64,000 nt of DNA from Bacteroidales bacterium (GTDB lineage: Bacteria; Bacteroidota; Bacteroidia; Bacteroidales; UBA932). Shown one piece after another: positions 1 to 64,000 of the stretch. Under the pieces are notes generated by a model. It saw nothing but the letters and a program-made list of their open reading frames with translations, had not been told where the DNA came from and did no database searches. A program made the translations under genes and the position numbers. The stretch is taken from positions 1 to 64,000 of the forward strand of contig JAFPGC010000020.1 in the NCBI GenBank assembly GCA_017423025.1. Direction: 5' to 3'. Position 1 is the first letter of the stretch. Each line of letters starts with the position of its first letter.

Positions 1-1
1 C

Positions 2-226
2 TTCTCCCCTGCCCAGCTTAAACACCTGTCCCAGATGGCATCGGCCGGTCTGGCAAGAAGTATCAAACCCGCGTTCACCACGGCGGACGGAGATACCGTC
101 TATGCCATTTCCGTGGGGAAAGACACAGAAAAGGTGACAGCTAACCTGAACGCCGTGGGCGCTCTGTCTGCCACCTTGGTGGAAGAGGCTATTGCCGACG
201 CGGTACGCTCGGCCGGGATTCAATAA
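2..226 (+). CDS. P1/S58 family peptidase (DmpA-like), C-terminal fragment
   Basis: The frame is open from the left edge of the window and ends at TAA 224-226, so only the last 74 residues are present. They include ARSIKP, a DGDTVYAIS stretch and a closing AIADAVRSAG helix. This matches the C-terminus of the DmpA/P1 (MEROPS S58) aminopeptidase family, self-processing Ntn-type hydrolases that remove N-terminal residues from peptides. The autocleavage Ser lies outside the window, so activity cannot be judged. The internal ATG at 35 is not a start, because the homology runs upstream of it. Substrate and location are unknown. A short UUCG-loop hairpin follows at 278-295. Confidence 0.75.
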   Translation, partial: FSPAQLKHLSQMASAGLARSIKPAFTTADGDTVYAISVGKDTEKVTANLNAVGALSATLVEEAIADAVRSAGIQ

Positions 227-277
227 GCCTTAATTCTCTTCTTTTGGAAGAGATTGGCGGCCTCCAGGCGGTATTAC

Positions 278-295
278 TACAGGATTCGTCCTGTA
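278..295 (+). terminator. UUCG-loop hairpin downstream of the P1 peptidase gene
   Basis: TACAGGA and TCCTGTA pair perfectly around a TTCG tetraloop. The following bases (AATAAGG) are not a T-tract, so it is at best a weak terminator or an RNA-stabilising end. The rest of the 227-387 stretch shows nothing recognisable. Confidence 0.35.
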
Positions 296-387
296 AATAA
301 GGACGGATCAAAGGGAGCTTTTTCCGAAGAGTTCAGCGCTGTAACGAGACTGATGATTCCTTAAGAATCAATATCGCTAAGATTTCA

Positions 388-417
388 TTGGTATTTCACG
401 AAAAAGCACTATTTTTG
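388..417 (+). promoter_or_regulatory. Bacteroidota-type promoter for the DUF1846 gene
   Basis: TTGG at 388-391 and TATTTTTG at 410-417 are 18 bases apart and match the phylum's -33 (TTTG) and -7 (TAnnTTTG) boxes. The ATG follows at 446, leaving a leader of about 20-25 bases. Confidence 0.7.
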
Positions 418-445
418 TGTCCCGTATTCACACAAACACACTTTT

Positions 446-1930
446 ATGAAATACGGGTTCGACAACGACAAATACCTCAAGATTCAGTCAGAGCACATTA
501 AGGAGCGCATCGCCAAATTCGGCGATAAATTGTACATGGAATTCGGCGGCAAACTCTTTGATGATTATCACGCCAGCCGCGTTCTTCCCGGCTTCCATCC
601 GGACAGTAAGATGCAGATGCTCCTCCAGCTCAAGGACGATGTGGAGATTGTCATTGTCATCAGTGCTGTAGATATCGAGAAGAACAAAATCCGCAGTGAC
701 CTGGGAATTACCTACGATATGGACGTTCTCCGTCTGAGGGATGAGTTCCTGGAGCGTGAACTCAGTGTGAACAGCGTCGTAATCACCCACTTCAACGGCC
801 AGGCCAGTGCCGAGGCTTACCGCAAGCGTCTGGAGAATATGGGCATCAAGGTGTATTATCACCATACCATTGAAGGTTATCCCCAGAATGTGGCACTCAT
901 TGACTCCGACGAAGGATTTGGCAAGAACGACTATGTGGAAACCACCAAGCCCCTGGTGGTCATAACGGCTCCCGGCCCTGGCAGTGGCAAGATGGCGGTT
1001 TGTCTGAGCCAGTTATACCAGGAGAACAAGCGCGGTATCAAAGCCGGCTACGCCAAGTTCGAGACCTTCCCCGTTTGGAACATGCCCCTGGCCCATCCGG
1101 TCAATATGGCCTACGAAGCCGCTACGGCCGATTTGGACGATGTCAACATGATTGACCCCTTCCACCTGGAAGCATACGGAGAAACCACCGTCAATTACAA
1201 TCGGGATATTGAGATTTTCCCCGTGATGAACGCCCTCTTTGAGGATATCTACGGCAGTTCCCCCTACAAGTCCCCCACCGATATGGGCGTGAACATGATA
1301 GGCTACTGCATCAGCGACGACGAGGTCTGCCGCGAGGCCTCCCTCCAGGAGATTATCCGCCGCTACTATACTTCCCTTTGCAGTTTTGCCGAAGGAAAGG
1401 CTACGGAGAGTGAGGTCAACAAGATTGCCCTGGTGATGAAGCACGCCAAAATCACCACTGACTATCGCAAAACCACCGTGGCGGCCCGGGAAAGGCTGGA
1501 AAAAAACGGCGGTACCTCTTCCACCGCAGCCATCGAACTGGAGGACGGCACCATCCTTACGGCCGAATCCAGTCCCCTGCTGGGCCCCAGCGCCGCGTTG
1601 CTGCTCAACGCCCTGAAACACCTGGCCGGCATCCCGCACAACATCAAGCTCATCCCCCAGAACATGATCGGCCCCATCCAGAGGACCAAGGTTGATTATC
1701 TGCACGGTCACAACCCGCGTCTGCATACGGACGAGGTTCTGGTAGCCATTTCCATGATGAGCCTCCTGGACGAGAACTGCCAGCAGGCCCTGGCCCAGCT
1801 GCCCAATTTGGTGGGAGCTCAGGTGCATTCCTCCGTCATGCTCAGCGAGGTAGATCGCAAGACCTTCAACAAATTAGGGGTCGGACTTACGTGCGACCCC
1901 ATCAGAAAGTTCAAGCCTGCCAAAAAGTAG
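446..1930 (+). CDS. DUF1846 (UPF0371) family protein
   Basis: A 494-residue cytosolic protein of the DUF1846/UPF0371 family, recognised from its opening KYGFDNDKYLKIQSEHI and the conserved GGKLFDDYHASRVLPGF. The family length is about 500 residues, so it is complete. Residues 175-182 (APGPGSGK) resemble a P-loop, which suggests nucleotide binding, but no reaction is established for the family as far as I know. There is no signal peptide or membrane segment. It has its own promoter. Its stop codon lies one base from the stop of the convergent aminopeptidase gene, with no terminator between them. The family assignment is firm and the function is unknown. Confidence 0.85.
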   Translation: MKYGFDNDKYLKIQSEHIKERIAKFGDKLYMEFGGKLFDDYHASRVLPGFHPDSKMQMLLQLKDDVEIVIVISAVDIEKNKIRSDLGITYDMDVLRLRDEFLERELSVNSVVITHFNGQASAEAYRKRLENMGIKVYYHHTIEGYPQNVALIDSDEGFGKNDYVETTKPLVVITAPGPGSGKMAVCLSQLYQENKRGIKAGYAKFETFPVWNMPLAHPVNMAYEAATADLDDVNMIDPFHLEAYGETTVNYNRDIEIFPVMNALFEDIYGSSPYKSPTDMGVNMIGYCISDDEVCREASLQEIIRRYYTSLCSFAEGKATESEVNKIALVMKHAKITTDYRKTTVAARERLEKNGGTSSTAAIELEDGTILTAESSPLLGPSAALLLNALKHLAGIPHNIKLIPQNMIGPIQRTKVDYLHGHNPRLHTDEVLVAISMMSLLDENCQQALAQLPNLVGAQVHSSVMLSEVDRKTFNKLGVGLTCDPIRKFKPAKK

Positions 1931-1931
1931 G

Positions 1932-3323
1932 CTATTCTTCGGGCAGGAACATAGGATCCCAGGCGGGCAGAAGAATGGGCTTCTGGTCCATCAGAGCCAT
2001 GATATCGTCCGGGACATATTTCTTCTCTACCACCAGACGGAACATGTATTCGTTGAACCATTCATCCGTCATGATGATATTGCCCCTGTAGCCGCTGGTA
2101 ATGCCCCAGCTGTTTTCTACCATCCACTTGACGGGCTGGCCGTTCTTGATATCCACGGCAATGAGCGTCATGGCATGGGTGGAACCGCTGGCATGGGTCT
2201 GGATGCGCTGCCTCTTGTTCATTCCGAAGCTAACCCCCATAAGTGACTCATAATCAAAGTTCTTAAGGTCTGCCACGCCACGGGAACGGTTAAGGAACTT
2301 ACCTACGTCGCAGGAGAAATACAGGGCGGTGTTGTCTTTGATGGAGGCGATGGCCATCTCTTTGATTCTTTCGATCGGAAGATTGAGGTACACCCAGTTC
2401 TGTCCATCGTAGACGTGACGGTCGAATTCGATTTCGTAAACCTTGCCATATTCTACAGCCGGGTTGTTCATGACCATGATATAGTTGTTCTCCAGGTCTT
2501 CGCCTATGAATTCCTCGTAGAAGCTCTTGGGCGTATAAGTGTTCTCGCTCACGAACTCGCCTTTAGAGTTGTAGCGGGTCCAGGTGAACTCGGTGGGAGG
2601 AACGCCCAGGCAGAGGGCCAGCATGCGGTATACTTCGCCTAGCATCTGTACCTTTTTGGCCTGCATTTCCTTGGGTTTGGAAGCCCGCAGGATGAGGGCG
2701 TCCTCACGGAGCTTGGTCTTGATCTGGGTGCTCATCTGGGAAGTGTTATTGGCCGATAAGGTCTCCGGCATCACCTCCGAGGGCACTACGCCATATTTCA
2801 TCACCAGATTGGATACACCGGTAAACTGACCGCCGTCACTGAGAGGATTGGAAAGGAGCCAGTCCACTTTGCGGTCGTCCAGCGGTAGGTCTTTGGTATC
2901 AATGATGCCCTGCAGGAACAGGTTGGCTTTTTCCAGTTGATCGTAGAAGAAGAGATAATTCTGGGAGAAAGTGAAGGTACCCAGGTGGTGCTTCTGGATC
3001 ATGCGGGCACGCAAGACATTGAGACCGGTGAACAGCCAGCAGCGTCCACTGGATTTTTGGTCTGTACGGCCCCTGGTCACCACTTCATCGCTGAAATGCG
3101 TGTCAATCATGGCCAAATTGTCCGTAGATAAGGCCAGCGAGTTGATGGGCGTGCTGTTCAGCGCATTGCGCAAGGCCTTGTCGGCCGCATTGCCCTCATA
3201 GGCAGCGCTGATTTCTTTGAGCATATCGGCCGATATGCCGCCTTTGGGATTGCCGGCAGGCTTTTGGGCAAAAGCAGCTACAGACAGGAACACGGTAGCG
3301 GTTAGCAGAAGCGTCTTTTTCAT
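1932..3323 (-). CDS. Secreted C1-family aminopeptidase (bleomycin hydrolase/PepC type)
   Basis: A 463-residue papain-fold cysteine peptidase of the C1B (PepC/BlmH) group. The triad is visible: Cys95 in SSGRCWLFTGL, His in STHAMTLIAV and Asn in VENSWG. Classic PepC is cytosolic, but this protein starts with a clear signal peptide (residues 1-19, ending AFA before Q20), so it is probably periplasmic and trims peptides there, as is common in Bacteroidota. A minus-strand TAnnTTTG box lies 25 bases upstream of the ATG, back to back with the mntP promoter. It stands alone transcriptionally. The family call is firm; the location is inferred from the signal peptide. Confidence 0.88.
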   Translation of the reverse strand: MKKTLLLTATVFLSVAAFAQKPAGNPKGGISADMLKEISAAYEGNAADKALRNALNSTPINSLALSTDNLAMIDTHFSDEVVTRGRTDQKSSGRCWLFTGLNVLRARMIQKHHLGTFTFSQNYLFFYDQLEKANLFLQGIIDTKDLPLDDRKVDWLLSNPLSDGGQFTGVSNLVMKYGVVPSEVMPETLSANNTSQMSTQIKTKLREDALILRASKPKEMQAKKVQMLGEVYRMLALCLGVPPTEFTWTRYNSKGEFVSENTYTPKSFYEEFIGEDLENNYIMVMNNPAVEYGKVYEIEFDRHVYDGQNWVYLNLPIERIKEMAIASIKDNTALYFSCDVGKFLNRSRGVADLKNFDYESLMGVSFGMNKRQRIQTHASGSTHAMTLIAVDIKNGQPVKWMVENSWGITSGYRGNIIMTDEWFNEYMFRLVVEKKYVPDDIMALMDQKPILLPAWDPMFLPEE

Positions 3324-3347
3324 AAAAGTGTGTGTTTATATTGAAAA

Positions 3348-3355
3348 CAAATCTA
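3348..3355 (-). promoter_or_regulatory. -7 box of the C1 aminopeptidase gene
   Basis: Read on the minus strand it is TAGATTTG, a perfect TAnnTTTG, 25 bases upstream of the ATG. It is back to back with the mntP -7 box at 3368-3375, so the two divergent promoters overlap within about 30 bases. Confidence 0.6.
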
Positions 3356-3367
3356 ACATATTTTAAG

Positions 3368-3375
3368 TAACTTTG
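3368..3375 (+). promoter_or_regulatory. -7 box of mntP
   Basis: TAACTTTG ends only 10 bases before the mntP ATG at 3386, which predicts a 5' leader of about five bases or a nearly leaderless mRNA. I see no manganese riboswitch in the 62-base divergent gap. Confidence 0.6.
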
Positions 3376-3385
3376 CAAACCTCTT

Positions 3386-3955
3386 ATGTGGGAACACTTT
3401 CTCATAGCTCTCGCGCTGGCCATGGACTGTTTTGCCGTATCCGTGGTCTGCGGTGTCCTTATCCGGAAATGGGAGATGAGGCTGGTGCTTCGACTGGCCT
3501 TTCTCTTCGGCCTTTTCCAGGCCATGATGCCCCTTATTGGCTGGGCCCTTACCACGCATTTCAGCCAGTATCTGGAAGCCGTTGACCATTGGATAGCCTT
3601 TGCCATGCTGGGCTTTATCGGCGGCAAAATGATCTGGGATTCCTTCAAGGACGAAGATGAGCCGCATCTTAACCCGCGGGGCTTCAAAACCCAGCTGGCC
3701 ATGGCCGTAGCCACCAGCATTGACGCCCTGGCCGTGGGCATTACCTACGCTTGTACGGGCTACAATTCCATCCGCTCCATCTCTTTGCCGCTGGGGATTA
3801 TCGGCCTTGTATCCTTTGTTATGAGCATCCTGGGCTTCAGCCTAGGGGTACGATTTGGCGAGGCCGTGAACAAAAAAATGCGCCCAGAGTTACTGGGCGG
3901 CATTATTCTCATTGGTATTGGCGTCAAGATTCTCATTGAGCATCTTTCCGCGTAG
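3386..3955 (+). CDS. mntP: Manganese efflux pump MntP
   Basis: A 189-residue inner-membrane protein with six hydrophobic segments arranged as two DUF204 repeats. The first repeat carries the MDCFAVS signature and the second SIDALAVG, whose Asp residues are needed for transport in the family. The length equals the family norm. It exports Mn2+ to avoid toxicity. The start is fixed by the promoter ten bases upstream. Its last 23 bases overlap the end of the convergent FAD/Fe-S dehydrogenase gene, an unusual tail-to-tail coding overlap. Confidence 0.93.
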   Translation: MWEHFLIALALAMDCFAVSVVCGVLIRKWEMRLVLRLAFLFGLFQAMMPLIGWALTTHFSQYLEAVDHWIAFAMLGFIGGKMIWDSFKDEDEPHLNPRGFKTQLAMAVATSIDALAVGITYACTGYNSIRSISLPLGIIGLVSFVMSILGFSLGVRFGEAVNKKMRPELLGGIILIGIGVKILIEHLSA

Positions 3956-6734
3956 TGCAGGCATTTACCAGATAGACAATGGAACGGTAGGTTATGCCGC
4001 CGTTAGTGGAAAGGCCGATTTCACAGGTGCGGCTGTTGGAATAGCCTTCTTTGACGCCGTGCGCCTCCAGGGCCGGTTTTAGCTTTCTGAGGGCATAGGT
4101 ATTGACCTCCGGATGCGTCATCCCCTTGTCCCCGGCATAGGCGCAACAGCCCACATCCTCGGGCACATACACGTTGGTAGAGCACTTCTTTGCCAGGCCG
4201 ATGATGCAGTCCTTGAGGCCCATCAGGCGGGTGGAACAGGTCACGTGCACGGCTATCGGCGTATCAACCGGGTGGAAGTCCAGCTTCTCGGCGAGGAATT
4301 CCGAGATGAATTCGGCCGGTTCATATAAGTGCATGGTTTTGATGCAGCTGCGCATCCTGTGTAAACAAGGGCTTTGGTCGCAGAGAACCGGGTACTTCCC
4401 TTCTTCCGATGCTTCCCAGAGGGCTTCTTCCAGCTCGCGGACCTTCTTGTCGGCTATCTCCGGCATACCTTTGCTTTCCCAGATGGTGCCGCAGCAGAGG
4501 CTTTCCATCCTGGGCGGGAAGAGGACCTCATAACCGGCTTTGTTCAGCAGTTCCACCATCTCCTGATTGAGAGGTTTTACGTTGTCCTTAGGCGCGCGAC
4601 CCATGGTTTGGTTCAAGCAGCTGGGGAAATAAACAACTTTATTGGACTTACTCTCTTGTACTGGTTTACGAACTTTTACAGGAAGCGGAAGTTCCGGTGT
4701 CCAGAGGGGCAGCCCCATAGCATGAAGCCCCTTGTCCACCCCACTCATAGCGGTTTTACCCAGTACGTTTCTGGCACCGTTGGCCAGCCCCAGCGTGCCC
4801 TTGACCAGCGTCTTGGTGCCGCGGAAATGTTCGGCCACCCAGGCGCCCAGCCACTGTCCGGCCGGACTCATGGAATTGCGTCTGAGCTCGTGCGTCAAAT
4901 CGGCCACATTGATGCCCATGGGGCACGAGGTGGAGCACAGGCCATCTCCGGCGCAGGTGACCTGGCCGGGATATTTGTAAGCCTTCTCCAGGGCCTCCCA
5001 GGGCTCCCCTGCCGCCTTTCTGCGGGCTATCTCCCTCTGTACCACAATACGCGTACGGGAACTTAAAGTAAAGCCGCAGGTAACGCAGTTTACTTCGCAG
5101 AAACCGCATTCGATACATTTGTTGATACGTTCGTAAACGGCTGCCACATCTTCGTGTTCCGGATGCAGGACGGGTACGGTCTTGAGTTGCTTGAGATAGC
5201 ACTCGGGGTCTTCATTGAAGATGACGCCGGGATTGAGGATGCCCTTGGGATCCAGCAAAGCCTTGATGCGCTTCATAAGGCCGAAAGCCTTCTCTCCCCA
5301 CTCATATTCCACGAAGGAAGCCATATTGCGGCCGGTTCCGTGCTCCGCTTTAAGGGAACCGTCGTATTTGGAAACCACCAGTTCCACCACATCCTTGATC
5401 ATAGCGTCGTAACGCTCGATATCCTCGCGGGTTTCAAACGCCTGATTGATAATGAAATGGAAGTTCCCTTCAAGGGCGTGTCCGTAGATGCACGAATCGT
5501 CGTAGCCGTGGCGGTCCAGAAGGGCCGATAAGTCGGCGGTAGCCGCCGGAAGGTCCTCAATGTGGAAAGCCACATCCTCAATGAGGCAGGTGGTCCCCTC
5601 CTTGCGGAGACCGCCAACCGTAGGGAAGATTCCCGAGCGGATAGCCCAGTACTGCGCCACTTCCTTGGGATCGGTGGAGAAGCGGACTTCCACCCCAAAG
5701 GGTTCCAGCGTGGCCGTAATGGCCTCTATTTGCTCTTTTAAGGCCTCCGGAGTCTGTGCCTGGGTCTCCGTAAGCACGGCCGTCAAATCGGGCACATCGG
5801 CCTTTAAATGCGGGTCATTTACGGAGGTGAGGCTGCGCTTGTCCAGCAGTTCGGCGGCCGATATGTCATTGGACTTCATGGCCACAACCGCCTTGGCGGC
5901 CGTCACAATGTCCGGGAAGTAAATCATGGCGCTGGCCTTGTAGGGGGCGATGGGCAGCGTTTTCATGGTTACTTCGGCCAGGAAGGCCAGGGTGCCCTCC
6001 GATCCCACCATCAGGTGAGCCAGCATCTCAAAGGGGTCCCCATAGGCCACCAGCGGACGCAGATTCAGGCCCGTCACATTCTTGATGCTATACTTATATA
6101 GGATGCGCTGGGCCAGCTTCTCATCGGCCATCACCTCCTTGTGCAGGTTCTCAAGCCCTTCCACAATTTCGGGATGGCTTTTCCGGAAAGCGCTGCGGGA
6201 GGCTTCTGAGCCCGTGTCCAGAAGGGTTCCATCGGCCATCACTATCTTTGCGCTTACCAGCATCTTGTCGGAATTGGCGTGCGTGCCGCAGCTCATGCCG
6301 GAGGCGTTGTTGGCTACAATGCCGCCCACCATGCAGCTGCCGATAGACGCCGGATCCGGGCCGAAATGCCGTCCAAAGGGCGCCAGATGCTGATTTACTT
6401 TGGCACCCACTATACCGGGTTGCAACGTGACGGTGGTGTCCGGGTGGTACTCCCACTTCTCCCAGTTCTTGCCGGCCACCAATAGGATGCTGTCCGTGAT
6501 AGCCTGGCCGGAAAGCGAGGTTCCTGCCGCCCGGAAGGTGACGGGGAGGTTAAAACGCGAAGCCAGTTCCAGGACTTGGGATACTTCCTGGTCATTTGCG
6601 GCCCTCAGGACCACCTGGGGCGTCATTTTGTATTCGCTGGCATCCGTTCCCCAGGCCAAGGTACGGAGCTCGTCGGTATAGATGCGGTCGGCCGGAAGGA
6701 TGCCCTTCACGGCCTTAAGAAACTCTTCGGTCAT
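3933..6734 (-). CDS. FAD-linked oxidase with C-terminal Fe-S domain (D-2-hydroxyacid dehydrogenase type)
   Basis: A 933-residue fusion. The N-terminal FAD-binding (PCMH) half includes PVTFRAAGTSLSGQA and GGIVANNASGMSCGT. A GlcD-type cap domain contains HALEGNFHF and AEHGTGRN. Next come two ferredoxin-like clusters (CIECGFCEVNCVTCGF and CAGDGLCSTSCP), then a CCG-type domain with CCGTIWES and CCAYAGDKG. This architecture belongs to soluble D-lactate or D-2-hydroxyglutarate dehydrogenases that oxidise D-2-hydroxyacids and pass electrons through the Fe-S centres. The exact substrate cannot be read from sequence. The start codon overlaps the HD-domain gene's stop (ATGA), so it is the last gene of the 9.1-3.9 kb operon. 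The start MTEEFLKAV fits the family. Confidence 0.88.
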   Translation of the reverse strand: MTEEFLKAVKGILPADRIYTDELRTLAWGTDASEYKMTPQVVLRAANDQEVSQVLELASRFNLPVTFRAAGTSLSGQAITDSILLVAGKNWEKWEYHPDTTVTLQPGIVGAKVNQHLAPFGRHFGPDPASIGSCMVGGIVANNASGMSCGTHANSDKMLVSAKIVMADGTLLDTGSEASRSAFRKSHPEIVEGLENLHKEVMADEKLAQRILYKYSIKNVTGLNLRPLVAYGDPFEMLAHLMVGSEGTLAFLAEVTMKTLPIAPYKASAMIYFPDIVTAAKAVVAMKSNDISAAELLDKRSLTSVNDPHLKADVPDLTAVLTETQAQTPEALKEQIEAITATLEPFGVEVRFSTDPKEVAQYWAIRSGIFPTVGGLRKEGTTCLIEDVAFHIEDLPAATADLSALLDRHGYDDSCIYGHALEGNFHFIINQAFETREDIERYDAMIKDVVELVVSKYDGSLKAEHGTGRNMASFVEYEWGEKAFGLMKRIKALLDPKGILNPGVIFNEDPECYLKQLKTVPVLHPEHEDVAAVYERINKCIECGFCEVNCVTCGFTLSSRTRIVVQREIARRKAAGEPWEALEKAYKYPGQVTCAGDGLCSTSCPMGINVADLTHELRRNSMSPAGQWLGAWVAEHFRGTKTLVKGTLGLANGARNVLGKTAMSGVDKGLHAMGLPLWTPELPLPVKVRKPVQESKSNKVVYFPSCLNQTMGRAPKDNVKPLNQEMVELLNKAGYEVLFPPRMESLCCGTIWESKGMPEIADKKVRELEEALWEASEEGKYPVLCDQSPCLHRMRSCIKTMHLYEPAEFISEFLAEKLDFHPVDTPIAVHVTCSTRLMGLKDCIIGLAKKCSTNVYVPEDVGCCAYAGDKGMTHPEVNTYALRKLKPALEAHGVKEGYSNSRTCEIGLSTNGGITYRSIVYLVNACTTRKDAQ

Positions 6735-7381
6735 AGCGTCTCTTCAGCAAACTGTTTTTCGAAAATGGTTCTAAGGTATTTCTCGTCCCGGATAATGGCC
6801 CTCAGGCGCTCCAGGGGCTCTTCATTGGGCGAACCCTTGATAAGGAGTTTGAGATAGCCGCCTTCGGCGTATTTCTCGTGAAGATGCTCCAGGGTGCGCT
6901 CCCAGTGGCCTTCACGGTCCAGTTCGGGATAATGGGAAAGGCCGAACTGGATGGTACGGCGGATAATGGTTTCCGGCACTATCATGCGGTCGGCTTCGGC
7001 CACCAGGCAGCCGTAGATGCTTCTTGGAGGCGTCTTGGCGCTGGCCCTGTGGTCTTCCGCCGCCTGGGCGATGGTTTCGATTTCCTCAGGGGTAAACCAC
7101 TGGCGCAGCCGGGCATCGGCCCTGATGATGCGTCCGCTTTCCAGGTGATGGGTTTCGCGGCATACGCTCAGCCCCACATCGTGGCAGGCGGCGGCTGTGT
7201 ACAGCATGTCGGGGTTCACATCGGCCCGGTTGATGGCCATGCTGAGTGCCCTTTCCACTACGCTGCGGGCGTGGTCTTCCTTGTGAGCCTTGTCAAAGGA
7301 GGCATATTGCGGAATAACCGTTCCCTCTATGTAGGTTACCAGGGAAGGCTCCAGGGGCTTAATAAGTTCGTTATAAGTCAT
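6731..7381 (-). CDS. HD-domain phosphohydrolase
   Basis: A 216-residue cytosolic HD-superfamily protein. The metal-binding motif is seen as H in EDHARSV near residue 38, the HD pair in AACHDVGLS near residue 68, HHLESG near residue 80 and a later EDHR. The family hydrolyses phosphate esters of nucleotides or related molecules using divalent metals; the substrate is not predictable here. It overlaps the Nudix gene by 11 bases upstream and the dehydrogenase gene by 4 bases downstream, so translation is probably coupled. Pairing with a Nudix hydrolase suggests a metabolite-cleanup role, which is inference. Confidence 0.8.
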   Translation of the reverse strand: MTYNELIKPLEPSLVTYIEGTVIPQYASFDKAHKEDHARSVVERALSMAINRADVNPDMLYTAAACHDVGLSVCRETHHLESGRIIRADARLRQWFTPEEIETIAQAAEDHRASAKTPPRSIYGCLVAEADRMIVPETIIRRTIQFGLSHYPELDREGHWERTLEHLHEKYAEGGYLKLLIKGSPNEEPLERLRAIIRDEKYLRTIFEKQFAEETL

Positions 7382-7931
7382 TGCTGAAATATTTGAGCAA
7401 GGGGGAAATCATCAGGGACTGGATAAGCTGATTCTCGCGAAGGAGGGTCTTCACCTCCTCTTCGGTCAGAAGATGTACTTCCAGTTCCTCGGTGGCATCC
7501 AGATGGGTCTCCCCCACTTTTTCAACACCTTTGGCCAGGAAGCAGTGCGTGAAATTGGACATCGAGCTGGGGTTGGGGGTGATGTCCATGATATGAGACC
7601 ACTCCCCTTTTCCATAGCCGGTTTCTTCGGCCAACTCCCTCTGGGCGGCCTGCAGGGGCGTTTCTCCGGCCTCCATTACGCCGCACGGGAGCTCGTAGCA
7701 CGTCATCCCCACGGCATGCCGGTACTGCCTTTCCATCACGAAATGCCCATCGGCCGTAATGGCGATGACATTTACCCAGTCCGGATATTCCACAACGTAG
7801 TATTCCGGATTCACCCGTCCGTCAGGCAGTTGCACCTGGTCCTTGCGGGCTGTCAGCCACGGTCTCTTGAAAAGATATTCCGTGGACAGGATCTTCCATC
7901 GGCGGGTATTGTCTTTAGGAATTATGGACAT
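7371..7931 (-). CDS. Nudix hydrolase (ADP-ribose pyrophosphatase-like)
   Basis: A 186-residue protein with a complete Nudix box, G-x5-E-x7-REL-AEE-TG, around residues 85-107 (GVMEAGETP and then RELAEETGYG). The preceding layout (WLTARKDQVQLPDG, then VEYPDWVNVIAI) resembles ADP-sugar/ADP-ribose pyrophosphatases, which cut the pyrophosphate bond of nucleoside diphosphate derivatives with Mg2+. Substrate preference is not certain. It starts three bases after the DUF4421 gene and overlaps the HD-domain gene, placing it in the middle of a four-gene operon. The ATG at 7931 is the only plausible start. Confidence 0.85.
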   Translation of the reverse strand: MSIIPKDNTRRWKILSTEYLFKRPWLTARKDQVQLPDGRVNPEYYVVEYPDWVNVIAITADGHFVMERQYRHAVGMTCYELPCGVMEAGETPLQAAQRELAEETGYGKGEWSHIMDITPNPSSMSNFTHCFLAKGVEKVGETHLDATEELEVHLLTEEEVKTLLRENQLIQSLMISPLLKYFSNDL

Positions 7932-7934
7932 ATT

Positions 7935-9071
7935 CTAGAAACGGTAATGGACTTCAAAACTTCCGACGCAGTTGGAAAGATGACCGAGAACGTTCAACTT
8001 GTAATAGTACTCCGGTTCTCCGGAGGCTGTGGAAGGAAAATCGTTCTGTGTAAGTTCCCCGCTGCGGAAGCGGTTGTAGTTAAACTCAAAGCTTCCGTTG
8101 ATATAAAAATGGCCGATGGCATAGCAGAGGCCAACCTTCCCCAAGGCATTGGGCCAAAGACGACCGTGAACCGGGACTTTCTCTTCTCCATCTTTGATCA
8201 GGTGCGACATCCTCATTTCATTCACCACAGTAAGCTGTGGAATGGCGGTAATGTTGAAGGTCAGGTTGCGAAGGCGTCTTATGTTTTTCCCCGATTCGGC
8301 GTCCCGGTGATACAGAACCCAGTTGAACGAGTAACCGGCCCCTATCGAAGCCTGCCAGGTAGAATACCCCACCAGGTTCAACATCAGGCTGCTGACGATA
8401 GACTTCTTCTCAGGGAGGGAGACATTTCCATTGAGGAATTTGGCTCCTGCCAGAAAAGAGCCGGCCGATTTCCTCTGGACCAGTTTTCCCGTATAGGCCG
8501 AAGGATAGGAGAACTTCTTGTGATTGAAAATATAAAAACCGCTAACCCTCCAAATACTGGCCGTAACAGGAAAGTCCTTTACTTCGCCTGGTACGAAACC
8601 CTTCAGATCAATATCGCAGGAGCCTATATCGTGGATATTGGAATAATATAGCTGGGCGGCGAATTTGGTGTCGGCCCAATCGAATGAAAAGTGTCGGTCC
8701 TTTTTATTACCTTTTCCTACGGCCACAGAATACCCCAGCCTGATGGGACCATATCCTCCGCCAACTCCAATATGGTGAGTTACATCATTTATTAGTTTGA
8801 GGCGGATCTCCCCCTCCACCTTGGTCTCACCATCCATTTCCAATCTGATGGGTGCATCAATGCCTATCCTGTCCCAACGGGCCTTGTATGTCGGGGAAAC
8901 ATTCCAGCCCTTGAAAGGTTGGAAAACATAGGTGGAATCCAGGTTCTTGTCCGGCGCCATCATCTTGTTCCATATCTTCAGGCCCCACTCCTTGAAACTC
9001 TGCGCCTGACTTTCCTGTTGAAAGGCAAACCAAGCGCCGGCAGCGATCAATATGAGCACCCATCGTTTCAA
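7935..9071 (-). CDS. DUF4421 outer-membrane-type protein
   Basis: About 378 residues. The N-terminus reads MKRWVLILIAAGAWFAFQQ followed by ESQAQ if translation starts at the TTG at 9069-9071, which gives a textbook signal peptide. The first in-frame codon of the open frame (TTG 9078-9080) lies inside the -7 box and is unlikely. The mature part is a DUF4421 protein, rich in alternating aromatic and polar strands, so probably an outer-membrane beta-barrel; its substrate is unknown. It is the first gene of the operon with the Nudix, HD and FAD/Fe-S genes. The start choice is moderately sure. Confidence 0.72.
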   Translation of the reverse strand: MKRWVLILIAAGAWFAFQQESQAQSFKEWGLKIWNKMMAPDKNLDSTYVFQPFKGWNVSPTYKARWDRIGIDAPIRLEMDGETKVEGEIRLKLINDVTHHIGVGGGYGPIRLGYSVAVGKGNKKDRHFSFDWADTKFAAQLYYSNIHDIGSCDIDLKGFVPGEVKDFPVTASIWRVSGFYIFNHKKFSYPSAYTGKLVQRKSAGSFLAGAKFLNGNVSLPEKKSIVSSLMLNLVGYSTWQASIGAGYSFNWVLYHRDAESGKNIRRLRNLTFNITAIPQLTVVNEMRMSHLIKDGEEKVPVHGRLWPNALGKVGLCYAIGHFYINGSFEFNYNRFRSGELTQNDFPSTASGEPEYYYKLNVLGHLSNCVGSFEVHYRF

Positions 9072-9077
9072 ATCATA

Positions 9078-9085
9078 CAAAGATA
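9078..9085 (-). promoter_or_regulatory. -7 box of the DUF4421-led operon
   Basis: On the minus strand it reads TATCTTTG. It sits so close to the coding region that the predicted transcript start falls at or just before the TTG start at 9071. This supports a leaderless or nearly leaderless message for a four-gene operon. Confidence 0.55.
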
Positions 9086-9129
9086 CTAATTTTCCCGTTC
9101 AGCGCCTCTGGATATTTTTTAAAATATTT

Positions 9130-9160
9130 TTTGCACTATCGAAAAAAGATACTATCTTTG
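9130..9160 (+). promoter_or_regulatory. Promoter of tRNA-Phe
   Basis: TTTG at 9130-9133 and TATCTTTG at 9153-9160 are 19 bases apart. The tRNA 5' end follows 15 bases later at 9175. Confidence 0.7.
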
Positions 9161-9174
9161 CAATCCCAAACCAC

Positions 9175-9247
9175 GGTGCTGTAGCTCAGATGGTAGAGCA
9201 ATGGACTGAAAATCCATGTGTCGGCAGTTCGATTCTTCCCAGCACCA
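9175..9247 (+). tRNA. tRNA-Phe (anticodon GAA)
   Basis: A 73-base cloverleaf. Acceptor arms are GGTGCTG and CAGCACC, with discriminator A. The D-arm is GCTC-AGATGGTA-GAGC. The anticodon stem is ATGGA/TCCAT around CTGAAAA, with GAA at 9208-9210. The T-arm is GGCAG-TTCGATT-CTTCC. The third T-stem pair (C9225 with T9237) is a C-U mismatch, unusual for an otherwise perfect tRNA. CCA is not encoded. It has its own promoter and a strong terminator, so it is a single-gene unit. Confidence 0.95.
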
Positions 9248-9250
9248 CAA

Positions 9251-9279
9251 AATAGCAGGCCAGAAGCCTGCTATTTTTG
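9251..9279 (+). terminator. Rho-independent terminator of tRNA-Phe
   Basis: AATAGCAGGC pairs perfectly with GCCTGCTATT around a CAGAA loop, followed by TTTG. It begins four bases after the tRNA. Confidence 0.85.
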
Positions 9280-9333
9280 TGTTAATAAATAGACATTTCT
9301 GGTTGGTAATTCCTTTATAATTTTCAGCAGATA

Positions 9334-9540
9334 CTACATCAATAACCTTACCCGACCTTCATTGAAGCAAAAGATCTCCGGATGCTTATAGACAATCGCC
9401 GCAATGACCTTCCCATCCAGCGGCTGACCTTGGCGCCTCTGCACCAAACCGCGCAGCTCCAACTCCCTGGCAATCTGCTCCGTCTTCATCCCATGCTGAC
9501 TAGTTGCCAGCAAATACACCATGGCCTCTTCAATCTTCAT
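9334..9540 (-). CDS. Small HARE-HTH-like winged-helix protein
   Basis: A 68-residue protein. The pattern (EEAMVYLLATSQHGMKTEQIA, shown here as short pieces EEAMVYLLATS and KTEQIARELELRGL, then GQPLDGKVIAAIVYKHPEIF) resembles the HARE-HTH (HB1/ASXL) winged helix, a DNA- or nucleic-acid-binding module usually fused to restriction or chromatin proteins. Here it is free-standing. There is no partner gene, and the downstream neighbour on the plus strand is the tRNA terminator. The family match is by eye and moderate. The function is unknown. Confidence 0.6.
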   Translation of the reverse strand: MKIEEAMVYLLATSQHGMKTEQIARELELRGLVQRRQGQPLDGKVIAAIVYKHPEIFCFNEGRVRLLM

Positions 9541-9571
9541 GATTCAACTTCTCTTACATCGGCATTAACTA

Positions 9572-10057
9572 TTATTTCTCCCGAACGGCTTTTCCGGTCA
9601 TGTGCTCAATGGTGAACTGAAGAATTTCGGCTTTGGGGCCGTTTCGCTGAATGTCGGACTCTGTATCGTACCCCTTTGGAAAATATTTATCTGCTAGAGA
9701 ACGAAGCCTCAAAAGGCGTTCTTCATCATCGGCCATCACAGTGACACGGCCAAAACAGATAACACTCTTAACATGATACCACCACTCCCCTGGTTCTATT
9801 TCGGGTTCATCCAGCACGGTGAAACAGGCTTTGTCACAAGCGCGGATGGCATCCAGTTTATGCCCTTCTTTTGCACAATGGAAATATAATTTTCCTTCTT
9901 CATACACAAAGTTGATGGGGACACAGTAAGGATATCCATTATCCCCGAGAACGGATAAAAAACCACGGTAAGCATGCTCTAAAATGGAAGCGCATTCTTC
10001 ATTCGCGAGAGCTTGCTTGAACCTGCGCATAGGTCGAAAAACTGTTATCTCAATCAT
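9572..10057 (-). CDS. Pyridoxamine 5'-phosphate oxidase-like flavoprotein (Nim/NimA type)
   Basis: A 161-residue split-barrel FMN protein. It shows the N-terminal ECASILEHAYRGFLSV, then GYPYCVPINFVYEEGKLYFHCA, GHKLDAI and a VICFGRV strand, the pattern of the Bacteroides 5-nitroimidazole reductase (Nim) branch of the pyridoxamine oxidase-like superfamily. These proteins bind FMN as dimers and reduce small aromatics; chromosomal homologues are common and do not by themselves show drug resistance. It is a lone gene, 31 bases upstream of the HARE-HTH-like gene on the same strand. Confidence 0.8.
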   Translation of the reverse strand: MIEITVFRPMRRFKQALANEECASILEHAYRGFLSVLGDNGYPYCVPINFVYEEGKLYFHCAKEGHKLDAIRACDKACFTVLDEPEIEPGEWWYHVKSVICFGRVTVMADDEERLLRLRSLADKYFPKGYDTESDIQRNGPKAEILQFTIEHMTGKAVREK

Positions 10058-10074
10058 AATTAAAGAACCATAGT

Positions 10075-10413
10075 TTAATCTCCCAGCCGGATAACACTTC
10101 TGTCTTCCTCCAGAATGATATCCCCGACATCCATCATCCCACTACCGGGACATGCCAGTTCCCGTTTAAGTGTCTTATAGCCTATGGAACTGACCTTCAA
10201 GATATATTTGCCCTGGAAAGTGCCTTTCATCAGGAAGGTTCCGTCTTTCTCCGTCATAACCCCGGCCTCCGTCTTCTTTCCGGAGTCCAGCATTACTGCC
10301 GCATACATCACCGGCGTTCCATCGGCCTCCACCACCCGACCCTTCAACCCATTCTGGGCGAGGGCCATAAGAGTGTTGGCCAATAGCACTGTCAATATCA
10401 GAAATCTGTGCAT
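10075..10413 (-). CDS. Secreted carboxypeptidase-regulatory-like (CarboxypepD_reg) domain protein
   Basis: 112 residues starting at MHRFLILTVLLANTLMALAQ, a signal peptide ending before NGLKGRV. A single beta-sandwich domain (GRVVEADGTPVMYAAVML, FLMKGTFQGKYILKVSSIGYK) follows, the module usually found in front of TonB-dependent receptors. Here no receptor follows, and the protein ends with an acidic tail. The longer open frame upstream (to 10473) is rejected because it would run through the promoter and bury the signal peptide. Possibly a stand-alone cell-surface adaptor or a remnant of a larger protein. Confidence 0.65.
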   Translation of the reverse strand: MHRFLILTVLLANTLMALAQNGLKGRVVEADGTPVMYAAVMLDSGKKTEAGVMTEKDGTFLMKGTFQGKYILKVSSIGYKTLKRELACPGSGMMDVGDIILEEDRSVIRLGD

Positions 10414-10436
10414 TACGATGATTTCGTTTATTGCTA

Positions 10437-10444
10437 CAAATATA
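10437..10444 (-). promoter_or_regulatory. -7 box of the CarboxypepD-like gene
   Basis: Minus-strand TATATTTG, 24 bases upstream of the ATG at 10413. A tandem TGCAGATTT/TGCAGATTA lies directly behind it (10445-10463) and could be a regulator site; no -33 box is clear. Confidence 0.5.
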
Positions 10445-10515
10445 TGCAGATTTTGCAGATTACTTTCATCCAATTCCCAATCTATGTGGCATAGTAGTTG
10501 CTTTTTCTTGTGCCC

Positions 10516-10527
10516 AGAACATGTTCT
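10516..10527. promoter_or_regulatory. Perfect 12-base palindrome upstream of the outer-membrane protein gene
   Basis: AGAACATGTTCT is a perfect dyad, 35 bases before the ATG at 10563 and in a region with no clear TAnnTTTG box. It could be an operator for the plus-strand gene. No cognate regulator is identifiable. Confidence 0.4.
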
Positions 10528-10562
10528 GAATTTATTGTGAAAGAAAGATTGAAAAGAAAAAC

Positions 10563-11243
10563 ATGAAGAAAATTCTTATTGTATGGCTTGGGGTAATGCT
10601 CATTTTCCCCAGCCTGAATGCCCAAGAGACCAGAAAGTACGAAATCGGAGCAGATGCATCGTTTGGTTTCAGAAAGAAGTCTCAAGAAAACAACAATTAC
10701 AGTTTTAGTGCTTTCGGAGGCTATAAGCTAAACAACTCACTATCTGTTGGAGCCGGCTTGAATTACACCAAGTATCAGAGCCGATCGGACGTCCCCAGTG
10801 GAATTGATGACGTTTATATCATTATCCAACCCTATCAGGCTTTCCGTCCTTTTGTTTATGCCCATTATGACTTCCTGCCCAGCTTCAGATGGACACCCTA
10901 TGTGGATGCAAGGCTGGGATATGCCTTCTTCTCCAATTCCAGCATTTCTTACGGAGTTAATCCGTTTGCACTTACCGGCCCCGAAGGAGGCATCATGTAC
11001 GGCTTGGACACCAGCGAGTTCGATTATCTAAGGGATTTGGACCATTCCCTGGGTATAAAAGGAAACGTATATACTTCTATTGGCGTAGGCGCATCCCTAC
11101 ATCTTGGCAAGAATAAGAAAGGCGGGAAATTGAATCTCGGAGTTTCAATGGATCTACAGCCTGTTTCATTCAGCTACTACAACCATCCTCAGGAGAAAAA
11201 AGTCAATTTCTCAATAGGTCCTAAAATAGGCTATACTTTTTAA
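10563..11243 (+). CDS. Outer-membrane beta-barrel protein (porin-like)
   Basis: 226 residues with signal peptide MKKILIVWLGVMLIFPSLNA and cleavage before QETRK. The mature part has regularly spaced amphipathic strands ending in aromatic residues and finishes with KIGYTF, whose terminal Phe is the classic outer-membrane barrel signal. It fits an eight-stranded OmpX/OmpW-like or porin-family barrel. The role is not predictable. The stop codon overlaps the end of the eroded phosphatidyltransferase gene on the other strand. Confidence 0.75.
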   Translation: MKKILIVWLGVMLIFPSLNAQETRKYEIGADASFGFRKKSQENNNYSFSAFGGYKLNNSLSVGAGLNYTKYQSRSDVPSGIDDVYIIIQPYQAFRPFVYAHYDFLPSFRWTPYVDARLGYAFFSNSSISYGVNPFALTGPEGGIMYGLDTSEFDYLRDLDHSLGIKGNVYTSIGVGASLHLGKNKKGGKLNLGVSMDLQPVSFSYYNHPQEKKVNFSIGPKIGYTF

Positions 11244-11420
11244 ATACCCCCCCCTTCCTGAATGGCAGCAAATGTGGCGACTCCGGCTACTATGGCAATA
11301 GGGATAATGGACCAGAATACGGTAGGCACTGTTAGGAAGAGAAGAAGACCGGTCAGTTTGTTGGATGGCCCCAAGAATTCTGAGCGCAGAGATTATGTTG
11401 GGGATACGCTTCACACTCAA
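11240..11420 (-). pseudogene. CDP-alcohol phosphatidyltransferase remnant (both ends kept, centre lost)
   Basis: From the TTG at 11420 the frame reads SVKRIPNIISALRIL, the N-terminus of a CDP-alcohol phosphatidyltransferase. Immediately after, a different minus-strand frame reads GPSNKLTGLLLFL then TVPTVFWSIIPIAIVAGVAT and FAAIQEG, the C-terminal part of the same family, and ends at TAA 11240-11242. The central 100-plus residues with the DGxxAR...GxxxDxxxD catalytic motif are absent and the two ends are out of frame. It is therefore a dead gene made by an internal deletion plus frameshift. Its TTG start overlaps the TGA of the upstream TIGR04076 gene, so it was once translationally coupled. 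The ends match from memory of the family; a search would confirm. Confidence 0.75.
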
Positions 11421-11716
11421 ATGACCTCAATATAGAAACTGAATGGCCGGAAACCGTCATTGCAACTAATCATTGCACTCATCGGGTTTTTCATCCATCC
11501 GTCATAGAAATTGCCTTCTCCTTTGGCCAAGGACTCTACGAATTCCCGCATAGAAGACCAGGCAGAAGGACACATCCCCTCTGGACATTTGCCGTCGACG
11601 GAAATCCACTGCTGGCCCACCTTTACATCGCAAGCGTGTTCTATGGGATTCTCGTAATGGGCCATCAAGTCTGTGTAAACCGTCTGCCGTATGGCCGTAA
11701 TTCGTACCTTATTCAT
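11417..11716 (-). CDS. TIGR04076 family protein
   Basis: A 99-residue protein with the family hallmarks: an initial KVRITAIRQTVY strand, a CPEGMCPSAW motif, ISCNDGFRPFSF near the end and a short terminal strand. Conserved Cys residues (three in the central CDVKV...CPEGMC region plus the ISCNDG Cys) suggest metal or redox chemistry, but no function is known. It lies 21 bases after the single-pass membrane protein gene and overlaps the start of the eroded phosphatidyltransferase gene. Confidence 0.75.
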   Translation of the reverse strand: MNKVRITAIRQTVYTDLMAHYENPIEHACDVKVGQQWISVDGKCPEGMCPSAWSSMREFVESLAKGEGNFYDGWMKNPMSAMISCNDGFRPFSFYIEVI

Positions 11717-11737
11717 TCAAATAGGCTTTTAAACGGG

Positions 11738-12568
11738 TCAATTATGATTCAACAGACTATCCAACTGCCGGGCATAGTCAAGGTTGGCATCTATGGATTC
11801 CTTGTCCGGATGGGGCTTCATAAAATCGGAATAACTGGGCATAGGCCCTTCCTCGAAGGCGACATCCGCACGGGCATCGGTAAATGCGAGCACCTCCTCC
11901 TCGGGAATCCCTATCAGTTTCATATTCTTGCGGTTCATTCGACGCAAGTTATCGGAACAGTAAGCGAGCCAGGCCTTGTACGAGTTGGGCATCTGTAACT
12001 GTTTCCGTGAACGATCATCCCTTAACAGTTTCTCTATGAAGGTTTCGCCGGGGTAATCCGAGAAGTTATTGAATATCCGTGCCTGATTCTCAGCGTACTC
12101 AACGGCTTCCTGGTTAATCTTCTCTTCAATCCAGTTCATCTGTGAAAAACAAGCACCTACGTTGTCCACAAACTGGAAATTCTTCATATTCTTCCACGTG
12201 TCAATGTTACTGCTGAAGATGGTTTCCGCCGTTTGGTCATGACGGATGACAGGGGCTTGGAACAACTCATTGACAGCATCTTTAAGGGGTTCTTCGCCCA
12301 ATCTTTCAACGTCTTCGATAGGCATTCTTAGCAGCCATACGGCAATGCTGTCCAACCGGTCCCATACTTCTGCCGATTCATCAATGCTGCGGGCAAAGGA
12401 CTCGATGCTGCTCATGACCATCAAGGCCGTGAGCCTGCGCTCTTTCTTCTGATTGTTACGTTCGACCAATTTGCTGGTGCCGAAGGTCAGAACAATGGAA
12501 ACGGTAGTAGCAAGGATTGCAACTGCCAAGTCCTTCCACCAGTTTCTGTCAAAGAATTTATTGCTCAT
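11738..12568 (-). CDS. Hypothetical single-pass membrane protein
   Basis: 276 residues, not recognised. One N-terminal transmembrane helix (about residues 14-33, LAVAILATTVSIVLTFG) follows a short basic/aromatic start and is followed by a charged RNNQKKERR stop-transfer segment. The remaining roughly 240 residues are mostly helical and probably cytoplasmic by the positive-inside rule. It has no enzyme motif I can name. It starts 11 bases after greA and lies upstream of the TIGR04076 gene, so it is probably co-transcribed with both. Confidence 0.7.
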   Translation of the reverse strand: MSNKFFDRNWWKDLAVAILATTVSIVLTFGTSKLVERNNQKKERRLTALMVMSSIESFARSIDESAEVWDRLDSIAVWLLRMPIEDVERLGEEPLKDAVNELFQAPVIRHDQTAETIFSSNIDTWKNMKNFQFVDNVGACFSQMNWIEEKINQEAVEYAENQARIFNNFSDYPGETFIEKLLRDDRSRKQLQMPNSYKAWLAYCSDNLRRMNRKNMKLIGIPEEEVLAFTDARADVAFEEGPMPSYSDFMKPHPDKESIDANLDYARQLDSLLNHN

Positions 12569-12579
12569 AGTTTAATTCC

Positions 12580-13047
12580 TTAATTAAACGTAATGCTTTC
12601 GATTCTCAGGCGCATGGTTCCGGAGGGGACCTGGGCTTCGGCTATCTCACCGACCTTCTTACCCATCAGGGCGGCGCCAATCGGGGATTTAAGCGAAATC
12701 TTGCCGGCCTCAAGATTCATCTCATGCGGACTGACTATTTCGAATGTCATCCGGGTATTTGTCGTGAGGTTCGTGAATTCGACCCGGCTCAAAAGGCAGA
12801 CTCTGTCTTTAGGGAGAACATTGGGGTCAATCACACGGGAATGTTCCAGGATCTTCTGGAGGAAACGGATGCGGCTGATGGTTTTTGCCTGGAGCCTCCT
12901 TGCTTCACGATATCCCGCATTGTCACTTCGGTCCCCTTGGGAACCCGTCTCCGAGAGGTCCTCCTTTACCTTGGGGTAGACATCTTCGATAAGGTGCTTC
13001 AATTCGGCCGCAATCTCGTCGTATCTTTGCTTTGAAAGGTATTCCAT
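12580..13047 (-). CDS. GreA/GreB-family transcription elongation factor
   Basis: A 155-residue Gre factor. The N-terminal coiled coil has a tip reading GSQGDRSDNAGYREA, corresponding to the acidic tip (D/E-N) that enters the RNA polymerase secondary channel and triggers cleavage of backtracked RNA. The C-terminal FKBP-like domain has IVSPHEMNLEAGKISLKSP and GALMGKKVGE. The length matches the family. Which of GreA or GreB it is cannot be decided safely. It leads a minus-strand group with the hypothetical membrane protein and TIGR04076. A weak -7-like TATATTCG lies 25 bases upstream (13072-13079). Confidence 0.88.
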   Translation of the reverse strand: MEYLSKQRYDEIAAELKHLIEDVYPKVKEDLSETGSQGDRSDNAGYREARRLQAKTISRIRFLQKILEHSRVIDPNVLPKDRVCLLSRVEFTNLTTNTRMTFEIVSPHEMNLEAGKISLKSPIGAALMGKKVGEIAEAQVPSGTMRLRIESITFN

Positions 13048-13140
13048 AGCTCAAATTCCGAATAACAGAAGCGAATATAGTCATTTTTGGTGAGAATATG
13101 GATAATTGCCCTAAAATGCATAGTATCTAGATATTTTCGT

Positions 13141-13148
13141 TATATTTG
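13141..13148 (+). promoter_or_regulatory. -7 box of the ferritin-like gene
   Basis: TATATTTG, 32 bases before the ATG at 13180. It fixes the start and rules out the longer upstream reading frame that opens at 13087. Confidence 0.6.
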
Positions 13149-13179
13149 TAAGAGAAACGTAAGACTAAATCTAATAACT

Positions 13180-13641
13180 ATGACAAAAGAAGAAGCATTG
13201 AAACAGTTTACCCAAGCCGGTGCCGTATGGTTTGGCAACAGTAAGCAACATTTCGCCTTCTCGGCCTACTGCCGTCTGCAGGGCTGGAACAAGCTGGCCG
13301 ATAAATGGAAAGAAGAAGCCGAAGAAGAGTGGGATGAGGCCGAAGAGGTCCTGAACCGCCTGGTAGAACTTGGCTGCAAACCCGCCGATCTGCAGGAAGC
13401 CATGAAGACTGTCGAATTCCCCTTCTACGACGATCCCAAACAGCAGATTGAGTCCGATTACAATCCTGAGGCCGTTAAGATTATGAGCGAAATGGCCGAG
13501 GCCTTCAAGGACGACTACCCCACCCAGAAGCTAATCCAGAAGTGGATTGACGGAGAGGTGGAACATATGGCATGGGAAGCCCAGTACCTCAATTATATTG
13601 ACAAACTGGGATACGAGAATTTCCTCACCGCAATGATGTAA
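13180..13641 (+). CDS. Ferritin-like (Dps/bacterioferritin-type) protein
   Basis: 153 residues starting at MTKEEALKQFTQAGAVWFGN. Four long helices carry ferritin-type metal ligands, visible as the H in SKQHFAFSAYCRL, the acidic run EEAEEEWDEAEEVL and EVEHMAWEAQYL near the C-terminus. The family stores iron or detoxifies peroxide. The spacing differs from classical Dps, so the exact subclass is open. It is followed 15 bases later by a tiny winged-helix gene in the same direction and then a shared terminator, so the two form a small operon. Confidence 0.8.
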   Translation: MTKEEALKQFTQAGAVWFGNSKQHFAFSAYCRLQGWNKLADKWKEEAEEEWDEAEEVLNRLVELGCKPADLQEAMKTVEFPFYDDPKQQIESDYNPEAVKIMSEMAEAFKDDYPTQKLIQKWIDGEVEHMAWEAQYLNYIDKLGYENFLTAMM

Positions 13642-13656
13642 TTTTAGGCCACTATT

Positions 13657-13830
13657 ATGAAAGAAAAAGTATTACAGGCCATGCGTGAGTTCGGTGCACC
13701 CGTCAACGCCGGCAAGATTGCAGAAATTACAGGTATCGACCGCAAGGAGGTAGACAAGGCCTTTGCCGAACTCAAGAAGGAAGGCGCCATCGTCTCCCCC
13801 GTCCGTTGCAAATGGGAACCTGCCAAGTAA
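13657..13830 (+). CDS. 57-residue winged-helix protein (putative regulator)
   Basis: A short gene: MKEKVLQAMREFGAPVNAG, then KIAEITGIDRKEVDKAFAEL and KKEGAIVSPVRCKWEPAK. The layout helix-helix-turn-helix followed by a beta wing is a complete minimal winged helix: KIAEITGI is the positioning helix, RKEVDKAFAELKKEG the recognition helix, and IVSPVRCKWEP the wing. It sits 15 bases after the ferritin-like gene and before a strong terminator, so it is co-transcribed with it. Metal or redox sensing through the single Cys is possible but unproven. Confidence 0.75.
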   Translation: MKEKVLQAMREFGAPVNAGKIAEITGIDRKEVDKAFAELKKEGAIVSPVRCKWEPAK

Positions 13831-13851
13831 CCCATAGCTCTTAATACAACG

Positions 13852-13890
13852 CCCCCTGGTATCCGAAATGGTAGCCAGGGGGTTGTTGTT
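13852..13890 (+). terminator. Terminator after the ferritin-like/winged-helix operon
   Basis: CCCCCTGG at 13852-13859 pairs with CCAGGGGG at 13875-13882, with an inner TATCC-GAAA-TGGTA extension, then a T-rich tract (TTGTTGTTT). It faces the end of the convergent metallophosphoesterase gene at 13893. Confidence 0.8.
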
Positions 13891-13892
13891 TA

Positions 13893-14969
13893 TTAGTTGC
13901 TTATGTATAGTACAAGATATTCAGAGCGGGTGCCAATTCGGATCTTCGGCCCCCAGATGCCCAGACCGGAACTTACGTAATACTGCGTATTTCCGCGGCT
14001 GTGATGTCCCCACGCCTTCTCATACATGGCATCCGTGGCCCAGGACAGGGGCCATACCTGCCCGCGGTGCGTATGTCCGCTGAACTGGAAATCGATCCCC
14101 GCCTGCTCTGCTTCTTCAAGATGATAAGGCTGGTGGTCCAGCACGATGGTAAAGCCTTCCAGGCCCTTTGCCAAATCTTTTAAATCGGCCCTTTCCCGGC
14201 TAGTCCGGTCATTTCGGCCGATGATATCCACTCCCCTGAAATGGGCCACAGAGTCCTTCAGAAGCTGGATATCGGCGTCTTTGAAGAATTGCTGGGCACG
14301 GGCCAGGTCACCGTAAAACTCGTGGTTTCCAAGGACCGTCATGACAGGTGCTTCCAGCCGGTGGAATTCTTCCTGGAAATTGCCTTCTATAACAGGCCGA
14401 AGACTCAGGTCAATCACGTCCCCGCCAAACAGAATCAGGTCCGGTTTTTCGGCATTGATCAGATTCACCCAGCGGGCCAGCTCCGGCTTGCGGTTGTGAT
14501 AGCCGATATGCAGGTCGCTGGCCAAAACCACTGTCAGGGACTTCTCCAGGGGGTTATCGGTGACAATCGTCATCTCTTCGCGGTACTTATGGTGATAATG
14601 GAAACCGCCCAAAGTGAGAATGAGAGCCACAAGGCCAAGCACCGTTCCCAGTCCAGCCACACTATCCCTCAGAAAGGTCTTGGGAAGCAGATGGAATAGG
14701 GTTGCCAAATCGGCCACGAGGAAGATCAGAAGCAAATAGAGGAAAGCGATTAACCAGGTGTTGCCAACCTCATACAGCACGGATGCTGCTGTCATCGGCA
14801 ACCTGTCATTAACAGCGAATCCCGCGAACAGCGAGGCCATCCATAGCACAAATACGCCTAACACAACCAGCTTCCACCCCTGCGGAGAAACACGCCACAA
14901 GTGCCAGCCCACATAGCCGGTCAGCGAAAGAATAAGTGCCGAAATCAATAGGATAGCTCCTGTTCTCAT
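13893..14969 (-). CDS. Membrane-anchored metallophosphoesterase (YkuE/YaeI-like)
   Basis: 358 residues. Four transmembrane helices fill the first ~135 residues. The calcineurin-like domain then shows all motifs: LASDLHIGYH, LFGGDVIDLS, VLGNHEFYG, a later DHQPYH and FSGHTHRGQ, which bind two metals. Family members hydrolyse phosphoesters of lipids or lipid A precursors (YaeI, LpxH-related) at the membrane. The substrate is unknown here. It is the last gene of a five-gene minus-strand run and sits 15 bases after the BACON lipoprotein. Confidence 0.85.
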   Translation of the reverse strand: MRTGAILLISALILSLTGYVGWHLWRVSPQGWKLVVLGVFVLWMASLFAGFAVNDRLPMTAASVLYEVGNTWLIAFLYLLLIFLVADLATLFHLLPKTFLRDSVAGLGTVLGLVALILTLGGFHYHHKYREEMTIVTDNPLEKSLTVVLASDLHIGYHNRKPELARWVNLINAEKPDLILFGGDVIDLSLRPVIEGNFQEEFHRLEAPVMTVLGNHEFYGDLARAQQFFKDADIQLLKDSVAHFRGVDIIGRNDRTSRERADLKDLAKGLEGFTIVLDHQPYHLEEAEQAGIDFQFSGHTHRGQVWPLSWATDAMYEKAWGHHSRGNTQYYVSSGLGIWGPKIRIGTRSEYLVLYISN

Positions 14970-14984
14970 GATTTAACGTTATGG

Positions 14985-16151
14985 TTACTGAGGAAGCTTT
15001 ATCCGGCTGAAATCTATCACCATTCCGTCTTCAAGATCGGAAATTGTGACCGGTGCAACCGTTTTTCCCTCTACCTGCACCGTGTGCAAACCGGGCTCAG
15101 CATAATTGTGGACAAGGTCCGGAGCATAGGAATGGTAATTTCCGTCTCCCCAGAAGACCCATACTACATCGTTGGATTCAGTCAGCCAGGGCACTCTCAC
15201 TTCCTGACGGGTGGTAGTAAAGGAGAAACCGGGCAGTGACAGCTGACGAACATGTAACACGTCGGATAGTTCGTATTCCGCATTGCGGAACACAAGAAAC
15301 ATATCACGGGCATCCCCAGTTTCGTTGGGCGCCGCCATAAAGTAATAGGTATTGGTAGAGATCATTTTGGTCTTTACCTCCTCCACCCAGTCGCAGGAAG
15401 CGGGCTGAACCTCTATCTCCACATCCAGATTGCTGGTAATCTGTACTTCGAAACTTCCTCCTAAAGTAGGTACTTCCACTTCCCTGGAACTGATAATCAG
15501 GGCCGGTTCCTCACCCAACTGATAAACAGCTACCTCCTCATTCCCCAGGGCACTATTGACCGTCAGGAGAGCCTGACGAGGAGTCAAGTCTGTATTGGGA
15601 TCGGCCACAATGGTAATCCTGTTGGGAATCAGGCCCTTTGTTTCAACCATACGCAGCCATTGGTAAGCTCCGTCAGGGAAGGAGAGGGTAAAGTCCACAT
15701 TGGTATTCACTTCAATTGTGAAGCTTCCTCCCAAATGGGATAATTCCACACGGCCTGGAGACAGTAGCAGGGCATCCTTTTGCTTCTGCGTCACCACTAT
15801 TGTGCGTTGCACATCCTCGCAGCGGAGCAAAATAACGGCAACACGCTCGTCATAAGTCTCATTCGCTGTCACGGCAACAGCCAAGGTGAAAGTGCCTTTC
15901 TCCCCACTCTCGGACGGAATGGAGCACCATTCTCGGGCCCGGTCATTTACAAAAGACGCGGTCCAGTGCTTGTTGGTCTTCAGGCACAAGGTTGCCGTTC
16001 CCGCCTGGGAAGAAAACAGCATAGAGACCGTTGACTCATCTCCGGAAATAGTAGCATCCCGGGACTGGAATTGATCTGGCACGAAGTTCAGCTCCGGCCG
16101 GCAAGCCGTTGCGGCTATAACGAATAAAAGACTGATTAATATTCTTTTCAT
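14985..16151 (-). CDS. BACON-repeat lipoprotein with PKD-like C-terminus
   Basis: 388 residues from ATG 16149-16151 (a GTG two codons upstream is less likely). The signal peptide ends in a lipobox (AATAC), so it is a lipoprotein. The body holds three BACON-like beta-sandwich repeats. Each opens with a phrase such as LGGSFTIEVNTNVDFTLS or LGGSFEVQITSNLDVEIE and closes near a VTQ/VYQL/VRQL strand. The tail (VVWVFWGDGNYHSYAPD and HNYAEPGLHTVQVEG) is PKD-like. BACON domains position proteins on glycans or mucins in gut Bacteroidota. It follows the C10 protease gene after 26 bases, suggesting a joint surface function. Confidence 0.8.
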   Translation of the reverse strand: MKRILISLLFVIAATACRPELNFVPDQFQSRDATISGDESTVSMLFSSQAGTATLCLKTNKHWTASFVNDRAREWCSIPSESGEKGTFTLAVAVTANETYDERVAVILLRCEDVQRTIVVTQKQKDALLLSPGRVELSHLGGSFTIEVNTNVDFTLSFPDGAYQWLRMVETKGLIPNRITIVADPNTDLTPRQALLTVNSALGNEEVAVYQLGEEPALIISSREVEVPTLGGSFEVQITSNLDVEIEVQPASCDWVEEVKTKMISTNTYYFMAAPNETGDARDMFLVFRNAEYELSDVLHVRQLSLPGFSFTTTRQEVRVPWLTESNDVVWVFWGDGNYHSYAPDLVHNYAEPGLHTVQVEGKTVAPVTISDLEDGMVIDFSRIKLPQ

Positions 16152-16177
16152 AGACACAGTTTCAGTATAGGAGGATA

Positions 16178-17989
16178 CTATAGTTTCACGTACAGCATCA
16201 TTTCTTCGTCGAAATTGCGGAGGAAGATGCGGTAATTACCGGGGTGTAATTGCATAACGGCGCAGTATTCGTTGGTTTCCCTTGTCCAGCGGGCATTCAT
16301 GCTGTAATACTTGCCATCTATCTCTGCATCAGAGAATGTAGACTGGCTTGTAGCCAGACGTTCACCCAGGTCTTCAGACCAGATTTCCCAGTAAATGTCC
16401 TTTGCTCCTCTCAGGTATAAATATGGATGTTTAGGCAGATGAGGATAATCCACATCCCCCAGCGAGAAGTCCAGCGAGATAAGGTCGGTTATCTTTTGTC
16501 CGGGGTGGAACTCCAGATAGGCATTGGCCGATTGCTGGATGGGCACCCACTGGTCGTCTATGAGCTGCGCCAGCTTGAGGCAGTCGCCATCGTCAATGCT
16601 GCAGGTGATGTTGCAGGTAACTTCCGGAACATACCGATCCGAGCTATTTACAAGGAACGACTCGCCCGTAGTGGCCTTGAACCGTCCCTCTCTGTCATAT
16701 AGCACAAAACCCAACCGGACCTCCCCACCTTCACCAGAAGAATAGAATTGCAGTTTGCGACCGCCTACGGGAAATGACTTGCTCCGGAAATCCCAGGGGA
16801 AAGGAACCAGGTTGTCATCCGTAAATTGCAGGTACTCTTCCCCACCCTTGTCCGGATAGATGTGGGTGACCATAGCTTGCCATTTACAGAATACGGTTAC
16901 CGCTGCCTGGTCCAGGGAGACGGACGGGCGAAGCAGATAGTAGTCATTAAAGTATCCACTCCAACCGTAGTTTAGACTGAAGTAGGGGCCCTTATAGCCA
17001 TCTGCTACGAAAGCATGACCTTCATTATCCGTTGTGCCTATATAGTAGATGGGCCGATTGGCGTCAATCTCGGCCCTTATCATTTGCTCCCAGGTGTCTC
17101 TACTATAATAGTCCCAGTCCACCATACGCATTTGCTTGTCGATGCCGAAATACTTGGTAAGACAAAAAACAGACTCAACTACTGCCCCTGACCCAGCCGG
17201 GTGAAAATCCATCTTGTTCGCAATGGCGAGGTCGTACAGGAGTTGGGCAACCTGCCGTCCCTGCTCCTCCGTATACTGTCCAGGCACATAGACGAGCGGC
17301 ATCTGGCTCCAGTCGTACTCATGGCCTAAGGTGTGTCCGGGCATCTCCCTCCCCCCACTATACCAGTAATAGGAAGGCAAAGTGCCCGTTCCTCTTTCCG
17401 GCCACTGATGATAACGCAAAATGATGGCCTGGGCCGTAGCCACACAACCGGCATGACATTCCTTTCCGCCCAGCTTGGGAACCATTGCATTCCAAGGAAG
17501 CCCGGACTGGTCCCATTGGGCTGTCTCCAAACGCACTTCCTCGCCCTCGTTCCCTTTTGTAGATTGCCATTGCGCTTTTATGGCCGATGTCGCTTTAGAA
17601 CCATGGTTACGGGCGTAATCAATCATAGAGGCGTGCCAGTCCAGCATATAACGCAGGTTGCACGGCAGTTCGCCCTTCGAGATTTGGCCCGTTGTGGAAT
17701 AGCCAATGACCGGAAGAGACACATCATCGGCCGCCACCACCACGTAGCCACCCCCATCCCGTTCGAAGAGATAAAGGGCCGGCTCTTGTACAGCGCCTTT
17801 GGTCTGGGCCTGCGGCCAGGTGCCGGCAAGTCGGATGGAAGCGGAAGAAGATTTGGTAGCAGGAGATTCGGCCGATAAAAAACGTTCGGCCACCGCTGCC
17901 GCCTGCTGCGGCGTTACTCTATCGGCCCAAACAGGGACTTCTAAAGTAAGCAAGAAAATGCAAAAACAGACAAATAATTCTTTCTTCAT
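16178..17989 (-). CDS. Secreted C10 (streptopain/SpeB-like) cysteine protease
   Basis: 603 residues from ATG 17987-17989. A signal peptide (MKKELFVCFCIFLLTLEVPVWA as two parts, MKKELFVCFC and IFLLTLEVPVWA) is followed by a Spi-type propeptide (residues ~25-130, with YVVVAADDVSLPVIGYS). The catalytic domain has Cys in HAGCVATAQAIILRYHQWP, His in EGHAFVADGY and NYGWSGYFNDYYL. The tail of about 200 residues is beta-rich. C10 enzymes are secreted zymogens that self-activate and cleave host or dietary proteins. It sits between the SGNH hydrolase and the BACON lipoprotein genes in one run. All catalytic residues are present. Confidence 0.9.
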   Translation of the reverse strand: MKKELFVCFCIFLLTLEVPVWADRVTPQQAAAVAERFLSAESPATKSSSASIRLAGTWPQAQTKGAVQEPALYLFERDGGGYVVVAADDVSLPVIGYSTTGQISKGELPCNLRYMLDWHASMIDYARNHGSKATSAIKAQWQSTKGNEGEEVRLETAQWDQSGLPWNAMVPKLGGKECHAGCVATAQAIILRYHQWPERGTGTLPSYYWYSGGREMPGHTLGHEYDWSQMPLVYVPGQYTEEQGRQVAQLLYDLAIANKMDFHPAGSGAVVESVFCLTKYFGIDKQMRMVDWDYYSRDTWEQMIRAEIDANRPIYYIGTTDNEGHAFVADGYKGPYFSLNYGWSGYFNDYYLLRPSVSLDQAAVTVFCKWQAMVTHIYPDKGGEEYLQFTDDNLVPFPWDFRSKSFPVGGRKLQFYSSGEGGEVRLGFVLYDREGRFKATTGESFLVNSSDRYVPEVTCNITCSIDDGDCLKLAQLIDDQWVPIQQSANAYLEFHPGQKITDLISLDFSLGDVDYPHLPKHPYLYLRGAKDIYWEIWSEDLGERLATSQSTFSDAEIDGKYYSMNARWTRETNEYCAVMQLHPGNYRIFLRNFDEEMMLYVKL

Positions 17990-18012
17990 ATTCTTCACTT
18001 CTATATTTCGCT

Positions 18013-18843
18013 CTATCGACCGTTGGAAAGAAATGCGGCTTGAACAGGGCCGATCTTCCTATAACCATCCTCGTTCATATGAAGGAGGTCCTTCTGATAA
18101 TAGAGTCCGCAATTGAATTCGTTGATGCCCTGCAGGTTGAACTGGTCCAGCACGGGAACCCCATAGTGGGCGCAACAGGCTTTCTGGGCTTCAATGTACT
18201 CAGAGAAGGTTTTCCCGGTCTTGTTAGGCTCTTCTGAAAAGGGATTATGACCGGCATCGCTCCCGAAGAATCGAAGGGACGTGAAAAAGTAAATCTCGGC
18301 TTGGGGATTCTTCTCCATGAGCTTTCGGATACAATAATTGATGCCGCCGCACTGGGTGGTCAGTTTGGAATCATCGAAGCCGTCGTACACTGTGTAATCT
18401 TTCCACGTGCCACACTCACGGCTGTTCGTGTAATCGTTCGTGGATGCCCAGAGGACATAAACGTCGTATATACCCGCCGTATCCACCTGCTTCTGGAGGG
18501 TATAGCCCTGATCGCTGGAGAAGCCCGCACCGCCGACCCCGTAGGTGGTCACTTCGGCCCCCAGGAGATCTGCCCACATCTGCTTGGCGGCATCTGACTC
18601 CTTGTTGACTGAGAGAGAGCCGCCGAAGACAGCGATACGCTTCCCGTAGTTTTTCATCCCACGGTAGGGACTCTTGCCAGCCACTTTTTTATCCGGCTTC
18701 AGCACATGCTGGTCCGGATGGGAGGACAGAGAACGGAGATACGCCTGAACCTGTTCGGGAGTGGGTTGCTGGCGCTGCTCCTGGCCAGTGGCAAACGGTG
18801 CCATGACAAGCATGGCTATTAGGAGTATGCAGAATCTTTTCAT
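18013..18843 (-). CDS. Secreted SGNH/GDSL-family hydrolase
   Basis: 276 residues from ATG 18841-18843 with signal peptide MKRFCILLIAMLVMAPFATG. SGNH blocks are visible: block I FGGSLSVNKES (GGS in place of GDS), block II TYGVGGAGFSS, block III WASTNDY and block V DLLHMNEDG with the catalytic DxxH. The family are lipases or esterases, including glycan deacetylases. The substrate is not predictable. The distance to the C10 protease start is 23 bases. Confidence 0.82.
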   Translation of the reverse strand: MKRFCILLIAMLVMAPFATGQEQRQQPTPEQVQAYLRSLSSHPDQHVLKPDKKVAGKSPYRGMKNYGKRIAVFGGSLSVNKESDAAKQMWADLLGAEVTTYGVGGAGFSSDQGYTLQKQVDTAGIYDVYVLWASTNDYTNSRECGTWKDYTVYDGFDDSKLTTQCGGINYCIRKLMEKNPQAEIYFFTSLRFFGSDAGHNPFSEEPNKTGKTFSEYIEAQKACCAHYGVPVLDQFNLQGINEFNCGLYYQKDLLHMNEDGYRKIGPVQAAFLSNGR

Positions 18844-18870
18844 TATAATATTTAAACTCAAAACAAGGTT

Positions 18871-19287
18871 CTACTCTTCCCCTTCTTCCGGGATCACCAC
18901 GTGGTCCACGATGCTGGCCATCTGACCAAGGAGATCCTGAAGCCGGTCCAGTGCATTGTACAGGCCATCCTCGGACAGAACGCCGCGGGGGATGAGTTTG
19001 GAGATTTTCCCACGCTCCTCGGCCTCAAAATCGGCCTGCCACTCCCCTGAATCCAGATAGTCGTTCAGGGTGCAGATATTCTCCCACTGTCCCAGAAGCA
19101 TATCAATACCTGTCTCAGCCTGCTTGATGGCTTCTTCGACAGATTGCAAGCGGCTGCTGTTCCGGGCTACGCGGAGTTCGGCCTCCGAAAATCTGGACTC
19201 CAGATTGGCCTTCCCTTCATCAACCAGGGCCTTTAGTTCGGCTATGCCTTCGACCCATTTCTTATCAAGTTCGTTTGTATTAAACAT
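18871..19287 (-). CDS. DUF4298 domain protein
   Basis: 138 residues from ATG 19285-19287 (MFNTNELDKKWVEGIAEL). It is highly helical, with an acidic coiled-coil N-terminal half and the DUF4298 signature in the C-terminal half: LNDYLDSGEWQADFEAEERG, IPRGVLSEDGLYNALDRL. No signal peptide or catalytic motif is visible; function unknown. The reading frame continues upstream to 19383, but that extension contains no start context and would add a spurious hydrophobic segment. It is the first gene of the run that continues with the SGNH hydrolase. Confidence 0.7.
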   Translation of the reverse strand: MFNTNELDKKWVEGIAELKALVDEGKANLESRFSEAELRVARNSSRLQSVEEAIKQAETGIDMLLGQWENICTLNDYLDSGEWQADFEAEERGKISKLIPRGVLSEDGLYNALDRLQDLLGQMASIVDHVVIPEEGEE

Positions 19288-19456
19288 TTGAATATGTTTG
19301 TATTCAGGATTCAAACTATAAAGTTGAGAAAAAAATACTCCACAAGCAAGAGACATGGGCCAAAAATGCCGAATTTTATGCAAAGTTGATTTTTAGCGAT
19401 GGGAAGGTCCCGATAAAAGGCATAATTGTTGATGACTAGTTGGCAAAACGGCTCTA

Positions 19457-19774
19457 ATGAGTATTCGGGACAGGATTCTTCTTACATGGAATTACGGGAA
19501 AGCACAGTTCATAGTCGGAGCCGTGTATAATGTGTTTTGTACGCTGCTGCTAAAAACGGGCTTTTCCTATTCCTTTTTTGTAGATGCCTTTATCCTTAAG
19601 TCTATAGTCTTTGCCCTCACCTACTATTTGACCAGGCTGTTCCAGAACCGGGATGCCATTTTCTTCTACATCAACCTGGGGCTTTCACGCCGGAAAATGC
19701 AACTGAGCGTGCTCCTCATTGATTATCTGGTACTGGCCATTCTCTTAACCTCCGTCCTTTTGCTCCATGGATAA
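19457..19774 (+). CDS. Small three-helix membrane protein, ABC permease partner
   Basis: 105 residues with three hydrophobic helices (around residues 18-35, 40-57 and 83-103) and a short cytoplasmic loop NLGLSRRKMQLS, which resembles the coupling-loop motif of small ABC-2 type permeases. Its 3' end overlaps the ABC ATPase gene by 8 bases, so the two products almost certainly work together. At 105 residues it is far shorter than a normal permease and would have to oligomerise. Substrate unknown. No promoter is obvious in the 169-base gap upstream. Confidence 0.65.
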   Translation: MSIRDRILLTWNYGKAQFIVGAVYNVFCTLLLKTGFSYSFFVDAFILKSIVFALTYYLTRLFQNRDAIFFYINLGLSRRKMQLSVLLIDYLVLAILLTSVLLLHG

Positions 19775-20420
19775 GCACAAACTCATAGTGGATAGTGTGG
19801 TGGTCCGTTTTGGGCAGAAGACGGTCTTAAGCGGCGGTTACATCACCTCGGAAACCGGGAAGGTAACGGGACTGCTGGGCCGGAACGGCGCCGGCAAATC
19901 CTGCATGTTCCGTGCCCTGATGGGCGGTTTACGGGTAGAGAACGTGATGGTGAGCATAGATGAAATGCCTGTAAACCGGCAAATTATCGGCCATTCCATC
20001 AAATATCTTCCTCAGGGCCGATTATTGCCTGAAAGTCTGAAACTGAGCCGGGCCTTCGAACTCTATGGCGTCAATTATTGGAGCTTTGTAAGCCGATTCC
20101 CCAAATATTCCCGCTTCCACGATTCCGCCATTTGGGAACTCTCCGGCGGGGAGGCCCGTCTGGCCGAATTATGCCTGGTGCTCCTGAGTGAAGCGCCGTT
20201 CTATATCCTGGACGAACCGTTTTCACAGATTGATCCCGTGAACATTGAAGCGGTCCAGAAGCTCATTCGGGAAAAGGCCCAAGATCACGGCATCATTATC
20301 ACGGACCACAACTACGAAGCCATCTCCAGCGTCGCCGACATCCTTTTTGTCATTGCCGATGGTTATACGGCCCCGGTTCATAGCCGGGAAGACTTGGTAA
20401 GATATGGCTACCTGCGTTAG
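19767..20420 (+). CDS. ABC transporter ATP-binding protein
   Basis: 217 residues with Walker A (GLLGRNGAGKSCMF, near residue 32), Q-loop (YLPQGRLL), ABC signature (ELSGGEARL), Walker B (FYILDEPFSQID) and H-loop (IITDHNY). It is complete and presumably energises the overlapping small membrane protein. It resembles the ATPases of small multidrug or lantibiotic-type exporters, but the transported molecule is unknown. Its stop lies one base from the stop of the convergent acyltransferase gene. Confidence 0.85.
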   Translation: MDKHKLIVDSVVVRFGQKTVLSGGYITSETGKVTGLLGRNGAGKSCMFRALMGGLRVENVMVSIDEMPVNRQIIGHSIKYLPQGRLLPESLKLSRAFELYGVNYWSFVSRFPKYSRFHDSAIWELSGGEARLAELCLVLLSEAPFYILDEPFSQIDPVNIEAVQKLIREKAQDHGIIITDHNYEAISSVADILFVIADGYTAPVHSREDLVRYGYLR

Positions 20421-20421
20421 T

Positions 20422-21048
20422 TTACGCTTCTATCCGTTTGATTAACTCCTCCATCAGGCCCTTCATTTTGTCTTGCAGCATCCGGGTTTGTTCGTGGATA
20501 TACTGCGTGTGCATCCCATTGGTAGGAGGGTCAAGATGGAACTCGGGAGAAACGATGAGACGGGCGCGGGGGCCCAGAATCTTGAGGGGGCCGTCAATAT
20601 AAACCATTACAAGAGGCGCCTGGGAAATAGCAGCCAGCATGGCCGCTCCGGGATGGAAGGGCAACTGCTTCCGGTGCTCACCATGGCGGCCCTCCGGGAA
20701 GATGGCTACGCTCTCCTTGTCTTCCTTAATAGTCTTGATGGCTTCATGAATCCAAGAGGTGTCCCCATTCTGCCGGTCTATGGGAATACAATGGGTATGC
20801 CTTAAGAAAAACCCAAAGCCACGCTGCTCAAAGCGGTCCTTGGCCGCCAGGTTATGGATATGGTCCTTGCGGAACATAGTAGTCACCACCGGCCCGTCCA
20901 GATGGCCGGTATGATTGATGATAAGCAGAGAAGGGTTGTCCAGCCTGCGCTTACGCTTGGGAGGTTCCACATAATACACCTTAGGTCTTAATAGGACTTT
21001 AATCAGAAAGGCCGTTACTCCCTCTACTATATATGTTGTAATGTTCAT
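20422..21048 (-). CDS. Lysophospholipid acyltransferase (PlsC-like)
   Basis: 208 residues. The acyltransferase core has NHTGHLDG (HX4D, catalytic His-Asp), IPIDRQNGDTSWI, and FPEGRHGEH (the substrate-phosphate site). A single N-terminal hydrophobic segment anchors it in the membrane. The family transfers an acyl chain from acyl-ACP or acyl-CoA to a lysophospholipid or similar acceptor. The acceptor is not predictable. It follows the phosphatase remnant by 13 bases on the minus strand. Confidence 0.85.
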   Translation of the reverse strand: MNITTYIVEGVTAFLIKVLLRPKVYYVEPPKRKRRLDNPSLLIINHTGHLDGPVVTTMFRKDHIHNLAAKDRFEQRGFGFFLRHTHCIPIDRQNGDTSWIHEAIKTIKEDKESVAIFPEGRHGEHRKQLPFHPGAAMLAAISQAPLVMVYIDGPLKILGPRARLIVSPEFHLDPPTNGMHTQYIHEQTRMLQDKMKGLMEELIKRIEA

Positions 21049-21061
21049 GCCTGTTTACGTT

Positions 21062-21481
21062 TCACTTCTTTATGTGGATGGTCATCAGGGTTATATCGTC
21101 CGTGGGCTCGGTTTTACCTATATACCCTTGCACAGCTTTCAGAAGGTCTCCTCCCCGGGCTACAATTTGCGACCAGTAATCCATGCCCATCATCTTGCGT
21201 TCGCTGTTGCGCGCTTCCGTCACTCCGTCGGTATAGAGAACCAGCGTTTCACCAGCCTCGAGCTTGCAACTCTCCTCCACATACACACTTTCTTTCAACT
21301 GATCTACAGCATCATACGCGTCATACAGTTCAAAACGGAGTTTCTCCTGGGCGAGCTTCATCTCCAAATTAATCTTTTCCTGCACGTGATGGCGGGCCTG
21401 CCGATAGGATACGACAAACTGGATTCCCATACCTACTAAGAGAAACGCTGCCGCCAAAAAATGGACATACCTGTATCGCAT
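21062..21481 (-). pseudogene. Truncated SpoIIE/PP2C-type phosphatase (in-frame internal deletion)
   Basis: A 139-residue open frame from ATG 21479-21481. Residues 1-65 are a transmembrane helix (YVHFLAAAFLLVGMGIQFVV) and a coiled-coil linker (AQEKLRFELYDAYDAVDQLK). This is joined directly to only the last ~65 residues of a PP2C domain: LEAGETLVLYTDGVTEAR and TDDITLMTIHIKK. The first two-thirds of the phosphatase domain, including the metal-binding Asp and Gly-rich motifs, is missing while the frame stays open. It is likely a non-catalytic remnant. A retained membrane/coiled-coil role cannot be excluded. It sits between the LysR and PlsC-like genes. Confidence 0.65.
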
Positions 21482-21550
21482 ATCAACATCAAATGGATTG
21501 CACAAAATTGGGAAAAAACGCGGGAATTCCAAAATATAAGGGGCCAATCA

Positions 21551-22474
21551 TTATAACGCCAAATGTCCTTTCCGGATTACATTATCCAGAAAGGCACTGG
21601 GAATGATATTCCGGATGCCCTCCACCACGGCATTCAGTTTGGCTTCGTGAATGTAATCACTGCGAATGGCCAGAGAGATGGTCCGGCTGGGAACCGGGTC
21701 CACTATAGGTCGCAGGCAGTTCTGCATGCTGTACAGGATTAAATCGGAATGCGTTTCAGGGATCAGTGTGATTCCCCCGTTATCATTTACGACCTGGATA
21801 AGAATCCCTACCCTACCCCCTTCAAAATAGCGTTCGTAAGTAAAATCCTTTTCTTTCAAGTCCTCGGGAACCAATTGCCTCAAACCGTCCCGGATAATCC
21901 AGACAGGCTGTTTGAGAATGTCTTCAGACCGGATTTCTGTCTGGGTATAAGCCGGATTCTCCGGTGAGACATAAGCCAGGAAGCGCTCATGATATAGAGG
22001 GATTTCCAGAAGGTCCGGATCGTTCAGGGGACCAGCCAGAATACCCATATCCACTTCCGCTTTTCTGAGTTTTTCCTTTATGGTCACGCTAAGCATCTCT
22101 TCCGTCTGCAAGGAAATGGAAGGATAGTGGATGCCGAAGTGCTTGAAAAGGCCGGGAATCAGGACAGGTGATACCGTAGAGATAAGAGCCACCTTGAGAG
22201 GGCCGGAAAGGATTTCCTTCTCCGAACGGGTCATCTCTGTGATCTGCTCTACATTATAGAGGACCACTTTAGCGCGGTCAATGATCTTCCGCCCCATTTC
22301 TGTGGGCATGAGCGGATGTGCATCCCGGTCAAACAGCCGCACATCCAGTTCTTCTTCCAATTTCTTGACCATCAGGCTCAAGGTAGACTGGGTAAGCCCG
22401 CAAGCCTCGGCCGCCTTTCCAAAATGACGATGCTCGTCAATGGCTACAATATAGCGCAGTTGCTGGAGTGTCAT
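21551..22474 (-). CDS. LysR-family regulator (OxyR-like branch, without redox cysteines)
   Basis: 307 residues. The N-terminal winged helix (TLQQLRYIVAIDEHRHFGKAAEACGLTQ in parts: LQQLRYIVAIDEHRHFG and KAAEACGLTQSTLS) matches the OxyR branch of LysR regulators. The effector domain lacks the peroxidatic and resolving cysteines: where OxyR has a GHCLRxQ loop this protein reads IRDGLRQLVP. The only effector-domain Cys is in MQNCLRP. So it belongs to the branch but probably does not sense peroxide through the usual disulfide. It is divergent from trkH across a short shared region with an inverted repeat, which suggests autoregulation and control of potassium uptake. Confidence 0.85.
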   Translation of the reverse strand: MTLQQLRYIVAIDEHRHFGKAAEACGLTQSTLSLMVKKLEEELDVRLFDRDAHPLMPTEMGRKIIDRAKVVLYNVEQITEMTRSEKEILSGPLKVALISTVSPVLIPGLFKHFGIHYPSISLQTEEMLSVTIKEKLRKAEVDMGILAGPLNDPDLLEIPLYHERFLAYVSPENPAYTQTEIRSEDILKQPVWIIRDGLRQLVPEDLKEKDFTYERYFEGGRVGILIQVVNDNGGITLIPETHSDLILYSMQNCLRPIVDPVPSRTISLAIRSDYIHEAKLNAVVEGIRNIIPSAFLDNVIRKGHLAL

Positions 22475-22483
22475 AGACTCTTG

Positions 22484-22498
22484 ATTGATAATATCAAT
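22484..22498. promoter_or_regulatory. 7+1+7 inverted repeat between the LysR gene and trkH
   Basis: ATTGATA-A-TATCAAT lies just downstream of the LysR -7 box (22500-22507, minus strand) and upstream of the trkH promoter. Its size and T/A ends fit a LysR operator (T-N11-A). Its place over the LysR transcript start fits autorepression. Confidence 0.55.
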
Positions 22499-22499
22499 G

Positions 22500-22507
22500 C
22501 AAAGATA
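22500..22507 (-). promoter_or_regulatory. -7 box of the LysR gene
   Basis: Minus-strand TATCTTTG, 26 bases upstream of the ATG at 22474, adjacent to the inverted repeat at 22484-22498. Confidence 0.6.
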
Positions 22508-22519
22508 AAAATTTTTGTA

Positions 22520-22550
22520 TTGATAAATGAGATTATGAGAAATAACTTTG
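22520..22550 (+). promoter_or_regulatory. Promoter of trkH
   Basis: TTG at 22520-22522 and TAACTTTG at 22543-22550 are 20 bases apart. A transcript from here starts at about 22556, so translation must begin downstream of the ATG at 22535. This supports the GTG at 22574. Confidence 0.6.
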
Positions 22551-22573
22551 CCCCCGAGATAAGAAGCAAGGTC

Positions 22574-24049
22574 GTGAACTGGAAAATAATAACCTGGTAC
22601 ATTGGTGTCTCGCTACTACTGGTAGCAGCGCTTATGACCCTGTCCGGCATCATCGCTTTATGCACCCCTGGCGATGAGAGCCGGAGTCCGCTTTTCTTAT
22701 CGGCCTTCTTTACAGGCATCATTGGGGCTTATCCGCTAATCTTTGTTAAAAAAGGGCGCCACAAGCTGAATTTCAGGGAAGGAAACAGTATTGTTGTAGG
22801 TGCCTGGCTGCTCGCCTGTGTCTTGGGGATGCTTCCTTTTTTATTCTATGGGGAAGAATTTACGCTTGTCAATGCCCTGTTCGAGAGTGTCTCCGGCTTC
22901 ACGACCACGGGCGCTTCCATTTTGAACGATATTGAAGCCCTCCCCCGCGGACTTCAATTCTGGCGCATCTCGACAGCCTGGGTCGGCGGTGTAGGGATTG
23001 TCACCCTGTTCTCCATGTTGACGGTTCGCTCGGACAAATCCACATTGTCGGCAGCCGAAATCTCCACAGTAGCCAGAGACTCTTTTGCGGGAGAGAAAAA
23101 CGGGAGTTTCGCCAACCGGATGCTAAGCACTTACGTGGCCTTGACGCTCATATCCTTCCTGGCGTTGAAATTCACGGGAATGGGCTGGTTCGATGCCGCC
23201 ACCAACGCTATGTCGGCCTGCAGCACCTGCGGTTTCTGCGCACGCAATACCAGCATCGCATTCTACTCTAACCCCGCGGCGGAGATTGTACTCACCATCA
23301 GTATGCTGGCGGCCGGCGTCCATTTCGGAATCCTGTTTCTGTCTTTCCTCAGGGGAAAACCCCAGTATATGTGGAAGTCGGAAACCGTTAAAGTTTTCTT
23401 CTGTCTGGTAGGCATAGCCATCCTGATTGTCACGGCCGATCTTTTCCTCCACGGCGGCTACTTCTCGCTTGGAACTGCACTTCGGGATGCCTCCTTCCAG
23501 GTTGTCTCCATTTCAACCACCACCGGATTCGCCACACGGGACACAACGGTCTGGCCCCAGCTTAGTATGGCCATCCTTATCATCTGTTCCCTCTTCTGCG
23601 GCTGCTCGGGATCCACTTCAGGAGGCATTAAGATTGACCGGGCCATTCTGGCAGCCAAAGGAATCCGCAGGAAAGTGAGCCTTACCGTCAATCCCAACCG
23701 GGTCCGGAACGTCCGGATAGATGGCCGTGTCCGTTCCGATGAACAGGTAAACGACGCATATAGTTATATCTTCTGTTACTTGTTCATCCTGGTGTTCTTC
23801 GCAGCCACTAATATTGCATTCGGCCTAGATTTCATTACGGGCGTGACGGCCTCCATTGCCTGCATTGGAAACGTCGGCCCCGGCTTTGGCGACGTAGGCT
23901 CCATGTCCAATTACGCCGATTTTCCGGCCCTTCTCAAGTGTACCGGAATGGCCGAAATGCTGATTGGCCGATTGGAGATATTCCCTATCCTGTACCTGTT
24001 CCATTCTGTCAAAATAGTGGAAAGAATAGCCAAAAAAAAACGTCTTTAG
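22574..24049 (+). CDS. trkH: Potassium uptake protein TrkH family
   Basis: 491 residues from a GTG start that gives MNWKIITWYIG, the usual family N-terminus; the open frame upstream is an antisense continuation over the LysR gene. Ten or so membrane helices are present, with the four selectivity-loop repeats recognisable from ESVSGFTTTGAS, NAMSACSTCGFCARN, VVSISTTTGFATRD and SIACIGNVGPGFGD. Each repeat carries the filter Gly. TrkH is the channel part of a K+ uptake complex and normally needs TrkA; no trkA lies nearby. The length is the family norm. The divergent LysR gene and shared operator-like repeat suggest regulated expression. Confidence 0.9.
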   Translation: MNWKIITWYIGVSLLLVAALMTLSGIIALCTPGDESRSPLFLSAFFTGIIGAYPLIFVKKGRHKLNFREGNSIVVGAWLLACVLGMLPFLFYGEEFTLVNALFESVSGFTTTGASILNDIEALPRGLQFWRISTAWVGGVGIVTLFSMLTVRSDKSTLSAAEISTVARDSFAGEKNGSFANRMLSTYVALTLISFLALKFTGMGWFDAATNAMSACSTCGFCARNTSIAFYSNPAAEIVLTISMLAAGVHFGILFLSFLRGKPQYMWKSETVKVFFCLVGIAILIVTADLFLHGGYFSLGTALRDASFQVVSISTTTGFATRDTTVWPQLSMAILIICSLFCGCSGSTSGGIKIDRAILAAKGIRRKVSLTVNPNRVRNVRIDGRVRSDEQVNDAYSYIFCYLFILVFFAATNIAFGLDFITGVTASIACIGNVGPGFGDVGSMSNYADFPALLKCTGMAEMLIGRLEIFPILYLFHSVKIVERIAKKKRL

Positions 24050-24094
24050 GGATAAGAGTTACAGCGTGGATTCAGAATAATCCCCTGGCAAAGA

Positions 24095-24126
24095 TTTGAC
24101 GGGCTGAGGTAAAATGCGTATCTTTG
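24095..24126 (+). promoter_or_regulatory. Promoter of the GT4-PCMD pair
   Basis: TTTG at 24095-24098 and TATCTTTG at 24119-24126 are 20 bases apart, a perfect match to the phylum consensus. The ATG is at 24149. Confidence 0.7.
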
Positions 24127-24148
24127 GAGACTGTTTTACAATCATTCC

Positions 24149-25288
24149 ATGAAAATACTTTTTGTATTAAATAGTTTTTACGCCACGGGAAACGGCCTTT
24201 CGGCTTCGGCAAGAAGGACGGTAAATGCCTTGAAAGAGGCAGGAGAAGAGGTCAGGGTACTGTCCGGGCCGAATCATGACCCGAATGGTCCTCAGCCGGA
24301 TTACGCACTCAAAGAGTTCTTTTTCCCCATTGTCCAGCCCCTCATCACTACCAACGGATACCAATTCGCCAGTACCGATACGCGCATTGTAGAAGAGGCG
24401 GTCCGCTGGGCCGATGTCATCCACATGGAAGAGCCGTTCGTCCTTGAAATAAGGACGGCGAAGATTGCCCGCAGACTGGGGAAACCCATCACCGGAACCT
24501 ATCATCTTCACCCCGAGAATATCTTCTTTTCCCTGGGAATGGGCAATTGGAAACTGCCCAATCAGATTATGCTGAATCTCTGGAAGAACTTGTGCTTCAA
24601 CAAATGGAAGTATGTCCAGTGTCCCACCCAAAATGTCAAGGACCGCCTGGAAGCCAACGGTTTCAAGGCCGATTTGAGAGTCATTTCCAATGGCCTTGTT
24701 CCCGATGCCTGCATACGCGTTCCCCATCAGAACCAGCCCTTCCTGCTCATCTGCATCGGCCGCCTGTCCGGAGAAAAGTCCCCGTACACCCTCCTGGAAG
24801 CCATGAAACATAGTTCATACGCCAAAAATATCCAGCTGTTTTTTGCCGGCAAAGGTCCCGAAGAGAAAAAGGTCCGCAAAATGGCAAAGAAACTCTATGA
24901 AGATGGAGTCGTGGCCTATGAACCCCTCTTTGATTTTATGGACAGGGACGGGCTCAGAAATCTGGCCGCCAAGGCCGATCTGGCCATCCACTGCGCTACC
25001 ATAGAGGTGGAAGGCCTTTCCATTATGGAAGCAATGCAGCAGGGCGTAGTGCCCATCATCGCCGATGGACCTATTACCGGCACCCATCAGTTCGCCATCG
25101 ATGAACGCAGCCGCTTTGCCCAGAAGGATGCCGTTGAACTGGCGCAGAAGATTGACTGGTGGCTCTCCCACCCCGCCGAACTGGAGGCAGCCCGTGGCGC
25201 CTATGTGGAGGAAATGAAGAAATATTCCATTGAGTATTCTGTCCGTGAACTGATCAAGATGTTCAGGGATGCAACCCAGGAAAAATGA
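24149..25288 (+). CDS. Family 4 glycosyltransferase
   Basis: 379 residues with a GT-B fold. The N-terminal Rossmann domain begins MKILFVLNSFYATGNGLSAS, and the C-terminal GT4 domain includes LICIGRLSGEKSPYTLLEAM, the E-x7-E region EGLSIMEAMQQG and a VPIIADGP strand. No signal peptide, so cytosolic, facing lipid or polysaccharide acceptors at the membrane. The group is close to GTs that add sugars to diacylglycerol or sphingolipid-type acceptors, but that is a guess. Its stop overlaps the start of a PCMD protein (ATGA), an unexpected partner. Confidence 0.85.
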   Translation: MKILFVLNSFYATGNGLSASARRTVNALKEAGEEVRVLSGPNHDPNGPQPDYALKEFFFPIVQPLITTNGYQFASTDTRIVEEAVRWADVIHMEEPFVLEIRTAKIARRLGKPITGTYHLHPENIFFSLGMGNWKLPNQIMLNLWKNLCFNKWKYVQCPTQNVKDRLEANGFKADLRVISNGLVPDACIRVPHQNQPFLLICIGRLSGEKSPYTLLEAMKHSSYAKNIQLFFAGKGPEEKKVRKMAKKLYEDGVVAYEPLFDFMDRDGLRNLAAKADLAIHCATIEVEGLSIMEAMQQGVVPIIADGPITGTHQFAIDERSRFAQKDAVELAQKIDWWLSHPAELEAARGAYVEEMKKYSIEYSVRELIKMFRDATQEK

Positions 25289-26028
25289 TGAAAAAAGTAC
25301 TGCTTCTCGCAGGAGTTTTCTTCCTGCTTTCTCCGGCGCTATATGCCCAGCACCAGTTGGAAGGCCTCTCCCTGGACCAGTGGGAGAAGAATGGTAAAGT
25401 ATGGTATGCAAAAGGCTGGGACTCCGGCAATAAAGGCACATCGACCCTCGGAAAGAATGTGACAGAGCCGGATGAGGAGTACCTAGCCGTCAAGGGCCCC
25501 GGGAAAAAGGCTGCACGTCTTAGAAGTGAATTCATCGGCGTTATGGGCATCGGCAAATTTGCGGCGGCCTGCTTGTATACAGGAAAATTCGTCAAAGTGA
25601 TTGGAACCAGCGGTTCCCAGTTTTCTTTCGGGGTTCCCTTTGACCAAAGGCCCAAATCCCTGCACGGGTATTACGCCTATACGCCTGGCACCATTGACTA
25701 TGCCTCCAAGAGCATGAAATCCAAAATGGGCACGACGGATCACGGAAACATTGATATCTATCTGACCGTTTGGGAAAAACCCTTCCTCATTGATAACACC
25801 AAGGATATTGATCTGAATCCCAAGACTCCCGGGGTTATCGGATATGGCGTATTAGACCTGAGTTCCGCCACCAATGGATATGTGGAATTTGATATCCCCA
25901 TCCAGTATACCAGCGACGCTACGCCAACTTACATAGGGATTATGGCCTCTTCCAGCAGATGGGGAGGCGTATTCACCGGTTCTACCAAGAGCATCCTTTA
26001 TCTGGACGAACTGGAGCTTCGCTATTAA
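25285..26028 (+). CDS. Secreted PCMD (putative carbohydrate metabolism domain) protein
   Basis: 247 residues with signal peptide MKKVLLLAGVFFLLSPALYA before QHQLEG. The body matches the PCMD fold: WEKNGKVWYAKGWDSGNKG, the PFDQRPKSLHGYYAYTPG core and a terminal SILYLDELELRY. In Bacteroidota such proteins are surface proteins, often near polysaccharide-use loci; here it is coupled to a cytosolic GT4, so the pairing is unusual. The length is short for the family. The catalytic role is unproven. Confidence 0.78.
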   Translation: MMKKVLLLAGVFFLLSPALYAQHQLEGLSLDQWEKNGKVWYAKGWDSGNKGTSTLGKNVTEPDEEYLAVKGPGKKAARLRSEFIGVMGIGKFAAACLYTGKFVKVIGTSGSQFSFGVPFDQRPKSLHGYYAYTPGTIDYASKSMKSKMGTTDHGNIDIYLTVWEKPFLIDNTKDIDLNPKTPGVIGYGVLDLSSATNGYVEFDIPIQYTSDATPTYIGIMASSSRWGGVFTGSTKSILYLDELELRY

Positions 26029-26033
26029 TCTTC

Positions 26034-28076
26034 TTATTCCTGAGGCTTGATGTTCCCTGCGGGGGTATGGGCCTCATCGGCCACGCCGCTTACGATTCCA
26101 CTGAATTCCTTCCCTGCGCCGTAGGCCCCGTTGAAGTTTTTACCGCTCACGTCCGACGTGGGCGGAATTCGTGTTACGTCGGGTAAGACGAAGCCGGGAA
26201 TGACCTCCAGAAGTGCAGGACGATCCACAAAGCCGGCCAACGGGTTGACAGGGTCTGCGAAGCCGGGATTCTCGACGGTTTTCCAGTTATCACTCATATG
26301 CGAGATGAAATTGGCCGTTCCGCTGATGTCATCGTTATAATAATGGTCGCTCCACACTACCTTCTCAAAGGCCCAGCGGACATTATAAAACACATTGCGG
26401 ATGAATACGTTACGCTGCGGTTCGGCCGGATCTCCTTCGTAGTAGGAAGCGAATTCCGGGTAATGGGCCCGGAAGGCGGGTCCGTCCACCAGATCTACCG
26501 AATCCTTGTGGGCAATAAGCCGGTCGGCTCCCCAGGTTTTGAGCCGTCCATCCGTCTTGACAGCCGCGCAGGGTAAGTTCATGAAGATATTGTCGTGGTA
26601 ACGGATGTCACTGCCGCCACCAATCTGAACGGGCGGAGAAGTGATGTTGCGGAAAATGTTCCCGTAGGCTTCCACCGCACCGGATCCGTCATCGTGGTAG
26701 AGTGCCCGGACATTGAACGGCACTTCGATGTCGTGGAAATAATTGCCTCTGATGACACTCCCCCGCTGGGCGGGATTGCGGCCGTGGTAGAGCGCACCGT
26801 TGTCTTCAATATCCAGACAGACGTGGTGGACATTGTTGTATTCTACCGTCTGGTCGTTTCCCAGCATCAGGATGGCCATAGTGGCCGAATGGTAGAATTC
26901 GCAGCCGGAAATGCGGTTTCCAAGACCGCTCATAGCCACGCCAACCCTGTACTGCATCTCGATACGGTTGAAATTGTGGATGATGCAGTTCTCCACATAA
27001 TTGTCTCCCCGGACAATATTTCGCCGGTCACCGCCACCCAGTTCGACGGCTCCGGCTCCCAGGTCGTACAGTTCGCAGCCAGAAAGACCACAACGGCGAC
27101 AGGCGGAGTCAATGACGGCCGCCACGTGTCCCATTCCGTGAATATCGCACTCCTGAATCTGGCACTCATGGCAACCAAGCATACGTACCGCATCTCCGCG
27201 TGAGCAGGCGAATTCCACGCCGGAAATCACCACTCCGCTGCAGGCAGTCATCTTCACCAGCGGATCCTTTAGAAGGCTTATTTCAATCCGGCGGATTCCC
27301 TTCGGAAGCATCAGCCAGGCCCGCTTTCTTTCGGTATCCAGGGCATATTCTCCCGGAAGGGTCACTTCTTCGGGGATATTCAGAATCTTCCAGCGCTGGA
27401 ATTTCTCTCCCTTTTGCTTGCCAAAACCATAATTGGTGAGACTTCCCGCCTCCAGCGTCTTATCCTTTCCAATGTGTGCAACGGGAACCATCTCGGTAGT
27501 CCATCCGAAGCGGAAACAGCCCCATAGCCAGCCAAGTTGTGGGTCTTTCCATTCCAACGGGCGATCTTGGGTAAAGCCGATAACTCCATAACCATCCCCG
27601 GTTTGGGGGCGGATGCGGCCCCTTCCGGGAATCAGGACGGTATCCAGGGGAAGCGCAGATTCGTCAGGCCATTGGCTCAGACGCATCGGCACTCCGTCGG
27701 CAAAGAGTTCCGACCAGGAGGGACCTGTCAGATGGGGATCTCCCTTCGGGGTAAGGGCGCCCAGTGGATATCGGCCCAAATTCAAAGTACGGACGCCTTT
27801 GGCGTATCCCCGTGCCCTGCGCAGCCGCCAGCGGGAAATGCGCTCTCCGCCGCTCAGGGTAGCCCCTTCGCCCAGGATGACCAGATTCTCTTTCCCTTCT
27901 ATACAAAGTGTCTCCTTGAGGCGATACACGCCTTTACGGAGCACGATGGTATCTCCGGCAGAGGCTTCATTCACAGCCTTTTGCAGCTGGGAGCTTTTCC
28001 TTACACGAATCTGCCTGGCATCCACTCCGGAGTAAAGCAAAAGCAGTACAAATAAAGCAAGTCCGTACTTTTTCAT
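26034..28076 (-). CDS. Secreted right-handed beta-helix protein (putative polysaccharide lyase/hydrolase)
   Basis: 680 residues with signal peptide MKKYGLALFVLLLLYSGVDA. The start of the mature protein (SSQLQKAVNEASAGDTIVLR then KGVYRLKETL) is the classic beginning of Pectate_lyase_3/DUF1565 beta-helix proteins. From residue ~270 to 560 many short strands with Asn ladders (CEFYHSATMAILMLGN, ENCIIHNFN) indicate coils. The middle insertion (~80-260) is an accessory beta domain. Chondroitinase-B-like or other glycan-cleaving activity is likely but substrate and catalytic residues cannot be assigned. It is a single gene convergent with the PCMD gene. Confidence 0.78.
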   Translation of the reverse strand: MKKYGLALFVLLLLYSGVDARQIRVRKSSQLQKAVNEASAGDTIVLRKGVYRLKETLCIEGKENLVILGEGATLSGGERISRWRLRRARGYAKGVRTLNLGRYPLGALTPKGDPHLTGPSWSELFADGVPMRLSQWPDESALPLDTVLIPGRGRIRPQTGDGYGVIGFTQDRPLEWKDPQLGWLWGCFRFGWTTEMVPVAHIGKDKTLEAGSLTNYGFGKQKGEKFQRWKILNIPEEVTLPGEYALDTERKRAWLMLPKGIRRIEISLLKDPLVKMTACSGVVISGVEFACSRGDAVRMLGCHECQIQECDIHGMGHVAAVIDSACRRCGLSGCELYDLGAGAVELGGGDRRNIVRGDNYVENCIIHNFNRIEMQYRVGVAMSGLGNRISGCEFYHSATMAILMLGNDQTVEYNNVHHVCLDIEDNGALYHGRNPAQRGSVIRGNYFHDIEVPFNVRALYHDDGSGAVEAYGNIFRNITSPPVQIGGGSDIRYHDNIFMNLPCAAVKTDGRLKTWGADRLIAHKDSVDLVDGPAFRAHYPEFASYYEGDPAEPQRNVFIRNVFYNVRWAFEKVVWSDHYYNDDISGTANFISHMSDNWKTVENPGFADPVNPLAGFVDRPALLEVIPGFVLPDVTRIPPTSDVSGKNFNGAYGAGKEFSGIVSGVADEAHTPAGNIKPQE

Positions 28077-28125
28077 TATTCTCTTCTTTTCAACATATAA
28101 AGTTACTTATTTTTCCAATAATTGC

Positions 28126-28133
28126 TATCTTTG
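28126..28133 (+). promoter_or_regulatory. -7 box of the first GNAT-like gene
   Basis: TATCTTTG, 19 bases before the ATG at 28153. No clear -33 box. Confidence 0.55.
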
Positions 28134-28152
28134 CCAACGATAACGCGCGAAA

Positions 28153-29295
28153 ATGAAACCTGAAACAACCATTATCCCCGTACAGGGGAAAAAACTACTC
28201 AAAGCTTTTATCCGTTTCCCGCTGGACCTCTATAAGGATTGTGAGAACTGGGTCCCGCCTTTTGAAAGCGACGAATTCAAGTCCCTTGGGCCTGACAATC
28301 CTTCCCTCGAATTCTGCGAAAAGGAGCTGTTTCTGGCCTATCAAGGCAAAAAGATAGTTGGACGCGTGGCTGCCATCATCAACCACCGGGCCAACAAGAA
28401 ATTCAATGAAAACACCGTCCGCTTTGGCTGGATAGACTTCATAGAAGATTTTGATGTGGCCAAAGCCCTCATTGATACGGTTGTCGTATGGGGTGCCAAA
28501 CGCGGGGCCACTCAGATCAAAGGTCCCCTGGGTTTCACGGATATGGACCGCGAGGGCCTGCTGGTAGATGGCTTCGAAAACGAGAGCCCGTTTACCGTCA
28601 TTTACAACTATCCCTACTACCCCGAGTATCTGGAGCGGATGGGCTTCACCAAAGATGCAGACTGGACGCAGCGCTTCCTCAATTTCACGGAAGAACTGCC
28701 GCCCATGTACATGTATGCCGATGTCATCGAAAAACGCTTCGGCCTGCGCATTTTCCTCGCCCGCAACCTCAAGGAGATGGCCCGGCGCGGCCGTGAGATG
28801 TTCCATGTGCTCAATGCCGCCTTTGAGCCGCTATATGAGTACACCAAACTCTCCGAAGAGCAGATTGACGGTTACGTCAAGCAGTATGTCCCGGTCATGA
28901 ACAAAGACCTGGTGGCCTTTGTGGTAAATGAGAAAGACGAACTTGTTGCCTTTACCGTGACCATGCCGCACATCAGCGCCGGCGTCCGCAAGGCCAAGGG
29001 CCGTATTTTCCCCTTCGGCTGGATGCACATCCTCCCCTCGCTCAATGCCAAGAAGAACCATATCACCGAGGGCCTTCTCATTGGCGTACTGCCGGAATAC
29101 CAGGCCAAAGGCGCCGCCCTGCTCATGACCAAGTACCTGCATGAAAATTTCATCCGCCTGGGAATCAGACGGATGTTAATGAACCCGCAGCTGGAAGAAA
29201 ACTACAAGGTGCAGACGCTCTTCGAGCCCTACGACCCGCAGCCGTATCAACGTCGCCGCAGTTATGTAAGGGAGATCAAGGCCGAAAGCCTCTAA
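28153..29295 (+). CDS. GNAT-like acyltransferase, first paralogue
   Basis: 380 residues. It shares a distinctive N-terminal half with the protein at 46050-47180: FPLDLYKDCENWVPPFESDE versus FALDLYKGNPYFVPPLYADE, GPLGFTDMDREGLLVDG versus GPLNFSDLEREGMLVEG, and YNYPYYPEYLE versus YNFPYYKDHVE. The C-terminal part (LLIGVLPEYQAKGAALLM) has the V-x-P-x-x-x-x-x-G acetyl-CoA/acyl-donor motif of GNAT folds. No membrane helix. It is convergent with and overlaps by four bases a dedicated ACP gene, next to an acyl-AMP ligase. That suggests an acyl-ACP-dependent N-acyltransferase, for example in lipid (ceramide-like or aminolipid) synthesis; inference. Confidence 0.7.
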   Translation: MKPETTIIPVQGKKLLKAFIRFPLDLYKDCENWVPPFESDEFKSLGPDNPSLEFCEKELFLAYQGKKIVGRVAAIINHRANKKFNENTVRFGWIDFIEDFDVAKALIDTVVVWGAKRGATQIKGPLGFTDMDREGLLVDGFENESPFTVIYNYPYYPEYLERMGFTKDADWTQRFLNFTEELPPMYMYADVIEKRFGLRIFLARNLKEMARRGREMFHVLNAAFEPLYEYTKLSEEQIDGYVKQYVPVMNKDLVAFVVNEKDELVAFTVTMPHISAGVRKAKGRIFPFGWMHILPSLNAKKNHITEGLLIGVLPEYQAKGAALLMTKYLHENFIRLGIRRMLMNPQLEENYKVQTLFEPYDPQPYQRRRSYVREIKAESL

Positions 29296-29537
29296 CCTCT
29301 CTCCTGGATAATCGTGTCACACACTTCCCCGACGGTTACCGGCAACGGTTTTCCTTCGGGGAATCTCATTTGGAATTTCTCCTCCGAAGCCAGGGCCAGG
29401 AGCATCATGGAAAGTGAGTCGATACCGAGCTCGCGAACGAGCTCAGTATCGTAGGTCACTGTAGACATGTCGGTCTTGGGCCGGATGACGGACAGAACCT
29501 CCTTGAGGCCTGCCAGCACTTCTTCACGCGTCATCAT
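29292..29537 (-). CDS. Acyl carrier protein (dedicated, GNAT/ligase locus)
   Basis: 81 residues with the phosphopantetheine site Ser41 in ELGIDSLSMML. Acidic and helical as expected. It overlaps the ligase gene by an ATGA junction and the GNAT-like gene at its 3' end by four bases. Since the housekeeping FabF-linked ACP usually sits with fab genes, this is likely a special-purpose carrier loaded by the neighbouring ligase. Sequence alone cannot name the acyl group. Confidence 0.9.
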   Translation of the reverse strand: MMTREEVLAGLKEVLSVIRPKTDMSTVTYDTELVRELGIDSLSMMLLALASEEKFQMRFPEGKPLPVTVGEVCDTIIQERG

Positions 29538-31030
29538 ACGCGGCTCACTTTCATACTGCCGGTGCGCTTGAAGTCTTCCGTACGCACGGTCACTTTACGG
29601 ATCTGGTGGGTAGTAGGCAGCGTGGCGTTCACCTTGTCCACCAGGTTCTTCATATAGGCTTCCACTTCCTCGAAAGGCTTGCCTTCAAAGGCCGGCATCA
29701 GAGGCAGAATCTCGATGGCAATGACCTGGTTGCCTTCCACCGTGTCTTCCTTCACCATGGCGTCGCGCACGCAAGGATCGGCATAGAAGGGCTCTTCCAG
29801 GGCCTCGGGGCTCACATTCTCACCATTGGCCAGCACAATGATATTCTTGATGCGGCCGGTGATATAGAGGAATCCGTCCTCGTCAAAGCGGCAAAGGTCG
29901 CCGGTGCGCAGCCAGCCGTCGGGAGTAAGGGATTCAGCCGTACGCTCGGGGTCCTTGTAGTATCCGGAGAACACATTGTCACCCTTGACCCAAAGCTCGC
30001 CATCTACCAGTTTGGCCTCCTGACCGGGATAAACGCGGCCGATGGAAGTGGGATTGGTGAGAGGATATGCATTGGCCGATGTGAGGTTGGCGCTTTCCGT
30101 AAGGCCGTAGCCAAAGCAGAAGGTAACGCCCAGTTTGGTAAAGATCTCGGTCAGGCGCGGCGGCACATTGGCGGCGCCGGAGATAATCATGCGCAGCTGG
30201 CCACCCAGGAACTGGGGACCATACATCTTCACCAGGCCGGCCAGGATATCGCAGATACCCGGCACAATGATGAGAATGGTGGGTTTGATGGCCGGAAGCT
30301 TGCCCACGGCAGCCTTCATATCCTCGCAGGTGAACATAAGGTTACCGGAATAGAAGCAGCCCATGCAACCGGCAATGAGGCCGAATACGTGGCTCAGAGG
30401 AAGCAGGGCCAGATAGCGGTGCACGCCGATGATGGGGCCCGGTTTGAAGATGGTGTTGAAGTTGCCTCTCATGAGGGCCCTGTGCGAAAGGACAGCACCC
30501 TTGGGGGCACCCGTAGTTCCGCCGGTGAAGAAGATGGCGGCGGGGCTGTCGGGATCGATATCGGCCGAAGGGACGCCCGTTTCTGCAATGGAAGCAGCCG
30601 GGAGCACCTTGGTGCCCTGGATCTTGGCGGTGAGGGGCATGAATTCCTCGCGTACGAAGATGGCGGCGATGTCAAACTTCATGCAGCAGCCTACCACGGC
30701 CATTTCCGGCAGGGAGGCAGGGAAATTCATGGCCACGTAACCGGCACTGGTAACGGCCAGGAACAGTTCCATGGCATCCTGGCTGTTGCGGTCGAAGATG
30801 GCGATATGGGAGCCCTTGGGAAGGCCCAGGCCATCGATGAAAGCGCGGCGGCGGGCCACACGCTCACCCAGTTCCTTATAGGTAATGGTGTTGGTCATGT
30901 CGGAAATGGCCGGATTGTCGGCATATTCCTTGGTGAACCAGTCTACGAACTGCCCCATGGTGGGCAGATAAGGAAGGCGGTCAATCTCTTCCTTCGGCAA
31001 CAGAGAATAGAAATACTCTTCGTTTGTCAT
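29534..31030 (-). CDS. AMP-forming acyl-ACP/acyl-CoA ligase (fatty acid ligase family)
   Basis: 498 residues of the ANL superfamily. Motifs: FFTGGTTGAPKGAVLSH (A3, residues 168-184), FGYGLTESA (A5), LRTGDLCRF and GRIKNIIVLANGENVSPE (A7-A8) and the C-terminal catalytic Lys in RTGSMKVSRV. It activates an acid as acyl-AMP and passes it to a thiol. Coupling to the ACP gene (ATGA overlap) argues for ACP rather than CoA as acceptor, which is inference. It is preceded by a serine hydrolase gene 11 bases upstream. Confidence 0.87.
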   Translation of the reverse strand: MTNEEYFYSLLPKEEIDRLPYLPTMGQFVDWFTKEYADNPAISDMTNTITYKELGERVARRRAFIDGLGLPKGSHIAIFDRNSQDAMELFLAVTSAGYVAMNFPASLPEMAVVGCCMKFDIAAIFVREEFMPLTAKIQGTKVLPAASIAETGVPSADIDPDSPAAIFFTGGTTGAPKGAVLSHRALMRGNFNTIFKPGPIIGVHRYLALLPLSHVFGLIAGCMGCFYSGNLMFTCEDMKAAVGKLPAIKPTILIIVPGICDILAGLVKMYGPQFLGGQLRMIISGAANVPPRLTEIFTKLGVTFCFGYGLTESANLTSANAYPLTNPTSIGRVYPGQEAKLVDGELWVKGDNVFSGYYKDPERTAESLTPDGWLRTGDLCRFDEDGFLYITGRIKNIIVLANGENVSPEALEEPFYADPCVRDAMVKEDTVEGNQVIAIEILPLMPAFEGKPFEEVEAYMKNLVDKVNATLPTTHQIRKVTVRTEDFKRTGSMKVSRV

Positions 31031-31041
31031 AAAATAAAGGT

Positions 31042-32127
31042 TTAGTTAATAGTTATAAGTTCTTTTTCCAATTGCATCAGAAGTTCATAACGGTCCCAGT
31101 CATTGCGGTTGGCAAAGATCAGGATCAGAAGATTCTGTTCCGGATACCGGGCGGCCATAATCTTAAAGCCCCCATTGTCTCCGGTATGGTAAATCCTTAA
31201 CGGGGCGCCGTCTTTGGCCGGTTCCAGGAACCATCCATAGCCATACCAGGTATTGGGACGGTTCTGGTAATCACTCCAGGGGCTTCCGCTCACCTGGGTA
31301 TGGGGTGACATGGCCAGGTGCAGCAGTACCTCATCTAAAAGGGCACCGCTGCGAAGAACCTTTTCCCATTTCACGAACTCGTGCGTAGAGGTATACATCC
31401 CGCCGTCAGGCCTGGTGGCAAAGAAGGTCTCTTCCCCAAAGTCGTACTCCTGCCAACCATCGTCGAAGATATACCCGTGAGCGGCGTCGGGACGCTCGTC
31501 GTCCCGGTCGAAGTAATAGGTATCGTCCATGCCGGCCGGGCCGAAGATATGCTTCCGGACATACTCCGTAAACGGCTCTCCGCTAACCCTTTCCACCAGA
31601 AAACCCAGCAAGGTATAGGTGGGATTGATATACTCGTATGCGGTTCCGGGGGGAAAGTGGAGATGGTCCAGGTTTTTTAGGTATTCTACGGCCAAGTCGT
31701 CATCTCCAAAAACCTTCTGTTCCCGCGTCAGATAGCCTCTCTCATCAGGCACTCCGGAAGAATGGCTGAGCAGATGCTTGATACGGATTTCCTTCCAGAT
31801 GGCGCTTTTAAATTCCGGGAAGTAAACGCCTACGGCATCATTCAGGGAAAGCTTCCCTTCCTGAACCAACTGCAGAATAGCAACAGCCGTAAACTGCTTG
31901 GAAACAGACGCTATATTGAAATGCGTATCACCGTCAATGCCGTCGCCATCAAGTCGCGCAATTCCATAACCCTTATCAAAGACGATGTCGTCCCCCTTCA
32001 TCACCAGCACGGCCGCACCGGGTTCATCGGCCGGGAAAAGGGGCTTCAGGATCTGATCCAGGCGGCTTTCCAGGGAGGGCTTGCAGGATACCATAAGCAA
32101 TAGCGTCAAATATAGGAATCGTTTCAT
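31042..32127 (-). CDS. Beta-lactamase-fold serine hydrolase, lipoprotein
   Basis: 361 residues. A signal peptide ends in a lipobox, LLMVSC, so it is a lipoprotein. The penicillin-binding-protein fold shows SVSK (SxxK nucleophile), YEYINP (YxN) and HTGDNGG (third box). The family are D-aminopeptidases, esterases or class C beta-lactamase relatives. The operon with PriA-like and the acyl ligase is odd; an esterase role in acyl lipid turnover is a guess. All three motifs are intact. Confidence 0.84.
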   Translation of the reverse strand: MKRFLYLTLLLMVSCKPSLESRLDQILKPLFPADEPGAAVLVMKGDDIVFDKGYGIARLDGDGIDGDTHFNIASVSKQFTAVAILQLVQEGKLSLNDAVGVYFPEFKSAIWKEIRIKHLLSHSSGVPDERGYLTREQKVFGDDDLAVEYLKNLDHLHFPPGTAYEYINPTYTLLGFLVERVSGEPFTEYVRKHIFGPAGMDDTYYFDRDDERPDAAHGYIFDDGWQEYDFGEETFFATRPDGGMYTSTHEFVKWEKVLRSGALLDEVLLHLAMSPHTQVSGSPWSDYQNRPNTWYGYGWFLEPAKDGAPLRIYHTGDNGGFKIMAARYPEQNLLILIFANRNDWDRYELLMQLEKELITIN

Positions 32128-32129
32128 AA

Positions 32130-33887
32130 CTAGGCCGGATCTACATCAATTGCTATATGCCCCGTGTATTTGCGGGCCTGTTCAAAAGCCGTCACTTTTT
32201 GGCCTATGGCGTGTTTTCGAACTGTCAGAGCCTTGTCCCGAGGGAGCAGCAAGCGAATTTCGCGGCAGGAATCTTCCCGCATAGGGCCGATGGAAGAAGG
32301 ATAGGGACCTTCCACAGGGATTTCAAGGGCATTCAACTCCCCTGCCAACTCACGGGTCAGGAATTCCAGACGCTTTTCGTTGGAATCCTTGACGACGAGT
32401 TTTATCATTCGGGTAAAAGGCGGATAGCCGGCCAGGCGACGTTCTTCCAGCATCCGGGCAGTCGCGTCTCCTCCATTCTGAAGGGCCGAGAAGACCGGAT
32501 GTCCGGGCTCACGGGTCTGAATCACCAGGCGGCGGCAGCGTCCCCGGAACTGCTCCAGCACCTGGAGGGACCTTTCATCGGCCCTGAAGTCCTGGCGCGA
32601 GAGGATGCTGTCGGCTGCCACAAGGGCCACCAGTCCCAGTTTCTCACTTTCAAATCCTCTGGTTGTCATGGTGTTGCCCAGAAGGATATCAAATTCTCCT
32701 TTAGCAAAGGCGCGAATGGTTTCTTCCTGGTCTTCGGCCGTTCCGTCCAGGCGGGCGATACGGGCATCGGGGCAAAACTCCTGCACTTCCTCTTCCATCC
32801 TCCGGCCTCCGGCATAAGTACGGCGGGGGCCGATGAGGACAACCTGCTCCCCGGCATCCAGCGTCTGCCGGATCTGTTCCAGAAGCTTGAGCGAGAAACT
32901 GCCGGCCATGCCTTTCTTACGATACTCGGCACCCGTGTCGATAATATCCAGCTGTGACTGGATTCTCAGGACGCTGTCCTTTAAATCTACCCTCACAAAT
33001 CGGCCACACTCAGCATTATAGACAGATTCCAGAGAGGGCGTAGCGCTGCCCAGAAGCATCTGAGCGCCGTGTATTTGAGCCAGCATAATGGCACTTTCCC
33101 GTGCGTGATAACGCGGCGCGGGTGCATCCTGCTTATAGGAGAAGTCGTGTTCTTCGTCCACAATGATCAGTCCCAGGGCATGATGCGGCAGGAAAAGGGC
33201 ACTGCGGGTACCCAGAACCAGGTTGGGTTCACCCTTTCGGAGCACTTCGGCTACCAACTTGCGTTTTCCGGCCGTAAGTCCGCTGTGATAGAGAAGGGGC
33301 GATGGCACCTGCCGGGAGACGGAATCTGCCATTTGATCAAAAAAAGCGATTTCCGGCATAAGAAAAAGGACACTCCGTCCTTTCCTCAGGGTTTCCAGGG
33401 CCAGCGTCAGGTAAATATCCCATCGGCCTGCGCCCCCTTTGAGGAGCACCGTCTTTCCGGTAGAGAAGCCCCTGCGGACGGCATCGGCAGCCTTTTCCTG
33501 CCCCTCGGAGAGATGGATTCTGCCCTCCGCTTCTTGCCTTGCAGGCAGGGCCAGACGCGATTTGGTATGCTTCATCTGGGGGTACGCCGCCTTGTACACT
33601 TCCCCTACCGTGCAGAGGTAATAATCGGCCGCCGTTCTCCAGAAATGGATTTCTTCCGGCGTGATGGCTGGGAGGTCCTTTTCAAGGGATTCGATGGAGA
33701 CGATCCGGGTGGGTTCCAGGGTAGGGACAACACCCACCGCACTGACTGCAGCTACGTAAAAAGCATTGGCGAAAACCACCCTCACGCGGTCCCCTATCTT
33801 AATATCCTGACCCTCAGGGACCTTGTAATAAGGTTCCCATTCCAGCTTCAGGGGAAGTATCACCTGTATGTAGCAGGTACCGGCCAT
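32130..33887 (-). CDS. priA: PriA-like primosomal helicase with degenerate ATPase site
   Basis: 585 residues, shorter than the usual 720-820. The N-terminal DNA-binding domain (CYIQVILPLKLEWEPYYKVP, VRVVFANAFYVAAVSAVG) and helicase core are recognisable: MPEIAFF, LGTRSALFLPH, VDEEHDFSYKQ (DEEH), LLGSATPSLES. Two things are missing. Walker A, normally GxTGSGKT, reads KGGAGRWDIYL with no GKT. The Cys-rich Zn-binding domain between IGPRRTYAGG and RMEEEVQEFCP is deleted. It should not hydrolyse ATP normally. Either it is a degenerate copy or PriA in this lineage has lost helicase activity and acts as a restart-scaffold; the former needs another priA elsewhere. Confidence 0.75.
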   Translation of the reverse strand: MAGTCYIQVILPLKLEWEPYYKVPEGQDIKIGDRVRVVFANAFYVAAVSAVGVVPTLEPTRIVSIESLEKDLPAITPEEIHFWRTAADYYLCTVGEVYKAAYPQMKHTKSRLALPARQEAEGRIHLSEGQEKAADAVRRGFSTGKTVLLKGGAGRWDIYLTLALETLRKGRSVLFLMPEIAFFDQMADSVSRQVPSPLLYHSGLTAGKRKLVAEVLRKGEPNLVLGTRSALFLPHHALGLIIVDEEHDFSYKQDAPAPRYHARESAIMLAQIHGAQMLLGSATPSLESVYNAECGRFVRVDLKDSVLRIQSQLDIIDTGAEYRKKGMAGSFSLKLLEQIRQTLDAGEQVVLIGPRRTYAGGRRMEEEVQEFCPDARIARLDGTAEDQEETIRAFAKGEFDILLGNTMTTRGFESEKLGLVALVAADSILSRQDFRADERSLQVLEQFRGRCRRLVIQTREPGHPVFSALQNGGDATARMLEERRLAGYPPFTRMIKLVVKDSNEKRLEFLTRELAGELNALEIPVEGPYPSSIGPMREDSCREIRLLLPRDKALTVRKHAIGQKVTAFEQARKYTGHIAIDVDPA

Positions 33888-33895
33888 AAATCATA

Positions 33896-33903
33896 CAAAT
33901 ATA
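33896..33903 (-). promoter_or_regulatory. -7 box of the priA-like operon
   Basis: Minus-strand TATATTTG, nine bases upstream of the ATG at 33887. It is back to back with the parA promoter at 33953-33982. Confidence 0.5.
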
Positions 33904-33952
33904 GGAAATAATTCCGTTAAAAAGAAGTTGTGGAACTTTGTGGAACGATTCT

Positions 33953-33982
33953 TGGGGAAGCCGTTTTTTTTACCTATTTTTG
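33953..33982 (+). promoter_or_regulatory. Promoter of parAB
   Basis: TTGG at 33953-33956 and TATTTTTG at 33975-33982 are 18 bases apart. The parA ATG is at 34003. I looked for a parS palindrome near the genes and saw none. Confidence 0.65.
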
Positions 33983-34002
33983 TAAGCTAAATATAAACGA
34001 AT

Positions 34003-34779
34003 ATGGGCAAAATCATAGCTATAGCCAATCAGAAGGGCGGTGTGGGCAAAACCACCACAGCCATCAACCTGGCCGCCTCCCTGGCCGTACTGGAAAAGAA
34101 TGTTCTGGTCATTGACGCAGATCCTCAGGCCAATACCACCTCGGGACTCAATTTCGACCCCGAGAATGAGGAACATCGCACGCTGTATGAGATTCTCATC
34201 GGCAAAATCTCCGCTTCCGACGCTCTTATCCAGACGGAGCTTCCCAAGCTGCACATGATTCCCTCCCACATCAACCTTGTGGGAGCCGAAATCGAGCTTC
34301 TGGAAACCCCGGAACGCGAATCCCTCCTGAAGAAAGCCCTTGCGCCCATCAAGGACCAGTACGACTATATTATTATTGACTGCTCCCCTTCCCTGGGTCT
34401 CATTACGGTGAACAGCCTCACGGCGGCCGATTCCGTCATGATTCCCGTGCAGCCGGAGTTCTTTGCCCTGGAAGGCCTGGCCAAACTCATCCAGACCATC
34501 CGCATCGTGCAGAAGGACATCAATCCGGCCCTCACCATCGAAGGCTTCGTGGTCACCATGTACGATGGCCGCACCAAGGTGCACAACCAGGTGGTGGCCC
34601 AGCTTCGGGAACATTTCAAGGATATGGTCTTCAACACCATCATCCAGCGTAGCATCCGCCTCAGCGAGGCTCCGTCTTACGGCAAGCCCATCATCCTCTA
34701 CGACGTAATGAATAACGGTACTTCCAATTACCTCAATCTGGCAAAGGAAGTCTTAGACAAGAATAAAGATGGCGAATAA
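34003..34779 (+). CDS. parA: Chromosome-partitioning ATPase ParA (Soj)
   Basis: 258 residues with the deviant Walker A KGGVGKTTTAINLA near residue 10, Walker A' region, and Walker B YDYIIIDCSPSLGLIT. It cycles between DNA-bound dimer and monomer to move ParB-parS complexes. Family length is normal. It overlaps parB by 11 bases, and the pair begins a four-gene run typical of Bacteroidota (parA-parB-DUF5683-mltD), one of the best syntenic markers in the window. Confidence 0.95.
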   Translation: MGKIIAIANQKGGVGKTTTAINLAASLAVLEKNVLVIDADPQANTTSGLNFDPENEEHRTLYEILIGKISASDALIQTELPKLHMIPSHINLVGAEIELLETPERESLLKKALAPIKDQYDYIIIDCSPSLGLITVNSLTAADSVMIPVQPEFFALEGLAKLIQTIRIVQKDINPALTIEGFVVTMYDGRTKVHNQVVAQLREHFKDMVFNTIIQRSIRLSEAPSYGKPIILYDVMNNGTSNYLNLAKEVLDKNKDGE

Positions 34780-35689
34780 TCCGTCCCGCCTGGGCAAGGG
34801 CCTGGGTGCCCTCCTGGGAGGTGAAGACCTCACCGAACTGCGCAAACCCGTCGGTTATATCAACAAGCAGGTAGTATCGGCCGAAACCAAGCCTCAGGAT
34901 ACTTCCGACGTTCTCCGGATTCCTGTCGGCCTTATCGAGCCCAATCCCTATCAGCCCCGCATGAGTTTCGACAATGAGGCCATGCAGGAGCTGTGCGAGA
35001 GCATCCGTACCTTCGGCCTTATCCAGCCTATCACGGTACGCCGCAAAGGCGAGAAATACCAGATTATCAGCGGCGAGCGCCGTTATCGCGCCTCTATCAT
35101 GGCCGGTATGGATATGGTGCCCGCCTACATCCGCGACGCCTCCGAGCAGGGCATGCTGGAAATGGCCATCGTGGAGAACATCCAGCGTGAGAACCTGGAT
35201 CCCATCGAGGTAGCCATGAGCTATCAGCGCCTTATGGAGGAATGCCGCCTTACCCAGGAGCAGATGGCCGACCGCGTGGGCAAAAAACGCGCTTCCGTGG
35301 CCAACCAGCTTCGCCTTCTGAAGCTTCCCGCCAAGGTTCAGCACGATCTTAAAGTAGGGCTTGTTAGCGTGGGCCACGCCAAGGTTCTCCTGGCGGTGGA
35401 AGACCCAGCTACCCAGGAAATGCTGTGCGACCTCATCGTTAAGGGAGGCCTTTCCGTACGGCAGCTGGAAGAAAAGGTAAAGGCTTTGGACAAAGAGCCT
35501 TCCTCCAAGCAAAAGGAAGATCCGGGAACCCTTCCCGAAATGTATTACCGCCTCCTGGAGAATGTGGGCAAGTTCTTTGGAGAGAATATCTCCCTGCGCC
35601 GCAACCGAGACGGAAAGGGTGTTCTAACCATCAAGTTCGATTCCGACGCCCAGATGGAAGAATTCATGAAGGCCCTGGACCAGAGATGA
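34769..35689 (+). CDS. parB: Chromosome-partitioning protein ParB
   Basis: 306 residues. The N-terminal ParB/Srx domain (VGLIEPNPYQPRMSFD and the CTPase motif GERRYRASIMAGM) is followed by a helix-turn-helix region (LTQEQMADRVGKKRASVANQ) and a C-terminal dimerisation segment. It binds parS and loads the segregation complex with CTP. Complete. The parA-parB overlap of 11 bases indicates coupled translation. Confidence 0.94.
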   Translation: MANNPSRLGKGLGALLGGEDLTELRKPVGYINKQVVSAETKPQDTSDVLRIPVGLIEPNPYQPRMSFDNEAMQELCESIRTFGLIQPITVRRKGEKYQIISGERRYRASIMAGMDMVPAYIRDASEQGMLEMAIVENIQRENLDPIEVAMSYQRLMEECRLTQEQMADRVGKKRASVANQLRLLKLPAKVQHDLKVGLVSVGHAKVLLAVEDPATQEMLCDLIVKGGLSVRQLEEKVKALDKEPSSKQKEDPGTLPEMYYRLLENVGKFFGENISLRRNRDGKGVLTIKFDSDAQMEEFMKALDQR

Positions 35690-36594
35690 GGTTTGGAAGG
35701 CTCATAGCGCTTGCCGGCTGCCTTTTGGCTGCCCTGCCCTTGTCGGCCCAATACAGGGACGACCAGTTCAAGCGTGACGCTTTCACCCAAACCTACGCAG
35801 ATACCACCGAGAAAAGCAAGACGGACACCAGTCAGTTGTTCAGTTTCAAAGAGTACTTCGGAGGTCTGGGCCACAAAAGGAAGTCTTCCCTCAGAAACCT
35901 CACAATAGGTTCAGCCGTTCTGGTGGGCGGCACCCAAATTTACAACAAGCAGTACTGGAAACTGCCCATTATTTATGGTGGAATTGGTGCCGGTATTTAT
36001 GGCGGCATCCATTTCAACAAACTGTACCAGAATACGGGCGATGAGAAGTACAAGTTGTACCGTACCCTGTCCATAGCCGGTGCAGGACTGTTCTACTGGG
36101 GCTCGCTCATGGACGGCGTCGTATGCTACGACAACGGCGGAAAATACCCAGACCCTGCCAAGTCTACCATCTATTCCCTCCTGCTTCCGGGTCTGGGTCA
36201 ACTGTATAATGGAGAGTTCTGGAAAGTCCCTATTTATTGGGGGCTTATGGCCGGAAGTATTCATTTTGTCATTGACAACAACACCCAGTACAAGCGCTGG
36301 AAGTGGATCTACGACCAGGCCACGTCAGAGGACCCGGAAGTAGAGAAACCGCCCCAGAGCGCAGAGAACGCCAAATATTACAGGGACGCCTACCGCCGCA
36401 TGAGGGACTATTCCATCTTGGCCGTGGCAATATCCTACCTGCTGCAAGTCATCGATGCCAACGTTTTCGCCTACATGCAGGACTTTGAAGTCAACGACGA
36501 TATCAGCATGAAGGTGGCTCCCTCGGTTGTGCCTATAGGAGACTATGCGATGGCACGTCCGGCCGTGGGCCTGTCCATCGGCCTCAAATTTTAG
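35686..36594 (+). CDS. DUF5683 membrane protein
   Basis: 302 residues. It starts with a signal-like hydrophobic segment (MRFGRLIALAGCLLAALPLSA) and contains repeated small-residue rich hairpins (IGSAVLVGGTQIY, PIIYGGIGAGIYGGIHF, AGAGLFYWGSLMDGVV) typical of DUF5683, plus LLLPGLGQLYNGEFWKVPIY. It overlaps parB (ATGA) and precedes mltD by three bases. The conserved order in the phylum suggests a cell-envelope or division-linked role, but function is unknown. Confidence 0.85.
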   Translation: MRFGRLIALAGCLLAALPLSAQYRDDQFKRDAFTQTYADTTEKSKTDTSQLFSFKEYFGGLGHKRKSSLRNLTIGSAVLVGGTQIYNKQYWKLPIIYGGIGAGIYGGIHFNKLYQNTGDEKYKLYRTLSIAGAGLFYWGSLMDGVVCYDNGGKYPDPAKSTIYSLLLPGLGQLYNGEFWKVPIYWGLMAGSIHFVIDNNTQYKRWKWIYDQATSEDPEVEKPPQSAENAKYYRDAYRRMRDYSILAVAISYLLQVIDANVFAYMQDFEVNDDISMKVAPSVVPIGDYAMARPAVGLSIGLKF

Positions 36595-36597
36595 GAA

Positions 36598-38004
36598 ATG
36601 AAGAAGTTAGTATTAATAGTTTGTAGTGTTCTTATCCTGACGGCTCCTGCCTCCTCACAGAGCCGGAAAAGCCGCCGGGATCTCCAAAAAGAGAACGAGG
36701 AGCTCCTCAAAAAGATTGCCGTCCTTGAAGAGGAGGTGGCCGCTTACAGGGCCGATGCCGCAGACCGCGAATTCATAGAGGAAGAACTCTCCGGAGAGAA
36801 CGAGAACAAGGTTTCCGCCGGACTGGAAGACTATACATCGGCCAGTACCGACACCCTGCTCACCCAGTGGTACATGCATCGCCAGTCCCGCATTCCGGGT
36901 CGCGAGCAGTTTAATATGGACTCCGTGGTCTTCACCACCGATGTCCCCGATTCCGTGCTCATGCGCCGGCTGGAAGAGATGAATTCCTTCATCACCCTCC
37001 CCTTCAACGAGACGGTCAAGAATTTCATGATCCTGTACTCGGAAAAGATGCCCGCCAAGATGTCGGAAATGATGGGGCTTTCCCAGTACTATTTCCCCCT
37101 CATCGAAGAGACTTTCCGCCGCTACGACATTCCGCTGGAACTCAAATATGTCGCCATCATCGAGAGCGCCTTCAACCCCAGGGCCGAATCGCGTGTAGGC
37201 GCCAAGGGCATGTGGCAGTTCATGTACCGTACCGCCCTCAGTTACGGCCTCCGCATTGATTCCTACGCCGATGAGCGCATGGATCCCCTGGCTTCCATGG
37301 ACGCCGCCGCCCGTTATTTCAAGGACGCCTACCGTATCTTCGGAGACTGGTCCCTGGCCATCTCTTCCTACAACTGCGGTTCCGGCAACGTGAACAAAGC
37401 CATCAAGCGCGCCGGAGGCCGAAGGGACTTCTGGAGCATCTACGAATACCTCCCCCGCGAGACCCGCGGCTATGTGCCGGCCATGGTAGGAGCCATGTAC
37501 GCTTTCCGATATGCCAACGAGTATGGCATCAAGCCCGCTCCCATGTCGCTTCCCACCTATGTAGATACTTTCCACATCCACAAGAATCTGCATTTCGGCC
37601 AGATCAGTGAAGTGCTGGGCATTCCCCTGGCCGATGTCAGGGACCTCAATCCCCAGTACTACAACGACATTGTTCCCGGGGCCCACTCCGACGAAGTAAT
37701 ACGCCTGCCCTTCAACTACAGCAGCGTCTTCCTGGATATGCAGGACAGCATCTATCGCTACAAGACCGATGTGTTCTTCGCCACCAAGATTGAAGACGGC
37801 CGCGAAACCGTAAACGGCAGGCCGGTGCAGACCGCCCGTCCTTCCGCTACGCCCCAGTGGGTCTACTACAAGGTCAAATCCGGTGACAATCTGGGCCACA
37901 TCGCCCGCAAGTACCACACTACCGTGCGCCAGCTCAAGAGTTGGAACAACCTCAAGAGTGACCGCATAGCCATAGGTCAGCGATTGAAGGTAGGAAAACG
38001 ATAA
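36598..38004 (+). CDS. mltD: Membrane-bound lytic transglycosylase MltD with LysM
   Basis: 468 residues with signal peptide MKKLVLIVCSVLILTAPASS. The goose-lysozyme/SLT domain has catalytic Glu in AIIESAFNPRAES, GMWQFMYRTALSYGL, AISSYNCGSGNV and YVPAMVGAMYAFRYANEYG. A C-terminal LysM (YYKVKSGDNLGHIARKYHTT) binds glycan. It cleaves peptidoglycan to 1,6-anhydro-muropeptides. Between them is a linker of about 130 residues. Last gene of the parAB run; a terminator follows. Confidence 0.9.
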   Translation: MKKLVLIVCSVLILTAPASSQSRKSRRDLQKENEELLKKIAVLEEEVAAYRADAADREFIEEELSGENENKVSAGLEDYTSASTDTLLTQWYMHRQSRIPGREQFNMDSVVFTTDVPDSVLMRRLEEMNSFITLPFNETVKNFMILYSEKMPAKMSEMMGLSQYYFPLIEETFRRYDIPLELKYVAIIESAFNPRAESRVGAKGMWQFMYRTALSYGLRIDSYADERMDPLASMDAAARYFKDAYRIFGDWSLAISSYNCGSGNVNKAIKRAGGRRDFWSIYEYLPRETRGYVPAMVGAMYAFRYANEYGIKPAPMSLPTYVDTFHIHKNLHFGQISEVLGIPLADVRDLNPQYYNDIVPGAHSDEVIRLPFNYSSVFLDMQDSIYRYKTDVFFATKIEDGRETVNGRPVQTARPSATPQWVYYKVKSGDNLGHIARKYHTTVRQLKSWNNLKSDRIAIGQRLKVGKR

Positions 38005-38009
38005 TAGAA

Positions 38010-38031
38010 AAGGCCCGAATTTCGGGCCTTA
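38010..38031. terminator. Bidirectional terminator between mltD and adk
   Basis: AAGGCCCGAA pairs with TTCGGGCCTT with almost no loop, A-rich on one side and T-rich on the other. It ends the plus-strand parAB run and the minus-strand hpt-adk pair. Confidence 0.8.
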
Positions 38032-38036
38032 ACTGT

Positions 38037-38609
38037 CTAGAATTTGTCCATTTCCGTGAAGATCCGGTCGCGTACCTCTTCAATGGTGCCTACTCCGTCG
38101 ATTTCGTGGTAACGGCCGGCTTTCTTATAAAACTCAATGAGCGGCTCGGTCTTGTCGTGGTAGGTTTTGACGCGGTTCTCGACCACCTCGGGGCGGGCGT
38201 CGTCGGCCCTGCCTTCAATGTTGGCGCGGTGAGCGATGCGCTCGTGGATGAGCTGGTCAGGAATCATAAGGGAGATGCAGGCGGTAACGGCCTCCCCGCC
38301 CTTGGCCAGCATGGCATCCAGGGCCTCGGCCTGGGCGATGGTACGGGGGAAACCATCCAGCAGGAAGCCCTTCACTTCCTTCACGCTCTTGAATTTGGAT
38401 TCAATCATTCCTTCCACCACTTCGTCGGGAACCAGGTTTCCGGCTTCAATAAGGGCTTTGGCCTGAAGGCCTAGCGGGGAGCCGGCGGAGATTTCGCTGC
38501 GGAGAAGTTCACCGGTAGAAAGGTGGCAGAGGTTGTAGCGCTCCACCATAGCGCCGGCCTGGGTGCCTTTGCCAGCACCGGGAGGGCCAAAAAGAACGTA
38601 AAATTTCAT
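38037..38609 (-). CDS. adk: Adenylate kinase
   Basis: 190 residues. P-loop GPPGAGKGTQ at residues 8-17, CHLSTGELLRSEI for the AMP-binding site, LLDGFPRTIAQAEALD and DDARPEVVENRVKTYHDKT. The LID is the short non-zinc type (AHRANIEGRADD). Catalyses ATP + AMP to 2 ADP. It follows hpt by 11 bases and is co-transcribed with it, a common purine pairing in the phylum. Confidence 0.96.
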   Translation of the reverse strand: MKFYVLFGPPGAGKGTQAGAMVERYNLCHLSTGELLRSEISAGSPLGLQAKALIEAGNLVPDEVVEGMIESKFKSVKEVKGFLLDGFPRTIAQAEALDAMLAKGGEAVTACISLMIPDQLIHERIAHRANIEGRADDARPEVVENRVKTYHDKTEPLIEFYKKAGRYHEIDGVGTIEEVRDRIFTEMDKF

Positions 38610-38620
38610 ATAATCAGTGT

Positions 38621-39172
38621 TTATTCGTCAAGTACGTAAATATCCTTGATGTTGCGACCCAGCTCGTCGTAATCCAGGCCGAAGCCCACGATGAAACGGT
38701 TGGGGATTTCCATGGCCACGTAGTCCAGTTTGACATCCTTCTTGTACGCTTCCGGTTTGAGCAGCAGGGTGCAAACCTTGGAATCCCTCACTTTGGCGGC
38801 GTCCAGGAGGTCTTTCATGACCACGATGGTGTTGCCGGTATCTACGATGTCTTCTACGATGAGGACACGATGGCCTTCCAGTTTGGCAGGAAGCGGAACC
38901 TCCGTCTTGATGTATCCGGTGGACTGGGTCCCGGCGTAGGAAGAGAGTTTGCAGGCCTTGAGCATCAGGGGGAACTGGAGCCGCTTGAGGAGCTCGGCCG
39001 CAAAGATGATGGCGCCGTTCAGTGTGCAGAGGACAATGACGGGATCTTCATCCGTTGCGTCGGCATAGTCTTCGTTCAGTTTGGCGGCCACGTCATCGAT
39101 GGCTTTCTCAATAGCTTCGTTGGGAATGAACAACTTGAAAGTTTTGTCGTGCAGAGTGACTTTTTTATCCAT
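38621..39172 (-). CDS. hpt: Hypoxanthine phosphoribosyltransferase
   Basis: 183 residues. The PRPP-binding loop RVLIVEDIVDTGNTIVVM is intact, as are the pyrophosphate loop (CTLNGAIIFAAELL) and VGFGLDYDELGRN near the C-terminus. It salvages hypoxanthine (and usually guanine) to nucleotides in the cytosol. Promoter box 23 bases upstream of the ATG. First gene of the hpt-adk pair. Confidence 0.95.
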   Translation of the reverse strand: MDKKVTLHDKTFKLFIPNEAIEKAIDDVAAKLNEDYADATDEDPVIVLCTLNGAIIFAAELLKRLQFPLMLKACKLSSYAGTQSTGYIKTEVPLPAKLEGHRVLIVEDIVDTGNTIVVMKDLLDAAKVRDSKVCTLLLKPEAYKKDVKLDYVAMEIPNRFIVGFGLDYDELGRNIKDIYVLDE

Positions 39173-39193
39173 CGATTTGTGTTTTTATTACTG

Positions 39194-39201
39194 CAAAAAT
39201 A
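39194..39201 (-). promoter_or_regulatory. -7 box of hpt-adk
   Basis: Minus-strand TATTTTTG ending 21 bases before the hpt ATG. Confidence 0.6.
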
Positions 39202-39288
39202 GTAAAAAACACGCAATTTATGCCCTAAAACAACACATTTTATCAACAGGTTCTGTTGAATCCGGAAGGGGCTTGGTAACTTGGCTTC

Positions 39289-40911
39289 ATGAGACGCTTT
39301 TTCGCCGGGGTCCTTGCCGCCCTCCTTTTCACACAACTATACGCCCAGGACGACATTCTGCGGGCCGCCCTGTACCTTTCCGGGGCCAGTTCCGAAGAAG
39401 AAATTGACCAGGAGTGGATCCAGCGCCTGGAAGGCATGGGGAAAGTACGGATCAATTCCAATCGAATCCGCCCGGGCCTCTTAACCGATTATCAGATAGC
39501 CACTTTGGCCGATTACCGGGCAAGGCAGGGAGACATCCTTTCCTGGGAAGAACTCATGCTGGTGGACGGTTTTGGGCGCGAGGCGGTGGAAGCGATGAGA
39601 CCTTTCCTTTCGCTGGAATCCCGCCGCCTGCCGGGCACGGTCGATACGGTTCGTACCCGGGCCGAAGCCTTGGTCCGGACCACTTTGAAGAATGTGGGGA
39701 TAAAGGCCAAAGTCACAGGTGAATACTGGCGCGTCGGAGGTGCCTGGCGCAATCCGGACTGGACCGCGCATGCGGAGGCCGATACCCGTATAGGACGCTT
39801 CGTTCTGGGAGATTTTAACGTGAGGTATGGGGAAGGCCTGGCGCAGTGGAGCGGCTTTTCCATGGAAAGCCTCTCTACGGTGGACGCTTTCATCCGCCGC
39901 GCTTCCAGCATAGCTCCGGTGTGGTCTTACACCTCGTCATCCGTGCACCGTGGGGGTGCTTACGAATATGGAGGACAGCACTGGCGGGCATCGGCCTGGG
40001 GCACCCTGACAAAGGTTTTCGGAACCCACGCCGAGTATTTGGGCCGATGGGGCCACGCCGGAACTACCGTTGCCTGGTCGCCCTCGGAGGGCCTCTCCGT
40101 TTCTTTGGAAGGCCGGTTAAACCTACGCGGCATCGACGCAATGGCCGAAGTGGCCTGCCGCAGCAGAGCTGTAGCGGGAAAGGCATCGGCCCGATGGAAA
40201 GCCGGTGATAACGGCAAACTGGCCGTTCAAGCACGCGTCATTCCCAGCCGTTTCAGCGGAAAGAAGAACGGGGAATATGCCTTGGCAGCCGGGTATGCTC
40301 TCCAAAGCGGCCAGTGGAAAAGCCTGGCCGGAAAGACCGGCTTCGGCAGTTCTGTCCCTTCCTACAAACTGTCCTTCACGCTGGATGCCGCTATGTTACC
40401 TGTCGGCGGCGTGGATCCCCGTCGTCTGCAGATTCGCGCCTACGGCAATTGGGACTGGCAAATAGCCCCGGCCTGGGCCTTGAGCGTGCGCCTGACCGAG
40501 CGTTACCGGAACTACGAAAATCCGCGCACAGCCCTCAGGGCCGATATCAGGTTCGCTCACGGTCCCTGGCTCTCCGTCCTGCGGGGAGAGGCCGTTCGCT
40601 GTAAATCGTGGGGACTGCTCTCCTATTTGGAAGGCGGTTATAAGAATGAGACCCTGTCGTCTTACCTGCGGTTCACGGCCTTCAGCATTCCCGAATGGGC
40701 CGACCGCATCTACAGCTACGAAAGGGATGCCCCTGGCACTTTCTCAGTGCCTGCCTATTCCGGAAAAGGCATATCGGCCTCCCTCGTGGCGGGCTACAAG
40801 CTCCGCCTGGGCCGCGTCACGCTCAAAGCCAACCTGCGCGGCGCCTATATGCTCCGTGTGGGCCGCGAAAGCACCCCCACCCTGAATTTCCAGCTGCAAT
40901 GCTCATTATAA
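39289..40911 (+). CDS. Helix-hairpin-helix outer-membrane protein
   Basis: 540 residues with signal peptide MRRFFAGVLAALLFTQLYA. Residues ~45-95 form two helix-hairpin-helix units (DYQIATLADYRARQGDILSW and EELMLVDGFGREAVEAMRPF) like ComEA. The C-terminal ~400 residues are a beta-barrel pattern with alternating aromatic strands and a final LNFQLQCSL. This family occurs widely in Bacteroidota; DNA binding or uptake is suspected from the HhH unit but unproven. A TAACTTGG box only four bases upstream of the ATG (39277-39284) suggests a leaderless mRNA. Confidence 0.7.
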   Translation: MRRFFAGVLAALLFTQLYAQDDILRAALYLSGASSEEEIDQEWIQRLEGMGKVRINSNRIRPGLLTDYQIATLADYRARQGDILSWEELMLVDGFGREAVEAMRPFLSLESRRLPGTVDTVRTRAEALVRTTLKNVGIKAKVTGEYWRVGGAWRNPDWTAHAEADTRIGRFVLGDFNVRYGEGLAQWSGFSMESLSTVDAFIRRASSIAPVWSYTSSSVHRGGAYEYGGQHWRASAWGTLTKVFGTHAEYLGRWGHAGTTVAWSPSEGLSVSLEGRLNLRGIDAMAEVACRSRAVAGKASARWKAGDNGKLAVQARVIPSRFSGKKNGEYALAAGYALQSGQWKSLAGKTGFGSSVPSYKLSFTLDAAMLPVGGVDPRRLQIRAYGNWDWQIAPAWALSVRLTERYRNYENPRTALRADIRFAHGPWLSVLRGEAVRCKSWGLLSYLEGGYKNETLSSYLRFTAFSIPEWADRIYSYERDAPGTFSVPAYSGKGISASLVAGYKLRLGRVTLKANLRGAYMLRVGRESTPTLNFQLQCSL

Positions 40912-40986
40912 GGGCCCCAAACAGTGCTAACGGTCCGGAGATAGGGACGTTAGAGCGCAAAGGAGGAATGTGAGACGCAGAAAACG

Positions 40987-41010
40987 CAGGCCCCCTTTAG
41001 GGGCCTGTTT
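40987..41010 (+). terminator. Terminator after the HhH outer-membrane protein gene
   Basis: CAGGCCCC and GGGGCCTG pair perfectly around CTTTA, followed by TTTGCGTTTT. It lies 76 bases after the gene and just before the promoter of the MMPL-Fak operon. Confidence 0.8.
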
Positions 41011-41039
41011 GCGTTTTAGGGCGAATATATGTATATTTG
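41008..41039 (+). promoter_or_regulatory. Promoter of the MMPL-FakAB-PlsX operon
   Basis: TTTG at 41008-41011 (shared with the terminator tail) and TATATTTG at 41032-41039 are 20 bases apart. ATG at 41064. No operator-like repeat is evident. Confidence 0.65.
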
Positions 41040-41063
41040 TATGATTTAAACTAAAACCTGAAT

Positions 41064-43547
41064 ATGCACAGAATCTTTCTGCCGATATACCACTTTTTCA
41101 AGGGGCACAAAGCCCTGCTATACATACTCCTGATAGCATCGACGGCTGTCTTTGGGTGGTTCGGCTCCAAACTCCAGTATGAGGAGGACATCATCAAGCT
41201 CCTCCCCCGTTCGTCTACTTCCAACGAGCTCGCTTTCAGCGACATCGGCCTTATTGACAAAATCTTTGTCCAGGTCACGTCCCGGGATACGCTCAATCCG
41301 CTGCCTCCCGAAGAACTGGGGGCCCTGGTAGAGGAATATTGTACCACGCTCGAAAAGCGGGACAGTGCCACGCACTACCTTAAGGGAGTTTTCGCGGCAT
41401 TGGACATTGATACGGCGTTGGAGGCCATGGACTTCGGCCTCAGCCACCTGCCTTCATTCGTCGACACCTCCTGGTACCGCCTCATAGAGCAGAAACTGGA
41501 AGCGGAAGCCTTCCAGGAGCAGATGGCCAAAAACTATGAAATGGTCATGGCCGATGAAACCGGAGAAGATACCCAGCTGGTTTCCATGGATCCCCTGAGC
41601 CTCAGAGATTTACTGGGAGAAATAATGGGACAGGACGCCAGCATGGGCGGTGTCACCATCTACGACGGCCATCTCTTCAGCCCGGACAAGACCGTGGCCC
41701 TGGCCTTCCTCTCCCCTTCTTTCTCTTCCACCAATTCCGGAGCCGCCACCCGCCTGGTGCGGATGATGGACCAGCTGAAAGATGAGTTTGCCGCCCATCA
41801 TCCGGAAGTCCGGATCTTGGTACACGGCAATCCGCAGGGCAGTGTTTCCAATGCCAGCACCATCAAGCGAGACCTGGTATGGTCCATCGGCCTTTCTCTC
41901 CTGCTGATCCTCATTATCATGCTCATGAGTTTCCACAAGCTGGCCTTCCTGTGGCAGCAAGTGGTCCCGGTGATATATGGCGCCCTCTTCTCCATGGCCT
42001 GCATGTATTGGATCAAAGGAGTCATGTCCCTGATGGCCCTGGGTATCAGTGCCATCGTTTTGGGCGTTGCCATCAGTTACTGCCTGCACGTACTCATCCA
42101 CTACTATTATGTGGCCGATACGGAAAAGATGCTGCGGGAAGAATCCACTCCCGTATTCCTGGGCTGCGTCACCACCATCGGCGCCTTTATGGGTCTGCTG
42201 TTCACGGAGAGCGACCTGCTGAGGGACTTCGGCCTCTTTGCCACCTTCGCCCTCATAGGCAATACCTTCTTCGCCCTCGTCTTCCTGCCCCATTTCCTCA
42301 GGCCGCAGCAGATCAGTTTCAAGCGCACCCACGGTTTCCCGCTCATTGAGAAAATCAACAATCTCCCCTGGGACCGCAACAAATGGGTTATCGGCACGCT
42401 CATCCTGGTCATTATCGTAGGCGTTATCTTCAGCCCCAAGGTCAAGTTCGACAGCGATCTCATGAACCTGGACTACGACAATGCCGAGCTCCGTGCAAGC
42501 CAGGAACTTTACAACCAGAAGAGTGCCGACGGATATGCCCACCAGTTCTTTGCCGCCTGGGACGACAACGACCTGGATGAGGCCTTGGAAAACAACAAGG
42601 GTCTTGTCAAGGCGCTGGATTCCCTCAAAGCCTGCGGCCTGGTGAAGGGTTACGTGCCCGTAGCCAAGTTCCTGTTGCACTCTACCCGTGACCAGCAGGA
42701 ACGCATCAAAGCCTGGAACGCTTTCTGGACCCGGGGCCGGGTAAGATACCTGAGGCACCTGATGGCCGATGCCGAGAGACAATACGGCCTGCCCAAGGGC
42801 TTCTACGACCCCTTCCTGGGCATGATTAGTACCCAATATGAACCCGCCAGCATCGTTGAATCGGGCATAGTTCCCGAAGGAATGCTCTCCAATTATGTAG
42901 AGCGTCAGGGCAGCGGCCGGTATATGGTGTACACCGATGTTTCCTATGACGCCAAGGATCAGACGAAAGTGTGGAAGGAACTGGCCTCGGTTGACCATGT
43001 GCTGGTTCTGGAACCCTTCTTCTACTGCCGCGACATGGTGGAAATCGTGCACGACGACTTCTCCACCACCCTGTGGATTTCCAGCCTCTTTGTCCTGATT
43101 GTGCTGCTCATCAGTTTCCGGAACATCTGGATTGCCCTCATCGCCTTCCTGCCCATGTTCGTCAGCTGGTATGTTATGCAGGGCTACATGGCACTGCTGG
43201 GCCTGGAATTCAACCTCATCAACATCGTCATTTCCACCTTTATTTACGGCATAGGTGTAGACTATAGCATATTTGTCATGGAGGGACTGCTAACCGAAGC
43301 CAGGCAGGGCGAAACCAAGATGCTGGAGTATCATAAGGTCGCTATCTTCTACAGCGCGCTGGTGCTGGGCATCGTGACCTTCTCGCTGGTGTTCGCCAGG
43401 CATCCGGCCATCCATTCCATCGGCCTCATTACGCTCATTGGAATGGCAGCCACCATCCTCATCACCTATTCCATCCAGCCCTGGATTTTCCGCGGGCTCC
43501 TGAAGATTCCTTTCTTCCGCCGCGGATTCCGTATCCCTGAGAAATAG
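41064..43547 (+). CDS. MMPL/RND-family lipid transporter
   Basis: 827 residues with the two-fold MMPL layout: transmembrane helix 1, a ~200-residue periplasmic porter domain, five or six helices, then the same again (VIGTLILVIIVGVIF, LDYDNAELRAS, helices 8-12). The GDDY-like proton-relay region is seen as YGIGVDYSIFV in the second half and LGVAISYCLH in the first. Such proteins export lipids or lipid-linked molecules. It resembles the transporter at 53412-56219 but lacks the fused PlsC domain. It is the first gene of the operon with FakA, FakB, GNAT-like, PlsX, ACP and the nucleoside kinase, so it may export their lipid product. Confidence 0.82.
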   Translation: MHRIFLPIYHFFKGHKALLYILLIASTAVFGWFGSKLQYEEDIIKLLPRSSTSNELAFSDIGLIDKIFVQVTSRDTLNPLPPEELGALVEEYCTTLEKRDSATHYLKGVFAALDIDTALEAMDFGLSHLPSFVDTSWYRLIEQKLEAEAFQEQMAKNYEMVMADETGEDTQLVSMDPLSLRDLLGEIMGQDASMGGVTIYDGHLFSPDKTVALAFLSPSFSSTNSGAATRLVRMMDQLKDEFAAHHPEVRILVHGNPQGSVSNASTIKRDLVWSIGLSLLLILIIMLMSFHKLAFLWQQVVPVIYGALFSMACMYWIKGVMSLMALGISAIVLGVAISYCLHVLIHYYYVADTEKMLREESTPVFLGCVTTIGAFMGLLFTESDLLRDFGLFATFALIGNTFFALVFLPHFLRPQQISFKRTHGFPLIEKINNLPWDRNKWVIGTLILVIIVGVIFSPKVKFDSDLMNLDYDNAELRASQELYNQKSADGYAHQFFAAWDDNDLDEALENNKGLVKALDSLKACGLVKGYVPVAKFLLHSTRDQQERIKAWNAFWTRGRVRYLRHLMADAERQYGLPKGFYDPFLGMISTQYEPASIVESGIVPEGMLSNYVERQGSGRYMVYTDVSYDAKDQTKVWKELASVDHVLVLEPFFYCRDMVEIVHDDFSTTLWISSLFVLIVLLISFRNIWIALIAFLPMFVSWYVMQGYMALLGLEFNLINIVISTFIYGIGVDYSIFVMEGLLTEARQGETKMLEYHKVAIFYSALVLGIVTFSLVFARHPAIHSIGLITLIGMAATILITYSIQPWIFRGLLKIPFFRRGFRIPEK

Positions 43548-43549
43548 AC

Positions 43550-45148
43550 ATGAACCTGGACTCTGAACTATACCTGAACCTCATCCGCGGCGGCGCCGCA
43601 AGCCTGGCCCAAAGACGCCAGGAAATCAACGACCTCAATGTCTTCCCCATTCCGGACGGAGACACCGGGGACAATATGTACATGACCATTGAAGCCGGCA
43701 CCCACGCCAGCGGGAATACCTTGGGTGAAATGGCCGACTCCGTTTCGCAGGGCATGCTTCTTGGCGCCCGCGGCAATTCCGGCGTCATCCTTTCCCGCAT
43801 CTTCGCCGGCATGGGCAAGGCCTTCAAAGGCCTCAAGCAGGCCGATAGCAAGCAGTTCAACGCCGCCATGAAGGCCGCCGTCGAGGAAGCTTATCACGCC
43901 GTCTCACAGCCTGTGGAAGGCACCATCCTCACCGTCCTCCGCGAAGGCGTGGCGGCAGCCGAAGGATCGGCCGGTATGGAGGAGTTCTTCGACCTCTGGA
44001 TTGCCGGTATGGACCTGAGCCTGCAGCACACTCCCGACCTTCTGGACGTGCTCAAAAAGGCCGGTGTAGTGGACAGCGGCGGCGCAGGCCTCCTCTGTAT
44101 AGCCGAAGGCATGCGCGATGCCTTACATGGCGACGTGTTGTCTGTCATGCCGAGCGAAGCGAGTGCATCTCCTGCCCCTAAAGTAGACTTTTCCGCCTTC
44201 ACCGAAGACAGTGTCCTCGAGTTTGGCTATTGCACGGAATTCCTCCTGCGCCTGCAGCGCAGCAAAGTGGATTTGGACACCTTTGACGAGTCCGTCATCC
44301 ACGACTGGCTGGAAACCCGGGGAGATTCCCTGGTCTTTTTCCGCGACGGCTCCATCGTCAAAGTGCACGTGCACACTATGGATCCCGGCGCCGTGCTCAC
44401 CAAATGCCGCGAATGGGGCGAATTCCTTACCATCAAGGTAGAGAATATGACCCTCCAGCACCACGAGAACCATATGGACGAGCGTTTCAAGCGCACCGGC
44501 AAGGCTCTGGGCATCGTGACCGTCGCCTCGGGAAAGGGCTTGACCGCCACCTTCCAGGAAATGGGGGCCGATGCCGTCATAGAAGGCGGCCAGACTATGA
44601 ACCCTTCCGTAGAGCGCTTCCTGGAGGCCTTTGACAACGTGGGCGCGGAAACCATCCTGGTCTTCCCCAACAATAGCAATATCATCCTCACGGCGCGTCA
44701 GGCGGCCGATATCTACGACAAGTCCAAGATCGTGGTCATCCCCACGCACACCCTGGGAGAAGGCTATTACGCAATGGCCAACCTTCAGACCGACCTTCCC
44801 CTGGAAGAGATCACACAGACCCTGGAAGAAGCCGCCAAGGCTGTCACTACAGGCTCCGTTTCCAAGGCCATCCGGGACACGGCCGAGGCCCGCACCGGCG
44901 AGTTCATAGGCTTCAGCGGTAAGGACGTCCTCTGCTGCTGCCCCGAACGTCCCGCCGCAGTGCAGTCGCTGGCGCAGAAGTTATCGGCCCAAAACTCCGA
45001 CATCATCATTCTTCTCCAGGGGGCCGATGCACCAGCGGACGAAGCCTCACAATTACAAAACGATCTTCAGAACACATACAAGAACACCGAAGTCATCCTC
45101 ATTGACGGCGGACAACCTGTTTACGATTATATTTTAGTGCTATGTTAA
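43550..45148 (+). CDS. fakA: Fatty-acid kinase catalytic subunit FakA-like (DAK2/DhaL domain)
   Basis: 532 residues. The DhaL kinase domain shows NVFPIPDGDTGDNM (residues 30-43, metal/ATP ligands) and GARGNSGVILS, followed by SGGAGLLCI. The middle domain (FGYCTEFLL and HVHTMDPG) and the C-terminal DegV-like domain complete the FakA architecture. With FakB it phosphorylates fatty acids to acyl-phosphate. This two-part system is best known from Firmicutes and is unexpected here. A short palindromic repeat (44144-44171) lies in the linker region and encodes SVMPSEASAS. FakB follows with a 7-base overlap. Confidence 0.85.
   Translation: MNLDSELYLNLIRGGAASLAQRRQEINDLNVFPIPDGDTGDNMYMTIEAGTHASGNTLGEMADSVSQGMLLGARGNSGVILSRIFAGMGKAFKGLKQADSKQFNAAMKAAVEEAYHAVSQPVEGTILTVLREGVAAAEGSAGMEEFFDLWIAGMDLSLQHTPDLLDVLKKAGVVDSGGAGLLCIAEGMRDALHGDVLSVMPSEASASPAPKVDFSAFTEDSVLEFGYCTEFLLRLQRSKVDLDTFDESVIHDWLETRGDSLVFFRDGSIVKVHVHTMDPGAVLTKCREWGEFLTIKVENMTLQHHENHMDERFKRTGKALGIVTVASGKGLTATFQEMGADAVIEGGQTMNPSVERFLEAFDNVGAETILVFPNNSNIILTARQAADIYDKSKIVVIPTHTLGEGYYAMANLQTDLPLEEITQTLEEAAKAVTTGSVSKAIRDTAEARTGEFIGFSGKDVLCCCPERPAAVQSLAQKLSAQNSDIIILLQGADAPADEASQLQNDLQNTYKNTEVILIDGGQPVYDYILVLC
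44144..44171. repeat. Palindromic repeat inside fakA
   Basis: GTCATGC...GCATCTC ends flank a CGAGCGAAGCGAG core, matching the common GTCATGCCGAGCGAAGCGAG type of dispersed palindromic repeat. It is in-frame within the linker after the FakA kinase domain, so it was inserted without breaking the gene. Confidence 0.7.
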
Positions 45149-46008
45149 AGATATACACGGACACCGATACCGATATTAATCCCGCCCTGGCGGCCGAATA
45201 CGGTTACACCCTCATCTCCATGCCCTACAGCGTGGATGCCAAAACCACTTATCCTTACGTGGATTTCGAGACCTTTGACGGCCACGCATTCTACGACATG
45301 CTGCGCGGCGGCGTCCTGCCCACCACCAGCGCCATCTCCAAAGAGCAGTATATCAACTACTTCCAGGAGGATTTCAAATCCGGTAACGATATTCTCTACG
45401 TGCACTTCTCCCGCGCCATGACCAACACCTTCGACGTCATGGACCAGGCCATTGCCGAACTCAAAACCCAATACCCGGCCACCCGCTTCGAAGAAATCGA
45501 CACCAAGGGCATTACCACCATCAGCTACGCCATCGTGCGCGAGGTGGGAGACCTCGTCAAGGCCGGCAAGACGCTGGACGAGGTTTTGGAATGGGCCAAG
45601 ACCGAGGTGGACAAGTTTGCCATGTATTTCTTTGCCGATGACCTCAAGTTCTTCCGCCGCAGCGGTCGCGTAAGCGGTCTCGCTGCCACCATGGGTACAC
45701 TTATCGGCGTACGTCCCCTCATCCACATGAGCCAGGCCGGCAAGATGGAATCCATCGGCACGGTCAAAGGCCGTCCCAATGCCATGAAGGCCCTGGTGGA
45801 CAAGGTGGCCGAACTGGGCGACGAGATTGGGAAGCACCGCATCTGCATCGGCCATACCGATGCCCCCGAGATTGCCCAGGAGGTTGGCCGGATGATTGAG
45901 GACCGCTTCGGCAAGCAGAATATTGAATACGTTTACGTGAACCCTACCGCCGGAAGCCACTGCGGCCCCAACGGCGTAGGAGTTTGCTTCCACGCAATTC
46001 ATCGCTAG
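45142..46008 (+). CDS. fakB: DegV-family fatty-acid-binding protein FakB-like
   Basis: 288 residues of the DegV family. It has the N-terminal IYTDTDTDINPALAAEYG, the fatty-acid carboxylate site LPTTSAIS, the FRRSGRVSGLAATMG loop (phospho-group site) and the closing HCGPNGVGVCF. FakB binds the fatty acid and presents it to FakA for phosphorylation. The opening D-T-D-T-D differs from the more usual D-S-T-x-D. It is fused by overlap to fakA and followed by a decayed palindromic repeat at 46010-46034. Confidence 0.85.
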   Translation: MLKIYTDTDTDINPALAAEYGYTLISMPYSVDAKTTYPYVDFETFDGHAFYDMLRGGVLPTTSAISKEQYINYFQEDFKSGNDILYVHFSRAMTNTFDVMDQAIAELKTQYPATRFEEIDTKGITTISYAIVREVGDLVKAGKTLDEVLEWAKTEVDKFAMYFFADDLKFFRRSGRVSGLAATMGTLIGVRPLIHMSQAGKMESIGTVKGRPNAMKALVDKVAELGDEIGKHRICIGHTDAPEIAQEVGRMIEDRFGKQNIEYVYVNPTAGSHCGPNGVGVCFHAIHR

Positions 46009-46009
46009 C

Positions 46010-46034
46010 GTCATTCCCGGCCTGACCGGAAACC
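46010..46034. repeat. Decayed palindromic repeat between fakB and the GNAT-like gene
   Basis: GTCATTCCCGGCCTGACCGG then AAACC. It matches the 52556-52582 repeat on the left arm but the right arm has mismatches (CCGGAAAC instead of CCGGGAAT), so it is an eroded copy. It begins two bases after the fakB stop. Confidence 0.7.
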
Positions 46035-46049
46035 CTAAACAATAGGATC

Positions 46050-47180
46050 ATGATAGAAGTCAAAGAAGTAACCACTAAAAAGGAGCAGAAGCAGTTCCTG
46101 AACTTTGCTTTGGACCTGTACAAGGGCAACCCTTACTTTGTGCCGCCGCTATATGCCGACGAGCGCAAGATGTTCGAGAAGGACTATGTGTACAAGAGCA
46201 GCTGCGAGTGGACCTACTTCATGGCCTACAAAGACGGCGTTCCGGCCGGACGCATCCAGTGCATCATCCAGAAGGACGCCAACGCCAAAAATGGGGAAAA
46301 GCGCTGCCGGTTCAGCCGTTTTGACGCCATCGAGGACGTGGAAGTTTCCAAAGCCCTCTTTGAAAAGGCCGAAGCCTGGGCCCTGGAGAAGGGAATGGAC
46401 ACCATGGTGGGCCCTCTCAACTTTTCCGATCTGGAACGGGAAGGCATGCTGGTAGAGGGCTTTGAAGAGCCGGCTACCTTCGAGGAAAACTACAACTTCC
46501 CCTATTACAAGGATCATGTGGAAGCCCTGGGCTACCAGAAGGAGATTGACTGGACGGCCAGCCGCCTTTATGGGCCGGAGAGTCCGGAAGCCCTGCAGGA
46601 AATGGAAGAGCTCATTGCCTTCATTTTCAAGCGCTACAAACTGCATTATGGCACAGCCAAGAACGGCCCGGACCTTCTGAAAAAGTACTCCGAAGGGATC
46701 TTTGACCTGATTGACACCTCCTATGAGGGCCTGTACGGAACCGTTCCCTTTACCGAGGCCATGCGCAAACTGGTCCTGGAGAACTTCGCTATGGTCATCA
46801 ATCCCCAGCACACGGCCGTAATCCTGGACGAGAACGACAAAATCGTCTGCTTCGGCCTCTCCTTCCCCGGCCTGGCCCCTGCTCTTGTGGGAACCCGCGG
46901 CAAATACACCCCGCTCACCCTCCTGAAGCTCTTGTACTACATCAAAAGGCCCAATATCATAGACCTGTGCCTGGTGGGCGTAGACCCCGAGTACTTGAAC
47001 CGTGGCGTTTCCGGTGCCCTGAGCCTGTCCATTATGAAATCGCTGCGGGACAATCCCCGCATCAAATGGGCCGATACCAACCTGAACCTGGAAGACAACT
47101 ACGCCATCCTGAACCAGTGGCGCCGCTTCAAGAGAGATGAATGCAAGCGCTACAGAGCCTATGTAAAGAAATTAGTATGA
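46050..47180 (+). CDS. GNAT-like acyltransferase, second paralogue
   Basis: 376 residues, paralogous to 28153-29295 (shared FALDLYK...VPP, GPLNFSDLEREGMLVEGFE, YNFPYYK blocks). It carries the C-terminal donor-binding V-x-P-x-x-x-x-x-G motif as VGVDPEYLNRGVSGALSLS. Its stop overlaps the plsX start (ATGA), so it is coupled to the enzyme that makes acyl-ACP. Together with FakA/B, PlsX and the ACP this suggests it uses acyl-ACP or acyl-phosphate to acylate an amine or lipid; this is inference, no reaction is known for this family as I recognise it. Confidence 0.7.
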   Translation: MIEVKEVTTKKEQKQFLNFALDLYKGNPYFVPPLYADERKMFEKDYVYKSSCEWTYFMAYKDGVPAGRIQCIIQKDANAKNGEKRCRFSRFDAIEDVEVSKALFEKAEAWALEKGMDTMVGPLNFSDLEREGMLVEGFEEPATFEENYNFPYYKDHVEALGYQKEIDWTASRLYGPESPEALQEMEELIAFIFKRYKLHYGTAKNGPDLLKKYSEGIFDLIDTSYEGLYGTVPFTEAMRKLVLENFAMVINPQHTAVILDENDKIVCFGLSFPGLAPALVGTRGKYTPLTLLKLLYYIKRPNIIDLCLVGVDPEYLNRGVSGALSLSIMKSLRDNPRIKWADTNLNLEDNYAILNQWRRFKRDECKRYRAYVKKLV

Positions 47181-48196
47181 TTAAGATATTAATTGACTGC
47201 TTCGGAGGCGACCATTGCCCGCAGGCACCCGTAGAAGGCGCCCTGGCGGCCCTTGCCAAGAACAAGGACCTGTATATCCTTCTGCTGGGTGACGAGCAGA
47301 TTTTGCAGAAAGAACTGGCAGGAAAGGCCTATGATACCCAGCGTCTGGAAATTGTCCACGCTCCGGAAGTGATAGGCTGCGACGAGAAGCCCACCGACGT
47401 GGTGCGCCTCAAGCGCAACTCATCCATGATGAAGGGCATCATCCTTCTGCGGGACCGTGACGACATTTCCGCCCTGGTTTCCACCGGTTCCACAGGTGCC
47501 CTGGTGACCGGTGCCCTTGTCCGACTGGGTCGCATCCCCGGCGTCATCCGCCCGGCCTTCTGTCCCCTGCTCCCTACCATGAACGGAGGCATCGTAGGCA
47601 TCTGCGACAGCGGTGCTAACGTCGATGTTACATCGGCCCATCTGCGCCAGTTTGCCATTATGGCGTCCCTTTACATGGAAAACGTGTATGGCGTGAAAAA
47701 CCCGCGCGTAGCGCTCCTGAATGTGGGAAAAGAGGCCGAGAAAGGCGATGACATCCGACGCGAGGCATACGGTCTGCTGCAGGAAACCGAAGGGCTCAAC
47801 TTCGTGGGCAACATGGAAAGCCGCGACCTCCTCTCCGGCAGTTACGACGTTGTGGTGGCCGATGGTTTCAGCGGCAACGTCTTGGTAAAAACCACCGAAG
47901 GAACCGCCCTGGAACTGCTGAAGAAGCTCAAGAAGGAAATCTTCAGCCGCACCCTGTACAAGATAGGCGCCCTGCTTATGAAAAAGATGTTTGCCGATAT
48001 GAAGGAGTTCATGAACTACCAGAATTACGGCGGCAGTGTGCTCCTGGGCACTTCCAAGGTAGTCGTCAAGGGACACGGCTCGTCCAACGCCACCGCAGTG
48101 GAAAAGTGCATAGAACAGGCCTACAAGATGGAAGTAAGCCAGCTCTCCGGAAAGATTGAAGCCGAAATAGCCAAATACGAACATTACGAAGAATAA
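47177..48196 (+). CDS. plsX: Phosphate acyltransferase PlsX
   Basis: 339 residues from ATG 47177 (overlapping the GNAT-like stop). The isocitrate-dehydrogenase-like fold shows MIKILIDCFGGDHCPQAPVEG, LVSTGSTGALVTGALVRLG, CPLLPTMNG and VVADGFSGNVLVKTTEG. PlsX interconverts acyl-ACP and acyl-phosphate. In a FakAB locus it can convert the kinase product, acyl-phosphate, to acyl-ACP (reverse direction). Length is normal and no residue looks missing. Confidence 0.92.
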   Translation: MIKILIDCFGGDHCPQAPVEGALAALAKNKDLYILLLGDEQILQKELAGKAYDTQRLEIVHAPEVIGCDEKPTDVVRLKRNSSMMKGIILLRDRDDISALVSTGSTGALVTGALVRLGRIPGVIRPAFCPLLPTMNGGIVGICDSGANVDVTSAHLRQFAIMASLYMENVYGVKNPRVALLNVGKEAEKGDDIRREAYGLLQETEGLNFVGNMESRDLLSGSYDVVVADGFSGNVLVKTTEGTALELLKKLKKEIFSRTLYKIGALLMKKMFADMKEFMNYQNYGGSVLLGTSKVVVKGHGSSNATAVEKCIEQAYKMEVSQLSGKIEAEIAKYEHYEE

Positions 48197-48201
48197 ACCC
48201 T

Positions 48202-48435
48202 ATGTTTGAAAAAGTACAAACCATCCTGGCGAAGCAGCTTCGCCTGGATCCCTCCAAAATCACCCTGCAAAGTCTCATTAAGAAAGACCTCGGGGCCGAT
48301 TCCCTGGACATCCTCCAGCTTCTGATGCGCATCGAGGATCAGTACGGCATAGTCATCCCCGACCAGGAACTGGCCAAGTTCGAGACGGTAGGTGATGTGG
48401 TAGCTTTTCTGGAAAAACAAGAAGTTAAATTATAG
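48202..48435 (+). CDS. Acyl carrier protein (PlsX/Fak locus)
   Basis: 77 residues with the phosphopantetheine Ser34 in DLGADSLDILQLLM. It follows plsX by five bases. Second of four ACP genes in the window. Being co-transcribed with FakAB, PlsX and the GNAT-like protein, it is likely the carrier for recycled fatty acids. Confidence 0.9.
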   Translation: MFEKVQTILAKQLRLDPSKITLQSLIKKDLGADSLDILQLLMRIEDQYGIVIPDQELAKFETVGDVVAFLEKQEVKL

Positions 48436-48447
48436 CCATTCAATCCC

Positions 48448-50106
48448 ATGGTCCAGGTCTATTGTAAGAATACGAAGGAGACGAAGCGCTTCCCCGAAGG
48501 CACGTCCCTTGTGCAGATGCTTTCCGAGTTTGACTGCAAAACGCCCTACCCCATTGTGTCTGCCAAGGTGAACAATGTGTCCCAGGGTCTCAAGTTCAAG
48601 GTCTACCAGAACAAGGACATCGAGTTCATCGATGTCCGTGAACCCAGCGGCATGCGCGTCTATTGCCGTTCTCTTTATTTCTTACTTTACAAGGCGGCCT
48701 GCGACGTACTGCCGGGCAGCAAGCTCTACATTGAGCACCCCATTTCCCACGGCTATTTCTGCCACGTAAAAAAGGCCGACAGCACCCATATCACTCCGGA
48801 AGAAATCACCCTGGTGGGTGCCCGGATGAAGGAACTCGTAGAGAAAGACCTCCCCTTCCACCGCTATGACGTGCAGACGGAAAAGGCCATCAAGGAATTC
48901 AAGAAGGCCGGCTTCGAAGACAAGGTGCGCCTGCTGGAAACCAGCGGAGAGGCCTATACGGACTACTATACGCTGGGAGACACGGCCGATTACTTCTACG
49001 GCAAGCTGGTCCCCTCGACCGGATATCTCACCGTCTGGGACATCCAGCCCTATCACGACGGTCTGCTCCTGAGGGTTCCTTCCCGTGAAGACCCTACCCA
49101 TGTGGCCGATTTCGTAGACCAGCCCAAGACCTTCGAAATGTTCAAGGAAGCCCTCCGCTGGAACATCATCATGGGTCTGAGCACCGTGGGAGACGTAAAC
49201 GAAGCCTTCTTGAATGGCCGCGCCAGCGAGCTCATCCAGATAGCGGAAGCCCTTCAGGAAAAGAAAATCGTCCAGATAGCGGAAGAGATAGACCGCCGCT
49301 ACAAAGACAAGGAGAATCCCCTGCAGGTGGTGCTGATTACCGGCCCTTCCTCATCCGGTAAAACCACCTTCTGCAAGCGCCTCTCCATCCAGCTCAAGGC
49401 CTGTGGCCTCAAGCCTATGTCCGTGAGTACAGACGATTATTTTGTGAACCGGGAAGATTCTCCCCGATTCCCCGACGGCAGTTTCGATTTCGACAACTTT
49501 GAGACGGTGGACCACGTCCTCATGGAAAGCGATATCATGAAACTGATCCAGGGAGAGGAGGTGTCGGTACCGGAATTCAATTTTGTCACCGGACTGCGGG
49601 AATACAATGGCAAGAAACTCAAACTGGGCGAAGGCCGCATTCTTCTCATCGAAGGAATCCACGCCCTGAATCCCGGCCTCACCAGCCATATTCCCGACAC
49701 AGCCAAATTCAAGATTTTCATCAATACGCTTACCGGCACCCTGCTGGACGACCACAACAGCATCCCCACCAGCGACAACCGCCTGCTGCGCCGCATTGTC
49801 AGGGACTACAACGCCGGAGCTTTTACCGCCCGCGAGTCCATTTCCCACTGGCAGAATGTACTGGATGCCGAGCAAAAGTGGATTTATCCTTTCCAGGAGA
49901 CGGCAGACGTGATGTTCAACAGTGCCTACCTCATTGAGTTTGCCGTGCTTAAGAACCACGCCGAGCCCATCCTCCGCAGCGTTCCCCAGAACTGCGCCGA
50001 GTTCGCCGAGGCCCACCGCCTCCTCAAGTTCATCCACTACTTTACTCCCGTCCCGGATAAAGAAATCCCCGCAACGTCATTGTTGCGGGAATTTATCGGA
50101 GGATAG
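48448..50106 (+). CDS. Nucleoside kinase with TGS-like N-terminus
   Basis: 552 residues. The N-terminal ~70 residues are TGS-like; then a threonyl-tRNA synthetase-like second domain (residues ~80-200) and, from ~290, a uridine kinase/P-loop kinase: VVLITGPSSSGKTTFCKRLS, STDDYFVNRE, NFETVDH and LLIEGIHALNPGL. This is the standard architecture of the bacterial 'nucleoside kinase' family. It phosphorylates uridine/cytidine-like substrates. It is the last gene of the operon. A pair of inverted palindromic repeats fills the gap to the next gene. Confidence 0.88.
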   Translation: MVQVYCKNTKETKRFPEGTSLVQMLSEFDCKTPYPIVSAKVNNVSQGLKFKVYQNKDIEFIDVREPSGMRVYCRSLYFLLYKAACDVLPGSKLYIEHPISHGYFCHVKKADSTHITPEEITLVGARMKELVEKDLPFHRYDVQTEKAIKEFKKAGFEDKVRLLETSGEAYTDYYTLGDTADYFYGKLVPSTGYLTVWDIQPYHDGLLLRVPSREDPTHVADFVDQPKTFEMFKEALRWNIIMGLSTVGDVNEAFLNGRASELIQIAEALQEKKIVQIAEEIDRRYKDKENPLQVVLITGPSSSGKTTFCKRLSIQLKACGLKPMSVSTDDYFVNREDSPRFPDGSFDFDNFETVDHVLMESDIMKLIQGEEVSVPEFNFVTGLREYNGKKLKLGEGRILLIEGIHALNPGLTSHIPDTAKFKIFINTLTGTLLDDHNSIPTSDNRLLRRIVRDYNAGAFTARESISHWQNVLDAEQKWIYPFQETADVMFNSAYLIEFAVLKNHAEPILRSVPQNCAEFAEAHRLLKFIHYFTPVPDKEIPATSLLREFIGG

Positions 50107-50158
50107 ATGCCCGATCGGAGTCGGGCATAACGTCATGGCCAGCCTGACCGGCCATCTC
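50105..50158. repeat. Inverted pair of palindromic repeats filling a convergent gap
   Basis: The first unit, ATGCCCGA-TCGGAG-TCGGGCAT (50107-50128, read GTTATG...CATCT on minus), and the second, GTCATGGCCAG-CCTGA-CCGGCCATCTC (50132-50158, plus), are head to head and touch each other. Both have the form GTYATG-arm-loop-arm-CATCT. They take up the whole gap between the convergent stops and may terminate both transcripts. Confidence 0.8.
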
Positions 50159-51258
50159 TACATTACAGGATTGGCATAGATTCTCAAAAGAATGTCCCGG
50201 AGCTCTTCGGGATATTCTTTTGTTATTGTATCCACGTGCTGGATAAAGGCGTCTCTCTCGGCGTCCGTGTAGGAATGAGCGCGCTTTCCGCTCAGAAGGT
50301 CAGCGGCAATGTAGTTATTGGGATACAGACGGTAAGCGGACCTGATACGGGAGTCTATCAGCTCTGCCACGCCCTTGTTGAAGTCCGGATTGGAACAGTC
50401 ATGATACTTTTCCAACTCCTCGCGGCGAATAGGCTCGCAAACCGTGAGGTGAACGCGGCCCTTGGGCTGAGTGATGCCTGTCAGGATGCTGTTCAAGTCT
50501 TCTCCCGGCTTTTTGATATAAGGCTGGCCGGAACTCTTGGCATAAAGCTCCAGGGCCTTTAATTCGTCGCAGGGCTCCCATTCATAGGAGATGGACAGCG
50601 GAGCTATGTTGAGTTCATCCAGGGCTGCTATACGGTCTTCTCCGCCGGAAAGATTGAACATCTTGATAATCCCCTGGTCCGTCAGGTCCATCCCGTCCTT
50701 GGTGCGGCCGTTGCGCTGGGCAATCCAAACGCTTTCCTTCTTCTGCGTTATGGCGAAACGGATATACTCCGACACATACTGGCTCTTGAGAAGAAAATCA
50801 CGGGCCGATGTCACCGTCGTAGGCCGTTCAATGCGGAACATCTTGTTGCTCCGGCCCACGTCAATGACCAACTGACCCTGCATGAGGTTGGCCCCGAAGG
50901 TGATTTCGGAAGTCTTTCGGCCTGCGTCGCTCAGCAGCACCTGCAGGAAGCCGGCATCCATCATGATATCCCGGTGGTTGGAGATAAAGAGATAGTCTTT
51001 ATTCGGATCCAGGCGTTCCATTCCCGATACGGAAAGGCCGTCGGTAGTTTTGTGGGCAATGGCATAGATAACCTTGTACATGACCCGCATCTGGAACTCT
51101 TCCACGGTGCGGCAGCTGCCCACAAGAGCCGCAATCTCCTGCACCGGCGTACCCGGAAACAGGAAATCACACACCAGAGGGAAATACTTGTCGGACACAA
51201 TCCGCTGCATAGCTGCAGGGATTTCAGAATCTACATAAGGCCGAATATCATCAAACAT
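50158..51258 (-). CDS. PlsB/PlsC-like acyltransferase (aryl-polyene cluster side)
   Basis: 366 residues from ATG 51256-51258 (the longer open frame to 51348 has no support). The acyltransferase site is ISNHRDIMMDAGF, an HX5D variant of HX4D. Other blocks: GANLMQGQLVIDVGRSNK, WIAQRNGRTKDGMD (phosphate-site) and LSISYEWEPCDELKALEL. No membrane helix is obvious. The start overlaps the AMP-ligase stop by 8 bases. It is the last gene of the minus-strand cluster. Confidence 0.8.
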   Translation of the reverse strand: MFDDIRPYVDSEIPAAMQRIVSDKYFPLVCDFLFPGTPVQEIAALVGSCRTVEEFQMRVMYKVIYAIAHKTTDGLSVSGMERLDPNKDYLFISNHRDIMMDAGFLQVLLSDAGRKTSEITFGANLMQGQLVIDVGRSNKMFRIERPTTVTSARDFLLKSQYVSEYIRFAITQKKESVWIAQRNGRTKDGMDLTDQGIIKMFNLSGGEDRIAALDELNIAPLSISYEWEPCDELKALELYAKSSGQPYIKKPGEDLNSILTGITQPKGRVHLTVCEPIRREELEKYHDCSNPDFNKGVAELIDSRIRSAYRLYPNNYIAADLLSGKRAHSYTDAERDAFIQHVDTITKEYPEELRDILLRIYANPVM

Positions 51259-52546
51259 GTTTGGCGCGTTTATCAATAAACTTAACGGGCTTGCGGCTCT
51301 TGGCCGGGAAATTGATGGCCGCCACCTCGGGGACGGGCAGGATCTCAATCCTGGGAGCCACCCGGATGCGGGAACGGAAGCGGTCCTTGAGGTCTTTGAC
51401 GGCGTCGAACTCGGGTTGGTACTTGAGGCCCAGCTGCACTACCACATCGTCGGTTCCGGCATCGGAATCCTGCACTATCACCACGTAATTCTCTACATAT
51501 GGGGTGTTGTCCAGGACATCGTTCACTGCCGGCGGATAGAGGGTAGTACCCTTGAGCTTTATCATATTGTTCTTTCGTCCCACAAGAGGGGTGAGGCGGT
51601 AGCTGTATCGGCCGCATTTGCACTGCCGGGTAATCTTGGCAGCCATGTCGCCGGTGCGGAAGCGCAGAAGGGGCATTCCTTCCACGCCCAGCGTGGTAAT
51701 CACAATCTCTCCCACCTCACCATCCGGCACCGGAAGATTATCCTCGCCGATGATTTCCACAATGATAAGTTCCGGATGCACATGCCCGCCGCAGCCGTAA
51801 GGGCACTCGGAGAAGGTGGCGCCCATTTCTGTGGAGGAATAGGTAGCATAAAGCTCCACGTCCCATTTTTCCTTGATGCGGCGGCCAAGAAGGTTCAGGT
51901 CGAAGTTCTGATCCCTCATCCCCTCGCCAATGCCTATGATGCGCTTGATGGAGGAGTTCTTATAATCGATGCCGTGGTCCTCGGCATACTGGATAAGCCT
52001 CAGAATAAAGGACGGCACGCACATGATGGTATCCGGTTTGAGCCGGTTGATGGTGTCCCACTGCAGTTCCGGAATGCCATTGCCCACGCGGATGATGCTG
52101 GCGCCCAGTTTCCGGATGCCCAGGAAATAGGCCAGACCGGCCATGAAGCGCTTGTCGATGGTGGTCATCAACTGCACAATATTGCCCGGTCCCAGGCCGG
52201 CGCACTCGAAGCTCTTCTTCTCGTTGTAGGCCAGACGCTCCAGGTCCTTGTCGGTGCAGCCGAAGGTCACGGGATCTCCCAGCGTACCGGAAGTGGTCAC
52301 ATAATCCACCACTTTCTCCTTGGGGCAGCAGAGGAACTCGTCGTTGAACAATTGCAAATCCTTCTTCTCCGTGAAAGGAATCTTCTGCAAATCTTCAATG
52401 GTTCGAATCTTCTCTATATCAATATGATACTTCTCAAACATACGCTGGTAGTACTTGGAATTCTCCTTCAAGTATACCAACGCCTCGTGCAGCAATCCTT
52501 CCTGGAATGCCTTGATCTCTTCCGGTTTTTTAAATTCGATGTCCAT
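51251..52546 (-). CDS. PaaK-like AMP-forming ligase
   Basis: 431 residues of the phenylacetate-CoA ligase branch: YVTTSGTLGDPVTFG (P-loop A3), YATYSSTEMG (A5), FRTGDMAA (A7) and GRKNNMIKLKGTTLYPPAV (A8, with Lys). Two Cys-rich spots (CPYGCGGHVH and CKCGRYSY) are present. It activates an aryl or acyl acid as adenylate, consistent with making the starter of an aryl-polyene. It overlaps the acyltransferase gene and sits three bases after the hydrolase gene. Confidence 0.85.
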   Translation of the reverse strand: MDIEFKKPEEIKAFQEGLLHEALVYLKENSKYYQRMFEKYHIDIEKIRTIEDLQKIPFTEKKDLQLFNDEFLCCPKEKVVDYVTTSGTLGDPVTFGCTDKDLERLAYNEKKSFECAGLGPGNIVQLMTTIDKRFMAGLAYFLGIRKLGASIIRVGNGIPELQWDTINRLKPDTIMCVPSFILRLIQYAEDHGIDYKNSSIKRIIGIGEGMRDQNFDLNLLGRRIKEKWDVELYATYSSTEMGATFSECPYGCGGHVHPELIIVEIIGEDNLPVPDGEVGEIVITTLGVEGMPLLRFRTGDMAAKITRQCKCGRYSYRLTPLVGRKNNMIKLKGTTLYPPAVNDVLDNTPYVENYVVIVQDSDAGTDDVVVQLGLKYQPEFDAVKDLKDRFRSRIRVAPRIEILPVPEVAAINFPAKSRKPVKFIDKRAKHV

Positions 52547-52549
52547 ATC

Positions 52550-53428
52550 CTATTCGTCATTCCCGGCTTGACCGGGAATCTCTTTTAACCAATTGATAAA
52601 TAATTCCTGCCAATTCTTCGTATTCTCATTCTGCTTCTGGGGATTGGCCCCGAAGCCGTGACCTCCGGTCTCATATTGCGTATACAAGTGGGGAACATGT
52701 TTCGCCGTCAAGGCCGAATCCAGCAATACCGAATTCCGATAATCCACAATGGGGTCGTCCAGGCAGTTGAGCAGGAACACCGGCGGCGTATCGGCCTTTA
52801 CGTGCTGTTCCAGGGACATGGAATCCCGCATCTCCTGCCGGAACACCGTCCATTCACCCAGTAGTCCCAGGCGCGAGCGTTTATGCACCGGCCGGGCCGA
52901 TAAGGTCACCACCGGATAGATGGGGGCTACAAAATCCGGCCTCAGCGAGACCTCAGGCTCAATGCCATACCGGGCCAGGAAATTGGTGCCGAAGTATTCT
53001 CCCGCACTCATCACCAGGTGCCCGCCCGCACTGAAGCCGATGGCTCCCACGGGGCCATCATAGCGTTCCCGGATCAGTTCTATGGCCCGCTGGATATCGC
53101 AAATCATGTCTGGATGCCGATGGCCGCGCAGAACCGTGCGGTACTTGACCACAAATTCGATCTTACCCGCCACACGGTATTTGAGCAAGTAGGCCGCATA
53201 CCCTTCCGAAGCCAGCCACTGTGCCACCTTGCTGCCTTCCGTATCCATATCGTGCCAATGGTAGCTGCCGCCCGGACAAACCACAAGCGCCGCCTTGGGC
53301 TCCCCTTCCGGCAAGAAGGCCGTCATGGTTACGCTTCGGTTATGACACTTCGTCCCCTCCCAGATGCGTTCTTGAGCAAGCACCGGGAGAGTGATAAACA
53401 GTAGCAGCAGACTAAGCGTCCTTTTCAT
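52550..53428 (-). CDS. Secreted alpha/beta hydrolase
   Basis: 292 residues. Signal peptide MKRTLSLLLLFITLPVLA. Esterase/lipase motifs: CPGGSYHWH (oxyanion), GFSAGGH (nucleophile), a charge-relay Asp in LDDPIVDY and His in GGHGFG. The family (BD-FAE/Axe-like) de-esterifies carbohydrates or lipids. Its last 11 residues (KEIPGQAGNDE) are encoded by a palindromic repeat at 52556-52582. It overlaps the MMPL-PlsC gene by 17 bases. An unusual member of the cluster. Confidence 0.82.
   Translation of the reverse strand: MKRTLSLLLLFITLPVLAQERIWEGTKCHNRSVTMTAFLPEGEPKAALVVCPGGSYHWHDMDTEGSKVAQWLASEGYAAYLLKYRVAGKIEFVVKYRTVLRGHRHPDMICDIQRAIELIRERYDGPVGAIGFSAGGHLVMSAGEYFGTNFLARYGIEPEVSLRPDFVAPIYPVVTLSARPVHKRSRLGLLGEWTVFRQEMRDSMSLEQHVKADTPPVFLLNCLDDPIVDYRNSVLLDSALTAKHVPHLYTQYETGGHGFGANPQKQNENTKNWQELFINWLKEIPGQAGNDE
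52556..52582. repeat. Palindromic repeat forming the 3' end of the hydrolase gene
   Basis: ATTCCCGG-CTTGA-CCGGGAAT with flanking GTC...CTC. It encodes the last residues of the hydrolase (PGQAGNDE) up to the stop. Confidence 0.75.
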
Positions 53429-56219
53429 ACCAATCCACGTAAAAATGTCTCATCTGCCGGGTAAACTCGGCAATATCGGCCTCTTGGGGAACCTGCACAC
53501 GCTCCCCTATCTCCAGGGCCAGGGGATGCGGCCGAAGCAGGAAGTCATGCTTGGGCAGCGCTTCATGGAATCCCCGGATGAGGATGGGCAGAAGGTCCAT
53601 TCCCAGCTCCCGGGCTGCGAGGAAAGCACCGCGGTGGAATCGGCCTATCCTGCCGTCGTTGGTACGCGTCCCCTCGGGGTAAATGGCCACGGAATATCCT
53701 TCGGCCGCCATCTTCTTCACATGCTCGCTATTGACGGAGAGTCCCCAGGATGCGGGGAAATACCCCGCTTTGCGGATGACGGCCCCATAGAAGGGAGATT
53801 TCCATACCCAGTCGTTGGTCATGAAAATGAGCTTGGGATGGAGGGCAATCAAGGCCAGCACATCCAGATGGCTCTGGTGATTGCAGATATAAATCGCCGG
53901 TTTGCTAAAATCCTCACCGTGAGGGTTTTTAATAGTATACCGACAACCCGGGACTATGTGAATGGCCCAGGAAGCCACGCGCCTAACAACTTTGTTAAAT
54001 GCCGGTCCCGTAGGGAAAAACAGCGCCAGCAGCGACAGCAGGGACATCCAGATAACCATCTGGAGCGCAATATAGACCGTAGCCAGCATTCCGCCAATCG
54101 TAAGCGGGTGCGGGCGAGGTTTTCCGTGTTTAAAATGAAGCCAGCGGTAGACGATGGGAGGAAGGTAGCAGGCCATGGCTACCACGGTAATCATACCTAT
54201 CACCGTCACCAGGCCCAGCGAGCGCAACGCCGGATGCTTGGCAAAAGCCAGGACGCCAATGCCGATGAACATGATAATGGCACTGAGTACAACCGCATTG
54301 CTGTAGGAATGAAGAATCTTCTTGCCGGTCTTGTACTCGTATTCCAGCCCCTCGGTAATGAAGATGCTGTAATCGTCTCCCATGCCAAAGATAAAGGTGG
54401 CCAGGATAATGTTCACTATATTGAATTGCAGCCCCGTCAGGCCCATGATTCCCCTGATCCAGATCCAGCTCACCGCCAGCGGCAGGAAGGCAATCAGAGT
54501 AAAGTCCAGAGACCCAAAGCTGATCCATAGGAAAATAAGGACAATAAGGCTGCATACCAGGCCGATGGTGTCGAAATCCTCCGAAAGGGCGTTTACCAGG
54601 GCCCCGGCGGCATTCTCCTGCGGGGCAAAGTCCACGGGCTGGAAATAAGCCCTTTCCTGAGGCTCCCAGGAGGCTTCAATGGCATCGAAGAAAGGCTGGA
54701 AGCCGTGAGCGGTAAAGCCCGCCTTGAGCCCCTCGTCAATAAGAAGATCCGGCACCTCCTGATGACGGTTCCAGAAATCCTTCCACAGGCCGATTCTCAC
54801 CTGCTGCTCTTCAAGGGAAGGAAGCGGGAAAGCGTCCGCTGCGGGAGACAGGGACTCCAGAAGGGCAAATCCCTGCGACTGTTCCGCCGTCATATAATTG
54901 ATATTGTGCAGGTTGGAGTCGAACTGGAGTCTTTTACCGGTAAAGAAGAACACGACGGTAAGGGCCAGGAAAGCCAGAAAGATCCACCGGCGGGTTTCCT
55001 CTCCCGCGTGGAAATAGCGGCCCGGATCCAGTTTGATAACCTTCCTCTCCCCCTGATATACCGGCATAAACACCGGAAGGAAGAACAGCACGAAGAGGAT
55101 GGTTCCCACCAGCATCATGGCGCCGATGAACCCGAAGTCATGCAGGGCTTCCGATTTCAGAAGAAGCAGCCCCAGGAAGGCACCCACCGTAGTGATGTTG
55201 CCGGTAAGGAGAGGATTCACCTGCTCTGCCAGGGCTTCCCGACGGTTGGGCTGGTACTTCAGATGGTCAATATAATGGAGCGGATAATTGACGGCAATCC
55301 CTATGACGGTGCAACCTATTCCCAGTACGATAATGCTTACGCTGGCCTTGAAACAGGCAATGATGCCCAGGGCAAAAACAGCCCCCACCGTAATGGAAAC
55401 AAGGATCCACAGGACATCCTGCACGCGTTTGTAACTCAGCCACAGCACAACGCAGATGAGAATAAGGGCCACAGCCAGGGCCAGGAAAGAATCGGTTTTG
55501 ATGCGGGAAGAATTCTCCACAGCCACCTCGGGCCCGCCGGTAGATGTAATCTGAACCGAAGGGAAAGCCTGGGCCGTTTCCTCTTTCAAGGAATTCAGGG
55601 CCGATAGCAGCTCTCCGTTAAGGGCACTTTCCGTGCTGCCGTAAGGCGAGTCAAAAAAGAGGATATCCGTATCCTGAAGGGCATCGGGCTGTGCAGCCTG
55701 AAGACGGTTCAGAACGGGCGAATAAAGGCCCAGAGGGTCGCTTCTGAGATACTTGGCCGTAAAAGGATTGCCCAGGACAAGCGCTTCCCGGTCCTCTTGC
55801 AGTTTGGCCGGAATGTAGCCCGGAGCAGCCAGCAGGGAGTCCATCCGGACATAATCTTCCGGCTGCAGGAAATAGGGCCAGTTGGAATTAAGGAAATCAA
55901 ACACCTGGGCCGCCTCAGACGAACCTTCATAGACATAGATATCTGGAAAAGCCTCTTCCCAGCGGTCCTGAAAAGCATATAGAGCCTCTTTACGCTCTTC
56001 CGCCGTACCGCCCCGGAAGAAGACCGCCATTTTCTCGTCCCCTCCGGAGGCCTGCAATTGCTCCCGGGAATCTTTGGGCAAGAAGGCCGATATATCCTCC
56101 TCAAAATGAAGCCTCGAAGCACTCCAGGCGCTCAGAGCCAGGAGCACAGCCAACAACAGCCCCGCCAGCCCTTTGTGGGCCGACAGATAGTCGTATATCT
56201 TCAAGACGAAGCTTTTCAC
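53412..56219 (-). CDS. MMPL transporter fused to a PlsC acyltransferase
   Basis: 935 residues starting at a GTG (MKSFVLKIYDYLSA). The first ~690 residues are an MMPL exporter with two porter domains and GMGDDYSIFI in the second half. The last ~200 residues form a PlsC domain with NHQSHLD (HX4D) and IYPEGTRTNDG. This fusion is known in aryl-polyene/flexirubin clusters and would acylate and export the pigment lipid. It has its own promoter and operator-like repeat upstream. Confidence 0.87.
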   Translation of the reverse strand: MKSFVLKIYDYLSAHKGLAGLLLAVLLALSAWSASRLHFEEDISAFLPKDSREQLQASGGDEKMAVFFRGGTAEERKEALYAFQDRWEEAFPDIYVYEGSSEAAQVFDFLNSNWPYFLQPEDYVRMDSLLAAPGYIPAKLQEDREALVLGNPFTAKYLRSDPLGLYSPVLNRLQAAQPDALQDTDILFFDSPYGSTESALNGELLSALNSLKEETAQAFPSVQITSTGGPEVAVENSSRIKTDSFLALAVALILICVVLWLSYKRVQDVLWILVSITVGAVFALGIIACFKASVSIIVLGIGCTVIGIAVNYPLHYIDHLKYQPNRREALAEQVNPLLTGNITTVGAFLGLLLLKSEALHDFGFIGAMMLVGTILFVLFFLPVFMPVYQGERKVIKLDPGRYFHAGEETRRWIFLAFLALTVVFFFTGKRLQFDSNLHNINYMTAEQSQGFALLESLSPAADAFPLPSLEEQQVRIGLWKDFWNRHQEVPDLLIDEGLKAGFTAHGFQPFFDAIEASWEPQERAYFQPVDFAPQENAAGALVNALSEDFDTIGLVCSLIVLIFLWISFGSLDFTLIAFLPLAVSWIWIRGIMGLTGLQFNIVNIILATFIFGMGDDYSIFITEGLEYEYKTGKKILHSYSNAVVLSAIIMFIGIGVLAFAKHPALRSLGLVTVIGMITVVAMACYLPPIVYRWLHFKHGKPRPHPLTIGGMLATVYIALQMVIWMSLLSLLALFFPTGPAFNKVVRRVASWAIHIVPGCRYTIKNPHGEDFSKPAIYICNHQSHLDVLALIALHPKLIFMTNDWVWKSPFYGAVIRKAGYFPASWGLSVNSEHVKKMAAEGYSVAIYPEGTRTNDGRIGRFHRGAFLAARELGMDLLPILIRGFHEALPKHDFLLRPHPLALEIGERVQVPQEADIAEFTRQMRHFYVDWYEKDA

Positions 56220-56224
56220 CCGAG

Positions 56225-56250
56225 TTGTAGATTTCTAATCTACAAATGTA
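56225..56250 (-). promoter_or_regulatory. Internal promoter with operator-like inverted repeat before MMPL-PlsC
   Basis: On minus, the -7 box TACATTTG (56243-56250) overlaps a 9-base inverted repeat (TTGTAGATT-TCT-AATCTACAA, 56225-56245) placed around the predicted transcript start. The MMPL-PlsC start GTG is at 56219. A repressor binding the repeat would block this promoter. Confidence 0.6.
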
Positions 56251-56276
56251 GCAAAAATCCAGGGAAAAGCGAAAGA

Positions 56277-57023
56277 TTACTTGCCGGCAAGGCGACGAAG
56301 GAGCGTCCGCGGCCAGCCATAAAAGATGGCCACCAGAAGCAAGAGCGTGTTCAGAAGGGAGATACGCATAAAATCTGCACCGGGGCGGAAATGCGAAACG
56401 CGGTCTTCGGGGTAATCCACATGGACCGGTACGGGCTTCAATTCCAAGCCTTTCCATGCGCTGAAGACCAGCAAAGTAAGTTCGGCCTCATAACGGGCGC
56501 TCAGAAGCGTCAGCGAAGGCAGTTCCATCAACGGATACAAGCGGAAGCCGGTCTGCGTATCAGGCAAATTAACTCCGGTGTACAGGCGGAACCAGAAATT
56601 GGAAAAACGGTTGGCAAAAGAACCGCCGCCATCGGCCCCCATTTGGCTGCGACTGCCCACCACCAGCGTTCGCTCCCCTTTCGCATCCATCAAAGCCGGA
56701 ATGTCCTCGGGATAATGCTGCCCGTCGGAATCAATGGTCAGCGCATACTTATACCCCTGCTTTCGTGCCTCCTCAAAACCCGTTTTAAGGGCACAGCCTT
56801 TTCCCTTATTCTCCGGGTGACGGACAATGGAAAGAGATGGCCGATCGGAGTCGGCCATAACGCCCTCCAAGTCCCTCATCCCATCCAGGATCCCTGCCGT
56901 TCCGTCGGTGCTGCCGTCGTCTACCACCAGCACGGGCAAGCCCTGCTTCAGACAGCGCTGAAGCACGTTTTCCAGCGTACCGGCATTGTTGTAAGTAGGA
57001 ACTATGATCAGGGTATCAATCAT
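56277..57023 (-). CDS. Family 2 glycosyltransferase (dolichyl-phosphate mannosyltransferase-like)
   Basis: 248 residues from ATG 57021-57023 (MIDTLIIVPTYNNAGTLENV). It has VLVVDDGSTDGT and LTIDSDGQHYPEDI (DxD-like), and a QTGFRLYPL motif, typical of GT-A enzymes of the DPM/GtrB group. A palindromic repeat (56835-56861) lies in-frame inside the gene and encodes VMADSDRPS. The start overlaps the hotdog gene (ATGA). In the cluster it may add the head-group sugar. Confidence 0.85.
   Translation of the reverse strand: MIDTLIIVPTYNNAGTLENVLQRCLKQGLPVLVVDDGSTDGTAGILDGMRDLEGVMADSDRPSLSIVRHPENKGKGCALKTGFEEARKQGYKYALTIDSDGQHYPEDIPALMDAKGERTLVVGSRSQMGADGGGSFANRFSNFWFRLYTGVNLPDTQTGFRLYPLMELPSLTLLSARYEAELTLLVFSAWKGLELKPVPVHVDYPEDRVSHFRPGADFMRISLLNTLLLLVAIFYGWPRTLLRRLAGK
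56835..56861. repeat. Palindromic repeat inside the GT2 gene
   Basis: ATGGCCGA-TCGGAG-TCGGCCAT. It matches the 50105-50131 repeat except for compensating changes in both arms (G-C swapped for C-G). It is in-frame with the GT2 coding sequence. Confidence 0.75.
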
Positions 57024-57343
57024 AAACCCAGGACCATTTTGGCACTGAGGGTCCCGTCGGGGAGGAAGACGTTCACATCGGCCCGGCCGTTGTCCTTGAA
57101 CGTCCACTCGTAGCGGAGCTGCGTGCCGTCAGAACCGGGAAGCACCGGTTCCACGAACTTGATGTCCTTGGCACCCACAAGAGGCTTGCCAATCAGTTCC
57201 AGAGCCATCTGCACAAGGGTAACCCCCGGCGTTATGGGATAAGTGGGAAAATGGGCTTTGTAAATAGGGCATTCGGGAAGAAGACGCACCACGGCGCTCC
57301 CCTCTTCCTTGCTCACAACCTGATATAAATAACCTTCCAGCAT
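57020..57343 (-). CDS. Hotdog-fold dehydratase-like protein (ApeI/FabZ type)
   Basis: 107 residues. Single hotdog domain with IYKAHFPTYPITPGVTLVQM, which keeps the H-F-P and P-G-V of FabZ-type 3-hydroxyacyl-ACP dehydratases. The second catalytic acid of FabZ is not clearly placed. It overlaps the GT2 gene and follows the LolA-like gene by one base. In aryl-polyene clusters such small dehydratases form a heterodimer with another hotdog enzyme. Confidence 0.82.
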   Translation of the reverse strand: MLEGYLYQVVSKEEGSAVVRLLPECPIYKAHFPTYPITPGVTLVQMALELIGKPLVGAKDIKFVEPVLPGSDGTQLRYEWTFKDNGRADVNVFLPDGTLSAKMVLGL

Positions 57344-57344
57344 A

Positions 57345-57839
57345 TTACTTCATCACTACGTTGGTAAAAGTAATTTGAGTCCAATCTCCATCGACACCCA
57401 ATATTGTAACGTACAAGAGTTTATACGTCTTCTTCTCAACGGTCAGTGCAATTTGGCCGACCAGTTGTTTCAGGTCCCGGCGGACAGGCTCCAGTTGTAT
57501 GGTATACTGATCCCCTTCCAGAACACTTACCTTGAAATCCTTCTCGGTGGGAAGGCGGAAACGGCCCCGCTGGGTACCATCCAGCACCGTCAAGTGTTGG
57601 ACGGGCTTAAGCGTTTCCCAGCGCACCTGATCCGGCTGCGTCAGGGCTACCTTGCCTTCGCTCTCCACCGCGTCCTGCAGCATGGGGGACTTGTAAATCC
57701 GCTGCCAGGAAGCCTGCAGGCTCTGTTTGGGGAAATTGACTTCTTTCACTCGGGTCCAAACATCCTCCTGGGCCTGCGCCTTCCAGGCACATGTCAGGGC
57801 CAATACGGCCACCAGAAGATATTTAGGACCTATTCTCAT
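57345..57839 (-). CDS. LolA-like outer-membrane lipoprotein carrier
   Basis: 164 residues with signal peptide MRIGPKYLLVAVLALTCAWKAQA. The mature part has the LolA pattern of WTRVKEVNFPKQSLQASWQR, RFRLPTEKDFKVSVLEGDQY and LLYVTILGVDGDWTQITFTN. It probably ferries a hydrophobic cluster product or intermediate across the periplasm. It overlaps the SMR-like gene by four bases. Confidence 0.8.
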   Translation of the reverse strand: MRIGPKYLLVAVLALTCAWKAQAQEDVWTRVKEVNFPKQSLQASWQRIYKSPMLQDAVESEGKVALTQPDQVRWETLKPVQHLTVLDGTQRGRFRLPTEKDFKVSVLEGDQYTIQLEPVRRDLKQLVGQIALTVEKKTYKLLYVTILGVDGDWTQITFTNVVMK

Positions 57840-58192
57840 CTAGCTATAAGACCGCAACCGGCCAAAATGAGGAATACTCCCACCCACTGCTGCCAAACCA
57901 CGGTCTCCTTGAAGAAGATAATGGCAACAAACATGCCGAAGAGGAAACTCATGGAAGAAAGCGGATATACCTGGCTGAACGGATAGGTTTTGAGCATATA
58001 CATCCACTCTATCACACCGGCGATACCGCAGATTCCTGCCGCCAGCAGCCACCAGTTAAGGAGAACGCTGTCCTTGAAGAAAGTCCAGGTGAAAGCAAAG
58101 GGCTGCATATGCGAAGCGGCCACCTTGAACAGGGACTGTGCACTGCACATCAGGATGGATTGGATGACAGACAGGGTTAAAAGCCTGAACAT
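57836..58192 (-). CDS. Small EamA/SMR-type membrane protein
   Basis: 118 residues with four transmembrane helices. Motif VYPLSSMSFLFGMFVAIIFFKE and VFLILAGCGLIAR resemble EamA/ArnE halves. It is too short to be a full EamA transporter, so it would act as a dimer. A role in flipping the product is inferred from its place between ketosynthase and LolA-like genes. Confidence 0.75.
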   Translation of the reverse strand: MFRLLTLSVIQSILMCSAQSLFKVAASHMQPFAFTWTFFKDSVLLNWWLLAAGICGIAGVIEWMYMLKTYPFSQVYPLSSMSFLFGMFVAIIFFKETVVWQQWVGVFLILAGCGLIAR

Positions 58193-58199
58193 ATTTGTC

Positions 58200-58724
58200 T
58201 TACTTAGGATTAACAGATAAAACTACCGCCACCGCATGTTCCGTTCCCGGGAGCCTCATGGCGTCCATGGCGGGTGTACGCTCGTCGTACCAGCCCACCA
58301 GGGCACTGTCGATATCTCCCAGCTGGAGCTGCATCATGGCATCTTCCAGGGCGCTGCGGAAAGAGCAGCCGGTATGGGAATAAGTGGCATTATAGCCATG
58401 GCAGTGCATCCGGATAGCTATGAGGGAGCCAATGGTATTGTGAGTGCTCTGCATGAACCGGGTGGGACTCATGGCCCCTTCTTCGGGGTTCAGGACGCCC
58501 AGAAGGAATGCTTCGGAGTTCTCCATGCAACCGTAATCGGTAGCGGTTATGATGGCATCCGGCATTTCCAGATGGGCTTCCTGAAGGGCTTTGCTGGAGC
58601 ACCAGACGGCCCTTTTAAAGAGCCTTCCCATCCGGCGGGCCTCCATGGGCGTAATCACCTCACGGAAGTCCGGATCCTCGGCCCCCAGTTTGACGACGGC
58701 CCGTATGTACACGTCCCTACTCAT
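58200..58724 (-). CDS. Beta-ketoacyl synthase N-terminal-like protein
   Basis: 174 residues from ATG 58722-58724 (a GTG at 58730 is also possible). It resembles only the N-terminal half of a ketosynthase: ITPMEARRMGRLFKRAV, ALQEAHLEMPDAIITAT, YGCMENSE and HTGCSFRSALEDA. The active-site Cys seems kept, but the catalytic His pair lies in the missing half. So it is a partner or chain-length factor rather than a full enzyme. Typical of aryl-polyene clusters. Confidence 0.75.
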   Translation of the reverse strand: MSRDVYIRAVVKLGAEDPDFREVITPMEARRMGRLFKRAVWCSSKALQEAHLEMPDAIITATDYGCMENSEAFLLGVLNPEEGAMSPTRFMQSTHNTIGSLIAIRMHCHGYNATYSHTGCSFRSALEDAMMQLQLGDIDSALVGWYDERTPAMDAMRLPGTEHAVAVVLSVNPK

Positions 58725-59871
58725 AAGCACTGAAGATTAAGGAGGAATCGTTCCCGCCAAACCCAAAGGCGTTGGAAAGGATATGCCGCAGTTGTTTTTT
58801 CTGGGCCGATGTACAAGGCGTAACACAGGAGGGATCCGGCATATGCCAATTAGGCTGGGGCGGAATAAATCCGTGCTGAAGGGCCAGGAGGCAGAAAACC
58901 GCCTCGATGGAACCCGAAGCACTGGTGGTATGCCCAGTTAAAGCTTTGGTGGAAGAAACCGGCGGAACTCCCTCAGTGAAAATGCGTCTTAGCGCAGTGC
59001 TTTCTGATGGATCATTGTTAGGAGTCCCGGTGCCGTGGGCATTGATATAGTCTATATCGGAGGGTTTCAATCCCGCCCTGGCAAGGGCTTGGCCCATAGC
59101 CAGGAAAGCCCCTTCACCATTCTCGGAAGAAGCCGTCTGATGGAAGGCGTCACAAGCGTTTCCAAAGCCGGAAAGCCAGGCCAGGGGCTTTACTCCGCGC
59201 TTGACGGCGCTGTCGGCCGTTTCCAGAACCAGATAAGCCGCCCCTTCGCCCAAATTGAGTCCGGCGCGGGTGGCATCGAACGGACGGCAAGGCTGCCGGT
59301 CCAGGATCATCAGGGAATTAAAGCCGTTCAAGTGGTAGCGGCTCAGGCTTTCGCTGCCTCCCACAACCACCCTTTCGCATTGTCCGGTACGGATAAGATT
59401 GGCGCCAAAGATAATGGCATTGGCGGCCGATGAACAGGCCGTGGAAATGGTAGTGGCGTCTTCAAAACCACCTATATGCAGGGCGGCCAAGTCGGTAGAC
59501 GCCCCGCAGCCATGGTTGGGCGAATACCTGGGGAATATTTTCTCCGTCACGTCCATTCCCCCGACGGTGGTTCCTCCAATGAGGCGCATGCCGCTTCCAT
59601 CGGCCAGGCCCGCCTGATCCAAGGCTTCGCGCAGGGCCACTATGGAAAGCAGCGTGGTGCGGGGCCAGTCAGCGGGGACGCCGCAAAGAGAGGCCAATTC
59701 GGCATTGGACAGGGGGACCTCCCCAACCGGGAATTCCGAAGTCCAGCCCTCTACATAACGGACGGGGCCCACCCCCACACGGGCGTGGAGAAGGCTATCG
59801 AGGCTGGCGGCTTGGCCCACCCCGACGGCACTTACAACGCCACATCCGGTGATGCAGATTTTCCCGTTCAC
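58717..59871 (-). CDS. Beta-ketoacyl-ACP synthase, aryl-polyene type (KS 1)
   Basis: 384 residues from GTG 59869-59871 (MNGKICITGCG; a TTG two codons upstream is possible). Full KAS fold: ISTACSSAANAI (Cys), INAHGTGTPNNDPSE (His 1) and TKALTGHTTSASGS (His 2). Condenses malonyl-ACP onto the growing polyene. It overlaps the KS-like gene by eight bases and follows the ACP gene. Confidence 0.9.
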   Translation of the reverse strand: MNGKICITGCGVVSAVGVGQAASLDSLLHARVGVGPVRYVEGWTSEFPVGEVPLSNAELASLCGVPADWPRTTLLSIVALREALDQAGLADGSGMRLIGGTTVGGMDVTEKIFPRYSPNHGCGASTDLAALHIGGFEDATTISTACSSAANAIIFGANLIRTGQCERVVVGGSESLSRYHLNGFNSLMILDRQPCRPFDATRAGLNLGEGAAYLVLETADSAVKRGVKPLAWLSGFGNACDAFHQTASSENGEGAFLAMGQALARAGLKPSDIDYINAHGTGTPNNDPSESTALRRIFTEGVPPVSSTKALTGHTTSASGSIEAVFCLLALQHGFIPPQPNWHMPDPSCVTPCTSAQKKQLRHILSNAFGFGGNDSSLIFSAYE

Positions 59872-59877
59872 AATCAA

Positions 59878-60135
59878 TTATTTGGTACGGTTGGCATTGA
59901 TATACTCGACCATCGCATTGATGGACTTGAAGACCTGCTTTCCTTCGGCCGGATTGCTCAGGCGGATGCCATAATTCTTCTCCATCAGGAGCATGAGTTC
60001 CAGGGCATCGATACTGTCCAGTCCCAGACCTTCCATAAAGATGGGGGCATCGTCTTCAATATCGGCGGGGGTCATATCCACCAGGTTCAAAGCATCAATA
60101 ATCTTCTCTTTCAGTTCGAGTTTAAGGTCTTCCAT
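59878..60135 (-). CDS. Acyl carrier protein (aryl-polyene cluster, second)
   Basis: 85 residues with Ser41 in EGLGLDSIDALELM. It lies directly before KS 1 and has its own promoter, so it likely starts a sub-operon. Third ACP in the window. Confidence 0.92.
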   Translation of the reverse strand: MEDLKLELKEKIIDALNLVDMTPADIEDDAPIFMEGLGLDSIDALELMLLMEKNYGIRLSNPAEGKQVFKSINAMVEYINANRTK

Positions 60136-60156
60136 GTTTTCTTTTCAAATAATATA

Positions 60157-60187
60157 CAAATGTATGGATTTAATTCTCTATTATCAA
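60157..60187 (-). promoter_or_regulatory. Internal promoter before the second cluster ACP
   Basis: On minus, TTG (60185-60187) and TACATTTG (60157-60164) are 20 bases apart. The -7 box has the same core (TACATTTG) as the one before MMPL-PlsC. Confidence 0.6.
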
Positions 60188-60192
60188 GTTCG

Positions 60193-61077
60193 CTATTTCC
60201 AGAATTCGAAGAAGTTATACCATTGCAGGGGCCACTTCTCCAGAATCGCGTTGACGGTTGCCGCATAACGGGCGGCCAGGTAATCCATTTTCTCCGTTTT
60301 GGACATAGTCTCCATTTCCGGCGTATCCAGACGGTACTGGAGGGCCTCGTAGCTCTTGAATCCCGTCTTCATGCAAAAGCCAGCCGTCACGGGGAGGCAA
60401 CGCGTGGCTGCCAGGTTGAAAGGTCCCATGGGAATCTGGGCTTCGGCACCCAGGATCTTAACCTTGAGGGCCTTGCTGGAGCCGAAGAGGCGGTCAGCGT
60501 GGATGCTTACGATCTCCCCGTCAGAAAGCGCGGCATTCAGGGTAAACAGCCAGTCCAGGCCATCAGCCGAAATAAGGCGGATATTGTTGACCTCCAGCAT
60601 GCGGTCCAGGTTGGAGCGCACGGTAGCCTTCTCTCCCGGGAATGTGATGGCATTCATGCGTTTGAGGGGCGTGGAAAGCATATAGCCGCTCATTTCGGAA
60701 TTGCCGATATGAGAGGACAGCATAATGAACCCCTGCTCCTGCCCTGCCAGGTTGTCAAACACTTCCAGTCCTGTCTTTTTCACCCGGAACTTGCGGCCGG
60801 CATAAGAGGCAAAGCGGTCCATGAGCGATGCACCAAAGAGAAAATGGTTGACATAGCAGCCGCCGAAGGCTTTCAGAGGCCCCCAACCCTGCCGCTGGTG
60901 CAAATAATGATAAATAGACAGGTAGCCCTGGTGGTTAAAGAGCATATAAAATGGTACTACCAGAGCCATAAAAAAGTAGAGCAGAGCCATGGGCAGGAAT
61001 TTGAAACAGCCAATCAGGGCCTTGTGCATCCACAAAGTCCCGTCGGTCTTTCCGCTCCATTGACGCTCTTCACTCAT
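60193..61077 (-). CDS. LpxL/HtrB-like acyltransferase
   Basis: 294 residues from ATG 61075-61077 (MSEERQWSGKTDGTLW), overlapping the preceding stop (ATGA). One or two N-terminal hydrophobic helices, then the lipid A acyltransferase pattern: MLSSHIGNSEMSGYML (H-x4-E catalytic), VSIHADRLFGSSKAL and PMGPFNLAATRCLPV. In aryl-polyene clusters these acylate the lipid anchor. The acceptor is not known. Confidence 0.85.
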   Translation of the reverse strand: MSEERQWSGKTDGTLWMHKALIGCFKFLPMALLYFFMALVVPFYMLFNHQGYLSIYHYLHQRQGWGPLKAFGGCYVNHFLFGASLMDRFASYAGRKFRVKKTGLEVFDNLAGQEQGFIMLSSHIGNSEMSGYMLSTPLKRMNAITFPGEKATVRSNLDRMLEVNNIRLISADGLDWLFTLNAALSDGEIVSIHADRLFGSSKALKVKILGAEAQIPMGPFNLAATRCLPVTAGFCMKTGFKSYEALQYRLDTPEMETMSKTEKMDYLAARYAATVNAILEKWPLQWYNFFEFWK

Positions 61078-61565
61078 AATTCTTCTCTTTCTACCAGCCA
61101 GCCCCGGGCATTCCACTGCGTGTCATCGGCACAATCGGCCCAGATTACTACGGCCGACTTCGTCACGGGATCCAGAAAAGCCTGGCGTACCAGGGTAAAG
61201 ATGGCCTCCTCGTCGTATTTTTCAAGGACAAAGGCCGATGTTTCCCCGGCATATTTGTTTCGGATAGAAATCTCTCCGGCTACGATATTGGGCAGCGTAT
61301 AAACAAACAGCGAGGGGGAAGGAAAATCTTCCATGGAAGCCACATAGTGGCGGTCGTTGGCCAGGCAGCCTTCCCGGCTGAAAACCAGCACGGCACGGTC
61401 TTCCCGGGGCTGGAAACGCTCCGGTTCACCGGCCACCAGACGCTCGGTAAGCAAGATGCCCAGGCGGGAGAGGGTGTCCATCTTGAAGAACTTGGGATAA
61501 TCCCCCACCTCCTGCCGGTAAAGCTGCACCAGGTCTGCGCCACAAGGAATGTTCACCTGTCTCAT
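61074..61565 (-). CDS. Truncated ketosynthase-like protein (aryl-polyene partner)
   Basis: 163 residues with the signature SPSLFVYTLPNIVAGEISIR and NKYAGETSAF found in cluster-associated ketosynthase-like proteins, plus FFKMDTLSRLGILL. The active-site Cys is missing (GETSAF where KS has a Cys motif) and no His pair is present. It is likely a non-catalytic partner of the KS at 61562-62638. Confidence 0.75.
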   Translation of the reverse strand: MRQVNIPCGADLVQLYRQEVGDYPKFFKMDTLSRLGILLTERLVAGEPERFQPREDRAVLVFSREGCLANDRHYVASMEDFPSPSLFVYTLPNIVAGEISIRNKYAGETSAFVLEKYDEEAIFTLVRQAFLDPVTKSAVVIWADCADDTQWNARGWLVEREEL

Positions 61566-62638
61566 AGGCTTCCTCCTTTTCTGAAAAGCAGAGCTCCGTT
61601 CACTCCGCCAAAACCGGAAAGCAGTTTGATAAAGGACCGGCCTGCAGCCTTCTGCTCCTGGGCCGATACTTTCACAGGGAACGATACGCCCAGTTCCGAG
61701 AAGCCCCGGGTGGCCAGCACCACGCCCGCCTCCAAGGCCTTCATGGAAAGGATGCTCTCCAGGATGCCCGCGGCACCCATTGTATGGCCGAAATAGCCTT
61801 TCAGCGCATTCACCGGCACATCCAGAAGCCCGGCACGGCTAAGGGCGATGGCTTCCATCTCGTCATTGTATACCGTGGCCGTTCCGTGTACGTTCACGAA
61901 GGCCAGATCCTTCTTATCGCAGTGAGGCAGTACAGCCCGGAGGGCATTGTAGCTGCCTTCTCCCGTGCGCGAAGGACCGGAAATATGGTTGGCGTCGTTG
62001 CGGATGGCGCCTTCCACCAGTTCCCACTCCCCTTCATCGGCCTGCAAGACCATGGCGGCCGATGCTTCTCCCAGATTGAGACCCACCCGATGGGCGTCAA
62101 AGGGTTTGCAAGGCTCTACCGAAAGGGCCTTGAGGGATTGGAAGCCCGTTACAATGAACGGGGATTGGAGCTCCGTTCCTACTACGATTACCCGTATATA
62201 CTGACCGGAACGGATCATGCGCATACCCTGAACCAGGGCCGCCAACCCGGAGATGCAGGCGTTGGAAACCACAATGGGCGGGTTCTGTACGCCTAATGCC
62301 CGGGCGATATTCCCGGCACTGTAAGCCAGGGAAACGTCATTCTGGCCAAAATGCTCGATGTCTCCCTTGATGGAAGACAAAACAAAGCCCGTGGAAGGGT
62401 CGGAAGGATTGATTCCGGCGTCTTCCACAGCCATACGTGCCGCCTGGAGCGACACCTGTTCGAAGAAATGCTCCTCGCAAGCCCCCTCACGGGGTAAAAG
62501 CGATGCGTAATACTGTTCCGGGAAGCCCGGATGCAACGCCAGAGCACTTTTTCCGGCCCGGACAGCAGTCAGGACATCCGCCGGCCGGTTGCCCAGCGGC
62601 GTAACCAGTCCCACACCTGCTATCCCGACTTTCCTCAT
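61562..62638 (-). CDS. Beta-ketoacyl-ACP synthase, aryl-polyene type (KS 2)
   Basis: 358 residues. VVSNACISGLAALVQG (Cys128), VNVHGTATVYNDEME (His 1) and LKGYFGHTMGAAG (His 2) are intact. It overlaps the truncated KS by four bases and the dehydratase downstream. It pairs with the truncated KS as a likely heterodimer. Confidence 0.9.
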   Translation of the reverse strand: MRKVGIAGVGLVTPLGNRPADVLTAVRAGKSALALHPGFPEQYYASLLPREGACEEHFFEQVSLQAARMAVEDAGINPSDPSTGFVLSSIKGDIEHFGQNDVSLAYSAGNIARALGVQNPPIVVSNACISGLAALVQGMRMIRSGQYIRVIVVGTELQSPFIVTGFQSLKALSVEPCKPFDAHRVGLNLGEASAAMVLQADEGEWELVEGAIRNDANHISGPSRTGEGSYNALRAVLPHCDKKDLAFVNVHGTATVYNDEMEAIALSRAGLLDVPVNALKGYFGHTMGAAGILESILSMKALEAGVVLATRGFSELGVSFPVKVSAQEQKAAGRSFIKLLSGFGGVNGALLFRKGGSL

Positions 62639-63060
62639 TCCTTGATAGCCGTTTTAATAGTGGCCGATGCCAGCAGTTCTTCTCCGCTCCGTACTTCCAC
62701 TTCGCAAAGGGAAACGTTGAGCACTTCGTAGCGGAGCGATACACGGGTGGTGATGGTCTCCCCTTCCCGGGGCAGCCGGTGAAGGGTAAAATCCCGGATC
62801 TGGCCTATAAAGCCAATGTTCACGGGAGTTTTCAACACATAGACGCAAAGATACCCCAGACGGGCGGCATTGGCCTGGGCCATGTGCTCCATGAGCCCGG
62901 CCGCGCTCAGACAACCATTCTCCATGAGGAGGTTGCCGGAGCCCGGAGTAAAAGAAACCACCGCTTCGCCCGGGTCAAATGCATCCAACCGGCTCACGAA
63001 ACGGAACGGCGGCTGCTGCAGGATGAAGCCGTCTACATCTATGTTACGGGTATCCGTCAC
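62635..63060 (-). CDS. 3-hydroxyacyl-ACP dehydratase (ApeP-like)
   Basis: 141 residues starting at GTG 63058-63060, which overlaps the ACP stop by one base (TAGTG). Hotdog fold with FILQQPPFRFVSRLDAFD, the SAAGLMEHMAQANAARLGY helix with Glu-His and IRDFTLHRLPREGE. It dehydrates the hydroxyacyl chain during polyene extension. Confidence 0.85.
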   Translation of the reverse strand: MTDTRNIDVDGFILQQPPFRFVSRLDAFDPGEAVVSFTPGSGNLLMENGCLSAAGLMEHMAQANAARLGYLCVYVLKTPVNIGFIGQIRDFTLHRLPREGETITTRVSLRYEVLNVSLCEVEVRSGEELLASATIKTAIKE

Positions 63061-63302
63061 TAGGCAATGTGCTGCTGGATAAACTGGCAGAAATCGTCCA
63101 GGGTGATGAGGGTGCGGAAGTCTTCGGGCTTCATCTTGTAGCCGAACTGGTCTTCTACCAGCACTACCACGTCCACCACTTCCAGGGAGTCGATACCCAG
63201 GTCTTCTTTCAGACGGGCGCTGCCCTCGATCTTTTCTTCTTCAATTTCCAAATCTTCCACCAGGAAGTTCTTCACAATCTCGTTGATTTTTTCGATGGTC
63301 AT
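63060..63302 (-). CDS. Acyl carrier protein (aryl-polyene cluster, first)
   Basis: 80 residues with Ser39 in DLGIDSLEVVDVVV. It follows the methyltransferase gene by five bases. Fourth ACP in the window. Confidence 0.92.
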   Translation of the reverse strand: MTIEKINEIVKNFLVEDLEIEEEKIEGSARLKEDLGIDSLEVVDVVVLVEDQFGYKMKPEDFRTLITLDDFCQFIQQHIA

Positions 63303-63307
63303 AATTA

Positions 63308-64000
63308 TTACTTTTTACAAATAATTATACTGTGTCCTTGTCCCAGACCGTCGTGGATGGCTTCCACTTCCAGTCCGGCTTCTTTTATCAGTTTAATGAA
63401 ATCGTCAGAGTGATACATCTTGGAATTGCCGTTGGCCATGACTGTGAAATACAGGCTGGTCATGGTTAGGCAGAAGGCGGCAGTTTCAAATTTCTGACGG
63501 TCCCAGAAGGTTTCCATGATCATCAGACGCGTATGGCCGTCCATGATCCGGGCCGCCCGCTGCAGGATACTCAGGATCTGAGGCTCGCTGAAGCAATCCA
63601 GGAACTGGCTCATCCAAATCACGTCCGGATGCACGGCTTCCGGGAATTCATTGGAGGGGTCCAGCAGATTGGTGCCATATCCATGGATCCGCCCTGCGTT
63701 AGGGTCTTCTTTCACCGCTTCCTTCATAAGGCCGATCTGCTGAGGCAGGTCCACGATGGTCATCTCCACATCCAGGTCATACGCGACGCACTGCTGAGAG
63801 AATCGGCCCGTATTGCCGCCTACGTCCATGATGTGACGGGGCTTGCCGGCAAATACGATGGGAAGGGCCTCCGCGAAAGAAAGGTCGGAATAATGATGAT
63901 CAAAGCCGAACCAACTCGCCTGTACCTGAGGGGGCAGGGAGGATAAACCTTCATAGATGGTAGGCCACGAACCGAAGTGAGTCAGACCGGCCGGTCTTCC
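63308..64000 (-). CDS. O-methyltransferase (acetylserotonin methyltransferase-like), N-terminus cut
   Basis: The frame is open through the right edge, so the N-terminus is missing. About 231 residues remain. The SAM site is RHIMDVGGNTGRFSQQC, with TIVDLPQQ and FLDCFSEPQILSIL. A preceding HFGSWPTIYEGLSSLPP is the dimerisation region. In aryl-polyene and flexirubin clusters such enzymes methylate the aryl head group. Confidence 0.85.
   Translation of the reverse strand, partial: GRPAGLTHFGSWPTIYEGLSSLPPQVQASWFGFDHHYSDLSFAEALPIVFAGKPRHIMDVGGNTGRFSQQCVAYDLDVEMTIVDLPQQIGLMKEAVKEDPNAGRIHGYGTNLLDPSNEFPEAVHPDVIWMSQFLDCFSEPQILSILQRAARIMDGHTRLMIMETFWDRQKFETAAFCLTMTSLYFTVMANGNSKMYHSDDFIKLIKEAGLEVEAIHDGLGQGHSIIICKK

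What the first reader, a model, noticed from the sequence alone, without database searches (positions are those of the whole stretch)
41064..50106. FakAB-PlsX-ACP-GNAT-MMPL operon in a Bacteroidota-type genome
Seven tightly packed plus-strand genes combine fatty-acid kinase (FakA, FakB), PlsX, an ACP and a GNAT-like acyltransferase with a leading MMPL exporter and a nucleoside kinase at the end. Fak is known mainly from Firmicutes (established), where it turns free fatty acid into acyl-phosphate that PlsX can put on ACP. Its placement beside an acyltransferase and exporter suggests a route from recycled fatty acid to an exported acylated lipid (inference). Junctions are overlaps or small gaps throughout, so one transcript is likely.
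Basis: partly seen in the sequence, partly recalled or inferred. Interest (0 to 1): 0.82.

Follow-up and report, generated by a model that had tools for sequence, protein, structure and literature searches.

The report
Kinase-fed ceramide synthase gene cassette
A block of five neighbouring genes, kept in the same order in rumen Bacteroidales and in some gut Clostridia, is predicted to activate free fatty acids with a kinase, load them onto a small carrier protein and likely attach them to a sphingoid base to make ceramide, which would be a new way of feeding bacterial sphingolipid synthesis.

Summary
The conserved unit is five of the seven: fakA-fakB-GNAT-plsX-acp. The MMPL exporter is added in Bacteroidales only; the nucleoside kinase is a neighbour whose strand flips. 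The cassette is accessory: FakA is in 40 of 180 genomes of the window's genus, and all 40 have PlsX. PlsY was found in 0 of 180, so PlsX cannot feed the usual phospholipid route and most likely makes acyl-ACP. The GNAT protein is a full-length homologue of E. coli YghO, the family of the bacterial ceramide N-acyltransferase. The same cassette occurs in Clostridia, where it brings a second PlsX (9 of 9 carriers). Carriers have serine palmitoyltransferase (SPT) far more often than non-carriers: 7 of 9 against 0 of 17 in Clostridia, 38 of 40 against 52 of 140 in the genus. I read it as a kinase-fed ceramide synthase module: FakAB and PlsX stand in for the acyl-ACP synthetase of the known Caulobacter/E. 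coli cluster. Shown: anatomy, order, co-occurrence, homology. Inferred: direction of PlsX, acyl acceptor, export. Main doubts: YghO-type proteins are in 174 of 180 congeners though SPT is in 90, and a minority of loci lack the GNAT and carry a PlsC-type enzyme instead.

The parts
40981..41017 (+). hairpin, possible terminator of the upstream gene
   Evidence: RNA fold -25.2 kcal/mol for 40975-41035, z -3.31
41008..41039 (+). predicted Bacteroidales-type promoter (TTTG-N20-TATATTTG)
   Evidence: exact pattern match; 5 in the window, 0.39 expected; consensus recalled
41064..43547 (+). MMPL/HpnN-like RND lipid transporter, 827 aa; leads the operon in Bacteroidales, not found with Clostridial cassettes
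   Evidence: PF03176 60.9 bits, TIGR03480 146.7 bits, below cut-off; directly upstream of fakA in 40 of 49 Bacteroidales loci with room, 0 of 16 Clostridial ones
43550..45148 (+). fakA, fatty acid kinase catalytic subunit, 532 aa, with DGDTGDN at residue 36
   Evidence: three Pfam FakA domains; TIGR03599 over cut-off; solved chain 7w7h over residues 5-529, E 5e-100; motif
45142..46008 (+). fakB, DegV-family fatty-acid-binding subunit, 288 aa
   Evidence: PF02645; matches chains named FakB and other DegV proteins
46050..47180 (+). GNAT1: tandem-GNAT N-acyltransferase of the YghO/bCerS family, 376 aa; predicted ceramide synthase
   Evidence: 26% identity to E. coli YghO over the full length; model pLDDT 89.5, tandem GNAT fold
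47177..48196 (+). plsX, the only one found in this genome; start likely 47177, first ATG 47141
   Evidence: TIGR00182 over cut-off; one hit in own genome; start check
48202..48435 (+). acyl carrier protein, 77 aa, phosphopantetheine site DSL (Ser34)
   Evidence: PF00550, TIGR00517 over cut-off, motif
48448..50106 (+). uridine-kinase-like protein; neighbour, not part of the conserved cassette
   Evidence: PF00485; strand flips between loci, 10 plus and 6 minus

Best explanation
This five-gene cassette (fakA-fakB-GNAT-plsX-acp), likely shared between phyla by horizontal transfer, is predicted to turn free fatty acid into acyl-phosphate, likely pass it to its own acyl carrier protein through PlsX, and would then N-acylate a sphingoid base with its YghO-type GNAT enzyme to give ceramide. 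Steps: FakB binds a fatty acid and FakA phosphorylates it (inferred from family). PlsX, a reversible enzyme (recalled) with no PlsY to serve in this genus, runs towards acyl-ACP (inferred from the absence of PlsY, which is shown). The GNAT uses acyl-ACP to acylate the product of serine palmitoyltransferase, encoded elsewhere in the genome (the SPT gene is shown; the reaction is inferred). In Bacteroidales the MMPL/HpnN-like protein may move the lipid outward (guess). It would do the job that acyl-ACP synthetase, special ACP and YghO do in the Caulobacter and E. coli sphingolipid clusters, with a kinase route in place of the synthetase.
For: Order conserved across two phyla: 42 of 47 Bacteroidales loci with room and 5 of 19 Clostridial loci with room; L097 has all five genes with less room, L099 all but a detected ACP, L100 the blocks in the other order. 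In the genus, FakA in 40 of 180 and all 40 have PlsX; PlsX without FakA in 2 of 140. PlsY 0 of 180. In Clostridia the cassette PlsX is a second copy: 9 of 9 GNAT1 carriers have two PlsX; of 17 non-carriers 15 have one, one has none and one has two fragments. GNAT1 is a full-length YghO homologue; E. coli SFE8 has spt, acp, epimerase, fatty acyl-AMP ligase and yghO together, and PMC9386255 lists yghO with CC_1154 as the presumptive ceramide N-acyltransferase gene (passages read). SPT in the window's own genome: 491 bits to a solved SPT; SPT of at least 400 bits in 22 of 24 Bacteroidales locus genomes searched. SPT in 7 of 9 GNAT1-bearing and 0 of 17 GNAT1-less Clostridia-group genomes (Fisher 5.5e-5); in the genus 38 of 40 FakA genomes against 52 of 140 others (7.9e-12; subset at least 90% complete and at most 5% contaminated 15 of 15 against 23 of 57); FakA is in 21 of 37 genomes with SPT type A, 17 of 53 with type B and 2 of 90 without strong SPT. 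An SDR gene, the family expected for 3-ketosphinganine reductase (recalled), follows SPT on 5 of 7 Clostridial contigs. SPT and cassette contigs of one bin match in tetranucleotides: own cassette contig ranked 1st of 80 in 5 of 7, 2nd in 1, 21st in 1.
Against: YghO-family proteins are in 174 of 180 congeners although strong SPT is in only 90, so the family as a whole is not tied to sphingolipids and GNAT1 may use another amine. Two of 9 GNAT1-bearing Clostridia lack a strong SPT (one has a 232-bit relative, one none). In 5 of 40 FakA genomes of the genus GNAT1 was not found, and all 5 still have SPT; in three loci (L046, L049, L107) its place is taken by a divergent PlsX, an ACP-size ORF and a ~440-aa protein, read as a PlsC-type acyltransferase in the one tested, L107, so Fak-PlsX-ACP may have several outputs. 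One congener, G465, has GNAT1 without FakA. G696 has a second YghO-type gene right beside its SPT. Co-occurrence tests ignore relatedness, and the named loci and the 180 genomes overlap in part. The relatives are nearly all metagenome bins. No activity was tested.
Confidence: 0.52

Rival explanations
1. Same acyl-ACP supply, but GNAT1 acylates a different amine (an amino acid, capnine or another aminolipid), and the tie to SPT reflects shared lineages or membrane style.
For: YghO-type proteins in 174 of 180 congeners against strong SPT in 90; 2 of 9 GNAT1-bearing Clostridia without strong SPT; at least one relative (G721) carries a cysteate fatty acyltransferase-like enzyme, 504-510 bits to solved ones, so related amines may exist there.
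Against: Only a Kbl-type enzyme and SPT were found as alpha-oxoamine synthases in the window's own genome; GNAT1 tracks SPT in two phyla; its homologue YghO sits in an spt cluster in E. coli.
Confidence: 0.25
2. Plain fatty-acid salvage: FakAB-PlsX makes acyl-ACP for phospholipids or for elongation by FAS II, and the GNAT is a passenger.
For: Fak feeding phospholipid synthesis is known in Firmicutes (PMC13400652 passages); a cassette variant carries a PlsC-type acyltransferase; acyl-ACP is a general substrate.
Against: GNAT1 lies beside PlsX in 35 of 35 genomes of the genus with both and is kept across phyla; the Clostridial carriers have another PlsX; PlsY was not found in the genus.
Confidence: 0.13
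3. PlsX runs the usual way (acyl-ACP to acyl-phosphate) and GNAT1 takes the acyl group directly from acyl-phosphate held by FakB, as PlsY does for phospholipid.
For: fakB and GNAT genes are neighbours; no PlsY was found to use acyl-phosphate.
Against: The solved tandem GNATs and N-myristoyltransferases it resembles are titled with acetyl-CoA, CoA or myristoyl-CoA (FemX-type rows with aminoacyl-tRNA also appear), none with acyl-phosphate; a dedicated ACP gene ends the cassette.
Confidence: 0.06

Closest known systems
Rhodobacterial sphingolipid cluster (aasR-acpR-spt-epi-aca/yghO; Caulobacter, E. coli BL21)
   Same: A dedicated ACP, an enzyme that loads it with free fatty acid, and a YghO-family N-acyltransferase, in genomes with SPT.
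   Different: Loading would be by FakA, FakB and PlsX instead of an AMP-forming acyl-ACP synthetase; SPT and the reductase are not in the cassette.
Firmicutes fatty acid kinase system (FakA/FakB with PlsX/PlsY)
   Same: FakA with all three domains, a DegV-family FakB, PlsX.
   Different: No PlsY found in the genus; PlsX, ACP and a GNAT acyltransferase share one operon with Fak.
Bacterial ceramide synthase bCerS/YghO family
   Same: Full-length homology to E. coli YghO, tandem GNAT fold.
   Different: Only 26% identity; a separate clade in a Fak-PlsX-ACP operon; acceptor unknown. CC_1154 itself was not compared.
HpnN/MMPL lipid-exporting RND proteins
   Same: HpnN-like over two stretches, 147 bits.
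   Different: Far below the HpnN cut-off of 752; cargo unknown.

Membership tests
FakAB fatty acid kinase | FakA with Dak2, middle and C-terminal domains | tested here: met
   all three Pfam models over cut-off; TIGR03599 512 against 396
FakAB fatty acid kinase | NCBIfam equivalog cut-off for FakA/VfrB (NF038248, 975 bits) | tested here: not met
   422 bits; so the name FakA here rests on the subfamily model TIGR03599 and the Pfam domains
FakAB fatty acid kinase | DegV-family FakB partner encoded beside FakA | tested here: met
   PF02645 and TIGR00762 over cut-off; FakB1 equivalog model 88 of 350 bits, not reached
FakAB fatty acid kinase | phosphorylates FakB-bound fatty acid | not testable with these tools
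   needs enzyme assay
PlsX/PlsY phospholipid route | PlsX present | tested here: met
   345 bits against 243, one copy in own genome
PlsX/PlsY phospholipid route | PlsY present | tested here: not met
   0 of 1 own genome, 0 of 180 in the genus, while 8 of 14 control genomes ring; bins are incomplete
YghO/bCerS family | full-length homology to YghO | tested here: met
   26% over residues 1-375, E 8e-41 in a two-sequence comparison
YghO/bCerS family | tandem GNAT N-acyltransferase fold | tested here: met
YghO/bCerS family | N-acylates 3-ketosphinganine or sphinganine | not testable with these tools
   needs assay
Bacterial sphingolipid pathway | serine palmitoyltransferase in the genome | tested here: met
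   own genome: L142, 491 bits to solved SPT against 226 to cysteate acyltransferase
Bacterial sphingolipid pathway | CerR or 3-ketosphinganine reductase in the window's genome | not tested
   SDR beside SPT was seen on 5 Clostridial contigs and on L198, not looked for in the window's own genome
HpnN hopanoid transporter | NCBIfam HpnN cut-off | tested here: not met
   147 of 752 bits

The most novel reading that the evidence does not exclude
Gut Clostridia, as well as rumen Bacteroidales, make sphingolipids with a shared, mobile ceramide-synthase cassette in which fatty acid kinase and a dedicated PlsX, not an acyl-ACP or acyl-CoA synthetase, charge the acyl donor, so that ceramide is built from scavenged host or dietary fatty acid.
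Probability: 0.4. Interest if true: 0.85.

Novelty: new variant of a known kind. Interest (0 to 1): 0.72.

Why it matters
It would add another way of activating fatty acids for ceramide, explain what PlsX does in genomes with no PlsY, and predict sphingolipids in a set of Clostridia. It gives a clean, testable candidate for the ceramide N-acyltransferase in gut lineages with several YghO-type proteins, and it would tie free fatty acids in the gut directly to bacterial sphingolipids, which are reported to affect hosts (abstract of PMC10865984).

Tried and rejected
Considered and set aside: (1) PlsX as a housekeeping phospholipid enzyme in this genus: PlsX was not found in 138 of 180 genomes (one of them has a 19-bit match) and PlsY in none of 180. 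(2) FakA as a common Bacteroidota gene: over cut-off in 1 of 395 and, among 298 relatives, in 39, of which 37 belong to the genus. But 21 of the 395 have a 241-315-bit FakA-like match, and the divergent one that I read, L183 (G682), has all three FakA domains; such divergent Fak-like proteins elsewhere in the phylum were not followed. (3) Nucleoside kinase as part of the unit: strand flips. (4) Contamination of Clostridial bins with Bacteroidales SPT: SPT there is 49-54% identical to the window's; of the best 120 relatives of one of them (8000 scored), the few rows with an organism name say Clostridia, Clostridiales, Oscillospiraceae or Firmicutes, and contigs reach 456 kb; it matches the cassette contig in composition (rank 1 or 2 of 80) in 6 of 7 bins, not in G713. 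(5) Direction of transfer: in the GNAT tree the 8 Clostridial rows form one clade among Bacteroidales, but the outgroup branches are very long; the FakA tree (76 of 81 possible rows; L049, L053, L062, L078 and L100 gave no usable ORF) splits the phyla cleanly with a midpoint root. Direction left open.

Led nowhere: PDB sequence search with GNAT1; paper searches for ceramide synthase with GNAT (no papers); FakA with sphingolipid (83 papers, 20 listed; none of those titles or abstract starts links Fak to ceramide synthesis). The papers recalled for the Caulobacter bCerS and for Alistipes fatty-acid use are not held.
Full report
WHAT IS THERE. The seven ORFs of the finding are real and tightly packed. 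A perfect Bacteroidales promoter pattern stands 24 bases before the first gene (consensus recalled) and a stable hairpin precedes it, overlapping its first bases, so transcription from one start is likely. The GC content of the genes is close to that of three neighbours, so composition shows no recent arrival. The genome is an unnamed bin of 2.39 Mb, 87% complete; named relatives of its FakA are mostly rumen and gut Bacteroidales bins, one of them Candidatus Cryptobacteroides.

THE CONSERVED UNIT. A scan of named genomes with FakA kept 80 loci of 584 that encode a relative: 54 Bacteroidales or Bacteroidia and 26 that I group as Clostridia (L088 is named only 'bacterium'). Among 47 Bacteroidales loci with more than 4.2 kb after FakA, 42 have fakB-GNAT-plsX-acp in order, 3 are a variant, in L054 the ACP was not found and in L073 the ACP lies before plsX. 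MMPL is directly upstream in 40 of 49 with room. In the Clostridia group, 5 of 19 with room have the five genes in order; L097 has them with less room, L099 has no ACP hit, L100 has GNAT-plsX-acp before fakA-fakB, and L082 ends after fakB while the GNAT and PlsX of its genome start another contig. No MMPL hit was found in the 26 Clostridial loci. L092, L101 and L111 have a cassette-type FakB but no GNAT.

WITHIN THE GENUS. In 180 genomes: FakA in 40 (over 100 bits; one further at 29 bits), PlsX in 42 (35 over the cut-off, 7 of a divergent type; one further at 19 bits), GNAT1 (at least 426 bits) in 36. All 40 FakA genomes have PlsX; only G484 and G546 have PlsX without FakA, and G484's lies in another context. 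GNAT1 is in 35 of the 40, and in one genome without FakA (G465). FakA and PlsX are on one contig within 6.5 kb in 36 of 40 (the other 4 on different contigs); GNAT1 and PlsX are neighbours in 35 of 35. PlsY was not found in any of 180, and the Bacteroides control genome is not among those ringing for PlsX or PlsY (it is named as a control). So PlsX seems to have come with Fak into a lineage without the PlsX/PlsY route. Without PlsY, the sensible product of FakAB and PlsX is acyl-ACP, and an ACP gene follows. In Clostridia the cassette PlsX is a second copy in 9 of 9 carriers.

THE LINK TO SPHINGOLIPIDS. The window's genome has an SPT (L142; 491 bits to solved SPT 8guh and 3a2b). SPT of at least 400 bits is in 22 of the 24 Bacteroidales. 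Of the 26 Clostridia-group genomes, 9 have GNAT1 and 7 of those have such an SPT; of the 17 without GNAT1 none has (Fisher 5.5e-5). An SDR gene follows SPT on 5 of 7 Clostridial contigs. In the genus 38 of 40 FakA genomes have strong SPT against 52 of 140 others (7.9e-12), and 15 of 15 against 23 of 57 in the high-quality subset; FakA occurs with both SPT types. These tests treat genomes as independent, which they are not; the two phyla are the only clear replicates.

WHAT SPEAKS AGAINST. YghO-type proteins are in 174 of 180 congeners while strong SPT is in 90, so some members must do something else; at least one relative carries a cysteate fatty acyltransferase-like enzyme (two stretches fetched, one searched), and sulfonolipid N-acylation is a possible role (inference). 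The window itself has a second member (28153-29295) and the genome has three in all. The variant locus, with a divergent PlsX, its own small ACP and a PlsC-type enzyme in place of the GNAT, shows that Fak-PlsX-ACP can feed another acyltransferase, and the three variant genomes searched still have SPT, as do the 5 FakA genomes of the genus without GNAT1. G696 has another YghO-type gene beside SPT.

READING. Fak-PlsX-ACP is best seen as an acyl-ACP-making front end with an exchangeable acyltransferase; in its main form, that acyltransferase is likely the ceramide synthase. What works like it: the acyl-ACP-synthetase-fed cluster of Caulobacter and E. coli. What differs: the activation chemistry. 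It is not a PlsX/PlsY system (PlsY tested, not found). The Black Sea survey PMC11334938 (passages) already extends potential sphingolipid producers to 40 phyla, so SPT in Clostridia may not be new in itself; its tie to a Fak cassette was not seen in my searches (open-licence papers only, listings only).

Noticed in passing
window 28153-29295 (+) and 29534-31030 (-): A second YghO-type tandem GNAT protein (32% identical to the operon's) end to end with an AMP-binding acyl ligase; possibly a second acyl-transfer pair.
   Followed up: partly
window 50158-63829 (-): Flexirubin or aryl-polyene-like genes next to the cassette: FlxY ligase over its NCBIfam cut-off, an acyltransferase, an MMPL-PlsC fusion, ketoacyl synthases, a methyltransferase.
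   Followed up: partly
L046, L049, L107, L176; L177 without FakA: Variant locus: a divergent PlsX (31-34%), a small ACP-size ORF and a ~440-aa protein, PlsC-type where tested (L107), in place of GNAT-plsX-acp.
   Followed up: partly
L183:8714-10534 (G682) and the 21 sub-cut-off hits: A divergent ~600-aa FakA-like protein in other Bacteroidota; the one read (L183) has all three FakA domains and a 294-aa ORF after it.
   Followed up: no
L201:441-1559 (-), from G721: A cysteate fatty acyltransferase-like enzyme (504-510 bits to solved ones) in a genome that also has SPT.
   Followed up: partly
window 16178-17998 (-): C10-family peptidase with a Spi inhibitor domain, beside BACON-domain and lipase-like genes.
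   Followed up: no
G484:C36 (L174:7436-8461): A full PlsX in a congener without FakA, near RNase III and GidA-like genes; possibly a foreign contig in the bin.
   Followed up: no
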